Shown here: one piece after another, positions 1 through 64,000 of the stretch
How positions within the stretch are numbered: the stretch's first letter is position 1
Layout of the letters: each line of letters starts with the position of its first letter
Assembly (NCBI RefSeq): GCF_003945595.2
Contig: NW_024104448.1
Location: forward strand, 10,309 to 74,308
Reading direction: 5' to 3'
DNA length: 64,000 nucleotides
Source of the DNA: Pipra filicauda
Lineage: Eukaryota; Chordata; Aves; Passeriformes; Pipridae
Translations under genes and position numbers: made by a program
Notes under the pieces: model-generated
Databases searched by the model: none
Told to the model about the DNA's origin: nothing
The model's input: only the letters and a program-made list of their open reading frames with translations

Positions 1-3000
1 GACAAAAGGTGCCACCACAGAAAACTCTTCCTGCCCAAGAAGTGCCCAGCCTGCACCAACTACACCTGAAGCCAAAGCTTCCAGACTTTTTTTCCTGGTG
101 GAAAGAGCTGCTGTTCCCTTTTTCCTGGTGGAAAGAGCTGCTGTTCCCTTTTTTCAGCCCTGCACTGCAATGGCCTGTCCCACCTCCTGGAAAATTGAAT
201 CCAAATGAAGATTCCTGCCAGACAAAGGTGCCACCACAGAAAACACTTCCTGCCCAAGAAGTGCCCAGCCTGCCGCAACTACACCTGAAGCCAAAGCTTC
301 CAGACTTTTTTTCCTTAGGGAAAGAGCTGCTGTTCCCTTTTTTCTGCCCTGTGCTGCAGTGGACAGTCCTACCTCCTGAAAAACTGAATGCAAATGAAGA
401 TTCCTGCCAGACAAAAGGTGCCACCACAGAAAGCTCTTTGCTGCCCAAGAAGTGCCCAGGCTGCCCCACCAACTGCACCTCAAAACCTAAGCTTCCAGAC
501 TCTTTTTCCTGGTGGAAAGAGCTGCTGTTCCCTTTTTTCAGTTCTGTGCTGCAATGGCCAGTCCCACCTTTCGAAAAATTGAATCCAAATGAAGATTCCT
601 GCCAGACAAAAGGTGCCACCACAGAAAGATCTTTGCTGCCCACGAAGTGCCCAGGCTGCCCCAACAACTGCACCTCAAAGCCTCAGCTTCCAGACTTTTT
701 TTCCTGGTGGAAAGAGCTGCTGTTCCCTTTTTTCAGCCCTGCACTGCAATGGCCGATCCCACCTCCTGAGAAATAGAATCCAAATGAAGATTCCTGCCAG
801 ACAAAAGGTGCCACCACAGAAAACTCTTCCTGCCCAAGAAGTGCGCAGCCTGCACCAACTACACCTGAAGCCAAAGCTTCCAGACTGTTTTTCCTGGTGG
901 AAAGAGCTGGTGTTCCCTTTTTTCAGCCCTGCACTACAATGGCCTGTCCCACCTCCTGAAAAATAGAATCCAAATGAAGATTCCTGCCAGACAAAATATG
1001 CCACCACAGAAAGATCTTTGCTGCCCAAGACGTGCCCAGGCTGCCCAAACAACTGCAGCAGAAGCGAAAGGATCCAGAGATTTTTCCTGAGGGAAAGAGC
1101 TGCTGTTCCCTTTTTTCAGCCCTGCGCTGCAATGGCCGGTCCCACCTCCTGGAAAATTGAATCCAAATGAAGATTCCTGCCAGACAAAAGGTGCCACCAC
1201 AGAAAACTCTTGCTGCCCAAGAAGTGCCCAGCCTGCACTAACTGCACCTCAAAGCCAAAGCTTCCAGACATTTTTTCCTTAGGGAAAGAGCTGCTCTTCC
1301 ATTTTTTCAGTTCTGCGCTGCAATGGCCTGTCCCACCTCCTGGAAAATTGAATCCAAATGAAGATTCCTGCCAGACAAAAGGTGCCACCACAGAAAGGTC
1401 TTGCTGCCCAAGAAGTGCCCAGCCTGCCCCACCAACTGCACCTCAAAGCCTAAGCTTCCAGACTTTTTTTCCTGGTGGAAAGAGCTGCTGTTCCCTTTTT
1501 TCAGCCCTGCACTGCAATGGCCGATCCCACCTCCTGAGAAATAGAATCCAAATGAAGATTCCTGCCAGACAAAAGGTGCCACCACAGAAAACTCTTCCTG
1601 CCCAAGAAGTGCCCAGCCTGCATCCACTACACCTGAAGCCATAGCTTTCGAACTGTTTTTCCTGGTGGAAAGAGCGACTGTTCCCTTTTTTCAGTTCTGA
1701 GTTGCAATGGACTCTCCCACCTTTTGAAAAATTGCATCCAAATGAAGATTCCTGCCAGACAAAAGGTGCCACCACAAAAAGCTCTTTGATGCCCAAGAAG
1801 TGCCCAGGCTGCCCAAACAACTGCACCTCAAACCCTAAGCTTTCGGACTGTTTTTCCTGGTGGAAAGAGCTGCTGTTCCCTTTTTTCAGCCCTGTGGTGC
1901 AGTGGACAGTCCCACTTCCTGAAAAACTGAATGCAAATGAAGATTCCTGCCAGACAAAAGGTGCCACAACAGAAAGCTCTTCCTGCCCAAGAAGTGCCTA
2001 GCCTGCACAAACTACACCTGAAGCCCCAGGTTCCAGACTGTTTTTCCTGGTGGAAAGAGCTGGTGTTCCCTTTTTTCAGCCCTGCAATGCAATGGCCTGT
2101 CCCACCTCCTGAAAAATAGAATCCAAATGAAGATTCCTGCCAGACAAAAATTGCCTCCAGAAAAAGCTCTTTCTGCACAAGGAGTTCCCAGGCTGCCCCA
2201 CCAACTGCACCTGAAGCCAAAGCTTCCAGACTTTTTTTCCTTAGGGAAAGAGCTGCTGTTCCCTTTTTTCAACTCTCCTCTGCAATGGCCTGTCCTACCT
2301 CCTGGAAAATGGATAGCAAATGAAGATTCCTGCCTGACAAAAGGTGCCACCAGAAAAAGCTCTTTCCTGCCCAAGAAGTTCCCAGGCTGCCCCACCAACT
2401 GCACCTGAAGCCAAAGCTTCCAGACTTTTTTTCCTGGTGGAAAGAGCTGCTCTTCCATTTTTTCAGTTCTGCGCTGCAATGGCCTGTCCCACCTCCTGGA
2501 AAATTGAATCCAAATGAAGATTCCTGCCAGACAAAAGGTGCCACCACAGAAAGGTCTTGCTGCCCAAGAAGTGCCCAGTCTGCCCCACCAACTGCACCTG
2601 AAAACCAAAGCTTCGAGATTTTTTTTCCTGGTGGAAAGGGCTGCTGTTCCCTTTTTTCAACTCTCCTCTGCAATGGCCTGTCCTACCTCCTGGAAAATGG
2701 ATAGCAAATGAAGATTCCTGCCAGACAAAAGGTGCCACCAGAAAAAGCTCTTTGCTGCCCAAGGAGTTCCCAGGCTGCCCCACCAACTGCACCTGAAGCC
2801 AAAGCTTCCAGACTTTTTTTCCTGGTGGAAAGAGCTGCTGTTCCCTTTTTTCAGCCCTGCACTGCAATGGCCTGTCCCACCTCCTGGAAAATTGAATCCA
2901 AATGAAGATTCGTGCCAGACAAAAGGTGCAACCACAGAAAACTCTTGCTGCCCAAGAAGTGCCCAGCCTGCACCAACTACACCTGAAGCCAAAGCTTTCG

Positions 3001-5609
3001 AACTGTTTTTCCTGGTGGAAAGAGCTGGTGTTCCCTTTTTTCAGCCCTGCACTGCAATGGCCTGTCCCACCTCCTGAAAAATTTAATCCAAATGAAGATT
3101 CCTGCCAGACAAAATATGCCACAACAGAAAGATCTTTGCTGCCCAAGACGTGCCCAGGCTGCCCAAACTACTGCAGCAGAAGCGAAAGGATCCAGAGATT
3201 TTTCCTGAGGGAAAGAGCTGCTCTTCCATTTTTTCAGCCCTGCACTGCAATGGCCTGTCCCACCTCCTGGAAAATTGAATCCAAATGAAGATTCGTGCCA
3301 GACAAAAGGTGCCACCACAGAAAACTCTTCCTGCCCAAGAAGTGCCCAGCCTGCACCAACTACACCTGAAGCCAAAGCTTCCAGACTTTTTTTCCTGGTG
3401 GAAAGAGCTGCTGTTCCCTTTTTTCAGCCCTGTGGTGCAGTGGACAGTCCCACTTCCTGAAAAACTGAATGCAAATGAAGATTCCTGCCAGACAAAAGGT
3501 GCCACCACAGAAAGCTCTTCCTGCCCTAGAAGTGCCTAGCCTGCACAAACTACACCTGAAGCCCCAGGTTCCAGACTGTTTTTCCTGGTGGAAAGAGCTG
3601 GTGTTCCCTTTTTTCAGCCCTGCACTGCAATGGCCTGTCCCACCTCCCGGAAAATAGAATCCAAATGAAGATTCCTGCCAGACAAAAGGTGCCACCACAG
3701 AAAGCTCTTGCTGCCTAAGAAGTGCCCAGTCTGCCCCAACAACTGCACCTCAAAACCAAAGGTTCCAGACTGTTTTTCCTGGTGGAAAGAGCTGCTGTTC
3801 CCTTTTTTCAGCCCTGCGCTACATTAGCAAGTCCCACCGTTTAAAAGATAGAATCGAAATGAAGATTGCTGCCAGACAAAAGGTGCCACCACAGAAAGAT
3901 CTTTGATTCACAAGACGTGCCCAGGCTGCCCCAACAACTGCACCTCAAAGCCAAAGCTTCCAGACTTTTGTTCCTAATGGAAAGAGCTGCTGTTCCCTTT
4001 TTTCAGCCCTGCAATGCAATGGCTGGTCCCACCTCCTGAAAAATTGCATCCAAATGAAGATTCCTGCCAGACAAAAGGTGCCACCACAGAAAGATCTTTG
4101 CTGCCCAAGAAGTGCCCAGACTGCCCCACCAACTGCACCTCAAAGCCAAAGCTTCCAGATTTTTTTTCCTGGTGGAAAGAGCTGCTGTTCCCTTTTTTCA
4201 GCCCTGCGCTACATTAGCAAGTCCCACCTTTTAAAAAATAGAATCCAAATGAAGATTGCTGCCAGACAAAAGGTGCCACCATAGAAAGGTCTTGATGCCC
4301 AAGAAGTACCCAGTCTGCCCCAACAACTACACTTGAAGCAAAAGCTTCCAGACTGTTTTTCCTGGAGGAAAGGGCTGCTGTTCCCTTTTTTCAGCCCTGC
4401 GCTGCAATGGCCGGTCGCACCTCCTGAAAAACTGAAAGCAAATGAAGATTCCTGCCTGACAAAAGGTGAAACCACAGAAAGATCTTTGCTGCACAAGAAG
4501 TGCCCAGGCTCCCCCAACAACTGTACGTGAAACCAAAGCTTCCAGACTTTTTTTCCTGGTGGAAAGAGCTGCTGTTCCCTTTTTTCAACTCTCCTCTGCA
4601 ATGGCCTGTCCTACCTCCTGGAAAATTGAAAGCAAATGAAGATTCCTGCCTGACAAAAGGTGCCACCAGAAAAAGCTCTTTGATGCCCAAGAAGTGCCCA
4701 GGCTGCCCCACCAACTGCACCTGAAGCCAAAGCTTCCAGACTTTTTTTCCTTAGGGAAAGAGCTGCTGTTCCCTTTTTTAAGCCCTGCGCTGCAATGGCC
4801 TGTCCCACCTCCTGGAAAATTTACTCCAAATGAAGATTCGTGCCAGACAGAAGGTGCCACCACAGAAAGATCTTTGCTGCCCAAGAAGTGCCCAGCCTGT
4901 ACCAACTACACCTGAAGCCAAAGCTTCCAGACTTTTTCCTGGTGGAAAGAGCTGCTGTTTCCTTTTTTCAGCCTTGTGGTGCAGTGGACAGTCCCACCTC
5001 CTGAAAAACTGAATGCAAATGAAGATTCCTGCCAGACAAAAGGTGCCACCCCAGAAAGATCTTTGCTGCCCAAGAAGTGCCCAGACTGCCCCACCAACTG
5101 CACCTCAAAGCCTAAGCTTCCAGATTTTTTTTCCTGGTGGAAAGAGCTGCTGTTCCCTTTTTCAGCCCTGTGCTGCAGTGGCCTGTCTCAACTTTTTAAA
5201 AAATTGAAAGTAAATGACGATTCCTGCCAGACAAAAGCTGCCACCACAGAAAGCTCTTTGCTGCCCAAGAAGTGCCCAGGCTCCCCCACCAACTACACCT
5301 GAAGCCAAAGGATCCAGACTTTCTTGCCTGGAGGAAAGGGCTGTTTTTCCTTTTTTGTCAGCCCTGCTCTGCAATGGCCAAAGTAGATCCAAAAATTGAA
5401 TGCAAATGAAGATTGTTGCCAGATAAAAGGTGCCGCCACAGAAGCTCTTGCTGCCCAAGAAGTGCCCAGGCTGTTGCACCAACTGCCCCTCAAAGCGAAA
5501 GCATACAGGCTTTCTTTTTTGGGATAAAGGCTGTTGTTTGTTTCTTTTCGGAACCCTGCACTCGTCTCCGAAAATTGAAGGCAAACGACACTTTATCCCA
5601 AAGATGAGG
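1..5609 (+). repeat. ~192-bp satellite array, left arm
   Basis: About 29 head-to-tail monomers, most 190-195 bp. Each carries the landmarks GACAAAAGGTGCCACCACAG, GCCCAAGAAGTGCCCAG, a HindIII site in CCAAAGCTTCCAGAC, the tract TTCCTGGTGGAAAGAGCTG, and a GAATCCAAATGAAGATT end. Monomers differ by scattered substitutions. A sub-class replaces the HindIII-bearing part with AGCAGAAGCGAAAGGATCC (about 1050-1080 and 3170-3200). The last monomer (about 5420-5609) is strongly diverged and borders module M. The array shows open frames on both strands because the monomer has few stops; these are not genes. A zebra finch satellite of about 191 bp is known, but length alone does not establish identity. Confidence 0.95.
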
Positions 5610-6287
5610 TGCCCAATCCATGCGTCCCTTGATGCTCTCCCAGTGCCACATCAGGATCCTGTGCAGCAACAAGTGCTGCGTTGTCTCCTATGGCAAAAGC
5701 AGGTGTTCCCGACTCCAGGGCTCTTCCCCGATCCAGTATGGCAAGAGCAGGGGACGGAGTATCTCGGCACCTCAGTTACTTCTGGCAAGAGACTCCATCC
5801 CTCCCAGAGCCTTTGGGAGACCTGCCGGAGTCACACACAGGAGCCCCTCTGGCCAGGTCTCCCTGCTGCCGGGGAGGGGCGGGGAAGAGCAGAGCCCGCT
5901 CCTCGCCGAGGATGCACATGGCAGCAAAAGGCTGCGGGTAGGAGTGGGAGCCCAGGCCATTGCCGTCTAAGATTCCCAGGAGCAGGTGGCCCAGCAGCTC
6001 CTGTCCCCAAGACACTGGTTCTGAAACCACGGCTCCCGGGAAGCTGCGGCTTTGCCGGAGGAGAAGATCCTTTCTGTGGTGCTGGACAAGATCGTCCAGT
6101 GACGAAGGCAAGTGTTTCCAACTCCAGGGCTGTCTCTTGAGCCGCTTCTAGAGTAGAATATCAGGGAATATCTCCGCATCTCTGTTCCTTCCTGCGATAG
6201 CCTCCATCCCTTCCCCAAGCTCTGGCAGTCCTGGTGGACTGCAGACAGATTAGCCTCTGCCTAAGGGGCAAAATCCAGCCTATACGG
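5610..6287 (+). repeat. Module M, copy 1 (0.68-kb low-copy segment)
   Basis: GC-rich segment found five times in the window: here and at 24234-24918 in +, and at 44591-45287, 51649-52335 and 56347-57035 in -. It always lies between the diverged end of a satellite array and the LTR-S insertion. The copies look nearly identical by eye. Long open frames run on both strands but none resembles a family I recognise. It contains an imperfect internal repeat: about 5690-5830 and about 6107-6240 share the order GCAAG/GCAAAAG, GACTCCAGGGCT, AGAGTA/GGAGTATC, CTCCATCCCT. It could be a processed exon fragment or an old element. Function unknown. Confidence 0.85.
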
Positions 6288-7291
6288 TGTAAGGGGGATA
6301 CTTTTGAATTAGATGATCAATGGAGCATAGAGGCGTGAGAACGGAATCATATTAGGATGTGAAACCAGCTAGAGTATGGTACAATGTAACTTATGGCACA
6401 AGCTAATTGTAAGGTCCATTGTGCTTTTTAACAAGTCAGCTTGTAAGGTCCATTGTGCTTTTTAGCAAGTCAGCTTGATATCCCCTATTATCAGAGCTGA
6501 GTTCTTCCTTGGTTTTGCTACATATTGCAAGATAGATACATCTACCCTTGAAACACAATGGTAGAGGTCATCCATAGGGGTGAGAAAGATGATGATGGGC
6601 GGAAGATTATGTGGGCAGGGGTCGCTGGCCCCTTACCCTACAAGTAGGGCATGCGCAGGCTGTTGCCATTAGGTAATGATTAGGCGGGGTTTGGCTGCCA
6701 TTCAGGCATCCCCTTATACTACGTACTGGCCCTACGTAGTGTAATGTGGAACTGATAAAAATGGGGTGTCGGAGCTGCTGAGTCGAGCGATGCTCATTAT
6801 TCTACCACCGAGACTGTGTTGCTCCGCGGGGACGCCCGCTAAGCACGGGCACCGACCAGCTGCTGCAGATCCTGACAGCCCTGGCCTGTCTGTGTGGGTA
6901 AGCACAGTTTGATAGGAAGCAACTGAGAGAACAAACTTTTTAATATCCTTTTAGTGTTCCTTTAACTCCCCTTTTATGTTTATAGTCTTTTTTTTTCCCT
7001 TTAGTTTCCCTTTTTACTAACCAATATCGTGTTATCCATAATATTGTGTTAAGATCCTTATTTTGTTTCCCCTTTTTCACTAGTTAATACTGTATTAAAT
7101 GCTGTTTGTAGTGTTTGTTTTAATGCCACCCGATAAGGTAGTTATTTTGTATCCTTTTTTAGTTTTTAATTCCTCTTGCTAAGTTTATTACTATTATTAT
7201 TATTCTCACTGTAATAAAAGATATTTTGTGTGCTTGAGTATTTTTTGGCACTTGTCTTTATTCCGGACACGTATCCGAACGTACTGCTACA
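6288..7291 (+). mobile_element. Solo LTR of the LTR-S family, copy 1
   Basis: Begins TGTAAGGGGGATAC and ends GTACTGCTACA, so it has TG...CA termini. It is flanked by a perfect 5-bp target duplication TACGG (6283-6287 and 7292-7296). The same LTR bounds the provirus at 37788-44590, which defines the family. Visible signals are a TATA-like GATAAAAAT (6754-6762), a poly(A) signal AATAAA (7213-7218) and a consensus 5' splice site GTAAGC at 6898. If transcription starts just after the TATA and ends after the AATAAA, the R region would be about 450 nt, unusually long. U3 carries a ~33-bp direct repeat in two copies (6410-6476). Confidence 0.9.
6718..6762 (+). promoter_or_regulatory. LTR-S core promoter: 8-bp dyad plus TATA
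   Basis: A perfect inverted repeat ACTACGTA / TACGTAGT with a 7-base loop (6718-6740) lies about 13 bases upstream of GATAAAAAT. The arms contain the ACGT core favoured by bZIP factors. The dyad is retained in every LTR-S copy in the window. A promoter role is inferred from position in the LTR. Confidence 0.5.
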
Positions 7292-7327
7292 TACGGCAAG
7301 GACTTCCAGTAGTTCAGTTTTGAGCCA

Positions 7328-7333
7328 GTAGGG
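7328..7333. repeat. 6-bp target-site duplication of the intact provirus
   Basis: GTAGGG here is repeated at 15969-15974 on the other side of the provirus. The unoccupied site is visible at 25924-25929 in the second copy of the same duplicated unit, where CCAGTAGGGCACTGCAG runs uninterrupted. Six-base duplications are typical of alpha- and betaretroviral integrases. Confidence 0.95.
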
Positions 7334-7703
7334 TGTTGTGGACGACGGGATATCAATTTACACGACCACACAATTGATCATGAACTATCCAACTTTGTTG
7401 CTACGTGCTCTGTGCTTATAAAGGTTACAAATTAGCTTCATACATATTACAAAAACTAAGCTCATCATTGGCTTCTAATTACCTAAGTTATATTTGCGCA
7501 AATGCTGTTTCTTTAATCTTCTCATTGTTACTTGTTTGCTATTTGCTCAGCTTTCCCATCCGCTATATTCTTTTCTTCTGTCACGTACCCAGTTTCTCAA
7601 ACACAGTGACCTTCTAATAGTTTTCTCTTACCGTGGGACCAGAGCTATAGCGTCTCTCTCATGTCCCCTTTCTATCAACCATGTTTCTGCAATACTTTCC
7701 ACA
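7334..7703 (-). repeat. 3' LTR of the intact provirus
   Basis: Read on the minus strand it starts TGTGGAAAGTATTGC and ends CCACAACA. It follows a purine tract AAAGAAAACGGGGGAAG (7704-7720), the expected plus-strand primer site. A TATA box CTTTATAAG lies at 7415-7423. The poly(A) hexamer at the position of AATAAA in the 5' LTR is AACAAA here (7394-7399). The env frame overlaps the first 76 bases of the LTR. Confidence 0.95.
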
Positions 7704-8998
7704 CTTCCCCCGTTTTCTTTAGACAGTGATAAAAATACATCATTCATTGCCTTCGTTAGCATGTTCTGTATACACTTAAAAATACAAGGAACGATGCATA
7801 AAGCAGCTAACAATATCAGCAAAAGTGAAATAGCTTGTTTAGCGATCTCAGCAAGCCATGGTCCTAAACCTAACTTTGCTAACCATTCTCTGATAGGATT
7901 CTTTTGGATTTTAAAGTCATTCAAATGACCTTGCATTTCTTTTAGTTTTTGGTAGATGGACTGAGAGTGATCAGAAAGATTCATACAACACATGCCTTCA
8001 AATTCTTCACATCCATGTCCCTGAGCCAGCAATAGAAAATCTATAGCTGCTCTGTTCTGTAAAACAGCATGTCTTATTTCATCAAAGTCATGAGCCAATT
8101 CTCCTAGAATTCTCGAGGTTCTATTCATTTGATCCCTTGCCCAACAAGCTGTTCTTTGGACAAGAACTAGACTCTTTTTTGCTCCAACAGGGGCAAATAG
8201 AGATGCAAAGAAGTTTGCCATAGGTGACCAAAATTTAATGGGTTGGTTTTCTACTGATTTACAATACTTATCAAATTCAGTGTCTCGTTTGTTCCGAATA
8301 TTTCTCCTTTTCAACTGCGTTATTTGTCTCATAGTGGGTGTAAACATAGTCAATTTTCCCAAGTAACATGGTCCACCAATGGGGTATTTAGGAATGCCAG
8401 ACCATGCTCTATTGCCACAAATTAAGAAATAACCAGGTGGTAAGTATTTTGGCTTTGTCACACTAACTGACACATTTTTGACATCACCTTGGCACCAGGT
8501 TACTATATCATATGGAGGATTCTGTGCTGTTATATTTGTAGTGGATACATTCCCAATTGTTTGTTGCCATTGTAGAAAGGTCTTTTCCTTATTCATATTG
8601 AGTCTAAAGCAAGAGTCATTTCCATATACAGCTCCAAATAATTGTAACTTACTGGGGCTATCTGTCATGGTCTTGTTTAGACTAGCCACTAACAAAAGAG
8701 ATGTCATGCCTTTGGTGCTGTTTGTGCATTCTTTTGTTACATTGCAGGTTATTTCTACCTTGGTTTTGTTATAATTAGAGCCAATCCATTCTGCAAAATC
8801 ATTTGTATCAAGGTAAGGAATGCCAATTAGACACGTTTGAAAAGGATCTGACGCTGAGGCTAAACTTAAACAGAAGTCCAATTGACCTGTTTGGTTGGCA
8901 AATGTTACCCAAATGTTTTCTCTGGGCCCTACAGGGATGCTGGGATGTCCTTGTGTTATCAGGATTATTTTCAAAATCCAAAACCATAAAGAAATCAT
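7628..8998 (-). CDS. env: Env glycoprotein, alpharetrovirus-like, open frame
   Basis: A 456-aa envelope precursor. Residues 1-17 look like a signal peptide. The surface subunit is short (to about residue 238) and has about nine N-glycosylation sequons. A furin-type site RNKR ends at 238. The transmembrane subunit has the hallmark CX6CC motif at 330-338 (C330, C337, C338), linked in gamma- and alpha-type Envs to a covalent surface-transmembrane bond. A membrane anchor lies at about 388-410, followed by a cysteine-containing tail. The N-terminal region has the spacing seen in alpharetroviral surface proteins, with CLSL and CLIGIP motifs at 43-61. The ATG overlaps the stop of accessory copy B as TAATG. 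Env is normally made from a spliced RNA; I did not locate the acceptor. Receptor use and fusion competence cannot be judged. Confidence 0.9.
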   Translation of the reverse strand: MISLWFWILKIILITQGHPSIPVGPRENIWVTFANQTGQLDFCLSLASASDPFQTCLIGIPYLDTNDFAEWIGSNYNKTKVEITCNVTKECTNSTKGMTSLLLVASLNKTMTDSPSKLQLFGAVYGNDSCFRLNMNKEKTFLQWQQTIGNVSTTNITAQNPPYDIVTWCQGDVKNVSVSVTKPKYLPPGYFLICGNRAWSGIPKYPIGGPCYLGKLTMFTPTMRQITQLKRRNIRNKRDTEFDKYCKSVENQPIKFWSPMANFFASLFAPVGAKKSLVLVQRTACWARDQMNRTSRILGELAHDFDEIRHAVLQNRAAIDFLLLAQGHGCEEFEGMCCMNLSDHSQSIYQKLKEMQGHLNDFKIQKNPIREWLAKLGLGPWLAEIAKQAISLLLILLAALCIVPCIFKCIQNMLTKAMNDVFLSLSKENGGSVESIAETWLIERGHERDAIALVPR

Positions 8999-9613
8999 TA
9001 TCTTTGACCATGTGCCTCTATACAGTAATCTAGATATTGTTGTGGATCGCCTTCAAAGGGACCACCAGGGTATATTGTTATTAAAGGTGTGTCCTTCTGA
9101 CACCTGCTTGCTATTATTTCTGTACCTTTGATTATACTCAATCTTTTTATAATATAATTAGTGTCCCAGCGCAAACCAGCTAATATTCCTTGTTCTTCAG
9201 TTTCAAATAATTGTAATGCTTCAGCTATTGGCAAACCTGTTGTTTGCTCTAATTTACGTATATATGACTGTAATGATAATGTGAAAGAACACTTTCTGCA
9301 CCAAATACCAAACAAATTAATTTGTCCAAGCCATCAAACTGCTTCCACAAGTTTTACATCTAAAAGCAATCAAGGCCAAGCAATCTGGCTCTTTGCATGC
9401 TAAGCAATACTCTATACCAAAGTCTCTTAATGAAAAATAATACAGCAAATTCAGCAATTGGACATACTCCTCATAATTATTACACTGTTGAATCTTTAAT
9501 TGTATGTCTTTGGGTAACCCTTTAATTTCATCCAATTGTGGTAGAAGCAACAGACGAATTTCTTCCTCTAGTCTTTCTCTTCCTGTCTCTGTTATGGTTG
9601 GAACTCGGAACAT
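8998..9613 (-). pseudogene. Accessory ORF copy B, broken
   Basis: The second of two tandem copies of a cysteine-rich ORF between pol and env. It starts MFRVPTITE and aligns along its length with copy A. It is split into two frames: the first half stops at about 9317 and the second half runs 9315-8998. Relative to copy A there is one extra base near 9330, and a tryptophan position reads as a stop in the shifted frame. CxxC pairs CLAC and CKTC lie in the first half and CRKC in the second, matching copy A. It overlaps the end of copy A by 86 nt, exactly as copy A overlaps pol. The stop overlaps the env start codon. Function unknown. Confidence 0.8.
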
Positions 9614-10241
9614 TCACAGTAGTTTGAATACTGCGATTATATTTCTTGACACAAAGGTCTAAATATTTCTGTGGATTCCCTTGAAAAGGTTCATCAGGTA
9701 TTATAACTGTTAAGGGTGTTCTTTTCCGACAACGGGCAGCTATTATCTTAATGCCTCTTATGATGTCTATGCGCCTGATAATATATTTTGTGTCCCAACG
9801 TAAATATGCTAAAGTTTTTTGCTCATAACTTTCAAATAGTTGCAAAGCTGTTTCTAGTGGCAAACCAGTGGTTTGTTGTAATTCGTGTTGCCACGTCTCC
9901 AAGAATGATACAAATGCACAAAGTTTACACCAGATACCCGATAGATTATATTGTTCTATCCACCACTTATTTCCACAAGTACGGCACTTAATAGCAACCC
10001 AAGCTAAGCATCCTAATTCTTTACAAGCAAAACAATGCCAAATTCCAAAGTCTCTCAGCGTAAAGCGATATAGTGCACCTAATAAAAGAATATAAGATTC
10101 ATAAGTATCACAATGCTGTATCTGTGATTGTATATCTTTAGGCAGTCTTTTTATCTCACGTAACTGTGGCAGCAACAGAAGATTGATCTTCGTCACGAGC
10201 CGTCTCTTTTCCGCTTCTGTTGCCACTGGAGCTCGGAACAT
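9528..10241 (-). CDS. Accessory ORF copy A, cysteine-rich, unknown function
   Basis: A 237-aa frame starting at MFRAPVATE. The frame is open to an earlier ATG at 10301, but I chose 10241 because copy B starts at the equivalent residue. It has three CxxC pairs (70-73, 86-89, 105-108) plus C44 and C78, which suggests a zinc-binding fold. An alpha-helical, leucine-rich N-terminus and a conserved RWDTKYII block near 148 follow the same order in copy B. The last ~27 residues are basic (RKRKTRGR) and arise because the duplication copied the end of pol into this frame. It overlaps pol by 86 nt in another frame. I see no signal peptide or membrane helix. No family assignment; its position resembles that of retroviral accessory genes. 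Confidence 0.75.
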   Translation of the reverse strand: MFRAPVATEAEKRRLVTKINLLLLPQLREIKRLPKDIQSQIQHCDTYESYILLLGALYRFTLRDFGIWHCFACKELGCLAWVAIKCRTCGNKWWIEQYNLSGIWCKLCAFVSFLETWQHELQQTTGLPLETALQLFESYEQKTLAYLRWDTKYIIRRIDIIRGIKIIAARCRKRTPLTVIIPDEPFQGNPQKYLDLCVKKYNRSIQTTVNVPSSNHNRDRKRKTRGRNSSVASTTIG

Positions 10242-12816
10242 CCAGCACAGCTCGTGTCCACTTGGCAGGTATCCAAAGAGGTCCCTGTGGCGAAGATACA
10301 CAGAGATAACCTCTACCCCAATACAATACTTTTGCCGGATCTTGCCAAATACCTGTACGTGGGTCTTTAAATCTTACCCATACTTCTGGTGAGCTTTCTA
10401 TTTTTTGTTCTGCCATATAATGAGTTACTGCTGGGGGAACCTTCTGGTCCCCAAACACACAAAGGTGATTTAGCACAAATAACACTTTGCTCAATCTCTC
10501 TTTTATATCTACAACTTGTCTGTGCTTTTCTAAATATGTTTTTAAAGTATGATGAGCTCTTTCTATAATGGCTTGTCCAGTGGGAGAATGAGCAATACCT
10601 GTACGATGTGTTACTTGCCATTTCTGCATAAACTGGTGTACTCTGGTACCCGTATAGGCAGGTCCATTATCTGTTTTTACTTGTTGTGGTTTCCCCGTTA
10701 CTGCAAAACATTCACACAGGTGTCTTTTAACATGTAGGGCCTTTTCTCCTGTCTGAGCTGTAGCCCATATGAAATGACTATATGTATCAATACATACATG
10801 TATATATTTGAACCTCCCAAAGGGTGCATAATGTGTGACATCCATTTGCCAGATCTCATTACTCTTCAACCCTCTAGGATTCACTCCCATACCTAATCCC
10901 ACACCACTATTATGATTGCTACATGCTGCACAGGATCTAACAATGTTTTTGGCATCATTTAAGGTGATATCAAACATCCTCTTTAGCCCTCTAGCATTTT
11001 GATGATACTGTTCATGATTTTTCTGTGCTTTGATAAATTCTTCTTCACTCTCTGTAGCCATAGAAACTAACTTGTCTGCTCTAGCATTTCCTTCGCCTAA
11101 CCCAATGTCCCATTTGTGACTACGTACATGTATGACAGCATATTCATGATCTCTGTTAGTTACTGCTAACCATAATTGACAAAATAACTGAAATAATCTC
11201 TTATTTTGAACTTCTTTAATTAGAGCTCCTTCTATCCTGTCTACTACTCCTGCTACATAAAATGAATCAGTAACAATATTAAGGGGTCTATTCATGCTAG
11301 CCAAGGCTCTGACTACTGCTAGCAATTCTAAGGTCTGCAATGAGTCTGTGGGGTCTCCTGTTATGATTTCATGTTTCCATTCTCCCTTTTCTACCCAAGT
11401 GAGAGCTGCTGTGTGAGATTTTTTGCCAGCATCTGTGTAAACCGTCCGGGCATGTGGGATTGGTTGCTCCTGTTTCTTAGGTTTCAGTATCCATTGCCAG
11501 GAGCCAATCCATGCCGTAGGAACATTATTCAATTTACTGGTAATTATAGGACATGATAACCCTAATAATGCCTCCTGGAGATTTTCATCAGTACACAGAT
11601 ACCAATCAAGAACATTTTTCTGCATTGGCAATCGTATGCGTACAGGTTCCTGAGCATCAATCTGTAATACACGCTCTCTACCCTTTTTTATTAAAGCTGC
11701 TAACATTTCAATTTTTTGTAAGAGTGTTTTAGACTGTTGTATGCTAGTCGAGAGCCATTCTATGACACCTATATCCTCCCCCGTTTCTGTTTGTGATTGT
11801 GTAATGGCTCCTAAGACATATCGTTTATCAGCCCAAAAAGTAAGTTCCAAAGGCAGGTCCCACTGTCGCCTTCGAACACGGCCTTGAGTGACACAGTCTA
11901 CAGTTTGTTGGAGGATACGTTGTTGGTGCTTTGTTACGGTGATTCTTGCTGCTGGGTCTGTTCCTTTTAATAGGGGTCGCAGCTCAGCCAAAAGGTCAGC
12001 AGGGATTCCTACTATTGGACGCAACCATTGTAAATCTCCAAGGAGTTTTTGTGCATCATTTACAGTACGTAATTTTGTCTGAAGTATCAATTTTTGTGGG
12101 ATAACAGCATGGCGGGAAATAGTCCATCCCAAATATCTCCAAGGTTCTGTTGTCTGAATTTTTTCATTTGCTATCATTAATTTAAATTGTTCCAAATGTT
12201 TACGAATTATTTGTATCTGTTGGGGTTCAAACTCTTCAGGTTGACAGAATAAAATATCATCCATATAGTGATAGATTATGCAGTTAGGCCATCTTCGTCG
12301 TAGGGCTTGTAATGCAGTGTCCACATATAGCTGACATAGGGTAGGACTATTTTTCATCCCTTGTGGTAATACTGTCCACTCAAACCTTTGATCAGGTTTT
12401 TCTCGATTGATTGCAGGTAATGTAAAAGCAAAACGTTTAGTGTCACGAGGATGTAATTGAATTGTAAAGAAACAGTCCTTTAAATCTATAATTAGTAAAA
12501 ACCAATCCATAGGAAGCATTGCAGGATTTGGTAGTCCAGGCTGTAAAGCTCCCATGGCTTCCATTTGTGAGTTAACTGCTCGCAGGTCATGCAATAACCG
12601 ATATTTTCCTGACTTTTTCTTTATTACAAATATGGGTGTATTCCAAGGACTAGTAGAAAGTTTTAAATGTCCTTGATCAAATTGTTCTTGTACTAATTGA
12701 TGAGCAATTTCCAGGCTTTCCCGTTTTAAAGGCCATTGCTTAACCCATACTGGAGTATCAACCACCCAAGTAATAGGAATTGGGAAAGACCAAGCAATGG
12801 CTATTCCCCCAAAGGG
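10156..12816 (-). CDS. pol: Pol: reverse transcriptase, RNase H, integrase
   Basis: The frame is entered from pro at about 12816; the first in-frame ATG is at 12765, and residue numbers count from it (869 aa). Reverse transcriptase spans about 1-250 with the catalytic YMDD at 167-170. RNase H carries D445, E480, D500 and D564. Integrase has an HHCC zinc site (H584, H588, C612, C615) and catalytic D642, D699 and E735 with D-35-E spacing. No internal stops are seen. The domain order and the separate pro frame fit betaretroviruses. The last ~29 codons overlap accessory copy A and were duplicated with it. Pol is probably made only as a Gag-Pro-Pol fusion through two -1 frameshifts. Confidence 0.95.
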   Translation of the reverse strand, partial: PFGGIAIAWSFPIPITWVVDTPVWVKQWPLKRESLEIAHQLVQEQFDQGHLKLSTSPWNTPIFVIKKKSGKYRLLHDLRAVNSQMEAMGALQPGLPNPAMLPMDWFLLIIDLKDCFFTIQLHPRDTKRFAFTLPAINREKPDQRFEWTVLPQGMKNSPTLCQLYVDTALQALRRRWPNCIIYHYMDDILFCQPEEFEPQQIQIIRKHLEQFKLMIANEKIQTTEPWRYLGWTISRHAVIPQKLILQTKLRTVNDAQKLLGDLQWLRPIVGIPADLLAELRPLLKGTDPAARITVTKHQQRILQQTVDCVTQGRVRRRQWDLPLELTFWADKRYVLGAITQSQTETGEDIGVIEWLSTSIQQSKTLLQKIEMLAALIKKGRERVLQIDAQEPVRIRLPMQKNVLDWYLCTDENLQEALLGLSCPIITSKLNNVPTAWIGSWQWILKPKKQEQPIPHARTVYTDAGKKSHTAALTWVEKGEWKHEIITGDPTDSLQTLELLAVVRALASMNRPLNIVTDSFYVAGVVDRIEGALIKEVQNKRLFQLFCQLWLAVTNRDHEYAVIHVRSHKWDIGLGEGNARADKLVSMATESEEEFIKAQKNHEQYHQNARGLKRMFDITLNDAKNIVRSCAACSNHNSGVGLGMGVNPRGLKSNEIWQMDVTHYAPFGRFKYIHVCIDTYSHFIWATAQTGEKALHVKRHLCECFAVTGKPQQVKTDNGPAYTGTRVHQFMQKWQVTHRTGIAHSPTGQAIIERAHHTLKTYLEKHRQVVDIKERLSKVLFVLNHLCVFGDQKVPPAVTHYMAEQKIESSPEVWVRFKDPRTGIWQDPAKVLYWGRGYLCVSSPQGPLWIPAKWTRAVLDVPSSSGNRSGKETARDEDQSSVAATVT

Positions 12817-13721
12817 TGATCATTGGAGAGTTTCATTCCAATTTGTGTTAAAACATCTCTCCCTATTAAGCATTGTACTGTTGCTGGAAGTTGTACAACA
12901 GACAGAACAACATTGGCTACACGACCTTCCACTTCTATACTTATAGTAGGAGTTCGCGTAGCAATTGAAGTACCTCCAACGCCAGTCACATTTGTAGTAG
13001 AAGGTTGCAGAGGCCAATATTTCGGCCAACAATGAGGTGCTATGATACTAGAGTCTGTTCCAGTGTCTAGTAAAGCATCCAGTGTTTTTGTTTGATCTTT
13101 CCAGATAATTGTAACTTTATGTTTTGGTCGTTCGCTTAAATCTAATGTCAATAAGGTAAGTCCTTTTGTAGAACCAAATCCACGATCTCCACGTTGCATT
13201 AATTGTCGGTCATTGGTCAAAGGTTTTGTAAACTGTGGTAAGGGTATTAATTGAGCAATGCGTTGTCCTTTAGGAATTTTTAAAGGTGGAAAAATAGTAT
13301 ATGCCATAACCATTACCTGTCCAGTATAATCAGCATCAATAAGTCCAGGCAACACAAATAATCCAGCAAGACTAGCCGATGATCTTCCTATCAGCAATGC
13401 ACCAAACACTTGTTCATTTATTATTAAAGGTCCATAAATCCCGGTGGGAATCTTTTGAGGTTGGGTGGATAACAAGGTAACTTCTACTGCTGTTGCCAAA
13501 TCCAATCCGAGGCTGCCGGCTGTGGCAGGTTGTAATCCGAGACTATTGGTTGAGGTGGGTTGTAATCCGCAACTGTCGGCTGGGGTAGACTGCAGCTGCT
13601 TTCCTGTCCGTGGAATGGATTGTTCTGTGAAAAGTTGTTGGCTGGAGTCATCTGTGCTGCAGCGACGACTTGTGTCTTTGCGCGGCCACTGCTGTTCCTC
13701 GCGCTCCGTCGTGAGTTTCCC
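12801..13721 (-). CDS. pro: Pro: dUTPase plus aspartic protease
   Basis: The frame is read after the gag-pro shift at 13721. A trimeric-type dUTPase occupies about 13502-13166: it has a GLIDADYTG motif and a C-terminal RGDRGFGST motif that closes the active site. A retroviral protease follows, with the catalytic triad DTG (13067-13059) in LLDTGTDSS and the flap/C-terminal motif LIGRDVL. It ends at a TAG at 12803-12801. A dUTPase in the pro frame is a recognised feature of betaretroviruses and some relatives. The frame is open upstream to about 13835, but the frameshift site marks the natural entry point. Confidence 0.9.
   Translation of the reverse strand, partial: GKLTTEREEQQWPRKDTSRRCSTDDSSQQLFTEQSIPRTGKQLQSTPADSCGLQPTSTNSLGLQPATAGSLGLDLATAVEVTLLSTQPQKIPTGIYGPLIINEQVFGALLIGRSSASLAGLFVLPGLIDADYTGQVMVMAYTIFPPLKIPKGQRIAQLIPLPQFTKPLTNDRQLMQRGDRGFGSTKGLTLLTLDLSERPKHKVTIIWKDQTKTLDALLDTGTDSSIIAPHCWPKYWPLQPSTTNVTGVGGTSIATRTPTISIEVEGRVANVVLSVVQLPATVQCLIGRDVLTQIGMKLSNDHPLGE
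12810..12816 (-). promoter_or_regulatory. Candidate pro-pol -1 frameshift heptamer
   Basis: The minus strand reads CCCTTTG in pro register (C CCT TTG), five codons before the pro stop at 12803-12801. The pro and pol frames differ by exactly one backward base. CCCTTTG fits the X XXY YYZ pattern but is not among the most efficient known heptamers. I did not fold a downstream pseudoknot. Confidence 0.5.
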
Positions 13722-15325
13722 GAACGATTTCGGCAGGCAGCAGTGTTGTGGGTGGAGCTCTGGCACTGCTGACACCAAACTCCTGTCGCTCTGCATTCTT
13801 TTCGGAAATGTCCAGTGGCTCCACATCGATAACATTTTGATCGAGTTTTTCCTTCTGCAAAATTATGTGCTTTTGCTTGAAGGGGTGCAAGAGCAGCTAA
13901 AACCTGAGCTTGGGAACTTTGAGCCTGCTCTTTAAGTCCCTTAGCTAGATCTTGAATAGCATTAACTAAAAATGCATTTTCCCCTGTAGGAACAACTAAT
14001 GCTTTTTCTAATAACTCCTCAATAGTCCAATAAGGACCCATCGTACTTATTATTTGCTTAATTGCTGAAGTAGCATTTTGCAACACACACTGTTTTAACA
14101 TAGTTCCTTTCATATAATCTGGTACTCCCGCTCGAGTGATAGCAGCTGTTAACTTGTCAACATATTCTCCAAATGATTCATCCTTTCCTTGTTTTAAGCC
14201 CATATACATAGGTACTCCTCCTGGCTCTTTAACTCTTTCTAAAGCCCTTCTAACAAGATCCATTGCCTCTCTAATCTTATCTGGGCCAAGATGAACTTGT
14301 GCCTCAGGGCGTGTATATGGCCCCATGCCCATTAATTCTTCTACAGTGACACCATACAAAGGGTCTCCAGGTTGTCTTTGTTCCGCTACACTTTCATGAA
14401 CTAACGCTTGCCAATGTGCATTAAATAACAATTGTTGATGTTCAGTCAATATCATACGAGTTATAGATCGGAGATCAGATGGCAGTAAAAGATGTGTATA
14501 CCAAAAATAATCTAACATTTGTTTAGTTGGTTCAGCATGTAATCCAAATTCACTGACTGTACTCCGTAATTGTGCCAAGAACTTCCAATCTAATGCAGTA
14601 ATAGCAGCGTTCATTCCTCCCTGCCCATCCAGATTATAAGTAACGGGAAAAGCATGTGAATCTACAGCTTGCAGCCCATGAGAATCACCCTGCTCCATAC
14701 AGTGCTTAGCAAACGCAGCCCAAGTTTCTCTCCGCTCTTTTACCACGGCCTCCGCCAGGTCACTGAATGCCCCAGGGACAGGCTCTTTGGTCGAGTGAGC
14801 AGGAGGAGGAGGTGTGGGCCAAGGGTCAGTCTGACCGCTGGGCACATCGGCCAGGGGAGGTGGTGCAGTAGGAGCTGCAGATGTCTCTGATTCTAGCAAC
14901 CCGTCTGAATTTATTTTAGAAAGATCAGGGGGCACAGTGGGGAGGTGAACTGTCTGCATAGCTGGAGGAGAAGGCTTATAAGAAAACCAATCAGCATTTC
15001 TATACTCTTTGTTCTGCTGTCTAACATTTAGTGCTTGCTCTGCTGCTCTGCGTTTAGCCTCATGTTGCAACAATGTATTATAAACCACCTTCCAAAGCTT
15101 TCCCAGCTTTTTTGCAACTTTATCATCATCTAAAACAGCCTCCCATATTTTATCACCAAATTTACGCCACTCTTCTAAAGAATGCACAGTATGAGGATTA
15201 ATAAAACACCCTTTTTCAGTACCATAATCAAGTAACCTAGGGAGTTCTTTTTTCAAATCTAAATCTTTAACTCCCTTTTTCTGTAAAAATTCAGAAAATA
15301 AACTATATGCTGCTTGCCTATCCAT
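13484..15325 (-). CDS. gag: Gag polyprotein
   Basis: A 613-aa open frame. The matrix-like N-terminus begins MDRQ and lacks Gly2, so N-myristoylation is not expected, unlike most betaretroviruses. A PTAP late-domain motif (ESCRT-I recruitment) lies at 152-155 in a proline-rich linker with a PPPP run at 172-175. Capsid follows from about 185, with the major homology region at about 379-396. Nucleocapsid has two CX2CX4HX4C zinc knuckles (C498-C511 and C518-C531) for RNA packaging. After the frameshift codon the unshifted frame continues about 76 residues into a Q/P-rich tail with four similar ~10-residue units ending at 13484. The start ATG follows a 273-nt leader. Confidence 0.95.
   Translation of the reverse strand: MDRQAAYSLFSEFLQKKGVKDLDLKKELPRLLDYGTEKGCFINPHTVHSLEEWRKFGDKIWEAVLDDDKVAKKLGKLWKVVYNTLLQHEAKRRAAEQALNVRQQNKEYRNADWFSYKPSPPAMQTVHLPTVPPDLSKINSDGLLESETSAAPTAPPPLADVPSGQTDPWPTPPPPAHSTKEPVPGAFSDLAEAVVKERRETWAAFAKHCMEQGDSHGLQAVDSHAFPVTYNLDGQGGMNAAITALDWKFLAQLRSTVSEFGLHAEPTKQMLDYFWYTHLLLPSDLRSITRMILTEHQQLLFNAHWQALVHESVAEQRQPGDPLYGVTVEELMGMGPYTRPEAQVHLGPDKIREAMDLVRRALERVKEPGGVPMYMGLKQGKDESFGEYVDKLTAAITRAGVPDYMKGTMLKQCVLQNATSAIKQIISTMGPYWTIEELLEKALVVPTGENAFLVNAIQDLAKGLKEQAQSSQAQVLAALAPLQAKAHNFAEGKTRSKCYRCGATGHFRKECRATGVWCQQCQSSTHNTAACRNRSGNSRRSARNSSGRAKTQVVAAAQMTPANNFSQNNPFHGQESSCSLPQPTVADYNPPQPIVSDYNLPQPAASDWIWQQQ
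13715..13721 (-). promoter_or_regulatory. gag-pro -1 frameshift heptamer GGGAAAC
   Basis: The minus strand has GGGAAAC in exact gag register (G GGA AAC, codons 536-537), just after the second zinc knuckle. The pro frame is the -1 frame. GGGAAAC is a known slippery heptamer of simian betaretroviruses. A stimulatory structure downstream was not computed. Confidence 0.85.
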
Positions 15326-15598
15326 ACCTACGTCAGCGCTGTTGCAGCCCTTTCAAGGTCAGGCAGCACGTACGGCAGAGCTTGTCTGTACAACGCTCCG
15401 GGTCTGAAGTTGCACTTTTATGCCAACTTTTTCCGACCAGCCTTGCTGCTAAGGCTCCGGCATCTTGTCATCTCAACCGTGATTCCCCCGTTTTCTTTTA
15501 ATCCAATCGAGAAGTCCTCTTTAAGCTGAGAAGTCTTCTTTTAGTTCAGAGTCAGAGTCGAAGTCGGGAGTCGAAGTCGGGAAGTCGGGGTCACCATT
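15326..15598 (-). promoter_or_regulatory. Leader with tRNA-Trp-type primer binding site
   Basis: Two bases after the 5' LTR the minus strand reads TGGTGACCCCGAC (15584-15596), which matches the first 13 bases of the tRNA-Trp primer site used by alpharetroviruses; the match then ends. The next ~45 bases are made of GACTTC and GACTC(T) repeats (about 15545-15590). The remainder should hold packaging signals, which I cannot identify by eye. Confidence 0.8.
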
Positions 15599-15968
15599 TG
15601 TTGTGGACGACGGGATATCAATTTACATGACCACACAATTGATCATGAACTATCCAACTTTATTGCTACGTGCTCTGTGCTTATAAAGGTTACAAATTAG
15701 CTTCATACATATTACAAAAACTAAGCTCATCATTGGCTTCTAATTACCTAAGTTATATTTGCGCAAATGCTGTTTCTTTAACCTTCTCATGGTTACTTGT
15801 TTGCTATTTGCTCTGCTTTCCCATCCGCTTTATTCTTTTCTTCTGTCACGTACCCAGTTTCTCAAACACAGTGACCTTCTAATAGTTTTCTCTTACCGTG
15901 GGACCAGAGCTATAGCGTCTCTCTCATGTCCCCTTTCTATCAACCATGTTTCTGCAATACTTTCCACA
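15599..15968 (-). repeat. 5' LTR of the intact provirus
   Basis: 370 bp with TG...CA ends and six differences from the 3' LTR. It keeps both a TATA box (CTTTATAAG, about 15680-15688) and the poly(A) signal AATAAA (15664-15659 on the minus strand), only about 20 bases apart, so R is very short. It is followed by the GTAGGG duplication at 15969-15974. Confidence 0.95.
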
Positions 15969-16065
15969 GTAGGGCACTGCAGTACTGTTGTGTAAACACT
16001 AAATAAGAAAGGGAAGGAAGAAAATAGAAACTTTTTTTTTTGGTTGCAAATAGTTTTTTTTCACG

Positions 16066-16285
16066 TGGGTTTAGGGTGGATATTTGGGAAAGGTTCTTCC
16101 CTCCGAGGGTGGTTGGCACTGGACCAGGCTCCCCAGGGCAGTGGTCACAAACCAAGGCTGGCAGAGTTCAGGCACACGGTGTGACTCTTGGGGTCGGTCC
16201 TGTGCCGGGCAAAGGCTTGCACTCGACGCTCCTCGTGGGTCCCTTCCCACTCAGCATGTTCGGTGATGGTGCGATGAGTTCCCTG
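16066..16285 (+). mobile_element. CR1 LINE 3' end fragment
   Basis: Matches the conserved CR1 3' region in order: GGTTTAGGGTGGATATT, GGTTCTTCCCTCCGAGGGTG, CACTGGACCAGGCTCCCCAG, GTGTGACTCTTGGGG, CTCGTGGGTCCCTTCC and a degenerate ATTCTATGATT-like tail. It is 5'-truncated, as is usual for CR1. CR1 is the dominant LINE of birds and other sauropsids. It is followed by a pyrimidine tract ending TTTTTAG at the edge of the CpG block. Confidence 0.85.
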
Positions 16286-16308
16286 TCTTTCAACTTTTGT
16301 TCTTTTTA

Positions 16309-16680
16309 GGGCTCCTCGCTGCCCGGGGGCCGAAGCGCGCCTTCCGCGCGCCTGCTTCCCTGTCCGTTGTGGCGGCCGCAGCCAGGCGCTGAGTGCCCGC
16401 TCCCCGCGCGGGCAGGGCCGCTGGCTCCAGGAGTGGCGGGGCAGCGCCGGCGCCTCGAGGATTCCCGGGATTCCCTCGCCGGTTTCCAGGCAACGCTCCC
16501 CGCGCGCTCCTCGCTCCACGGCCGAACGTGCGCAGCCAATGGGAGGCGGTGGAGTGGGCGGGGCGAGGCGGGGATTGGGCGGGGCGAGGGCGGGGCCGAG
16601 AGGGGCGGGTGGTGGGGTTTGGGTGAGGGTGGGAGCGGGCGGGGCCGGGAGCGGGAGCGCTGCCGCTGAGCGACCCCCGG
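16309..16680 (+). promoter_or_regulatory. CpG-island promoter-like segment
   Basis: Dense CpG and at least four GGGCGGGGC GC boxes, a CCAAT box in CAGCCAATGGGAGG (about 16535), an inverted CCAAT in GGATTGGGCGG, and an NRF1-like GTGCGCAGCC. There is no TATA. CpGs are not decayed to TpG despite six copies in the window. These features suit a housekeeping-type promoter, possibly bidirectional. The same segment recurs at 17993, 19688, 26271, and inverted ending at 50395 and 55172. I cannot name the gene it came from. Confidence 0.55.
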
Positions 16681-17010
16681 GCAGCGACCCCCGGGCAGTG
16701 GGCCCGGTGCTCGGCCCCAGGGGAGAGACCTCCGGCGAGTGGCCCCCGGTGCGCGGCCCCGGGGGAGAGACCCCCCGTGCGCGGCCCCCGGCGAGTGGCC
16801 GCTGGTGAGCGGCCCCCAGTAAATGACAGCCGGTGAGCGACCCGCGGTGAAGAAGCCCCGGTAAGTGAGCCCTGGGGAGGGACCGCGGTGAGCGACCCGC
16901 GGTGAACAACCCCTGGCAAGTGAGCCCCGGGGAGGGACCCTCGGCAAGTGACCCCCGGTGAGTGAGCCCCGGGGAGGGACCCCCAATGAGTGAGCCCCGG
17001 GGAGGGATCC
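16672..17010 (+). repeat. GC minisatellite rich in 5' splice-site motifs
   Basis: Imperfect short repeats built on CCCCGGTGAGYGACCC and CCCCGGGGAGGGACCC. Many units contain donor-like motifs: GTAAGT at 16861, GTGAGT at 16958, and several GTGAGC or AAGTGAGC. The number of CCCCGGGCAGCGG units differs between copies. It lies directly downstream of the promoter-like segment, where a first exon and its donor would be expected. Confidence 0.7.
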
Positions 17011-17244
17011 CCGGTGCGCGGCCCCCGCGGGGTGTCGGGCCGGGGCTGGGCGCGTTCCTTCCCCGTGCAGAGCCGAGCGGGGCCGTGGCGGGAGCGGGGC
17101 CGTGGCGGGAGCGGGGCCGGAGCGGAGCCGGCCGGGGGGGCAGAGGGGAGCCCTGAGCCGCCTTCTGCCGAGGGGGCTGCTGGAAAGGAGCCTGCGCGGG
17201 GAGGACCGGGGCACGTGGCCCGAGGCTGAGGCAGGGGAGCTTCT

Positions 17245-17520
17245 TCAGGTCAGCTCCTGGAGAAAGGTTTCTCGCTGTGTTTTTCGGGAGGGGGCTCGGG
17301 CACTGCAATGGGTTGCCCAGGCGGAGCCAGCACGCCGGCAGGTGTTTCAGAGGCACCTGCATCTGGCCATGGCTGACACGCTTTAGTGGTTTGGGGGTTC
17401 CTGGGGCAGTGCTGGGTTGACAGTTGGACTTGATGGAATCATGGAACGGGCTGAATTGGGAGGGTTCCACCGGCACCGTGGAGTCCAGCTCCTGAGTTTT
17501 AGGCACCACTAAAGGAACTG
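17245..17520 (+). mobile_element. Second CR1-type 3' end fragment
   Basis: CR1-like 3' sequence of another subfamily: GGGCACTGCAATGGGTTGCCCAGG, then AGGTGTTTCAGAGGCACCTGCATCTGGCCATGGCTGACACG, GACTTGATGGAATCATGG and GGGAGGGTTCCACC. It recurs in each CpG-block copy (18940, 20570, 27190) and inverted at 49230-49490 and 53975-54235. Confidence 0.7.
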
Positions 17521-17760
17521 AATCTGCGTCGAGCTGTTTGGCTCCAAAAACTCTTCTGCCCCTAGTCTACACTGCAAAGTAAAACAAAACAGACCGTGCA
17601 AAATAGATGCCTGTGTTCCCCCCAAAGGGAAGGCAGGCAGTTACAAACCAGGACAATAAATCAAAAAGAGCTTACATTCATGGTCCCCCCAGTTGTATGA
17701 CACATCAAACCAGTCCGCTGTTACCCATGTAGAACTCTCATAAGGAACCCCAAACTTTCT

Positions 17761-17830
17761 TGTGTGTATTTGTATAGATATGTATATATACACATACATA
17801 TGTATAGATATCTATTTGTGTGTATCTCTA
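17761..17830 (+). repeat. AT microsatellite (TATAGATATG-type)
   Basis: A degenerate TATAGATATGTATATATACACATACAT tract, near self-complementary. Related tracts of different length lie at 19457-19525, 27560-27650, 49030-49123 and 53775-53868. The rest of 17520-17992 is AT-rich and shows no gene. Confidence 0.85.
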
Positions 17831-17992
17831 AAAGATTCTGTAGCTTTGGAAGTGATATTGGCATGCTATTGTTGTGTGGCAACAAGTGGACTTAAAAGGT
17901 TACAACACTTTAGGAGATCGCCTTTCTGCTTGTGGGTTCTACTTTTTAAAGAAGGTAACAAGAAAAGAACTCTTTAGCTAAATATAAGGTAA

Positions 17993-19687
17993 GGGCTCCT
18001 CGCTGCCCGGGGGCCGAAGCGCGCCTTCCGCGCGCCTGCTTCCCTGTCCGTTGTGGCGGCCGCAGCCAGGCGCTGAGTGCCCGCTCCCCGCGCGGGCAGG
18101 GCCGCTGGCTCCAGGAGTGGCGGGGCAGCGCCGGCGCCTCGAGGATTCCCGGGATTCCCTCGCCGGTTTCCAGGCAACGCTCCCCGCGCGCTCCTCGCTC
18201 CACGGCCGAAAGTGCGCAGCCAATGGGAGGCGGTGGAGTGGGCGGGGCGAGGCGGGGATTGGGCGGGGCGAGGGCGGGGCCGAGAGGGGCGGTTGGTGGG
18301 GTTTGGGTGCGGGTGGGAGCGGGCGGGGCCGGGAGCGGGAGCGCTGCCGCTGAGCGACCCCCGGGCAGCGGCCCCCGGGCAGCGGCCCCCGGGCAGCGGC
18401 CCCCGGGCAGCGGCCCCGGTGCGCGGCCCCAGGGGAGAGACCCCCGGTTCGTGGCCCCCGGTGCGCGGCCCCGGGGGAGAGACCCCCCGTGTGCGGCCCC
18501 CGGCGAGTGGCCGCTGGTGAGCGGCCCCCAGTAAATGACAGCCGGTGAGCGACCCGCGGTGAAGAAGCCCCGGTAAGTGAGCCCTGGGGAGGGACCGCGG
18601 TGAGCGACCCCCGGTGAACAACCCCTGGCAAGTGAGCCCCGGGGAGGGACCCTCGGCAAGTGACCCCCGGTGAGTGAGCCCCGGGGAGGGACCCCCAATG
18701 AGTGAGCCCCGGGGAGGGAGCCCCGGTGCGCGGCCCCCGCGGGGTGTCGGGCCGGGGCTGGGCGCGTTCCTTCCCCGTGCAGAGCCGAGCGGGGCCGTGG
18801 CGGGAGCGGGGCCGGAGCGGAGCCGGCCGGGGGGGCAGAGGGGAGCCCTGAGCCGCCTTCTGCCGAGGGGGCTGCTGGAAAGGAGCCTGGGCTGGGAGGA
18901 CCGGGGCACGTGGCCCGAGGCTGAGGCAGGGGAGCTTCTTCAGGTCAGCTCCTGGAGAAAGGTTTCTCGCTGTGTTTTTCGGGAGGGGGCTCGGGCACTG
19001 CAATGGGTTGCCCAGGCGGAGCCAGCACGCCGGCAGGTGTTTCAGAGGCACCTGCATCTGGCCATGGCTGACACGCTGTAGTGGTTTGGGGGTTCCTGGG
19101 GCAGTGCTGGGTTGACAGTTGGACTTGATGGAATCATGGAACGGGCTGAGTTGGGAGGGTCCCACCGGCACCGTGGAGTCCAGCTCCTGAGTTTTAGGCA
19201 CCACTAAAGGAACTGAATCTGCGTCGAGCTGTTTGGCTCCAAAACCTCTTCTGCCCCTAGTCTACACTGCAAAGTAAAACAAAACAGACCGTGCAAAATA
19301 GAGGCCTGTGTTCCCCCCAAAGGGAAGGCAGGCAGTTACAAACCAGGACAATAAATCAAAAAGAGCTTACATTCATGGGCCCCCCAGTTGTATGACACAT
19401 CAAACCAGTCCGCTGTTACCCATGTAGAACTCTCATCAGGAACCCCAAACTTTCTTGTGTGTATTTGTATAGATATGTATATATACACATACATATGTAT
19501 AGATATCTATTTGTGTGTATCTCTAAAAGATTCTGTATCTTTTGAAGTGATATTGGCATGCTATTGTTGTGTGGCAACAAGTGGACTTAAAAGGTTACAA
19601 CACTTTAGGAGATCGCCTTTCTGCTTGTGGGTTCTACTTTTTAAAGAAGGTAACAAGAAAAGAACTCTTTAGCCAAATATAAGGTAA
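17993..19687 (+). repeat. 1.69-kb tandem unit, copy 2
   Basis: A 1695-bp repeat of the preceding unit with the same order of parts. It has more CCCCGGGCAGCGG units than copy 1 (about 18357-18420). The junction with copy 1 reads AAATATAAGGTAA then GGGCTCCTCG, whereas the single-copy version continues AAATATAAGTTAAGACATT into segment U. The tandem arose by joining the AT tail to the CpG block start. Confidence 0.9.
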
Positions 19688-20748
19688 GGGCTCCTCGCTG
19701 CCCGGGGGCCGAAGCGCGCCTTCCGCGCGCCTGCCTCCCTGTCCGTTGTGGCGGCCGCAGCCAGGCGCTGAGTGCCCGCTCCCCGCGCGGGCAGGGCCGC
19801 TGGCTCCAGGAGTGGCGGGGCAGCGCCGGCGCCTCGAGGATTCCCGGGATGCCCTCGCCGGTTTCCAGGCAACGCTCCCCGCGCGCTCCTCGCTCCACGG
19901 CCGAACGTGCGCAGCCAATGGGAGGCGGTGGAGTGGGCGGGGCGAGGCGGGGATTGGGCGGGGCGAGGGCGGGGCCGAGAGGGGCGGTTGGTGGGGTTTG
20001 GGTGAGGGTGGGAGCGGGCGGGGCCGGGAGCGCTGCAATGGCCCCGGTGCGCGGCCCCAGGGGAGAGACCCCCGGCGAGTTGTCCCCGGTGCGCGGCCCC
20101 GGGGGAGAGACCCCCCGTGCGCGGCCCCCGGCGAGTGGCCGCTGGTGAGCGGCCCCCAGTAAATGACAGCCGGTGAGCGACCCGCGGTGAAGAAGCCCCG
20201 GTAAGTGAGCCCTGGGGAGGGACCGCGGTGAGCGACCCGCGGTGAACAACCCCTGGCAAGTGAGCCCCGGGGAGGGACCCTCGGCAAGTGACCCCCGGTG
20301 AGTGAGCCCCGGGGAGGGACCCCCAATGAGTGAGCCCCGGGGAGGGGTCCCCGGTGCGCGGCCCCCGCGGGGTGTCGGGCCGGGGCTGGGCGCGTTCCTT
20401 CCCCGTGCAGAGCCGAGCGGGGCCGTGGCGGGAGCGGGGCCGGAGCGGAGCCGGCCGGGGGGGCAGAGGGGAGCCCTGAGCCGCCTTCTGCCGAGGGGGC
20501 TGCTGGAAAGGAGACTGCGCTGGGAGGACCGGGGCACGTGGCCCGAGGCTGAGGCAGGGGAGCTTCTTCAGGTCAGCTCCTGGAGAAAGGTTTCTCGCTG
20601 TGTTTTTCGGGGGGGGCTCGGGCACTGCAATGGGTTGCCCAGGCGGAGCCCGCACGCCGGCAGGTGTTTCAGAGGCACCTGCATCTGGCCATGGCTGACA
20701 CGCTTTAGTGGTTTGGGGGTTCCTGGGGCAGTGCTGGGTTGACAGTTG
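19688..20748 (+). repeat. 1.69-kb tandem unit, copy 3, cut by the assembly gap
   Basis: Same unit, with a shortened minisatellite (the GC block goes directly from GGAGCGCTGCAATG to GGCCCCGGTGCGCGG near 20030). It ends inside the CR1-type fragment, where unknown bases begin. Confidence 0.9.
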
Positions 20749-21294
20749 NNNNNNNNNNNNNNNNNNNNNNNNNNNNNNNNNNNNNNNNNNNNNNNNNNNN
20801 NNNNNNNNNNNNNNNNNNNNNNNNNNNNNNNNNNNNNNNNNNNNNNNNNNNNNNNNNNNNNNNNNNNNNNNNNNNNNNNNNNNNNNNNNNNNNNNNNNNN
20901 NNNNNNNNNNNNNNNNNNNNNNNNNNNNNNNNNNNNNNNNNNNNNNNNNNNNNNNNNNNNNNNNNNNNNNNNNNNNNNNNNNNNNNNNNNNNNNNNNNNN
21001 NNNNNNNNNNNNNNNNNNNNNNNNNNNNNNNNNNNNNNNNNNNNNNNNNNNNNNNNNNNNNNNNNNNNNNNNNNNNNNNNNNNNNNNNNNNNNNNNNNNN
21101 NNNNNNNNNNNNNNNNNNNNNNNNNNNNNNNNNNNNNNNNNNNNNNNNNNNNNNNNNNNNNNNNNNNNNNNNNNNNNNNNNNNNNNNNNNNNNNNNNNNN
21201 NNNNNNNNNNNNNNNNNNNNNNNNNNNNNNNNNNNNNNNNNNNNNNNNNNNNNNNNNNNNNNNNNNNNNNNNNNNNNNNNNNNNNNNNNNNNNN
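20749..21294. other. Assembly gap (546 N)
   Basis: A run of N. It separates the third CpG-block unit from satellite monomers, so the true join, the number of tandem units and any segment U between them are unknown. Confidence 1.
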
Positions 21295-24233
21295 CGCTGC
21301 AATGGCTTGTCCCACCTTTTGAAAAATTGAAAGCAAACGTAGATTCCTGCCAGACAAAAAGTGCCACCACAGAAAACTCTTCCTGCCCAAGAAGTGCCCA
21401 GGCTGCCCCACCAACTGCAGCAGAAGTGAAAGGATCCAGAGATTTTTCCTTAGGGAAAGAGCTGCTGTTCCCTTTTTTCAGCCCTGCGCTGCAATGACCT
21501 GTCCCACCTCCTGAAAAACTGAATGCAAATGAAGATTCCTGCCAGACAAAAGGTGCCATCACAGAAAGGTCTTGCTGCCCAAGACGTGCCCAGGCTGCCC
21601 CAACAACTACACCTCAAAACCAAAGCTTCCAGACTTTTTTTCCTGGTGCAAAGGGCTGCTGTTCCCTTTTTTTCAACCCTACTCTGCAATGGCCTCTCCC
21701 ACCTTTTGGAAAATTGAATCCAAATGAAAATTCCTGCCAGACAAAAGGTGCCACCACAGAAAGATCTTTGCTGCCCAAGAAGTGCCCAGGCTGCCCCAAC
21801 AACTGCACCTCAAAGCCAAAGCTTCCAGACTTTTTTTCCTTAGGGAAAGAGCTGCTGTTCCCTTTTTTCAGCTCTGAGCTGCAATGGCCTGTCCCACCTC
21901 CTGGAATATAGAATCCAAATGAAGATTCCTACCAGACAAAGGTGCCACCACAGAAGGATCTTTGCTGCCAAGAAGTGCCAAGGCTGCCCCAACAACTACA
22001 CTTGAAGCCAAAGGTTCCAGACTTTTTTTCCTTAGGGAAAGAGCTGCTGTTCCCTTTTTTCAGCCCTGTGCTGCAGTGGCCTGTCCCACCTCCTGAAAAA
22101 CTGAATGCAAATGAAGATTCCTGCCAGACAAAAGGTGCCACCACAGAAAGATCTTTCCTGCCCAAGAAGTGACCAGGCTGCCCCACCAACTGCACCTCAA
22201 AGCCAAAGCTTTCAGACTGTTTTTCCTTGGGAAAGGCCTGCTGTTCCCTTTTTTCAGCCCTGTGCTGCAATGACCTGTCCCACCTCCTGAAAAATAGAAA
22301 CCAAATGAAGATTCCTACCAGACAAAGGGTGCCACCACAGAAAGATCTTTGCTGCCCAAGAAGTGCCAAGGCTGCCCCAACAACTACACTTGAAGCCAAA
22401 GGTTCCAGACTTTTTTTCCTTAGGGAAAGAGCTGTTGTTCCTTTTTTTCAGCCCTGCGCTGCAATGGCCTGTCCCACCTCCTGGAAAATTTACTCCGAAT
22501 GAAGATTCCTGCCAGACAAAAGGTGCCACCACAGAAAACTCTTGCTGCCTAAGAAGTGCCCAGCCTGCACCAACTACACCTGAAGCCAAAGCTTCCAGAG
22601 ATTTTCCCTGGTGGAAAGAGCTGCTGTTCCCTTTTTTCAGCCCTGTGCTTCAATGGCCGCTCCCACCTCCTGGAAAATAGAATCCAAATAAAGATTGCTG
22701 CCAGACAAAAGGTGCCACCACAGAAAGATCTTTACTGCCCAGGAAGTGCCCAGGCTGTCCCATAAACTGCACCTCAAAGCCAAAGCTTCCAGACTTCTTT
22801 TCCTTAGGGAAAGAGCTGCTGTTCCCTTTTTTCAGCCCTGTGCTGCAATGGCCGGTCCCACCTCCTGAAAAATAGAATCCAAATAAAGATTGCTGCCTGA
22901 CAAAAGGAGCCACCACAGAAAGATCTTTGCTGCCCAAGAAGTGCCCTGGTTGCCCCAACAACTGCAGCAGAAGCGAAAGGATCCAGAGATTTTTTCTGGT
23001 GGAAAGAGCTGCTGTTCCCTTTTTTCAGCCCTGTGCTGCAATGGCCTGTCCCACCTCCTGGAAAATTGAATCCAAATAAAGATTGCTGCCAGACAAAAGG
23101 TGCCACCACAGAAAACTCTTGCTGCCCAAGAAGTGCCCAGCCTGCACCAACTATACCTGAAGCCAAAGCTTCCAGACTGTTTTTCCTGGTGGAAAGAGCT
23201 GCTGTTCCCTTTTTTCAGTTCTGAGCTGCAGTGGCCTGTCCCACCTTTTGAAAAATTGAAAGCAAATGAAGATTGCTGCCAAACAAAAGGTGCCGCTAGA
23301 AAAAGCTCTTTGCTGCCCAAGAAGTGCCCAGGCTGCCCCACCAACTACACCTGAAGCCAAAGCTTCCAGACTGTTTTTCCTGGTGGAAAGAGCTGCTGTT
23401 CCCTTTTTTCAGTTCTGCGCTGCAATGGCCTGTCCCACCTTTTGAAAAATTGAAAGCAAATGAAGATTCCTGCCAGACAAAAAGTACCACCACAGAAAAC
23501 TCTTGCTGCCCAAGAAGTGCCCAGGCTGCCCCACCAACTGCAGCAGAAACGAAAGGATCCAGAGATTTTTCCTGAGGGAAAGAGTTGCTGTTCCGTTCTC
23601 TCAGCCCTGTGCTGCAATGGCCTGTCCTACCTCCTGAAAAATTGAATCCAAATGAAGATTCCTGCCAGAGAAAAGGTGCCGCCACAGAAAGATCTTTGCT
23701 GCCCAAGAAGTGCCCAGACTGCCCCACCAACTGCACCTCAAAGTCAAAGCTTCCAGACTTTTTTTCCTTTGGGAAAGAGCTGCTGTTCCCTTTTTGCAGC
23801 CCTGTGCTGCATTGGTCGGTCCCACCTTTAAAAAAATTGAATCCAAATGAAGATTCCTGCCAGACAAAAGGTGCCACCACAGAAAACTCTTGCTGCCCAA
23901 GAAGTGTCCAGGCTGCCCCACCAACTGCACCTGAAGCAAAAGGATCTAAAGATTTTTCCTGGTGGAAAGGGCTGCTGTTCCCTTTTTTCAGCCCTGGGCT
24001 GCAATGGCCAAAATAGATCCAAAAATTGAATGCAAATGAAGATTCCTGCCAGATAAAAGGTGCCACCACAGAAGCTCTTGCTGCCCAAGTAGTGCCTAGG
24101 CTGTTGCACCAACTGCCCCTCAAAGCGAAAGCATACAGACTTTCTTTTTTGGGATAAAGGCTGTTGTTTGTTTCTTTTTGGAACCCTGCACTCGTCTCCC
24201 AACATTGAAGACAAATGACACTTTATCCCAAAT
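21295..24233 (+). repeat. ~192-bp satellite array, second block
   Basis: About 15 monomers in + orientation, the same family as 1-5609, ending in the same diverged monomer (TTTCTTTTTTGGGATAAAGG) before module M. Its first ~0.6 kb is nearly identical to 29640-30260. Confidence 0.95.
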
Positions 24234-24918
24234 ATGAGGTGCCCAATCCATGCGTCCCTTGATGCTCTCCCAGTGCCACATCAGGATCCTGTGCAGCAAC
24301 ACGTGCTGCGTTGTCTCCTATGGCAAAAGCAGGTGTTCCCGACTCCAGGGCTCTTCCCCGATCCAGTATGGCAGGAGCAGGGGACGGAGTATCTCGGCAC
24401 CTCAGTTACTTCTGGCAAGAGACTCCATCCCTCCCAGAGCCTTTGGGAGACCTGCCGGAGTCACACCCAGGAGCCCCTCTGGCCAGGTCTCCCTGCTGCC
24501 GGGGAGGGGCGGGGAAGAGCAGAGCCCGCTCCTCGCCGAGGATGCACGTGGCAGCAAAAGGCTGCGGGTAGGAGTGGGAGCCCAGGCCATTGCCATCTAA
24601 GATTCCCAGGAGCAGGTGGCCCAGCAGCTCCTGTCCCCAAGACACTGGTTCTCAATCCACGGCTCCCGGGAAGCTGCGGCTTTGCCGGAGGAGAAGATCC
24701 TTTCTGTGGTGCTGGACAAGATCGTCCAGTGACGAAGGCAAGTGTTTTCCAACTCCAGGGCTGTCTCTTGAGCCGCTTCTAGAGTAGAATATCAGGGAAT
24801 ATCTCCGCATCTCTGTTCCTTCCTGCGATAGCCTCCATCCCTTCCCCAAGCTCTGGCAGTCCTGGTGGACTGCAGACAGATTAGCCTCTGCCTAAGGGGC
24901 AAAATCCAGCCTATACGG
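24234..24918 (+). repeat. Module M, copy 2
   Basis: Nearly identical to 5610-6287 by eye, in the same position between satellite and LTR-S. No recognisable gene. Confidence 0.85.
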
Positions 24919-25887
24919 TGTAAGGGGGGATACTTTTGAATTAGATGATCAATGGAGCATAGAGGCGTGAGAACGGAATCATATTAGGATGTGAAACCAG
25001 CTAGAGTATGGTACAATGTAACTTATGGCACAAGCTAATTGTAAGGTCCATTGTGCTTTTTAGCAAGTCAGCTTGATATCCCCTATTATCAGAGCTGAGT
25101 TCTTCCTTGGTTTTGCTACATATTGCAAGATAGATACATCTACCCTTGAAACACAATGGGAGAGGTCATCCATAGGGGTGAGAAAGATGATGATGGGAGA
25201 AAGATTATGTGGGCAGGGGTCGCTGGCCCCTTGCCCTACAAGTAGGGCATGCGCAGACTGTTGCCATTAGGTAATGATTAGGCGGGGTTTGGCTGCCATT
25301 CAGGCATCACCTTATACTACGTACTGGCCCTACGTAGTGTAATGTGGAACTGATAAAAATGGGGTGTCGGAGCTGCTGAGTCGAGCGATACTCATTATTC
25401 TACCACCGAGACTGTGTTGCTCCACGGGGACGCCCGCTAAGCACGGGTACCGACCAGCTGCTGCAGATCCTGACAGCCCTGGCCTGTCTGTGTGGGTAAG
25501 CACAGTTTGATAGGAAGCAACTGAGAGAACAAACTTTTTAATATCCTTTTAGTGTTCCTTTAACTCCCCTTTTATGTTTATAGTCTTTTTTTTCCTTTAG
25601 TTTCCCTTTTTACTAACCAATATCGTGTTATCCATAATACTGTGTTAAGATCCTTATTTTGTTTCCCCTTTTTCACTAGTTAATACTGTATTAAATGCTG
25701 TTTGTAGTGTTTGTTTTAATGCCACCCGATAAGGTAGTTATTTTGTATCCTTTTTTAGTTTTTAATTCCTCTTGCTAAGTTTATTACTATTATTATTATT
25801 CTCACTGTAATAAAAGATATTTTGTGTGCTTGAGTATTTTTTGGCACTTGTCTTTATTCCGGACACGTATCCGAACGTACTGCTACA
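24919..25887 (+). mobile_element. Solo LTR of the LTR-S family, copy 2
   Basis: Same termini and the same TACGG duplication as copy 1 (24914-24918 and 25888-25892), so this is the same insertion, duplicated with its surroundings. It has one unit of the U3 repeat where copy 1 has two. Confidence 0.9.
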
Positions 25888-26025
25888 TACGGCAAGGACT
25901 TCCAGTAGTTCAGTTTTGAGCCAGTAGGGCACTGCAGTACTGTTGTGTAAACACTAAATAAGGAGAAGGGGAAGGAAGAAAATAGAAACTTTTTTTTTTT
26001 TGGTTGCAAATAGTTTTTTTTCACG
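25888..26025 (+). other. Spacer holding the empty integration site
   Basis: Paralogue of 7292-7333 joined to 15969-16065. It reads through GAGCCAGTAGGGCACTGCAG without the provirus. An A/T-rich stretch with a T run follows. No gene seen. Confidence 0.85.
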
Positions 26026-26248
26026 TGGGTTTAGGGTGGATATTTGGGAAAGGTTCTTCCCTCCGAGGGTGGTTGGCACTGGACCAGGCTCCCCAGGGCA
26101 GTGGTCACAAACCAAGGCTGGCAGAGTTCAGGCACACGGTGTGACTCTTGGGGTCGGTCCTGTGCCGGGCAAAGGCTTGCACTCGACGCTCCTCGTGGGT
26201 CCCTCCCAACTCAGCATGTTCTGTGATGGTGCGATGAGTTCCCTGTCT
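26026..26248 (+). mobile_element. CR1 LINE 3' end fragment, paralogue
   Basis: Same fragment as 16066-16285 with few differences. Confidence 0.85.
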
Positions 26249-26270
26249 TTCAACACTTTTGTTCTTTTTA

Positions 26271-27810
26271 GGGCTCCTCGCTGCCCGGGGGCCGAAGCGC
26301 GCCTTCCGCGCGCCTGCTTCCCTGGCCGTTGTGGCGGCCGCAGCCAGGCGCTGAGTGCCCGCTCCCCGCGCGGGCAGGGCCGCTGGCTCCAGGAGTGGCG
26401 GGGCAGCGCCGGCGCCTCGAGGATTCCCGGGATTCCCTCGCCGGTTTCCAGGCAACGCTCCCCGCGCGCTCCTCGCTCCACGGCCGAACGTGCGCAGCCA
26501 ATGGGAGGCGGTGGAGTGGGCGGGGCGAGGCGGGGATTGGGCGGGGCGGGGGCGGGGCCGAGAGGGGCGGTTGGTGGGGTTTGGGTGAGGGTGGGAGCGG
26601 GCGGGGCCGGGAGCGGGAGCGCTGCCGCTGAGCGACCCCCGGGCAGCGGCCCCCGGGCAGCGGCCCCGGTGCGCGGCCCCAGGGGAGAGACCCCCGGTTC
26701 GTGGCCCCCGGTGCGCGGCCCCGGGGGAGAGACCCCCCGTGTGCGGCCCCCGGCGAGTGGCCGCTGGTGAGCGGCCCCCAGTAAATGACAGCCGGTGAGC
26801 GACCCGCGGTGAAGAAGCCCCGGTAAGTGAGCCCTGGGGAGGGACCCCGGTGAGCGACCCGCGGTGAACAACCCCTGGCAAGTGAGCCCCGGGGAGGGAC
26901 CCTCGGCAAGTGACCCCCGGTGAGTGAGCCCCGGGGAGGGACCCCCAATGAGTGAGCCCCGGGGAGGGATCCCCGGTGCGCGGCCCCCGCGGGGTGTCGG
27001 GCCGGGGCTGGGCGCGTTCCTTCCCCGTGCAGAGCCGAGCGGGGCCGTGGCGGGAGCGGGGCCGGAGCGGAGCCGGCCGGGGGGGCAGAGGGGAGCCCTG
27101 AGCCGCCTTCTGCCGAGGGGGCTGCTGGAAAGGAGCCTGCGCTGGGAGGAGCGGGGGACGTGGCCCGAGGCTGAGGCAGGGGAGCTTCAGGTCAGCTCCT
27201 GGAGAAAGGTTTCTGGCTGTGTTTTTCGGGGGGGGCTCGGGCACTGCAATGGGTTGCCCAGGCGGAGCCAGCACCCCGGCAGGTGTTTCAGAGGCGCCTG
27301 CATCTGGCCATGGCTGACACGCTTTAGTGGTTTGGGGGTTCCTGGGGCAGTGCTGGGTTGACAGTTGGACTTGATGGAATCATGGAACGGGCTGAGTTGG
27401 GAGGGTCCCACTGGCACCGTGGAGTCCAGCTCCTGAGTTTTAGGCACCACTAAAGGAACTGAATCTGCATCGAGCTGTTTGGCTCCAAAAACTCTTCTGC
27501 CCCTAGTCCTCTGTTCATTACCCGTGTAGAACTCTCATCAGGAACCCCAAACTTTCTTGTGTGTATTTGTATAGATATGTATAGATATGTAGAGGTAGAT
27601 AGATATACATACATAGATATGTATAGGTATACATTTGTGTGTATCTGTATAAGATTCTGTATCTTTGGATGTGATATTGGCATGCTATTGTTGTGTGGCA
27701 ACAAGTGGACTTAAAAGGTTACAACACTTTAGGAGATCACCTTTCTGCTTATGGGTTCTATTTTTTAAAGAAGGTAACAAGAAAAGGACTCTTTAGCCAA
27801 ATATAAGTTA
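26271..27810 (+). repeat. CpG block + CR1 end + AT tract, single copy
   Basis: CpG block to about 27188, CR1-type end 27190-27450, AT microsatellite 27560-27650, then the AAATATAAG tail. The tail leads into segment U, which gives the un-tandemised order. The ~110-bp stretch between CTGCCCCTAGTC and TTACCC that is present in copies 1 and 2 is missing here. Confidence 0.9.
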
Positions 27811-28910
27811 AGACATTAATCCGAGCAAATGTATGGATTTTTATTTCCAATTGTACAACAAGTCATTCAACTATTTGCATACTCCAAAGCTGGGTTGGAA
27901 ACTTCTCCCTCAGAAACAAGAAAAACTGTTTTCCGAGGCTGTTACTGACAGCCATGGCAGAGTTTCCAATAACAACTCTCCATTCTTGAAATGCAAAGCC
28001 TGAAAAATGAAACAAGCGTTAACCTGGAATTCTTGTTGCCAGCACTGATCTGGACAGAAGTTATTAGAGAGTGGAGCAAAGCTAGCACCACAAATAACCT
28101 TGGGCTCTCTAGCACCGCTCTGCATTCATTGGTCATGGCACCAAAGTTTTGCTTTTCAACCCATCTGCTAAGGAAACCTTGCCAGAAGAAAAGTGAGCTT
28201 ATAACACTACTTTTCTTAAGAAGTTAGGAGGCCTTAATCCAGTGTACACAGATGAGACCCTGAAATAGGAGAGAGGCCAGTTGCTGATGATCAGTGCAGA
28301 TGAGGAATCAGCTCTGCTGAGTAGGCTTCAAGCTTTGTGATTTTTACAAGTGCACTATTTCAACTCTGTTGTAGAAGAAACACTCTTTTCTGTTTGATCA
28401 ACTTTCCACTTTCAGAATACTGGAGTTTATCCCTCAAATTCAGCCTGTAGTTTCAAAAGATAAAAATCCTTCGAGGAAACCTTTCAGCCTCAGTAGCCAA
28501 TTGCAACATGCCCAGGGAAGTTCAGCAACAGCACCATTCAGTAAATACACTGTTCTGGACCAGACATCCCAGAGAGATTGAGCTCCAGTGCTAAACCCCA
28601 TAGAGTGTCAACTGCCATAAGAGCTGATTTTTGGCTTTGCTGAGATTCTCTCTTGTTTCCTTTGGTGTACCTGGCACATCTGGAGCAAGGGCTCAGGGCA
28701 GAAGTACATCCTTAGCAGGGTCAGTGCAGATCATGTCACAAGAGTATCGATTTCTGTAATTAAGGAAGGCAATTAGATACAGGAATTTATTTTTCTAGCC
28801 CCTCTTTCTCGACTACCGGTGTCTTACTTCATCATGCCCTGTGAGCAGTCCCAGTGCTCTGTGATTGATGCCGTAAGGGACTTGCTAACAGGGAACAAAC
28901 ACCTCCTAGA
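27811..28910 (+). repeat. Segment U, copy 1 (1.1 kb, low-copy)
   Basis: Non-satellite sequence found three times: here, and inverted at 47771-48872 and 52513-53618. It carries on its minus strand the terminal-exon-like signals described for the 47771 copy. The right end runs into satellite at AAAAAAGGTGCCACCACAG. I do not recognise a gene. Confidence 0.8.
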
Positions 28911-31557
28911 AAAAAGGTGCCACCACAGAAAGTTCTTGCTTCCCAAGAAGTGCCCAGGCTGCCCCAACAACTGCACCTGAAACCAAAGGATCCAGACTTA
29001 CTTTCCTGTGGAAAAGAGCTGCTCATCCATTTTTCAGCCCTGCGCTACAATGACCAAAATAACTCCCAAAATTGAATCCAACTAAAGATTGCTGCCAGAC
29101 AAAAGGTGCCACCACAGAAAACGCTTGCTGCCCAAGAAGTGCCTAGGCTGCCCCACCAACTGCACCTCCAAACCAAAGCTTCCAGCCTTTTTTTCCTGGT
29201 GGAAAGAGCTGCTGTTCCCTTTTTTCTGCCCTGCGCTGCAATGGCCGGTCCCAGCTCCTGGAAAATTGAATGTAAATGAAGATTCCTGCCAGAGAAAAGG
29301 TGCCACCACAGAAAGCTCTTTGCTGCCCAAGAAGTGCCCAGGCTGCCCCACCAACTGCACCTCAAAGCCAAAGCTTCCAGACTGTTTTTCCTGGTGGAAA
29401 GAGCTGCTGTTCCCTTTTTTTAACCCTGCGCTGCAATGGCCTGTCCCACCTCCTGAAAAATTGAAAGCAAATGAAGATTCCTGCCTGACAAAAGGTACCA
29501 CCAGAGAAAACTCTTGCTGCCCAAGAAGTGCCCAGGCTGCCCCACCAACTGCACCTCCAAGCCAAAGCTTCCAGACTGTTTTTCCTAGGGAATGGCCTGC
29601 TGTTCCCTTTTTTCAGTTCTGCGCTGCAATGGCCTGTCCCACCTTTTGAAAAATTGAAAGCAAATGAAGATTGCTGCCAGACAAAAAGTGCCACCACAGA
29701 AAACTCTTCCTGCCCAAGAAGTGCCCAGGCTGCCCCACCAACTGCAGCAGAAGTGAAAGGATCCAGAGATTTTTCCTTAGGGAAAGAGCTGCTGTTCCCT
29801 TTTTTCAGCCCTGCGCTGCAATGACCTGTCCCACCTCCTGAAAAACTGAATGCAAATGAAGATTCCTGCCAGACAAAAGGTGCCATCACAGAAAGGTCTT
29901 GCTGCCCAAGACGTGCCCAGGCTGCCCCAACAACTACACCTCAAAACCAAAGCTTCCAGACTTTTTTTCCTGGTGCAAAGGGCTGCTGTTCCCTTTTTTT
30001 CAACCCTACTCTGCAATGGCCTCTCCCACCTTTTGGAAAATTGAATCCAAATGAAAATTCCTGCCAGACAAAAGGTGCCACCACAGAAAGATCTTTGCTG
30101 CCCAAGAAGTGCCCAGGCTGCCCCAACAACTGCACCTCAAAGCCAAAGCTTCCAGACTTTTTTTCCTTAGGGAAAGAGCTGCTGTTCCCTTTTTTCAGCT
30201 CTGAGCTGCAATGGCCTGTCCCACCTCCTGGAATATAGAATCCAAATGAAGATTCCTACCAGACAAAGGTGCCACCACAGAAGGATCTTTGCTGCCAAGA
30301 AGTGCCAAGGCTGCCCCAACAACTACACTTGAAGCCAAAGGTTCCAGACTTTTTTTCCTTAGGGAAAGAGCTGCTGTTCCCTTTTTTCAGCCCTGTGCTG
30401 CAGTGGCCTGTCCCACCTCCTGAAAAACTGAATGCAAATAAAGATTGCTGCCAGACAAAAGGTGCCACCACAGAAAGATCTTTACTGCCCAGGAAGTGCC
30501 CAGGCTGTCCCATAAACTGCACCTCAAAGCCAAAGCTTCCAGACTTCTTTTCATTAGGGAAAGAGCTGCTGTTCCCTTTTTTCAGCCCTGTGCTGCAATG
30601 GCCGGTCCCACCTCCTGAAAAATAGAATCCAAATAAAGATTGCTGCCAGACAAAAGGAGCCACCACAGAAAGATCTTTGCTGCCCAAGAAGTGCCCTGGT
30701 TGCCCCAACAACTGCAGCAGAAGCGAAAGGATCCAGAGATTTTTTCTGGTGGAAAGAGCTGCTGTTCCTTTTTTTCAGCCCTGCGCTGCAATGGCCGGTC
30801 CCACCTCCTGGAAAAATTACTCCGAATGAAGATTCCTGCCAGACAAAAGGTGCCACCACAGAAAACTCTTGCTGCCTAAGAAGTGCCCAGCCTGCACCAA
30901 CTACACCTGAAGCCAAAGCTTCCAGAGATTTTTCCTGGTGGAAAGAGCTGCTGTTCCCTTTTTTCAGCCCTGTGCTGCAATGGCCGGTCCCACCTCCTGA
31001 AAAATAGAATCCAAATAAAGATTGCTGCCAGACAAAAGGTGCCACCACAGAAAGATCTTTACTGCCCAGGAAGTGCCCAGGCTGTCCCATAAACTGCACC
31101 TCAAAGCCAAAGCTTCCAGACTTCTTTTCCTTAGGGAAAGAGCTGCTGTTCCCTTTTTTCAGCCCTGTGCTGCAATGGCCGGTCCCACCTCCTGAAAAAT
31201 AGAATCCAAATAAAGATTGCTGCCTGACAAAAGGAGCCACCACAGAAAGATCTTTGCTGCCCAGGAAGTGCCCTGGTTGCCCCAACAACTGCAGCAGAAG
31301 CGAAAGGATCCAGAGATTTTTTCTGGTGGAAAGAGCTGCTGTTCCCTTTTTTCAGCCCTGTGCTGCAATGGCCGGTCCCACCTCCTGGAAAATTGAATCC
31401 AAATAAAGATTGCTGCCAGACAAAAGGTGCCACCACAGAAAACTCTTGCTGCCCAAGAAGTGCCCAGCCTGCACCAACTATACCTGAAGCCAAAGCTTCC
31501 AGACTGTTTTTCCTGGTGGAAAGAGCTGCTGTTCCCTTTTTTCAGTTCTGAGCTGCA
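28911..31557 (+). repeat. ~192-bp satellite array, third block
   Basis: About 14 monomers in + orientation. It includes runs nearly identical to 21295-21940 and to 22690-23220. It stops abruptly at GAGCTGCAG, where ERV-L pol sequence begins. Confidence 0.95.
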
Positions 31558-33619
31558 GAAGTCATCAATAAGATCACAGCAATGGCCCCACTGACCAGCA
31601 AGAAGGAAACACAAGCTTTTCTGAGTGCCATAGGTTTCTGGAAGATGCACATCCCGGAGTACAGTCAAATCGTAAGTCCTCTCTATCTGGTAACCCGAAA
31701 AAAGAATGATTTCCAGTCGGGCCCAGAACAGCAACAAGCATTCAAACAGATTAAACGAGAGATTGCACATGCTGTAGCCCTTGGGCCAGTCAGGACGGGG
31801 ACAGATGTGAAAAATGTACTCTATTCTGCAGCTGGGAATAAAGGTCTCTCCTGGAGCCTCTGGCAAAAGGTGCCTGGTGAGACTCGAGGACGCCCACTTG
31901 GGTTCTGGAGCCGAAGCTACAGAGGATCTGAAGCCAACTACACCCCAACAGAGAAGGAGATCCTAGCGGCTTATGAAGGAGTACAAGCTGCCTCAGAGGT
32001 GATTGGCACAGAACAGCTGCTCCTGGTACCTCAACTACCAGTGCTGAACTGGATGTTTAAGGGAAAGGTGTCCACTACACATCATGCCACTGATGCTACA
32101 TGGAGTAAGTGGATCGCTCTGCTCACGCAGCATGCCCGTATTGGAAATCTGAATCGCCCTGGGATCCTAGAAGTCATCACAAATTGGCCGGAAGGTGAGA
32201 GTTTTGGTCTAGCAGATGAGGAAGAAGAGCAGGTGGTACGGGCTGAGGAAGCCCCAGAATTCGATAAACTACCGAAAGAAGAAGCACGCTACGCCCTCTT
32301 CACTGACAGTTCCTGCCGCCTTGTAGGAATGAAGCGTAAATGGAAAGCAACTGTATGGAGACCCACCCGACAAGTTTCAGAAGCTACTGAAGGGGAAGGA
32401 GAATCGAGTCAATTCGCAGAGCTCAAAGCTGTCCAGTTGGCATTGGACATTGCTGAATGGGAGAAGTGGCCAAAGCTTTACATCTACACTGACTCGTGGA
32501 TGGTAGCCAATGCTCTGTGGGGATGGTTGGACAGATGGAAGAAGGCCAATTGGAAATGCGGGGGGAAAACCCATCTGGGCTGCTGATACGTGGCAAGACA
32601 CTGCTACCTGGACAGAGAAGCTCACTGTGAGAGTCCCTCATGTAGACGCCCATGTGCTCAAAGGCCGAGCCAATGAGGAGCATCGCAGCAATGAACAGGC
32701 AGACCGAGCTGCATGAGTCAAGGTGTCACAGGTGGACCTGGACTGGCAGAACAAGGGAGAGTTGTTCCTAGCACGGTGGGCCCATGATGCCTCAGGTCAT
32801 CAGGGCAGAGATGCCACCCATAGATGGGCACGAGACTGAGGGGTGGACTTAACCAAGGACATTATTTCCCAGGTTATCCATGACTGTGAGACCTGCGCTG
32901 CCATTAAACAGGCTAAGAGACTGAAGCCCCTATGGTATAGTGGACGTTGGAGTAAGTATAGATATGGGGAGGCCTGGCAAGTTGATTACATCACACTGCC
33001 ACGAACCCGCCAAGGCAAGCGCTATGTGCTCACCATGGTGGAAGCCACCACTGGATGGCTGGAGACGTATCCGGTGCCCCATGCCACTGCTCGAAATACC
33101 ATCCTGGGCCTTGAAAAGCAAGTCCTGTGGCGACATGGCACCCCTGAGCACATCGAGTCAGATAATGGAACTCATTTCAAGAACAGCTTAGTTGCCACCT
33201 GGGCGGAGGAGCATGGCATCAAGTGGGTGTACCACATCCCATACCATGCAGTAGCTGTAGGGAAAGTTGAACGGCATAATGGACTGTTGAATACTACCCT
33301 GAAGGCATTGAGTGGAGGGACAGACAAGCACTGGGATCAGCATCTAGCAGAGGCTACATGGTTAGTCAACACCAGAGGCTCCATCAGCCGAGCTGGCCCT
33401 GCCCAATTAGAGTCCCTTCACACTGTGGATGGAGATAAGGTCCCCGTGATTCACGTGAGAGGTATGTTGGGGAAAAAGGTTTGGATTAACCCTGCCTCGA
33501 GCAAAGGCAAACCCATTAGTGGGATTGTTTTTGCCCAAGGACCCGGTTGCACCTGGTGGGTGATGCAGGAAGAGGGAGAAACTTGGTGTATACCTCAAGG
33601 GGACCTTATTTTCGGGTGA
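31558..33619 (+). pseudogene. pol: ERV-L-like pol remnant (RT end, RNase H, integrase)
   Basis: A plus-strand pol that lacks the catalytic part of reverse transcriptase. 31582-32586 reads the RT thumb/connection, then RNase H with the first acidic residue in LFTDSS and another in YTDSW. A frame change occurs near the G run at 32558-32565. The second frame carries the RNase H end, a stop at 32714-32716, the HHCC region, and a further stop near 32838. Integrase (32843-33619) is then open, with D in WQVDYI, D in SDNGTH and E in VERHNG. The family resemblance is to class III (ERV-L, spuma-related) elements, known in birds. No env or dUTPase is seen after it. The left edge joins satellite directly, so the 5' half is lost. 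Confidence 0.85.
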
Positions 33620-33792
33620 ACTGGCTGTAATTGTATATTTGCATCTGTATGTAACTCTGTACCTGTATCTGTTTTTGTATATATCTATTAGCAGATGTGT
33701 ACATAGTTAGAATAATGCATGTAGGTCTGAAGTTCAAAGACTCAATCTGATAAAGTGTGGTAGCATGGGAAAGAAAAATTAGGGGTGGATAA

Positions 33793-35254
33793 TGTTATAG
33801 GTTAGAACTTCAGGAAAATTTGTCTTTCCCCTGCCCCTCCTCTCACTGTAGGAAAAACGGAGTTTGAGTGAAAAAGGGGGGAAGGGAGGTTATTAGTTTT
33901 ACAAAAGATGTACCTGGCTGAGCTCTCCGGGTCATTAGATTTACAAAAGATATACCCTGGTCTTGCTGATGGGTGATTAAGAGAGACTGCGGAGAGAGGA
34001 ACTGCTGTTTTTTGGGGTTTTTTTTGGTGGGTGTGTGTTCGGAGGGGAGAGAGGGCAGATGGCTGCGTTCTGTCGCCGGGACAGAGTCAGAGACGGTATC
34101 CAGGGATCTCTGGAGGAAGAGCTACTGAGAGTCCAGACTCCAGTGGCAATCAGAAGGCCTGACCACCAGCCCTGCACTGCCACTGCCTCATGACACCTGC
34201 CGGGAGCTACTGGTCGTTTTTTTTCCTTCTCTTCATCGGAGAGGTCTGTGTTTGCTGGGAGGAGAGGGCAAAGCCTTGGAACGTTGTCACCTGGGAACAG
34301 TGAGTCCTGTTGAGGGGTGAACTGCTGAGGGGAGGGTCCCCCACCCCGTTGTCGGCTCCCTGCACGACCCGAGACCAACCCCCAGACCCCTCTCCCTGCA
34401 CGGTGACCGCCAGAGATCCCACAGCGCCTCTTGCCGACCATGACAGAGAACTGCAGGCCCTACATCTTCGGCGGTCCAACAGCGCCCCCTGCAGGCCACG
34501 ACAGGGCATTGCAGATCCTGCACCTTTAGTGACCAAATAGTGCCCCCTGCAGGCCACGATTAGGACTGTGCTAAAGGACAGGGAAAGTACACATTTAGAC
34601 TTTTTTGTTGTTTGGGTTTTTTTCTTTCTTTTTCCAGGATTGCTGTCTAGTTCTTTTGTGTTTTTGTTACTGTTTTTTGCCAACATACATATATCTTTTA
34701 TTAAAGGGTTGTTATTTCTTCTGGGTTTTCCACATTTTCCTCGAGTAAAGCCCCTTAATTTTGATATTCCAATTGCTGAGAGAGAGGAGTTTGGTCTACC
34801 TCATAACTCATCCTCTTTAGTAAACAGTCCAGTCTCATCAGACTGCGACAGTCAGGCAACTTCATAAACCAGTGTCTTACCCTGGCATTGAGACTTGGGA
34901 AACCACAGACAACTCTGATTCTAAGTCTGAGGAGAGAAAGAAACCAGGAGACTTTGAAGTTCAACTGATGTTTCTACAGTCTCCCAGCTTTCCTCACATT
35001 AATGAAAATTGGCTCATGAGGATAATGAGGATGCAGCTTCTGCTATGGGGAATTCTAAGCATTCTGGGGTCAGCAAGACAACCTGGTAAGTAACACTTGA
35101 GTGAATGGGGGGTTGTCTTGGGGGCTTGTTTCCCTTCTCTTTTCTGCCTCTCGGTTTCTCATTTTGTTTGCTACTTTCTTTGGAATAAATGTTTTGTTCA
35201 GCTTTCAACTGTGTACTGGTTTTGGCAATCTCCCTGCTACACGCAGACATAACA
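33793..35254 (+). mobile_element. Probable 3' LTR of the ERV-L-like element
   Basis: It begins TGTTATAGG after a purine-rich AGGGGTGGATAA. It would end ATAACA, giving a perfect 6-bp terminal inverted repeat, with AATAAA near 35184. It contains direct repeats: TTACAAAAGAT near 33900 and 33942, and GCCCCCTGCAGGCCACGA near 34480 and 34540. The right boundary is uncertain because similarity to 36885-36920 seems to cross it. An alternative purine tract (AAAAAGGGGGGAAGGGAGG, about 33871-33890) lies further right. No gene in this stretch. Confidence 0.45.
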
Positions 35255-37080
35255 AACAAATGACAGCATCAGCAGATGCCTTTCCATTCCTCTTTCCTTT
35301 CCCATTCCCTGTTCCTCTTCCCATTCCCACAGCCTACACACTATTTCACTTCTCACTTTAACAAAGCTCTTTTCTAAGCCTTCAAGCCCCTCAAAGGTGC
35401 CAAGGCCACATAGGAGGCCACACACAAACAGTACTCCTCTTCCCACTTGACAACACCTTCCCCCTCACTGTTCTACAGGGAACACCAGGAATCTGCTCGC
35501 AGAGGCCTCTCGTTTCCCATCAGCAGCTCAGCACAAGGAGCTAAAGGAGCTCAAGCCTTAGACCACAAGAGCTGACAGTGAGGAAACTTTGGGAGCAAAC
35601 TAATGCTGCTAACACGGACCCAGCTGAATCCAGCACACGATCACAGAATCCCAGAGTCCTTCAGCTTGGAAAAGACCTCCAAGATCAGTGAGTCTTGTGC
35701 AGCCCCTCCCCGACCGCCTGCAGGGACTGGATGATGCTTTGCACAAGCACCAAAAGGAATACTGTGAAAGCCATGGTCTGCAGGAGGACACAGAGAAGGG
35801 CTTGGCTGGGGCTGGGAAGGAGGGAGCTGGCGCTGGGGGAGCGGGGACGGGAGCCTCGGGGATGTGGCGCAGCAAGGACAGGGGCCCAGGCAGTTGGCAG
35901 GTGGCAAGGCCTCACCTCTGCCCCAGCAGCAGCACCGGGCCCTGCCCAAGGCACTCCTGCCAGGGGCTGGGCCCTGCAGGCAGGGGCAGAACCCACTCCC
36001 TGGGGCGGCCTTGCTGCCCCGGCCCTCGTCCGGCCCAGCCTCTCCCTGTGTGTGCACTCCCCACAGCACAGGCTGCACTGGGCAGCATCCCCTGATGGGC
36101 CCTGCAGAGCTGCCCCACGGGGACACTTCCCTTTTATGTCACAGGCGCCACAGCCTGTCCCAGCCAGCCCTGCCCATTGTCCCCACCCCGGCTCAGTGAC
36201 TCACAGTGGCCCCTGGCAACCAAAGAACCAAAGCCCCACACCCCCAGAGTGCAGCCCCACCCATCTGCAAGGGGCCCCCAAAGGGTTCCCTGCACAAAGC
36301 AGCCCCTCCAAACCCTTGTCAGATAGAAAACTGGGGGACATGACCCTTGGATGCTTTTAGTACAGAGGTACAAGCTTTTCTTGAAAAATGGAGGGGGTCA
36401 CTTTTTTATTATTTTTTTTATTATTATTTTATTATTATATATCCATTATATATCCATTTGGGGACAGGATGTCCTACAGGCTAATGTGGTGTCACATTTG
36501 GAGTGAAAAGTACTTTTCAAAGAAACTCAGGGTGCATGGGTGATGCAGAGGAAGCTGCCAATCACTCAATGTGAAGCTCAACACTGCTTTGCACCAGCAC
36601 TGCCCTTCAACACACATCTTTGGCAAAGACAAAGATGTCAGGGTTTAGTTTCTAAATCAGTAACACTTGACAAGATGTCTTTATGAACTGACAGCAAGAG
36701 AACTTAGGAGCAGCTTAGGGTTGGCAAGTGTAGGAGCCCAGAAGAGAAGGGGCTGATGGGTAGGTCGTGAACACTGACAGCTGGATGGTCGTGGAGCCGA
36801 CCAAGGACTGCTGGTAAAATAGAAAGAACATGTGACTGGGGAAGGGGCAGCACTTCTCCCTGACAAACATCCTTGTTCCAGTTCCAACAGACACAAAAAA
36901 CAAGTGACAGCATCAGCACAGAAGCTCCTCTTTGCCTTGCCTTGCCTTGCCAGACATGAAAGACATCACCTGCTGGACTCTGCCCAAACACCAGCCCCTC
37001 CTCTCCCTTGTCAACCACTCAACCACAGCCTGCACACACCCACACCTGCCAGGGCCAACTGGCTGTTTCTCTTCTCTTTT
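35255..37080. other. Gene-poor spacer with old repeats
   Basis: No convincing coding region. Contents are a pyrimidine-rich tract (about 35280-35330), a short CR1-like end on the minus strand (35637-35705, CACAGAATCCCAGAGTCC and GGAAAAGACCTCCAAGATCA), GC-rich unique sequence (35800-36340), and an A/T tract (36395-36450, TTATTATTTT). A diverged repeat pair has TGACAGCATCAGCA at 35262 and 36906. Confidence 0.6.
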
Positions 37081-37084
37081 CTGC

Positions 37085-37660
37085 CTGGGGGTGAAGGAAG
37101 AAGGACAGGGAGGGCATTTACCTTCAGGCCAGAGGGAAGGGGAAGGAGATCCCCCCAAATCCATCCCCAGCAGGACGGGGGTTGGGGGGGACATTGGGGG
37201 ACCCCCAAGAGTATTTTTGAAGGGGGGGAAAGGATGGGGGCATCCACAGGGGGGTGGGGGGGAGGGACCCAGGAATCTCGTGGTGGGACACTGGGGGGTT
37301 CCCAGTAGTTTCTTGGGGGAGTTGACCCTCAGCAGTCCGGGGGTGGGGGAAATGGACGGAGGAATCTGCTGTAAAGGCTTGGAGAGACCCAAAAGATTCT
37401 AGGAGGGGGTCGGGAGGGGCCCAGGAGTCCTGAAGAGGGTTTGGGGGTCCCCAGGAGGGAGTTTGGGGGTCTGAGGTGGTCCCAGGAGATTTTCAAGGGT
37501 TAAGGGGACACACAGGAGATTTGGGGGAAGGGGGAAAGGCGGAGGGGAGGCCCCCAGGAGGGGGGCTTTCGGAGGGTCCCCAGGACTCTTGGGGGGGATC
37601 TGGGCAGTTCCCAAGAGTCTTGGGGGAGATTTGGAGGGGTCACCAGGAGCCCCCGGACCC
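37085..37660. repeat. G-rich minisatellite-like tract
   Basis: Degenerate units around CCCAGGAG-N-TTTGGGGG and TCTTGGGGGAG, with many runs of five or more G on the + strand. It lies immediately 3' of the FLOT1 exon on the minus strand, where it reads C-rich and would be intron 1. Confidence 0.75.
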
Positions 37661-37671
37661 CCCGAACTCAC

Positions 37672-37714
37672 CCGACACCACCATGGCCTCGTTGGGGCCG
37701 CACGTGAAAAACCT
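37672..37714 (-). pseudogene. FLOT1: FLOT1 first coding exon fragment, start codon lost
   Basis: The minus strand encodes FFTCGPNEAMVVS and then G split by an intron, identical to residues 2-14 of flotillin-1 and followed by a perfect donor GG|GTGAGT. Flotillin-1 is a membrane-raft scaffold with a PHB/SPFH domain; only its N-terminus is here. The expected initiator ATG is AGG at 37714-37712, so this copy lacks the normal start. Sequence up to 37787 (CpG-containing, with an ATTGG box) could be 5' UTR or promoter. It ends at an LTR-S boundary. I found no further flotillin exon down to 35255. It could be a relic or the edge of a gene disrupted by rearrangement; a base error at the ATG is not excluded. 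Confidence 0.75.
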
Positions 37715-37787
37715 CTCAGCGGGGGAGACCCTGCGGCCGGGATCGATCTGGACCAATCGGGTTCAATCGTGATCCCTCGTCCCCCCC

Positions 37788-38751
37788 TGTAGCAGTACGT
37801 TCGGATACGTGTCCGGAATAAAGACAAGTGCCAAAAAATACTCAAACACACAAAATATCTTTTATTACAGTGAGATAATAATAATAGCAATAAACTTAGC
37901 AAGAGGAATTAAAAACTAAAAAAGGATACAAAATAACTACCTTATCGGGTGGCATTAAGACAAATACTACAAACAGCATTTAATACAGTATTAACTAGTG
38001 AAAAAGGGATACCAAAAAAGGATCTTAACACAATATTATGGATAACAAGATATTGGTTAGTAAAGAGGGAAACTAAAGGAAAAATACTATAAACATAAAA
38101 GGGGAATTAAAGGAACACTAAAAGGATATTAAAAAGTTTGTTCTCTCAGTTGCTTCCTATCAAACTGTGCTTACCCACACAGACAGGCCAGGGCTGTCAG
38201 GATCTGCAGCAGCTGGTCGGTACCCGTGCTTAGCGGGCGTCCCCGTGGAGCAACACAGTCTCGGTGGTAGAATAATGAGTATCGCTCGACTCAGCAGCTC
38301 CGACACCCCATTTTTATCAGTTCCACATTACACTACGTAGGGCCAGTACGTAGTATAAGGTGATGCCTGAATGGCAGCCAAACCCCGCCTAATCATTACC
38401 TAATGGCAACAGTCTGCGCATGCCCTACTTGTAGGGCAAGGGGCCAGCGACCCCTGCCCACATAATCTTCCTCCCATCATCATCTTTCTCACCCCTATGG
38501 ATGACCTCTACCATTGTGTTTCAAGGGTAGATGTATCTATCTTGCAATATGTAGCAAAACCAAGGAAGAACTCAGCTCTGATAATAGGGGATATCAAGCT
38601 GACTTGCTAAAAAGCACAATGGACCTTACAATTAGCTTGTGCCATGAAGTTACATTGTACCATACTCTAGCTGGTTTCACATCCTAATATGATTCTGTTC
38701 TCACGCCTCTATGCTCCATTGATCATCTAATTCAAAAGTATCCCCCTTACA
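37788..38751 (-). repeat. 3' LTR of the LTR-S provirus
   Basis: 964 bp, TG...CA, with the same dyad, TATA-like box, splice donor and AATAAA as the solo copies. The outer flank is the upstream side of the FLOT1 exon. A clear polypurine tract is not present just inside it. Confidence 0.9.
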
Positions 38752-40104
38752 TACCACCGCGTGATCAATGGTAGCAAGAGGGTGACAACGAACTACCCGA
38801 GATTGTAATGCATTTAGCTTGGTGTTTATCGTTCGACGTACACATGTTAGTATACAGGGAATCATACACAATATGCATGTTATTATACATCCAACTATTG
38901 ACCAACCTATTAACGCTTTTCGTAACCAAGGTCATCCCCATTTCCAATCACCAAAGAGGTTCCATTCATCATGAACATGTAATTGTTGAGTAAGGGCTTT
39001 TAATTTCTGGATGCTAGCATGAACAGATTCAGAATGATCACTTAAACTCATGCAGCACATGCCCTCAAAATCTTGACAGCCATGTCCCTGGGCTAACAAC
39101 AAAAAAATCAATAGCAGCTCTATTTTGTATACTTGCATGTCTAACAGTCTACATCTGTGAGCAATGCACTCAAAGCAGCAGAAGTAGCATTAGCTTCTTT
39201 AGCCAACCAGCATCCTAGTTTATTTAAAGAAGCCAAAGCATGAGCAGTCCCTATCTGAGATATTATACTAGCAGTTATTCTTTCAGCCTTATTCCAAAAC
39301 TCTACATCAGAGTTACAGACCGGAGTAAATCGCCGTGTGCCACGTCTGCGTCTTCTTAGCTTAGGCAAGGTTACACTGCGAGGATGAAAAAAGGTTAATT
39401 GTCCAAAGGTACAAGGGCTTATTACAGCCTTTCTTGGAATACCTTTCCATGCTCTTTATCCACAAATGAGAAACAGATCATTTGTGAAACCTATTGCATC
39501 AGATCCAGGAATAAATCGTTTTTGCAGAGTCTCATTGCACCAAGCTGATGCGTTCTGGTATATATCTCTAGGAAAAATGTCAACTCCTCCTTCATTAACC
39601 TTGGTACCTGATGTATAGTTTAGGTAGAAGCATCGAGTTGCAGTTTGCTAACACGGTCTCATTATATAGAGTTCCCCACCAGTAGTTATCAATGGGTACT
39701 CCAACCAGACAGGTGCGAAAAGGACTCGTGAGAGTTACCATGGACACACATATCACGTCCGTCTTCGTCACGTTTGCCAGGGTGGTCCACACATTGACAT
39801 CTAAAACAGAAGTCAACAAAGAAGAGTTGATATCTTTCTGGAAGGTACAGTTGGGTCTGGAAGAGGTCCTGCTGCTCTGCACCCTCAGGGGACAAACCAG
39901 CTCCTGAGGGATGTTGGATTCCATCCCACCGCGTGGTCCATGGCTGGACCATGACACTGGTGAACGACTCAAACAGCGTATTGATGAAGTGTCATTTTTG
40001 GAGTCAACAGTAATTGAGATAATCTTTTCCCGGTTGGCAGACCTAGTTTCCAAGTTTGGACAGGTGAACAGGTGTGTCCAATCGTATGGGCTCAGACAAT
40101 GCAA
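38701..40104 (-). pseudogene. env: env remnant of the LTR-S provirus
   Basis: The surface-subunit part (to 39595) retains a CLVGVP motif like CLIGIP in the intact provirus. A polybasic stretch RRRRRGTRR (about 39330-39355) marks the cleavage region. The transmembrane part keeps the LLLAQGHGC and CX6CC motifs (39060-39085). It is broken: frame changes occur near 39100-39140 (an A run) and between the two subunits, and a TGA lies at 38934-38932. The anchor and cysteine-rich tail follow in frame, and the frame runs 51 bases into the 3' LTR before stopping at 38701. Both proviruses share an alpharetrovirus-like Env lineage, though their LTRs and primer sites differ. Confidence 0.75.
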
Positions 40105-41597
40105 TGAATCTCAGGAATTTCTGCAAAATATAAAGTCTAGTACAACACAACTTCTCATTTCAGAATTTTATAGTCTGGATTCATCTTTTATAGTATGAAG
40201 TGGTTGACTGCCAGTCACACATTTATAGGCCTGTTAGGAGCTATCACAGGCAATGTATATCTGGAGTTTGATGCAACACCAGACAACATCCTGGTCTCAC
40301 CAACCGCTCCCACAGAAAGCTTGCACTCTCTGTACAGATTCCAGGCCTCATCGGGAGCAAACCGTCCTGCCCCAGTTTACCCCTGACTGCAGTCAATCCC
40401 CCTTCACCTCATGGAGTGATAGTACAGGTTATCTCTTGCCTCCATGCTATAAAAGAATTTTATCCATATTCACATTAACTATACCACTGAGTGTGAAATA
40501 ATTTCTACATTTAACTAGAATATAACCAGTTCATCATAAGAAAATTGTAAACATGATGCGAACCAGAGCCCATAGGGAGGTCCACAAATATCAGTCCCTC
40601 ATTTGCAGTCTTACCAACCAGCTTTTCAACATAAGCTTTTCTTCTGCGAGGCCCAGCACCTCACACATGGTTATTTCACAATCACATATATTCCAAAAGG
40701 TTTCTGTCATTTGTTGATTCCAAATAATTCTTGCCACCTGCTGTAAAACTACTGGGATGAAACACATACAAATATGAGCACTGCAAAACAATCAGTGTCT
40801 GATTCAGAATTCCCAAACCACACCGTTCTGCCTGATCTTCACAAACATCACTGGTGTGACATCAATAGCACAGAAATGGATCGTTCTATACAGTGATGAC
40901 CATTAGGCTTCAGGATGTTACAAGTTTTATAGTTTTCCATTGTCCTTTTTCCCCCCTTAGTGGCATGTCTACCCCATCCCAGGAAACAAAACCAAGCACA
41001 ATTGCAGTCCCTCTGCACACAGCATCACATATGTCCTTCACTTCTTGAAGCCAGGGCTTAGCTCTAGCCTTTACCTTTAACACTGCTACCAGAACAACTT
41101 GGCAGCACACAGTTCAGGAATAATATTCCAATTCTGATTGTTGCTTACCAGTAACACAAAACAAAGCATATAGATTGTTGGTGCAACTCATCTAAGAAAT
41201 ATAGACCTTCCTATCTCTGGAGCAGTAGATCCAGGGATCCATTGGGACACGAGACCTGCTATGCAGAAAAGAATAACCAATCTATCTTGTTATTCAAGAT
41301 ACATGACCTGCACTGAATAGGCTAATGCAAGAGTAGTCATGGCTATGGTAACTATATCCTCCCAACCTCTGGCCAGGACATTGTTCATTACATGAATCCC
41401 AACATCAGGTGTGGACAAGACACACAAGAGACAGGTACACGATAACTGAGTCATTACACCAGTTAACAAAAGTTAGTAGATACAATTAATTATATTTAGG
41501 ATATGTTTTTCTTCCATGTGATATTCGGGCTGGTCTTGTGCTACTCAGCATTCACTGATTTCTGTCCAGAATTCTTGCCGCTCATGATAAGGTTTCA
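40105..41597 (-). other. Unresolved internal region of the LTR-S provirus
   Basis: Only short frames, with no RT, RNase H or integrase motif found in reading. It occupies the place of pol and the env leader. It may be diverged retroviral or inserted sequence. Confidence 0.4.
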
Positions 41598-42809
41598 TCA
41601 AACATGCTGGAAGCCAGCAGGGTCCTGTGGGAGACAAAACACAAACAACTCCCCCCTTCCAAATACTAACAACTTAATATTTACTTGAGGTGTCATATTA
41701 CCCCTCCTCGTTAAACAGTATAATTTTATCAAGTTAAGGTTTTGTTCTGTGGGTGGGAGGCCTGAAAGGTCACCAAGTTGCTGCAACCTCTCTATGATCT
41801 CTTCTATGGGTGCCCCCGAGTTAGACACTAGCAGTGGAATAATGTATGGTTTCCAGGGTACAGGACAGCCTTCTAACAGTTTGTTTCACATTACTGGAAT
41901 TAAAGGCTGTTGCATGTAAAGTTCAGGGCTCTGCAGCTCAATAGCTACTTTCATCCCTTCCCCCTTTAATATTTTGATTGCTTGATGAAGAGTTACCCAG
42001 GATGGACTTCCATCCTGCCATGATCCATCACTAGTAAAATGGTCACTAAGACCTTCAGCAATGACTGAAACCAAAGTTCTATCAACTCCTGGTGTTTGTC
42101 TTAAATGCCAAAGGGCATTTTGTAATATACATCATTAGTTAACCCTAAAAACTTCGTGGCATCAACATCGTCTATTATCACAGAGTCAGCCTCTTGCTCT
42201 GTGTGCCAACTCATCTGATGTTGATAACTTCTCTGAATTTTCTATAAAATCGTCCTCATCAGAATCATCACTACTACTCTATATGTTACTATCCCACTTC
42301 TCTGTATCCCAATCAGGAGAAGTGATTATAGCTCACACCCATGGTCCCCGATCACTTCGGTCTATTTTCCTTTGTCTGCGCCAAACAGTTCTCACAACAT
42401 ATTTCTCAGCTAAAGTAACACATTTATCTTCTGCCCTGTTCTTTTCGGCCTGAAGGTCAAGTAAAGTCTGGCGTTGTACCAACTGAGTGGCTCTTACAGC
42501 GTTCAGCTGCTCCTGCAGTTTTTTGCATTTTTCCACAGTTAACTTGAATGCAGTAAGCAGTGCACCCCCCATTCGTCCAGCCTGTTCCAGATGACTGCTT
42601 GATTTAGTAGTAGGGGTAAACTGCTCCCAGTATTGCAATACTTCCATCGGGGTCTGCTGCCCCCAATACTCAAGAGGAATCTTTGTACATGCTTCTCACT
42701 TATTCTACAAAGTAATCCATGGCTCCTGCCCCAATTCTGTTAATTCACGGGGAGGAGCTTTCTTGGGTTTATTGCCACCTGCGGCTGACCCTCCTAACCA
42801 CTTTTTCAT
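41598..42809 (-). pseudogene. gag-like remnant
   Basis: Follows the leader at the gag position. It starts MKKWLGGSAAGG at 42809, has two stops near 42705, then a 104-aa open part (42647-42333) with a glutamine/lysine-rich, coiled-coil-like section. After more stops, frames at 42074-41886 and 41828-41598 follow. No zinc knuckle or major homology region is evident. The gag identity rests on position. Confidence 0.45.
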
Positions 42810-43635
42810 CTTTATCTACTAACGTTCTCACTAACAAAACAATGACAAAAGATTCTCAATTTTTAAGCTAGACACAATGAGACACACCAATCCACAAACT
42901 ATGGCTCTTACATCACAACCAAGCCTAACTACACATACACACCAAATCTAAAATTTCTGTATACCAACCACAAAATACACACTCTACAGTAACTCTGAAT
43001 GAATCCTCAAAAAGACATATCTATGAGTGAAACAACAATAAAACCTAATCCACCAAGTATCTTCTAAACTCTGATTCTCTCCACACCGAATACAATAAAA
43101 ATTTAAAGTACGATCTAGCCTGGGTTGCTTCTAGGTCCCAGGATATATTTATTACAATTAATACAACGAAGTCGTACATATAAACAACAGCAACAAAAAA
43201 GGACAAATCTTAATTCTAGGTCTCAAGGAGTGTGATCACAATTAATTGCTCAGAACTACCTCCCATATGCAAAAAACAAACAAAGCATATAAAACACAAG
43301 CACTACCACCCATATAGTAACTTAATCAACAAGAACAACAAAAACCAGTTCAAAACAAAGTAAAACAAGCAGAAGATATGAACCCAGACACTGGCACTCA
43401 CGGCACCCACACAGAGTTCACCTCACACACAGGGACGCAGCTTCCCAGGCTATGCTCTCCACCTGAGAATCTCCCTTTTACACAACACACACGGGGACGC
43501 GGCTCTCCAGGCTGTGCACTCCACCAGAAGATCTCCCACCAATACACAGAGATACATCAACTGAGCACTCCACCAAAGAATTCCCTGGAGGGCACTGCTT
43601 ATTCCTCCATGTATCCTGCCGACTATGCCAATTTA
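42810..43635 (-). promoter_or_regulatory. Provirus leader with tRNA-Ser primer binding site
   Basis: The minus strand reads TGGCATAGTCGGCAGGAT (43630-43613), five bases after the LTR. It matches the 3' end of tRNA-Ser at 17 of 18 positions by recall. Next come imperfect ~63-bp repeats (about 43425-43600) sharing ACACA-GGGACGC-GCT, CCAGGCT-TG and CTCCACC. The rest is A-rich on the + strand with no gene. Confidence 0.7.
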
Positions 43636-44590
43636 TGTAGCAGTACGTTCGGATACGTGTCCGGAATAAAGACAAGTGCCAAAAAATACTCAAACACACA
43701 AAATATCTTTTATTACAGTGAGAATAATAATAATAGTAATAAACTTAGCAAGAGGAATTCAAAACTAAAAAAGGATACAAAATAACTACCTTATCAGGCG
43801 GCATTAAGACAAATACTACAAACAGCATTTAACTAGTGAAAAAAGGGATACCAAAAAAGGATCTTAACACAATATTATGGATAACAAGATATTGGTTAGT
43901 AAAGAGGGAAACTAAAGGAAAAATACTATAAACATAAAAGGGGAATTAAAGGAACACTAAAAGGATATTAAAAGGTTTGTTCTCTCAGTTGCTTCCTATC
44001 AAACTGTGCTTACCCACACAGACAGGCCAGGGATGTCAGGATCTGCAGCAGCTGGTCGGTACCCGTGCTTAGCGGGCGTCCCCGTGGAGCAACACAGTCT
44101 CGGTGGTAGAATAATGAGTATCGCTCGACTCAGCAGCTCCGACACCCCATTTTTATCAGTTCCACATTACACTACGTAGGGCCAGTACGTAGTATAAGGT
44201 GATGCCTGAATGGCAGCCAAACCCCGCCTAATCATTACCTAATGGCAACAGTCTGCGCATGCCCTACTTGTAGGGCAAGGGGCCAGCGACCCCTGCCCAC
44301 ATAATCTTTCTCCCATCATCATCTTTCTCACCCCTATGGATGACCACTCCCATTGTGTTTCAAGGGTAGATGTATCTATCTTGCAATATGTAGCAAAACC
44401 AAGGAAGAACTCAGCTCTGATAATAGGGGATATCAAGCTGACTTGCTAAAAAGCACAATGGACCTTACAATTAGCTTGTGCCATAAGTTACATTGTACCA
44501 TACTCTAGCTGGTTTCACATCCTAATATGATTCCGTTCTCACGCCTCTATGCTCCATTGATCATCTAATTCAAAAGTATCCCCCCTTACA
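43636..44590 (-). repeat. 5' LTR of the LTR-S provirus
   Basis: 955 bp. Close to the 3' LTR by eye, but with a ~12-bp deletion (GAATTAATACAGT-type segment) near 43828 and other small differences. Outer flank CCGTA, then module M. Confidence 0.9.
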
Positions 44591-45287
44591 CCGTATAGGC
44601 TGGATTTTGCCCCTTAGGCAGAGGCTAATCTGTCTGCAGTCCACCAGGACTGCCAGAGCTTGGGGAAGGGATGGAGGCTATCGCAGGAAGGAACAGAGAT
44701 GCGGAGATATTCCCTGATATTCTACTCTAGAAGCGGCTCAAGAGACAGCCCTGGAGTTGGAAACACTTGCCTTCGTCACTGGACGATCTTGTCCAGCACC
44801 ACAGAAAGGATCTTCTCCTCCGGCAAAGCCGCAGCTTCCCGGGAGCCGTGGATTGAGAACCAGTGTCTTGGGGACAGGAGCTGCTGGGCCACCTGCTCCT
44901 GGGAATCTTAGACGGCAATGGCCTGGGCTCCCACTCCTACCCGCAGCCTTTTGCTGCCACGTGCATCCTCGGCGAGGAGCGGGCTCTGCTCTTCCCCGCC
45001 CCTCCCCGGCAGCAGGGAGACCTGGCCAGAGGGGCTCCTGGGTGTGACTCCGGCAGGTCTCCCAAAGGCTCTGGGAGGGATGGAGTCTCTTGCCAGAAGT
45101 AACTGAGGTGCCGAGATACTCCGTCCCCTGCTCCTGCCATACTGGATCGGGGAAGAGCCCTGGAGTCGGGAACACCTGCTTTTGCCATAGGAGACAACGC
45201 AGCACGTGTTGCTGCACAGGATCCTGATGTGGCACTGGGAGAGCATCAAGGGACGCATGGATTGGGCACCTCATATTTGGGATAAAG
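44591..45287 (-). repeat. Module M, copy 3 (inverted)
   Basis: Inverted counterpart of 24234-24918, nearly identical by eye, here next to a full provirus rather than a solo LTR. Confidence 0.85.
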
Positions 45288-47770
45288 TGTCATTTGTCTT
45301 CAATGTTGGGAGACGAGTGCAGGGTTCCAAAAAGAAATAAACAACAGCCTTTATCCCAAAAAAGAAAGTCTGTATGCTTTCGCTTTGAGGGGCAGTTGGT
45401 GCAACAGCCTAGGCACTACTTGGGCAGCAAGAGCTTCTGTGGTGGCACCTTTTATCTGGCAGGAATCTTCATTTGCATTCAATTTTTGGATCTATTTTGG
45501 CCATTGCAGCCCAGGGCTGAAAAAAGGGAACAGCAGCCCTTTCCACCAGGAAAAATCTTTAGATCCTTTTGCTTCAGGTGCAGTTGGTGGGGCAGCCTGG
45601 ACACTTCTTGGGCAGCAAGAGTTTTCTGTGGTGGCACCTTTTGTCTGGCAGGAATCTTCATTTGGATTCAATTTTTTTAAAGGTGGGACCGACCAATGCA
45701 GCACAGGGCTGCAAAAAGGGAACAGCAGCTCTTTCCCAAAGGAAAAAAAGTCTGGAAGCTTTGACTTTGAGGTGCAGTTGGTGGGGCAGTCTGGGCACTT
45801 CTTGGGCAGCAAAGATCTTTCTGTGGCGGCACCTTTTCTCTGGCAGGAATCTTCATTTGGATTCAATTTTTCAGGAGGTGGGACAGGCCATTGCAGCGCA
45901 GGGCTGAAAAAAAGGAACAGCAGCTCTTTCCCTAAGGAAAAAAAGTCTGGAACCTTTGGCTTCAAGTGTAGTTGTTGGGGCAGCCTTGGCACTTCTTGGG
46001 CAGCAAAGATCTTTCTGTGGTGGCACCCTTTGTCTGGTAGGAATCTTCATTTGGTTTCTATTTTTCAGGAGGTGGGACAGGTCATTGCAGCACAGGGCTG
46101 AAAAAAGGGAACAGCAGGCCTTTCCCAAGGAAAAACAGTCTGAAAGCTTTGGCTTTGAGGTGCAGTTGGTGGGGCAGCCTGGTCACTTCTTGGGCAGGAA
46201 AGATCTTTCTGTGGTGGCACCTTTTGTCTGGCAGGAATCTTCATTTGCATTCAGTTTTTCAGGAGGTGGGACAGGCCACTGCAGCACAGGGCTGAAAAAA
46301 GGGAACAGCAGCTCTTTCCCTAAGGAAAAAAAGTCTGGAACCTTTGGCTTCAAGTGTAGTTGTTGGGGCAGCCTTGGCACTTCTTGGCAGCAAAGATCCT
46401 TCTGTGGTGGCACCTTTGTCTGGTAGGAATCTTCATTTGGATTCTATATTCCAGGAGGTGGGACAGGCCATTGCAGCTCAGAGCTGAAAAAAGGGAACAG
46501 CAGCTCTTTCCCTAAGGAAAAAAAGTCTGGAAGCTTTGGCTTTGAGGTGCAGTTGTTGGGGCAGCCTGGGCACTTCTTGGGCAGCAAAGATCTTTCTGTG
46601 GTGGCACCTTTTGTCTGGCAGGAATTTTCATTTGGATTCAATTTTCCAAAAGGTGGGAGAGGCCATTGCAGAGTAGGGTTGAAAAAAAGGGAACAGCAGC
46701 CCTTTGCACCAGGAAAAAAAGTCTGGAAGCTTTGGTTTTGAGGTGTAGTTGTTGGGGCAGCCTGGGCACGTCTTGGGCAGCAAGACCTTTCTGTGATGGC
46801 ACCTTTTGTCTGGCAGGAATCTTCATTTGCATTCAGTTTTTCAGGAGGTGGGACAGGTCATTGCAGCGCAGGGCTGAAAAAAGGGAACAGCAGCTCTTTC
46901 CCTAAGGAAAAATCTCTGGATCCTTTCACTTCTGCTGCAGTTGGTGGGGCAGCCTGGGCACTTCTTGGGCAGGAAGAGTTTTCTGTGGTGGCACTTTTTG
47001 TCTGGCAGCAATCTTCATTTGCTTTCAATTTTTCAAAAGGTGGGACAGGCCATTGCAGCGCAGAACTGAAAAAAGGGAACAGCAGGCCGTTCCCTAGGAA
47101 AAACAGTCTGGAAGCTTTGGCTTGGAGGTGCAGTTGGTGGGGCAGCCTGGGCACTTCTTGGGCAGCAAGAGTTTTCTCTGGTGGTACCTTTTGTCAGGCA
47201 GGAATCTTCATTTGCTTTCAATTTTTCAGGAGGTGGGACAGGCCATTGCAGCGCAGGGTTAAAAAAAGGGAACAGCAGCTCTTTCCACCAGGAAAAACAG
47301 TCTGGAAGCTTTGGCTTTGAGGTGCAGTTGGTGGGGCAGCCTGGGCACTTCTTGGGCAGCAAAGAGCTTTCTGTGGTGGCACCTTTTCTCTGGCAGGAAT
47401 CTTCATTTACATTCAATTTTCCAGGAGCTGGGACCGGCCATTGCAGCGCAGGGCAGAAAAAAGGGAACAGCAGCTCTTTCCCTCAGGAAAAAAAGTCTGG
47501 AAGCTTTGGTTTGGAGGTGCAGTTGGTGGGGCAGCCTAGGCACTTCTTGGGCAGCAAGCGTTTTCTGTGGTGGCACCTTTTGTCTGGCAGCAATCTTTAG
47601 TTGGATTCAATTTTGGGAGGTATTTTGGTCATTGTAGCGCAGGGCTGAAAAATGGATGAGCAGCTCTTTTCCACAGGAAAGTAAGTCTGGATCCTTTGGC
47701 TTCAGGTGCAGTTGTTGGGGCAGCCTGGGCACTTCTTGGGAAGCAAGAACTTTCTGTGGTGGCACCTTTT
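45288..47770 (-). repeat. ~192-bp satellite array, inverted block 1
   Basis: About 13 monomers, all in - orientation. Read on the minus strand, the part near segment U matches 29045-30240, and the part near module M matches 21910-22450 and then 23630-24130. It is thus a shortened mosaic of the two left-arm arrays. Confidence 0.9.
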
Positions 47771-48872
47771 TTCTACGAGGTGTTTGTTCCCTGTTAGCAA
47801 GTCCCTTACGGCATCAATCACAGAGCACTGGGACTGCTCACAGGGCATGATGAAGTAAGACACCGGTAGTCGAGAAAGAGGGGCTAGAAAAATAAATTCC
47901 TGTATCTAATTGCCTTCCTTAATTACAGAAATCGATACTCTTGTGACATGATCTGCACTGACCCTGCTAAGGATGTACTTCTGCCCTGAGCCCTTGCTCC
48001 AGATGTGCCAGGTACACCAAAGGAAACAAGAGAGAATCTCAGCGAAGCCAAAAATCAGCTCTTATGGCAGTTGACACTCTATGGGGTTTAGCACTGGAGC
48101 TCAATCTCTCTGGGATGTCTGGTCCAGAACAGTGTATTTACTGAATGGTGCTGTTGCTGAACTTCCCTGGGCATGTTGCAATTGGCTACTGAGGCTGAAA
48201 GGTTTCCTCGAAGGATTTTTATCTTTTGAAACTACAGGCTGAATTTGAGGGATAAACTCCAGTATTCTGAAAGTGGAAAGTTGATCAAACAGAAAAGAGT
48301 GTTTCTTTTACAACAGATTTGAAATAGTGCACTTGTAAAAATCACAAAGCTTTAAGCTTACTCAGCAGAGCTGATTCCTCATCTGCACTGATCATCAGCA
48401 ACTGGCCTCTCTCCTATTTCAGGGTCTCATCTGTGTACGCTGGATTAAGGCCTCCTAACTTCTTACGAAAAGTAGTGTTATAAGCTCACTTTTCTGGCAA
48501 GGTTTCCTTAGCAGATGGGTTGAAAAGCAAAACTTTGGTGCCATGACCAATGAATGCAGAGCGGTGCTAGAGAGCCCAAGGTTATTTGTGGTGCTAGCTT
48601 TGCTCCACTCTCTAATAACTTCTGTCCAGATCAGTGCTGGCAACAAGAATTCCAGGTTAACGCTTGTTTCATTTTTCAGGCTTTGCATTTCAAGAATGGG
48701 GAGTTGTTATTGGAAACTCTGCCATGGCTGTCATTAACAGCCTCGGAAAACAGTTTTTCTTATTTCTCAGGGAGAAGTTTCCAACCCAGCTTTGGAGTAT
48801 GCAAATAGTTGAATGACTTGTTGTACAATTGGAAATAAAAATCAATACATTTGCTCTGATTAATGTCTTAAC
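47771..48872 (+). repeat. Segment U, copy 2, with terminal-exon-like signals
   Basis: Inverted copy of 27811-28910. On this + strand a pyrimidine tract and AG (GTTTCATTTTTCAG, ending 48679) precede a 44-codon frame from 48682 to a TGA at 48814, and AATAAA follows at 48834-48839. Among the three copies, several differences are synonymous or in-frame, including a 3-bp insertion in the 52513 copy. Upstream, a short frame at 48543 has a signal-peptide-like start (MTNECRAV, then a leucine-rich run). I cannot assign either. They could be chance signals in an old element. Confidence 0.4.
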
Positions 48873-50395
48873 TTATATTTGGCTAAAGAGTTCTTTTCTT
48901 GATACCTTCTTTAAAAAACAGGACCCATAAGCAGAAAGGTGATCTCCTAAAGTGTTGTAACCTTTTAAGTCCACTTGTTGCCACACAACAACAGCATGCC
49001 AATATCACATCCAAAGATACAGAATCTTACAGAGATACACACAAATATATACCTATACATATCTATGTATGTATATCTATCCACCTATACATATCTATAC
49101 ATATCTATACAAATACACACAAGAAAGTTTGGGGTTCCTGATGAGAGTTCTACACGGGTAATGAACAGAGGACTAGGGGCAGAAGAGTTTTTGGAGCCAA
49201 ACAGCTCGATGCAGATTCAGTTCCTTTAGTGGTGCCTAAAACTCAGGAGCTGGACTCCACGGTGCCAGTGGGACCCTCCCAACTCAGCCCGTTCCATGAT
49301 TCCATCAAGTCCAACTGTCAACCCAGCACTGCCCCAGGAACCCCCAAACCACTAAAGCGTGTCAGCCATGGCCAGATGCAGGCGCCTCTGAAACACCTGC
49401 CGGGGTGCTGGCTCCGCCTGGGCAACCCATTGCAGTGCCCGAGCCCCCCCCCCGAAAAACACAGCCAGAAACCTTTCTCCAGGAGCTGACCTGAAGCTCC
49501 CCTGCCTCAGCCTCGGGCCACGTGCCCCGGTCCTCCCAGCGCAGGCTCCTTTCCAGCAGCCCCCTCGGCAGAAGGCGGCTCAGGGCTCCCCTCTGCCCCC
49601 CCGGCCGGCTCCGCTCCGGCCCCGCTCCCGCCACGGCCCCGCTCGGCTCTGCACGGGGAAGGAACGCGCCCAGCCCCGGCCCGACACCCCGCGGGGGCCG
49701 CGCACCGGGGATCCCTCCCCGGGGCCCACTCATTGGGGGTCCCTCCCCGGGGCTCACTCACCGGGGGTCACTTGCCGAGGGTCCCTCCCCGGGGCTCACT
49801 TGCCAGGGGTTGTTCACCGCGGGCCGCTCACCGCGGTCCCTCCCCAGGGCTCACTTACCGGGGCTTCTTCACCGCGGGTCGCTCACCGGCTGTCATTTAC
49901 TGGGGGCCGCTCACCAGCGGCCACTCGCCGGGGGCCGCGCACGGGGGGTCTCTCCCCCGGGGCCGCGCACCGGGGGGCACTCGCCGGAGGTCTCTCCCCT
50001 GGGGCCGAGCACCGGGGCCACTGCCCGGGGGTCGCTCAGCGGCAGCGCTCCCGCTCCCGGCCCCGCCCGCTCCCACCCTCACCCAAACCCCACCAACCGC
50101 CCCTCTCGGCCCCGCCCTCGCCCCGCCCAATCCCCGCCTCGCCCCGCCCACTCCACCGCCTCCCATTGGCTGCGCACGTGCGGCCGTGGAGCGAGGAGCG
50201 CGCGGGGAGCGTTGCCTGGAAACCGGCGAGGGAATCCCGGGAATCCTCGAGGCGCCGGCGCTGCCCCGCCACTCCTGGAGCCAGCGGCCCTGCCCGCGCG
50301 CCTGGCTGCGGCCAGCGCCTGGCTGCGGCCGCCACAACGGCCAGGGAAGCAGGCGCGCGGAAGGCGCGCTTCGGCCCCCGGGCAGCGAGGAGCCC
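48873..50395 (-). repeat. CpG block + CR1 end + AT tract, inverted copy 1
   Basis: AT microsatellite 49030-49123, CR1-type end about 49230-49490, GC minisatellite 49700-50040, promoter-like segment 50040-50395. A local change near 50295-50335 replaces the CGCGGGGAGCGGGCACTCAG segment with a repeated GCGCCTGGCTGCGGCC. Confidence 0.9.
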
Positions 50396-50409
50396 TAAAA
50401 AGAACAAAA

Positions 50410-50589
50410 GTGTTGAAAGACAGGCAACTCATCGCACCATCACAGAACATGCTGAGTTGGAAGGGACCCACGAGGAGCGTCGAGTGCAAGCCTTTGCCCG
50501 GCACAGGACCGACCCCAAGAGTCACACCGTGTGCCTGAACTCTGCCAGCCTTGGTTTGTGACCACTGCCCTGGGGAGCCTGGTCCAGTG
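50410..50589 (-). mobile_element. CR1 3' end fragment, cut at the LTR-S boundary
   Basis: Same CR1 fragment as 16066-16285, inverted. It stops at CCTGGTCCAGTG exactly where LTR-S begins. The outer part of the CR1 fragment and the ~140-bp spacer seen at 25888-26025 are absent. Confidence 0.85.
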
Positions 50590-51648
50590 TGTAGCAGTAC
50601 GTTCGGATACATGTCCGGAATAAAGACAAGTGCCAAAAAATACTCAAGCACACAAAATATCTTTATTACAGTGTGAATAATAATAATAGTAAGGAACTTA
50701 GCAAGAGGAATTAAAAAACTAAAAAAGGATACAAAATAACTACCTTATCGGGTGGCATTAAGACAAATACTACAAACAGCATTTAATACAGTATTAACTA
50801 GTGAAAAAGGGATACCAAAAAAGGATCTTAACACAATATTATGGATAACACGATATTGGTTAGTAGAAAGGGAAACTAAAGGAAAAAGACTATAAACATA
50901 AAAGGGGAATTAAAGGAACACTAAAAGGATATTAAAAGGTTTGTTCTCTCAGTTGCTTCCTATCAAAAAACTGTGCTTACCCACACAGACAGGCCAGGGC
51001 TGTCAGGATCTGCAGCAGCTGGTCGGTACCCATGCTTAGCGGGCGTCCCCGCGGAGCAACACAGTCTCGGTGGTAGGATGAGTATCGCTCAACTCAGCAG
51101 TCCCGACACCCCATTTTTATCAGTTCCACATTACACTACGTAGGGCCAGTACGTAGTATAAGGTGATGCCTGAATGGCAGCCAAACCCCGCCTAATCATT
51201 ACCTAATGGCAACAGTCTGCGCATGCCCTACTTGTAGGGCAAGGGGCGAGCGACCCCTGCCCACATAATCTTCCTCCCATCATCATCTTTCTCACCCCTA
51301 TGGATGACCTCTCCCATTGTGTTTCAAGGGTAGATGTATCTATCTTGCAATATGTAGCAAAACCAAGGAAGAACTCAGCTCTGATAATAGGGGATATCAA
51401 GCTGACTTGCTAAAAAGCACAATGGACCTTACAAGCTGACTTGTTAAAAAGCACAATGGACCTTACAATTAGCTTGACCTTGTTTTTTTTAAAAAAAAAG
51501 CATAAAATAGCCCACAATGGACCTTACAATTAGCTTGTGCCATAAGTTACATTGTACCATACTCTAGCTGGTTTCACATCCTAATATGATTCCGTTCTCA
51601 CGCCTCTATGCTCCATTGATCATCTAATTCAAAAGTATCCCCCTTACA
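50590..51648 (-). mobile_element. Solo LTR of the LTR-S family, inverted copy 1
   Basis: 1059 bp, the longest copy: the U3 repeat (CACAATGGACCTTACAA...) is expanded to about three units, with a TTTTTTTTAAAAAAAAA insertion near 51483-51500. Flanks are CCAGTG on the left and CCGTT on the right, so there is no matching target duplication. Confidence 0.9.
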
Positions 51649-52335
51649 CCGTTAGGCTGGATTTTGCCCCTTAGGCAGAGGCTAATCTGTCTGCAGTCCA
51701 CCAGGACTGCAAGAGCTTGGGGAAGGGATGGAGGCTATCGCAGGAAGGAACAGAGATGCGGAGATATTCCCTGATATTCTACTCTAGAAGCGGCTCAAGA
51801 GACAGCCCTGGAGTTGGAAAACACTTGCCTTCGTCACTGGACGATCTTGTCCAGCACCACAGAAAGGATCTTCTCCTCCGGCAAAGCCGCAGCTTCCCGG
51901 GAGCCGTGGATTGAGAACCAGTGTCTTGGGGACAGGAGCTGCTGGGCCACCTGCTCCTGGGAATCTTAGACGGCAATGGCCTGGGCTCCCACTCCTACCC
52001 GCAGCCTTTTGCTGCCACGTGCATCCTCGGCGAGGAGCGGGCTCTGCTCTTCCCCGCCCCTCCCCGGCAGCAGGGAGACCTGGCCAGAGGGGCTCCTGTG
52101 TGTGACTCCGGCAGGTCTCCCAAAGGCTCTGGGAGGGATGGAGTCTCTTGCCAGAAGTAACTGAGGTGCCGAGATACTCCGTCCCCTGCTCTTGCCATAC
52201 TGGATCGGGGAAGAGCCCTGGAGTCGGGAACACCTGCTTTTGCCATAGGAGACAACGCAGCACGTGTTGCTGCACAGGATCCTGATGTGGCACTGGGAGA
52301 GCATCAAGGGACACATGGATTGGGCACCTCATATT
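51649..52335 (-). repeat. Module M, copy 4 (inverted)
   Basis: Nearly identical to the other copies. The first flank bases read CCGTTAGG where the others have CCGTATAGG. Confidence 0.85.
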
Positions 52336-52512
52336 TGGGAGAAAGTATCGTTTGTCTTCAATTTTCGGAGACGAGTGCAGGGTTCCAAAAAGAAACAAAC
52401 AACAGCCTTTATCCCAAAAAAGAAAGCCTGTATGCTTTCGCTTTGAGGGGCAGTTGGTGCAACAGCCTGGGCACTTCTTGGGCAGCAAGAACTTTCTGTG
52501 GTGGCACCTTTT
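52336..52512 (-). repeat. Single satellite monomer between module M and segment U
   Basis: Only the diverged end monomer plus part of a normal one remain here, against 2.5-7 kb of satellite at the same position elsewhere. This is the shortest form of the composite unit. Confidence 0.85.
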
Positions 52513-53618
52513 TTCTAGGAGGTGTTTGTTCCCTGTTAGCAAGTCCCTTACGGCATCAATCACAGAGCACTGGGACTGCTCACAGGGCATGATGAAGTAA
52601 GACACCGGTAGTCGAGAAAGAGGGGCTAGAAAAATAAATTCCTGTATCTAATTGCCTTCCTTAATTACAGAAATCTATACTCTTGTGACATGATCTGCAC
52701 TGACCCTGCTAAGGATGTACTTTTGCCCTGAGCCCTTGCTCCAGATGTGCCAGGTACACCAAAGGAAACAAGAGAGAATCTCAGCGAAGCCAAAAATCAG
52801 CTCTTATGGCAGTTGACACTCTATGGGGTTTAGCACTGGAGCTCAATCTCTCTGGGATGTCTGGTCCAGAACAGTGTATTTACTGAATGGTGCTGTTGCT
52901 GAACTTCCCTGGGCATGTTGCAATTGGCTACTGAGGCTGAAAGGTTTCCTCGAAGGATTTTTATCTTTTGAAACTACAGGCTGAATTTGAGGGATAAACT
53001 CCAGTATTCTGAAAGTGGAAAGTTGATCAAACAGACAAGAGCGTTTCTTCTACAACAGATTTGAAATAGTGCACTTGTAAAAATCACAAAGCTTGAAGCC
53101 TACTCAGCAGAGCTGATTCCTCATCTGCACTGATCATCAGCAACTGGCCTCTCTCCTATTTCAGGGTCTCATCTGTGTACACTGGATTAAGGCCTCCTAA
53201 CTTCTTAAGAAAAGTAGTGTTATAAGCTCACTTTTCTGGCAAGGTTTCCTTAGCAGATGGGTTGAAAAGCAAAACTTTGGTGCCATGACCAATGAATGCA
53301 GAGCGGTGCTAGAGAGCCCAAGGTTATTTGTGGTGCTAGCTTTGCTCCACTCTCTAATAACTTCTGTCCAGATCAGTGCTGGCAACAAGAATTCCAGGTT
53401 AACGCTTGTTTCATTTTTCAGGCTTTGCATTTCAAGAATGGAGAGTTGTTATTGGAAACTCTGCCATGGCTGTCAGTAACAGCCTCGGAAAACAGTTTTT
53501 CTTATTTCTGAGGGAGAAGTTTCCAACCCAGCTTTGGAGTATTATGCAAATAGTTGAATGACTTGTTGTACAATTGGAAATAAAAATCCATACATTTGCT
53601 CGGATTAATGTCTTAACT
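52513..53618 (+). repeat. Segment U, copy 3
   Basis: Same orientation as 47771-48872 and nearly identical. It carries an extra in-frame ATT before the ATGCAAATAG at about 53541. No recognised gene. Confidence 0.8.
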
Positions 53619-55172
53619 TATATTTGGCTAAAGAGTCCTTTTCTTGTTACCTTCTTTAAAAAATAGAACCCACAAGCAGAAAGGCGATCTCCTAAAGTGT
53701 TGTAACCTTTTAAGTCCACTTGTTGCCACACAACAACAGCATGCCAATATCACATCCAAAGATACAGAATCTTACAGAGATACACACAAATGTATACCTA
53801 TACATATCTACGTATGTATATCTATCTACCTATACATATCTATACATATCTATACAAATACACACAAGAAAGTTTGGGGTTCCTGATGAGAGTTCTACAC
53901 GGGTAATGAACAGAGGACTAGGGGCAGAAGAGTTTTTGGAGCCAAACAGCTCGATGCAGATTCAGTTCCTTTAGTGGTGCCTAAAACTCAGGAGCTGGAC
54001 TCCACGGTGCCGGTGGGACCCTCCCAACTCAGCCCGTTCCATGATTCCATCAAGTCCAACTGTCAACCCAGCACTGCCCCAGGAACCCCCAAACCACTAA
54101 AGCGTGTCAGCCATGGCCAGATGCAGGCGCCTCTGAAACACCTGCCGGCGTGCTGGCTCCGCCTGGGCAACCCATTGCAGTGCCCGAGCCCCCCCCGAAA
54201 AACACAGCGAGAAACCTTTCTCCAGGAGCTGACCTGAAGCTCCCCTGCCTCAGGCTCGGGCCACGTGCCCCGGTCCTCCCAGCGCAGGCTCCTTTCCAGC
54301 AGCCCCCTCGGCAGAAGGCGGCTCAGGGCTCCCCTCTGCCCCCCCGGCCGGCTCCGCTCCGGCCCCGCTCCCGCCACGGCCCCGCTCGGCTCTGCACGGG
54401 GAAGGAACGCGCCCAGCCCCGGCCCGACACCCCGCGGGGGCCGCGCACCGGGGATCCCTCCCCGGGGCTCACTCATTGGGGGTCCCTCCCCGGGGCTCAC
54501 TCACCGGGGGTCACTTGCCGAGGGTCCCTCCCCGGGGCTCACTTGCCAGGGGTTGTTCACCGCGGGTCGCTCACCGCGGTCCCTCCCCAGGGCTCACTTA
54601 CCGGGGCTTCTTCACCGCGGGTCGCTCACCGGCTGTCATTTACTGGGGGCCGCTCACCAGCGGCCACTCGCCGGGGGCCGCGCACGGGGGGTCTCTCCCC
54701 CGGGGCCGCGCACCGGGGGCCACTCGCCGGAGGTCTCTCCCCTGGGGCCGAGCACCGGGGCCACTGCCCGGGGGTCGCTCAGCGGCAGCGCTCCCGCTCC
54801 CGGCCCCGCCCGCTCCCACCCTCACCCAAACCCCACCCTCACCCCGCCCCACCCTCACCCAAACCCCACCAACCGCCCCTCTCGGCCCCGCCCTCGCCCC
54901 GCCCAATCCCCGCCTCGCCCCGCCCACTCCACCGCCTCCCATTGGCTGCGCACGTTCGGCCGTGGAGCGAGGAGCGCGTGGGGAGCGTTGCCTGGAAACC
55001 GGCGAGGGAATCCCGGGAATCCTCGAGGCGCCGGCGCTGCCCCGCCACTCCTGGAGCCAGCGGCCCTGCCCGCGCGGGGAGCGGGCACTCAGCGCCTGGC
55101 TGCGGCCGCCACAACGGCCAGGGAAGCAGGCGCGCGGAAGGCGCGCTTCGGCCCCCGGGCAGCGAGGAGCCC
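53619..55172 (-). repeat. CpG block + CR1 end + AT tract, inverted copy 2
   Basis: AT microsatellite 53775-53868, CR1-type end 53975-54235, minisatellite and promoter-like segment to 55172. An extra ACCCTCACCCCGCCCC unit at 54833-54862 duplicates the adjoining CACCCAAACCCCACC stretch. Confidence 0.9.
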
Positions 55173-55186
55173 TAAAAAGAACAAAA

Positions 55187-55366
55187 GTGTTGAAAGACAG
55201 GCAACTCATCGCACCATCACAGAACATGCTGAGTTGGAAGGGACCCACGAGGAGCGTCGAGTGCAAGCCTTTGCCCGGCACAGGACCGACCCCAAGAGTC
55301 ACACCGTGTGCCTGAACTCTGCCAGCCTTGGTTTGTGACCACTGCCCTGGGGAGCCTGGTCCAGTG
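55187..55366 (-). mobile_element. CR1 3' end fragment, cut at the LTR-S boundary (copy 2)
   Basis: Same truncation at CCAGTG as 50410-50589, so the junction was formed before these two units duplicated. Confidence 0.85.
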
Positions 55367-56346
55367 TGTAGCAGTACGTTCGGATACATGTCCGGAATAA
55401 AGACAAGTGCCAAAAAATACTCAAGCACAAAAAATATCTTTTATTACAGTGAGAATAATAATAGTAATGAACTTAGCAAGAGAAATTAAAAAACTAAAAA
55501 AGGATACAAAATAACTACCTTATCGGGTGGCATTAAGACAAATACTACAAACAGCATTTAATACAGTATTAACTAGTGAAAAAGGGATACCAAAAAAGGA
55601 TCTTAACACAATATTATGGATAACACGATATTGGTTAGTAAAAAGGGAAACTAAAGGAAAAAGACTATAAACATAAAAGGGGAATTAAAGGAACACTAAA
55701 AGGATATTAAAAAGTTTGTTCTCTCAGTTGCTTCCTATCAAAAAACTGTGCTTACCCACACAGACAGGCCAGGGCTGTCAGGATCTGCAGCAGCTGGTCG
55801 GTACCCATGCTTAGCGGGCGTCCCCGCGGAGCAACACAGTCTCGGTGGTAGGATGAGTATCGCTCAACTCAGCAGTCCCGACACCCCATTTTTATCAGTT
55901 CCACATTACACTACGTAGGGCCAGTACGTAGTATAAGGTGATGCCTGAATGGCAGCCAAACCCCGCCTAATCATTACCTAATGGCAACAGTCTGCGCATG
56001 CCCTACTTGTAGGGCAAGGGGCCAGCGACCCCTGCCCACATAATCTTCCTCCCATCATCATCTTTCTCACCCCTATGGATGACCTCTACCATTGTGTTTC
56101 AAGGGTAGATGTATCTATCTTGCAATATGTAGCAAAACCAAGGAAGAACTCAGCTCTGATAATAGGGGATATCAAGCACAAAGGACCTTACAAGCTGACT
56201 TGTTAAAAAGCACAATGGACCTTACCATTAGCTTGTGCCATAAGTTACATTGTACCATACTCTAGCTGGTTTCACATCCTAATATGATTCCGTTCTCACG
56301 CCTCTATGCTCCATTGATCATCTAATTCAAAAGTATCCCCCTTACA
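55367..56346 (-). mobile_element. Solo LTR of the LTR-S family, inverted copy 2
   Basis: 980 bp with the same CCAGTG / CCGTA mismatched flanks as the preceding inverted solo copy. The U3 repeat is present in about two units, one shortened (56176-56225). Confidence 0.9.
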
Positions 56347-57035
56347 CCGTATAGGCTGGATTTTGCCCCTTAGGCAGAGGCTAATCTGTCTGCAGTCCAC
56401 CAGGACTGCCAGAGCTTGGGGAAGGGATGGAGGCTATCGCAGGAAGGAACAGAGATGCGGAGATATTACCTGATATTCTACTCTAGAAGCGGCTCAAGAG
56501 ACAGCCCTGGAGTTGGAAACACTTGCCTTCGTCACTGGACGATCTTGTCCAGCACCACAGAAAGGATCTTCTCCTCCGGCAAAGCCGCAGCTTCCCGGGA
56601 GCCGTGGATTGAGAACCGGTGTCTTGGGGACAGGAGCTGCTGGGCCACCTGCTCCTGGGAATCTTAGACGGCAATGGCCTGGGCTCCCACTCCTACCCGC
56701 AGCCTTTTGCTGCCATGTGCATCCTCGGCGAGGAGCGGGCTCTGCTCTTCCCCGCCCCTCCCCGGCAGCAGGGAGACCTGGCCAGAGGGGCTCCTGTGTG
56801 TGACTCCGGCAGGTCTCCCAAAGGCTCTGGGAGGGATGGAGTCTCTTGCCAGAAGTAACTGAGGTGCCGAGATACTCCGTCCCCTGCTCTTGCCATACTG
56901 GATCGGGGAAAAGCCCTGGAGTCGGGAACACCTGCTTTTGCCATAGGAGACAACGCAGCACGTGTTGCTGCACAGGATCCTGATGTGGCACTGGGAGAGC
57001 ATCAAGGGACACATGGATTGGGCACCTCATATTTG
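56347..57035 (-). repeat. Module M, copy 5 (inverted)
   Basis: Nearly identical to the other copies and borders the last satellite array. Confidence 0.85.
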
Positions 57036-60000
57036 GGATAAAGTATCGTTTGTCTTCAATTTTCGGAGACGAGTGCAGGGTTCCAAAAAGAAACAAACAA
57101 CAGCCTTTATCCCAAAAAAGCAAGCCTGTATGCTTTCGCTTTGAGGGGCAGTTGGTGCAACAGCCTGGGCACTTCTTGGGCAGCAAGAGCTTCTGTGGTG
57201 GCACCTTTTGTCTGGCACGAATCTTCATTTGGATTCTATTTCTGGATCTACTTTGGCCATTGCAGAGCAGGCTGAAAAAAAAGGAAAAGCAGCCCTTTCC
57301 CTAAGGAAAAAAAGTCTGGATCCTTTGGCTTCAGGTGCAGTTGGTGGGGCAGCCTGGGCACTTCTTGGGCAGCAAAGAGCTTTCTGTGCTGGCACCTTTT
57401 GTCTGGCAGGAATCTTCATTTGCTTTCAATTATTCAAAAGGTGGGACCGGCCATTGCAGCGCAGGGCTGAAAAAAGGGAACAGCAGCTCTTTCCACCAGG
57501 AAAAACAGTCTGGAACCTTTGGCTTCAGGTGTAGTTGGTGCACGCTGGGCACTTCTTGGGCAGCAGGAGTTTTCTGTGGTGGCACCTTTTGTCTGGCAGG
57601 AATCTTCATTTGCAGTAAATTTTCCAGGAGGTGGGACAGGCCATTGCAGTGCAGGGCTGAAAAAAGGGAACAGCAGCTCTTTCCCTAAGGAAAAAAAAGT
57701 CCGGAACGTTTGGCTTCAAGTGTAGTTGTTGGGGCAGCCTGGGCACTTCTTAGGCAAGAAGAGTTTTCTGTGGTGGCACCTTTTGTCTGGCAGGAATCTT
57801 CATTTGGATTCAGTTTTTCAGGAGGCAGGACAGGCCATTACAGGGCAGGGCTCAAAAAAGGGAACAGCAGCTCTTTCCACCAGGAAAAAAAGTCTAGATT
57901 CTTTCACCTCTGTTGCACTTGGTGGGGCAGCCTGGGCACTTCTTGGGCAGCAAAGAGCTTTTTCTAGTGGCACCTTTTGTTTGGCGGGAATCTTCATTTG
58001 CTTTCAATTTTTCAAAAGGTGGGACAGGCCATTGCAGCTCAGAACTGAAAAAAGGGAACAGCAGCTCTTTCCACCAGGAAAAACAGTCTGGAAGTTTTAG
58101 CTTTGAGATGTAGTTGTTGGGGTACCCTTGGCTCTTCTTCGGCAGCAAAGGTCTTTCCGTGGTGGCACGCTTTTTCTGGCAGGAATCTTCATTTGGATTC
58201 AATTTTCCAAGAGGTGGGACAGGCCATTGCAGTGCAGGGCAGAAAAAGGGAACAGAAGCCCTTTCCACCAGGAAAAAAAGTATGGAAGTTTTGGCTTTGA
58301 GCTGCAGTTGTTGGGGGACCCTGGGCACTTCTTGGGCAGCAAGACTTTTCTGTGGTGGCACCTTTTGTCTGGCAGGAATCTTCATTTGCATTCAGTTTTT
58401 CAGGAGGTGGGACAGGCCATTGCAGCGCAGGGCTGAAAAAAGGCAACAGCAGCTCTTTCCCTAAGGAAAAATCTCTGGATCCTTTCACTTCTGCTGCAGA
58501 TGGTGGGGCAGCCTGGGCACTTCTTGGGCAGCAAAGATCTTTCTGTGGTGGCACCTCTTGTCTGGCAGGAATCTTCATTTGCTTTCAATTTTTCAAAAGG
58601 TGGGACAGGCAATTGCAGCGCAGGGCTGAAAAAAGGGAACAGCAGCTCTTTCCACCAGGAAAAACAGTCTGGAACCTTTGGCTTCAGGTATAGTTGGTGC
58701 AGGCTGGACACTTCTTGGGCAGGAAGAGTATTCTGTGGTGGCACCTTTTGTCTGGCAGGAATCTTCATTTGGATTCTATTTTTCAAAAGGTGGGACTGGG
58801 TAATGTAGCGCAGGGTTGAAAAAAGGGAACAGCAGCTCTTTCCACCAGGAAAAACGGTCTGGAAGCTTTGGCTTTGAGGTGCAGTTGTTGGGGCAGACAG
58901 CGCACTTCTTGGGCATCAAAGATCTTTCTGTGGTGGCACCTTTTGTTTGGCAGCAATCTTCATTTGGATGCAATTTTTCAAAAGGTTAGACAGGCCATTG
59001 CAGTTCAGAACTGAAAAAAGGGAACAGCAGCTCTTTCCACCAGGAAAAACAGTCTGGACGCTTTGGCTTCAGGTGTAGTTGGTGCAGGCTAGGCACATCT
59101 TGGGCAGCAATAGTTTTCTGTGGTGGCACCTTTTGTCTGGCAGGAATCTTCATTTGGATTCAATTTTCCAGGAGGTGGGACAGCCATTGCAGCGCAGGGC
59201 TGAAAAAAGGGAACAGCAGCTCTTTCCACCAGGAAAAACAGTCTGGAAGCTTTGGCTTTGAGGTGCAGTTGTTGGGGCACCCTGGGCACTTTTTGAATAG
59301 CAAGACCTATCAGTGGTGGCACCTTTTGTCTGGCAGCAATCTTCATTTGGAGTAAATTTCCAGGAGGTGGGACCGGCCATTGCAGCGCAGGGCTGAAAAA
59401 AGGGAACAGCAGCTCTTTCCACCAGGAAAAATCTCTGGATCCTTTCACTTCTGCTGCAGTTGCTGGGGCAGCCTGGGCACTTCTTGGGCAGGAAGAGTTT
59501 TCTGTGGTGGTACTTTTTGTCTGGCAGCAATCTTCATTTGCATTCAGTTTTTCAGGAGGTGGGACAGGCCGTTGCAGCGCAGGGCAGAAAAAAGGGAACA
59601 ACAGCTCTTTCCACCAGGAAAAACAGTCTGGAAGCTTTGGTTTTGAGGTGCAGTTGTGTGGGCAGCCTGGGCACTTCTTGGGCAGCAAAGATCTTTCTGT
59701 GGTGGCACCTTTTGTCTGGCAGGAATCTTCATTTGGAGTACATTTTCCAGGCGGTGGGACCGGCCATTGCAGCGCAGGGCTGAAAAAAAGGAACAGCAGC
59801 TCTTTCCACCAGGAAAAAAAGTGTGAATCCTTTGGCTTCATGTGCAGTTGGTGGGGCAGCCTGGGCACTTCTTGGGCATCAAAGATCTTTCTGTGGTGGT
59901 ACCTTTTGTCTGGCAAGAATCTTCATTTGGAGTAAATTTTTCAGGAGGTGGGACAGGCCATTGCAGATCAGAGCTGAAAAAAAGGAACAGCAGTTCTTTC

Positions 60001-63000
60001 CACCAGGAAACAAACTCTGGAACCGTTGTCTTCAAGTGTAGTTGTTGGGGTAGCCTGGGCACTTCTTGGGCAGCAAAGAGCTTTTGGTGGTGGCACATTT
60101 TGTCTGGCACGAATCTTCATTTGGAGTATATTTTTCAGGAGGTGGGAGAGGCCATTGCAGCGCAGGGTTGAAAAAAGGGAACAGCAGCTCTTTCCACCAG
60201 GAAAAACAGTCTGGAAGCTTTGGCTTCAGGTGTAGTTGGTGTAGGCTGGGCACTTCTTGGGCAGCAAGAGCTTTCTGTGGTGGCACATTTTGTCTGGCAG
60301 ATATCTTCATTTGGAGTAAATTTTCCAGGAGGTGGGACAAGCCATTGCAGCGCAGGGCTGAAAAAAAGGAACAGCAGCTCTTTCCCTAAGGAAAAAAAGT
60401 CTGGAACCTTTGGCTTCAAGTGTAGTTTTTGGGGCAGCCTTGGCACTTCTTGGGCAGTAAAGATCTTTCAGTGGTGGCACCCTTTGTCTGGTAGGAATCT
60501 TCATTTGGATTCTATTTTCCAGGAGGTGGGATAGGCCATTGCAGAGTAGGGTTGAAAAAAGGGAACAGCAGCTCTTTCCATTAGGAAAAAAAGTCTGGAA
60601 CCTTTGGCTTTGAGGTGCAGTTGTTGGGGCAGCCTGGGCACTTCTTGGGCAGCAAAGAGCTTTTGGTGGTGGCACCTTTCGTCTGGCAAGAATCTTCATT
60701 TGGAGTAAATTTTTCAGGAGGTGGGACAGGCCATTGCAGCTCAGAACTGAAAAAAGGGGACAACAGCTCTTTCCACCAGGAAAAACAGTCTGGAAGCTTT
60801 GGCTTCAGGTTTACTTGGTGTAGCCTGGGCACTTCTTGGGCAGGAAGAGTTTTCTGTGGTGGTACCTTTTGTCTGGCAGGAATCTTTATTTGGATTCTAT
60901 TTTTCAGGAGGTGGGACCGGCCATTGCAGCACAGGGCTGAAAAAAGGGAACAGCAGATCTTTCCCTAAGGAAAAAAAGTCTGGAACCTTTGGCTTTGAGG
61001 TGCAGTTTATGGAACAGCCTGGGCACTTCCTGGGCAGTAAAGATCTTTCTGTGGTGGCACCTTTTGTCTGGCAGCAATCTTTATTTGGATTCTATTTTTC
61101 AGGAGGTGGGAGCGGCCATTGAAGCACAGGGCTGAAAAAAGGGAACAGCAGCTCTTTCCACCAGGGAAAATCTCTGGAAGCTTTGGCTTCAGGTGTAGTT
61201 GGTGCAGGCTGGGCACTTCTTAGGCAGCAAGAGTTTTCTGTGGTGGCACCTTTTGTCTGGCAGGAATCTTCATTCGGAGTAAATTTTCCAGGAGGTGGGA
61301 CCGGCCATTGCAGCGCAGGGCTGAAAAAAAGGAACAGCAGCTCTTTCCCTAAGGAAAAAAAAGTCTGGAACCTTTGGCTTCAAGTGTAGTTGTTGGGGCA
61401 GCCTGGGCAATTCTTGGGCAGCAAAGATCTTTCTGTGCTGGCACCCTTTGTCTGGCAGGAATCTTCATTTGGATTCTATTTTTCAGGAGGTGGGACAGGT
61501 CATTGCAGAGCAGGGCTGAAAAAAGGGAACAGCAGGCCGTTCCCTACGAAAAACAGTCTGGAAGCTTTGGCTTTGAGGTGCAGATGGTAGGGCAACCTGG
61601 GCACTTCTTGGGCAGCAAAGATCTTTCTGTGGTGGCACCTTTTGTCTGGCAGAAATCTTCATTTGCATTCAGTTTTTCAGGAGGTGGGACAGGCCACTGC
61701 AGCACAGGGTTGAAAAAAGTGAACAGCATCTCTTTCCCTAAAGAAAAATCGCTGGATCCGTTCTCTTCTGATGAAGTTGGTGGGGCAGCCTTGGCACTTC
61801 TTGGGCAGCAAAGATCCTTCTGTGGTGGCACCCTTTGTCTGGTAGGAATCTTCATTGGGATTCCATTTTCCAGGAGCTGGAACTGGCCATTGCAGAGCAG
61901 AGTTGAAAAAAGGGAACAGAAGCTCTTTCCCTAAGGAAAAAAAGTCTGGAAGCTTTGGCTTTGAGGTGCAGTTGTTGGGGTAGCCTGGGCACTTCTTGGG
62001 CAGGAAGAGTTTTCAGTGGTGGCACCTTTTGTCTGGCACGAATCTTCATTTGGATTCAATTTACCAGGAGGTGGGACAGGCCATTGCAGTGCAGGGCTGA
62101 AAAAGGGAACAGCAGCTCTTTCCCTAAGGAAAAATCTCTGGATCCTTTCACTTCTGCTGCAGTGGGTGGGGCAGCCTGGGCACTTCTTGGGCAGAAGAGT
62201 TTTCTGTGGTGGCACTTTTTGTCTGGTAGGAATCTTCGTTTGCTTTCAATTTTTCAAAAGGTGGGACGGGCCCTTGCAGCGCAGAACTGAAAAAAGGGAA
62301 CAGCAGCTCTTTCCACCAGGAAAAACAATCTGGAAGCTTTGGCTTCAGGTATAGTTGGTGCACGCTGGGCACTTCTTGGGCAGCAAAGATCTTTCTGTGG
62401 TGGCACCTTTTGTCTGGCACGAATCTTCATTTGGATTCAATTTTCCAGGAGGTGGGACAGGTCATTGCAGCGCAGGGCTGAAAAAAGGGAACAGCAGCTC
62501 TTTCCATTAGGAACAAAAGTCTGGAAGCTTTGGCTTTGAGGTGCAGTTGTTGGGGTAGCCTGGGCACGTCTTGGGCATCAAAGATCTTTATGTGGTGGCA
62601 CATTTTGTCTGTCAAGAATCCTCATTTGGAGGAAATTTTTCAAAAGGTGGGACAGGCCATTGCAGCTCAGAACTGAGAAAAGGGAACAGCAGCTCTTTCC
62701 ACCAGGAAAAACAGTCTGGAAGCTTTGGCTTTGAGGTGCAGTTGTTGGGGCAGCCTGGGCACTTCTTGGGCAGCAAAGAGCTTTCGGTGGTGGCACATTT
62801 TGTCTGGCACGAATCTTCATTTGGAGTATATTTTTCAGGAGGTGGGACAGGCCATTGCAGCGCAGGGTTGAAAAAAGGGAACAGCAGCTCTTTCCACCAG
62901 GAAAAACAGTCTGGAAGCTTTGGCTTCAGGTGTAGTTGGTGTAGGCTGGGCACTTCTTGGGCAGCAAGAGTTTTCTGTGGTGGTACATTTTGTCTGGCAG

Positions 63001-64000
63001 ATATCTTCATTTGGAGTAAATTTTCCAGGAGGTGGGACAAGCCATTGCAGCGCAGGGCTGAAAAAAAGGAACAGCAGCTCTTTCCCTAAGGAAAAAAAGT
63101 CTGGAACCTTTGGCTTCAAGTGTAGTTTTTGGGGCAGCCTTGGCACTTCTTGGGCAGTCAAGATCTTTCAGTGGTGGCACCCTTTGTCTGGTAGGAATCT
63201 TCATTTGGATTCTATTTTCCAGGAGGTGGGATAGGCCATTGCAGAGCAGGGTTGAAAAAAGGGAACAGCAGCTCTTTCCATTAGGAAAAAAAGTCTGGAA
63301 CCTTTGGCTTTGAGGTGCAGTTGTTGGGGCAGCCTGGGCACTTCTTGGGCAGCAAAGAGCTTTTGGTGGTGGCACCTTTCGTCTGGCAAGAATCTTCATT
63401 TGGAGTAAATTTTTCAGGAGGTGGGACAGGCCATTGCAGCTCAGAACTGAAAAAAGGGGACAACAGCTCTTTCCACCAGGAAAAACAGTCTGGAAGCTTT
63501 GGCTTCAGGTTTACTTGGTGTAGCCTGGGCACTTCTTGGGCAGGAAGAGTTTTCTGTGGTGGTACCTTTTGTCTGGCAGGAATCTTTATTTGGATTCTAT
63601 TTTTCAGGAGGTGGGACAGGCCATTGCAGCTCAAAACCGAAAAAAGGGAACAACAGCTCTTTCCACCAGGAAAAATCTCTGGATCCCTTCGCTTCTGCTG
63701 CAGTTGTTGGGGTCAGCCTGGGCACTTCTTGGGCAGCAAAGATCTTTCTGTGGTGGCACCTTTTGCCTGGCAGCAATCTTTATTTGGATTCTATTTTTCA
63801 GGAGGTGGGACAGGCCATTGCAGCTCAAAAACAAAAAAAGGGAACAACAGCTCTTTCCACCAGGAAAAATCTCTGGATCCCTTCGCTTCTGCTGCAGTTG
63901 GTGGGGCAGCCTGGGCACTTCTTGGGCAGCAAAGATCCTTCTGTGGTGGCACCTTTTGTCTGGCAGCAATCTTTATTTGGATTCTATTTTCCAGGAGGTG
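57036..64000 (-). repeat. ~192-bp satellite array, right arm
   Basis: About 36 monomers, all in - orientation, continuing past the window edge. A higher-order repeat is visible: about 60060-60890 and about 62750-63590 are nearly identical over four to five monomers, a spacing of about 2.70 kb. The last monomers (63600-64000) form a further near-identical pair. Confidence 0.95.

What the first reader, a model, noticed from the sequence alone, without database searches (positions are those of the whole stretch)
8998..10241. Tandemly duplicated, unassigned accessory ORF between pol and env of a young provirus
Two paralogous frames with three conserved CxxC pairs each follow pol. The geometry is exact: copy A overlaps pol by 86 nt (10241 to 10156) and copy B overlaps copy A by 86 nt (9613 to 9528). 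A single 628-bp duplication therefore copied the ORF with the last ~29 pol codons. As 628 is not a multiple of three, the copied pol tail is read as a basic C-terminus of copy A. I know of no avian retroviral accessory gene with this layout. Copy A stays open while copy B is broken, so copy A may be functional.
Basis: partly seen in the sequence, partly recalled or inferred. Interest (0 to 1): 0.85.

Follow-up and report, generated by a model that had tools for sequence, protein, structure and literature searches.

The report
Paired orphan accessory genes, bird retrovirus
A retrovirus fossilised in what looks like a bird genome carries, between its enzyme and envelope genes, two related copies of a protein gene for which no relatives were found; one copy seems to have been captured from another virus rather than duplicated in place, as has been proposed for the second accessory gene of HIV-2.

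Summary
Copy A (10241-9528, 237 aa, open) overlaps pol by 86 nt. Copy B (from 9613) overlaps A by 86 nt and is frameshifted here, but open in 3 of 5 amplified copies of this provirus. Twelve loci of the host genome, about 8 insertions, carry the gene; five insertions have one 207-codon gene in the same place. Ten cysteines coincide in A, B and that lineage. pN/pS is below 1 in six of six lineage pairs, one borderline. An acceptor-like site lies 43 nt before the start in three lineages. In 11 of 11 distant pol-env pairs measured there is no room for the gene. No usable match in Pfam, PDB or 5.8 billion proteins, where env found 219. A "single 628-bp duplication" is not supported: the pol 3' end plus A form a divergent block (about 10740-9645), while B and env match a single-copy relative. 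Capture by recombination, as proposed for vpx, fits better. Function is inferred only.

The parts
15599..15969 (-). 5' LTR (371 bp)
13484..15325 (-). gag (613 aa; p24 domains, CCHC knuckle)
12801..13835 (-). pro frame: dUTPase + aspartyl protease
10156..12765 (-). pol (RT, RNase H, integrase); best PDB matches 7sr6 and 7usf, listed as Polymerase and Integrase (that these are HERV-K and MMTV is recalled)
9645..10737 (-). Block of divergent origin: 3' end of pol plus copy A. The 5' edge is from a likelihood breakpoint scan; the 3' edge is where similarity to the C794 pol tail begins, judged by eye; both approximate
10284..10285 (-). Splice-acceptor-like site (exon would start at 10284), 43 nt before the ATG of copy A; the same site in C794 and in two of two S loci scored
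   Evidence: home-made score, prediction only
15327..15328 (-). Best donor-like site of the leader stretch scored (last exon base 15328), just before the gag ATG
   Evidence: prediction only
9528..10241 (-). Copy A of the accessory gene, 237 aa, open; CxxC at residues 70, 86, 105; last ~29 codons are a pol-type tail read in another frame
8999..9613 (-). Copy B, frameshifted: 98-aa frame 9613-9317 and a second frame to 8999; open (204 aa) in 3 of 5 amplified copies
7628..8998 (-). env (456 aa; Avian_gp85, TLV_coat; CX6CC read directly in the sequence), ends inside the 3' LTR
7334..7704 (-). 3' LTR; 6 of 370 differences from the 5' LTR

Best explanation
This is an accessory (non-gag/pro/pol/env) gene family of a class II, betaretrovirus-like, apparently avian retrovirus lineage. 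Shown: the gene starts inside the end of pol and ends at env; it exists as one copy in one lineage and as two diverged copies here; it is held in frame with ten fixed cysteines; the 11 distant class II loci of the same genome that could be measured have no room for it; and copy A sits in a divergent block. Inferred: it is translated from a singly spliced mRNA; the cysteines bind zinc (CxxC-x12-CxxC ribbon plus a third CxxC pair); the two-gene form arose when reverse transcriptase switched, out of register, between co-packaged genomes of two related viruses, leaving the A gene of one in front of the B gene of the other; and the protein is a fast-evolving adaptor that counters a host factor, so that holding two diverged versions paid, as for vpr and vpx. 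Likelihood as I judge it: real gene 0.95; gained in this clade 0.85; recombinant origin of A 0.75 (lowered from 0.8 on checking, because the env of C351 is nearer to C794 than to the window); zinc binding 0.75; host-antagonist role 0.4.
For: Frame and cysteines: 199 codons align without an indel between A, B and S; ten cysteines shared. Selection: pN/pS 0.28-0.56 in six of six lineage pairs; bootstrap values of 1 or more in 0 of 1000 for four pairs, 2 for S-C794 and 26 for B-C794. The gene evolves faster than its neighbours: omega 0.36-0.52 in the unsaturated between-lineage pairs and 0.45 for A-C351, against 0.04-0.10 for pol upstream of 10666 and 0.11-0.22 for env. Expression: acceptor-like site 43 nt upstream in the window, C794 and two S loci. 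Gain: in 11 distant loci with pol and env both found, about -25 to 260 nt lie between pol residue 169 and the env start, against about 1253 here and about 630 in L010 (my arithmetic). Recombination: pS to C794 is 0.20-0.54 in pol upstream, 0.62-0.88 in the three 60-codon windows starting 10665-10485, 0.81-0.83 in A, then 0.21-0.25 in B and 0.24 in env, while C794-S is 0.15-0.34 in that pol block; the breakpoint scan was reached by 0 of 2000 permutations; the gene tree splits A + C351-A from the rest with 100% ultrafast bootstrap. The two-gene form is not a one-off: C351 keeps the end of A fused by a deletion to the end of B.
Against: No transcript, protein, structure or activity was seen. Three of five S insertions share a TAG at codon 94, and C254 and C775 lost the gene by deletion, so copies moved or persisted without it. 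Net charge differs sharply (A +17.8, S +17.8, B -4.5), so the copies may not do the same thing. pN/pS for B-C794 is only marginally below 1, and pairs within S give omega 0.29-1.04 from very few changes. pS between window and C794 falls back to 0.35-0.39 in the last two pol windows before A, although the window remains the commonest odd one out there (28 of 42 and 6 of 9 sites). In env, C351 (two genes) is nearer to C794 (one gene; pS 0.13) than to the window (0.23), so C794 could have lost A, or env was exchanged; the history is reticulate. No free-standing virus of the A lineage was found, so the donor is inferred. C794-S similarity in the pol block is lower in pS than upstream, so part of the pattern may come from exchange between those two.
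Confidence: 0.6

Rival explanations
1. Simple tandem duplication in one virus genome, old enough for A and B to diverge, with later loss of A from the C794 and S lineages.
For: Exact 628-nt offset and shared pol tail; adjacent paralogues are a usual product of duplication; the env of C351 (two genes) is nearer C794 (one gene) than the window, which makes a loss in C794 easier.
Against: The divergent block reaches about 500 nt into pol, outside the repeated unit. The B start overlap is nearer to the C794 pol tail (17 of 86 differ) than to A (35 of 86). Separate losses in S and C794 would be needed.
Confidence: 0.2
2. The gene encodes a nuclear RNA-export factor or transcription activator (like betaretroviral Rec/Rem or lentiviral Tat/Rev) rather than a host-factor antagonist.
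For: A and S are strongly basic (pI 9.7 and 9.6), and A has an arginine/lysine-rich tail; cysteine-rich activators are known in retroviruses (recalled).
Against: B is acidic (pI 5.2); the basic tail of A is a by-product of the junction and is absent from S and B. A regulator essential for expression should not be stopped in three of five S insertions, unless supplied in trans.
Confidence: 0.25
3. The frame has little or no function: an insertion of host or foreign sequence carried along, with apparent constraint from the pol overlap and short time since insertion.
For: omega 0.36-0.52 in the closer between-lineage pairs and up to 1.04 within S; a shared stop in three of five S insertions; deletion derivatives.
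Against: Codons 30-199, outside the overlap, still give pN/pS 0.28-0.53 in five of six pairs with 0-2 of 1000 bootstraps reaching 1; no indel over 199 codons at saturated synonymous divergence between A and the others.
Confidence: 0.08
4. It is a very diverged member of a known family (lentiviral Vif, papillomavirus E6, another zinc-binding viral protein or a captured host gene) that sequence searches cannot see.
Against: No usable Pfam or PDB match and only one weak NCBIfam match (bacterial DUF2002, E 0.0041, one of six members) for the members or profile given; no match in the own genome outside the viral loci except one at E 0.89.
Confidence: 0.25

Closest known systems
Lentiviral vpr/vpx gene pair
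   Same: Two adjacent, diverged paralogous accessory genes; the origin of vpx has been put down either to duplication of vpr or to recombination with another virus (passages of PMC3986551 seen).
   Different: Different genus and host; no sequence match; Cys-rich rather than the helical Vpr fold (recalled); placed directly between pol and env.
Lentiviral vif
   Same: Starts within the 3' end of pol, about 200 aa, made from a singly spliced mRNA (vif facts recalled; here only a predicted acceptor).
   Different: No Pfam match; no BC-box-like or PPLP motif in A, B or S; the HCCH pattern (recalled) cannot form in B, whose only His is residue 201.
Betaretroviral extra genes (JSRV orf-X, MMTV rem/sag, HERV-K rec)
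   Same: Extra coding capacity in class II retroviruses (recalled).
   Different: orf-X lies in pol, rem/rec are spliced from env, sag lies in the LTR (recalled); none is a free 200-aa gene between pol and env; no family match was listed.
Alpharetroviruses and avian ERVs with gp85-type env
   Same: Env is related (best 41% identity over 96% of the query to P0001; an ALV env 52% over 46%).
   Different: In 11 of 11 distant loci of this genome with both genes measured, pol lies directly next to env.

Membership tests
Retroviral accessory genes (as a kind) | Extra frame beside gag, pro, pol and env in a provirus with LTRs | tested here: met
Retroviral accessory genes (as a kind) | Conserved as protein across virus lineages | tested here: met
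Retroviral accessory genes (as a kind) | Made from its own spliced mRNA | tested here: inconclusive
   acceptor-like site only; no RNA data
Retroviral accessory genes (as a kind) | Dispensable for basic replication but useful in the host | not testable with these tools
   a stop in 3 of 5 S insertions is compatible
Lentiviral Vif | Sequence match to the family model | tested here: not met
   no Vif model listed
Lentiviral Vif | HCCH zinc motif and BC box (recalled) | tested here: not met
   B has one His only; the BC-box patterns tried were found in none of A, B, S
Papillomavirus E6 | Match to E6 model; two CxxC-x29-CxxC modules (recalled) | tested here: not met
   no E6 model listed; the pairs are CxxC-x12-CxxC-x15-CxxC
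Papillomavirus E6 | E6 fold | not tested
   structure prediction failed and was then switched off
vpr/vpx | Homologous sequence | tested here: not met
   none listed
Class II (betaretrovirus-like) provirus | dUTPase in the pro frame; class II RT/IN; 6-bp target duplication (class assignment of these traits recalled) | tested here: met

The most novel reading that the evidence does not exclude
A previously undescribed complex avian retrovirus lineage evolved its own family of zinc-binding, host-counteracting accessory proteins at the position of vif, and then acquired a second, diverged version by out-of-register recombination with a related virus: a parallel, outside lentiviruses, of the vpr/vpx story.
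Probability: 0.37. Interest if true: 0.82.

Novelty: new variant of a known kind. Interest (0 to 1): 0.64.

Why it matters
As far as I recall, known avian retroviruses are genetically simple. An accessory gene family for which no sequence relatives were found, gained in one clade, suggests that accessory genes arose again in an apparently avian class II lineage. The pair gives a second case for asking whether new accessory genes come from duplication or from capture. If the protein counters a host factor, it would point to an antiviral defence in birds that may not yet be known.

Tried and rejected
Homology of the accessory protein: Pfam, PDB sequences, NCBIfam, IMG/VR (8, 70) and 5.8 billion proteins with A alone (7) and with a six-row profile (54) gave nothing usable. 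IMG/VR is a weak negative, since env found nothing there either, and the protein search reaches only relatives that share short exact words. Weak leads set aside as chance: PDB 2g7j E 1.2, NCBIfam DUF2002 E 0.0041 for one of six members, DUF4287 E 0.08-0.22 and IBR_1 E 0.88, C884 E 0.89, S against L040 E 0.004 over 21 aa on the opposite strand. Origin of the gene from gag, pro, pol or env of the same provirus: best hhalign result is the Cys-rich end of gag, probability 10%, E 0.0032 for one comparison; rejected as a shared Cys pattern. Rfam (7000-16200) and tRNA scans were empty. Papers: eight of ten searches used; in the listings shown I saw no described avian ERV with an accessory gene between pol and env. 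This is not proof of absence from print, as most subscription journals are not held. Read in passages only: PMC3758190, PMC4272516, PMC3986551; all others seen as search listings.

The own-genome env search did not complete.

Full report
WHAT IS THERE. On the minus strand of the window lies a full-length provirus: 5' LTR 15969-15599, gag, a dUTPase-protease frame, pol, two accessory frames, env, and 3' LTR 7704-7334, flanked by a 6-bp repeat CCCTAC. The LTRs differ at 6 of 370 sites. Pol looks class II: its best solved relatives are 7sr6 and 7usf, listed as Polymerase and Integrase; that these are HERV-K and MMTV is my recall. Env carries the Avian_gp85 model. The host is therefore probably a bird; its name was not given.

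THE OBSERVATION. Copy A runs 10241-9528 (237 aa), overlapping pol by 86 nt. Copy B starts at 9613, 628 nt on, overlapping A by 86 nt. Each copy has CxxC pairs at residues 70, 86 and 105 (for B read from an open sister copy). A is open; B is frameshifted near residue 93. An open stretch as long as that of A did not occur in 500 simulations (maximum 151 codons).

RELATIVES IN THE SAME GENOME. Searches with A (20 matches) and with an S protein (21 matches, the last a chance one) give 12 loci. Five (C799, which is the window, C765, C979, C220, C526) carry A and B and are nearly identical, but share flanking host DNA, 98.6-99.7% identical to the window in the 3' flank. They are one insertion multiplied with its satellite-rich surroundings. 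B is open in three of the five and broken in the same way in two. Five others (C1440, C1188, C1246, C1467, C21) form lineage S: one gene of 207 codons, start overlapping pol by 92 nt in L010, then env. No match longer than 120 bp was seen among their five 3' flanks, so they count as separate insertions. The S frame is open in two and has the same TAG at codon 94 in three. C794 has one B-type gene, open for 165 codons and then broken. C351 has the second half of an A-type gene fused to the last part of a B-type gene, then env: a second two-gene insertion with internal deletions. A pol-end search (307 candidates, 150 scored and matched) added C254 and C775, close relatives that lost the region by deletion.

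A GENE UNDER CONSTRAINT. A, B and S align over 199 codons without an indel, and ten cysteines coincide in all three. Excluding the pol overlap, pN/pS is 0.37 (A-B), 0.36 (A-S), 0.28 (A-C794), 0.51 (B-S), 0.56 (B-C794) and 0.53 (S-C794); bootstraps at or above 1 were 0, 0, 0, 0, 26 and 2 of 1000. A against C351 gives omega 0.45 over 102 codons. Pairs within S differ too little to be informative (omega 0.29-1.04). Pol upstream of 10666 gives 0.04-0.10 and env 0.11-0.22, so this is the fastest-evolving coding part that I measured; gag and pro were not measured.

GAINED IN THIS CLADE. Of 137 further pol-end matches I fetched 16 stretches (L040-L055). No true accessory match was found (one 21-aa hit on the opposite strand, E 0.004). 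In 11 of the 16, pol and env were both found in order, with about -25 to 260 nt between pol residue 169 and the env start. The other five were left out: L040, L045, L049 and L050 showed no env match, and my stretch L054 missed the pol end. The same distance is about 1253 nt here and about 630 nt in L010 (distances are my arithmetic on its table and).

HOW TWO COPIES AROSE. Against C794, synonymous differences in the window's pol are 0.20-0.54 upstream, jump to 0.62-0.88 in the windows starting at 10665-10485, ease to 0.35-0.39 just before A, are saturated through A (0.81-0.83), and fall back in B (0.21-0.25) and env (0.24). Over the same pol block C794 and S are close (0.15-0.34), so the window is the odd one out: at third positions 47 of 62 single-lineage differences are the window's downstream of 10666, against 39 of 111 upstream (Fisher p 2.8e-7), and 0 of 2000 permutations reach the best breakpoint, near 10737. 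The tail read as the C-terminus of A resembles the C794 pol tail, and the similarity starts at about 9645. On a 10-row tree of 300 nt, A and C351-A form one branch, B with C794 another and S a third (100, 82 and 100% ultrafast bootstrap). The simplest account is a template switch, out of register, between an A-type and a B-type virus, plus a second crossover in pol. Against a tidy version: in env C351 is nearer to C794 (pS 0.13) than to the window (0.23), so C794 may once have had A, or env was exchanged. Old duplication with repeated loss is not excluded.

HOW IT MAY WORK. The strongest acceptor-like site near the gene lies 43 nt before the start codon, here (second best of the whole body scored) and in C794, C1188 and C1440 (best of the stretch scored) (my own simple score, frequencies recalled). 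Downstream of that site the accessory ATG is the first start codon (read). The cysteine pattern suggests a zinc ribbon. Position, size, speed of change, absence or breakage in some copies and the pairing of two diverged versions fit an accessory protein aimed at the host. That last step is inference by analogy with vif and vpr/vpx, not a test.

KNOWN OR NEW. No usable sequence relative was found by the tools tried, although the same protein library returned 219 relatives of env. As a kind it is a retroviral accessory gene; as a family it appears new. The debate on the origin of vpx, duplication against recombination, is described in PMC3986551 (passages).

CHANGES ON RECHECKING. The pol-env distances were recomputed from one pol residue (range now -25 to 260 nt); the pS easing before A, the within-S omegas and the env position of C351 were added; for the last of these the odds of capture were lowered from 0.8 to 0.75, the overall confidence from 0.62 to 0.6, and the novel case from 0.38 to 0.37.

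Noticed in passing
window 119-5518, 21296-24168, 28908-31557, 45361-47774, 57144-64000: Long arrays of a 194-bp satellite, with repeated G+C-rich blocks between them; the provirus sits inside this repeat landscape and was multiplied with it (five contigs share its 3' flank).
   Followed up: partly
window 31582-33619 (+): Remnant of another retroviral pol (RNase H- and integrase-like frames, judged by eye).
   Followed up: no
L011, L012, L013, codon 94 of the accessory frame: Three separate S-lineage insertions share the same TGG-to-TAG stop, so a copy with a stopped accessory gene seems to have kept producing new insertions.
   Followed up: partly
L038 ~1613 and L039 ~2016: Two related proviruses carry deletions that begin within a few bases of each other near the end of pol (window about 10250), one ending in env and one in the LTR; a recurrent breakpoint is unexplained.
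   Followed up: partly
window 7628-7704: The env frame runs past the start of the 3' LTR, so its last codons lie in the repeat.
   Followed up: no
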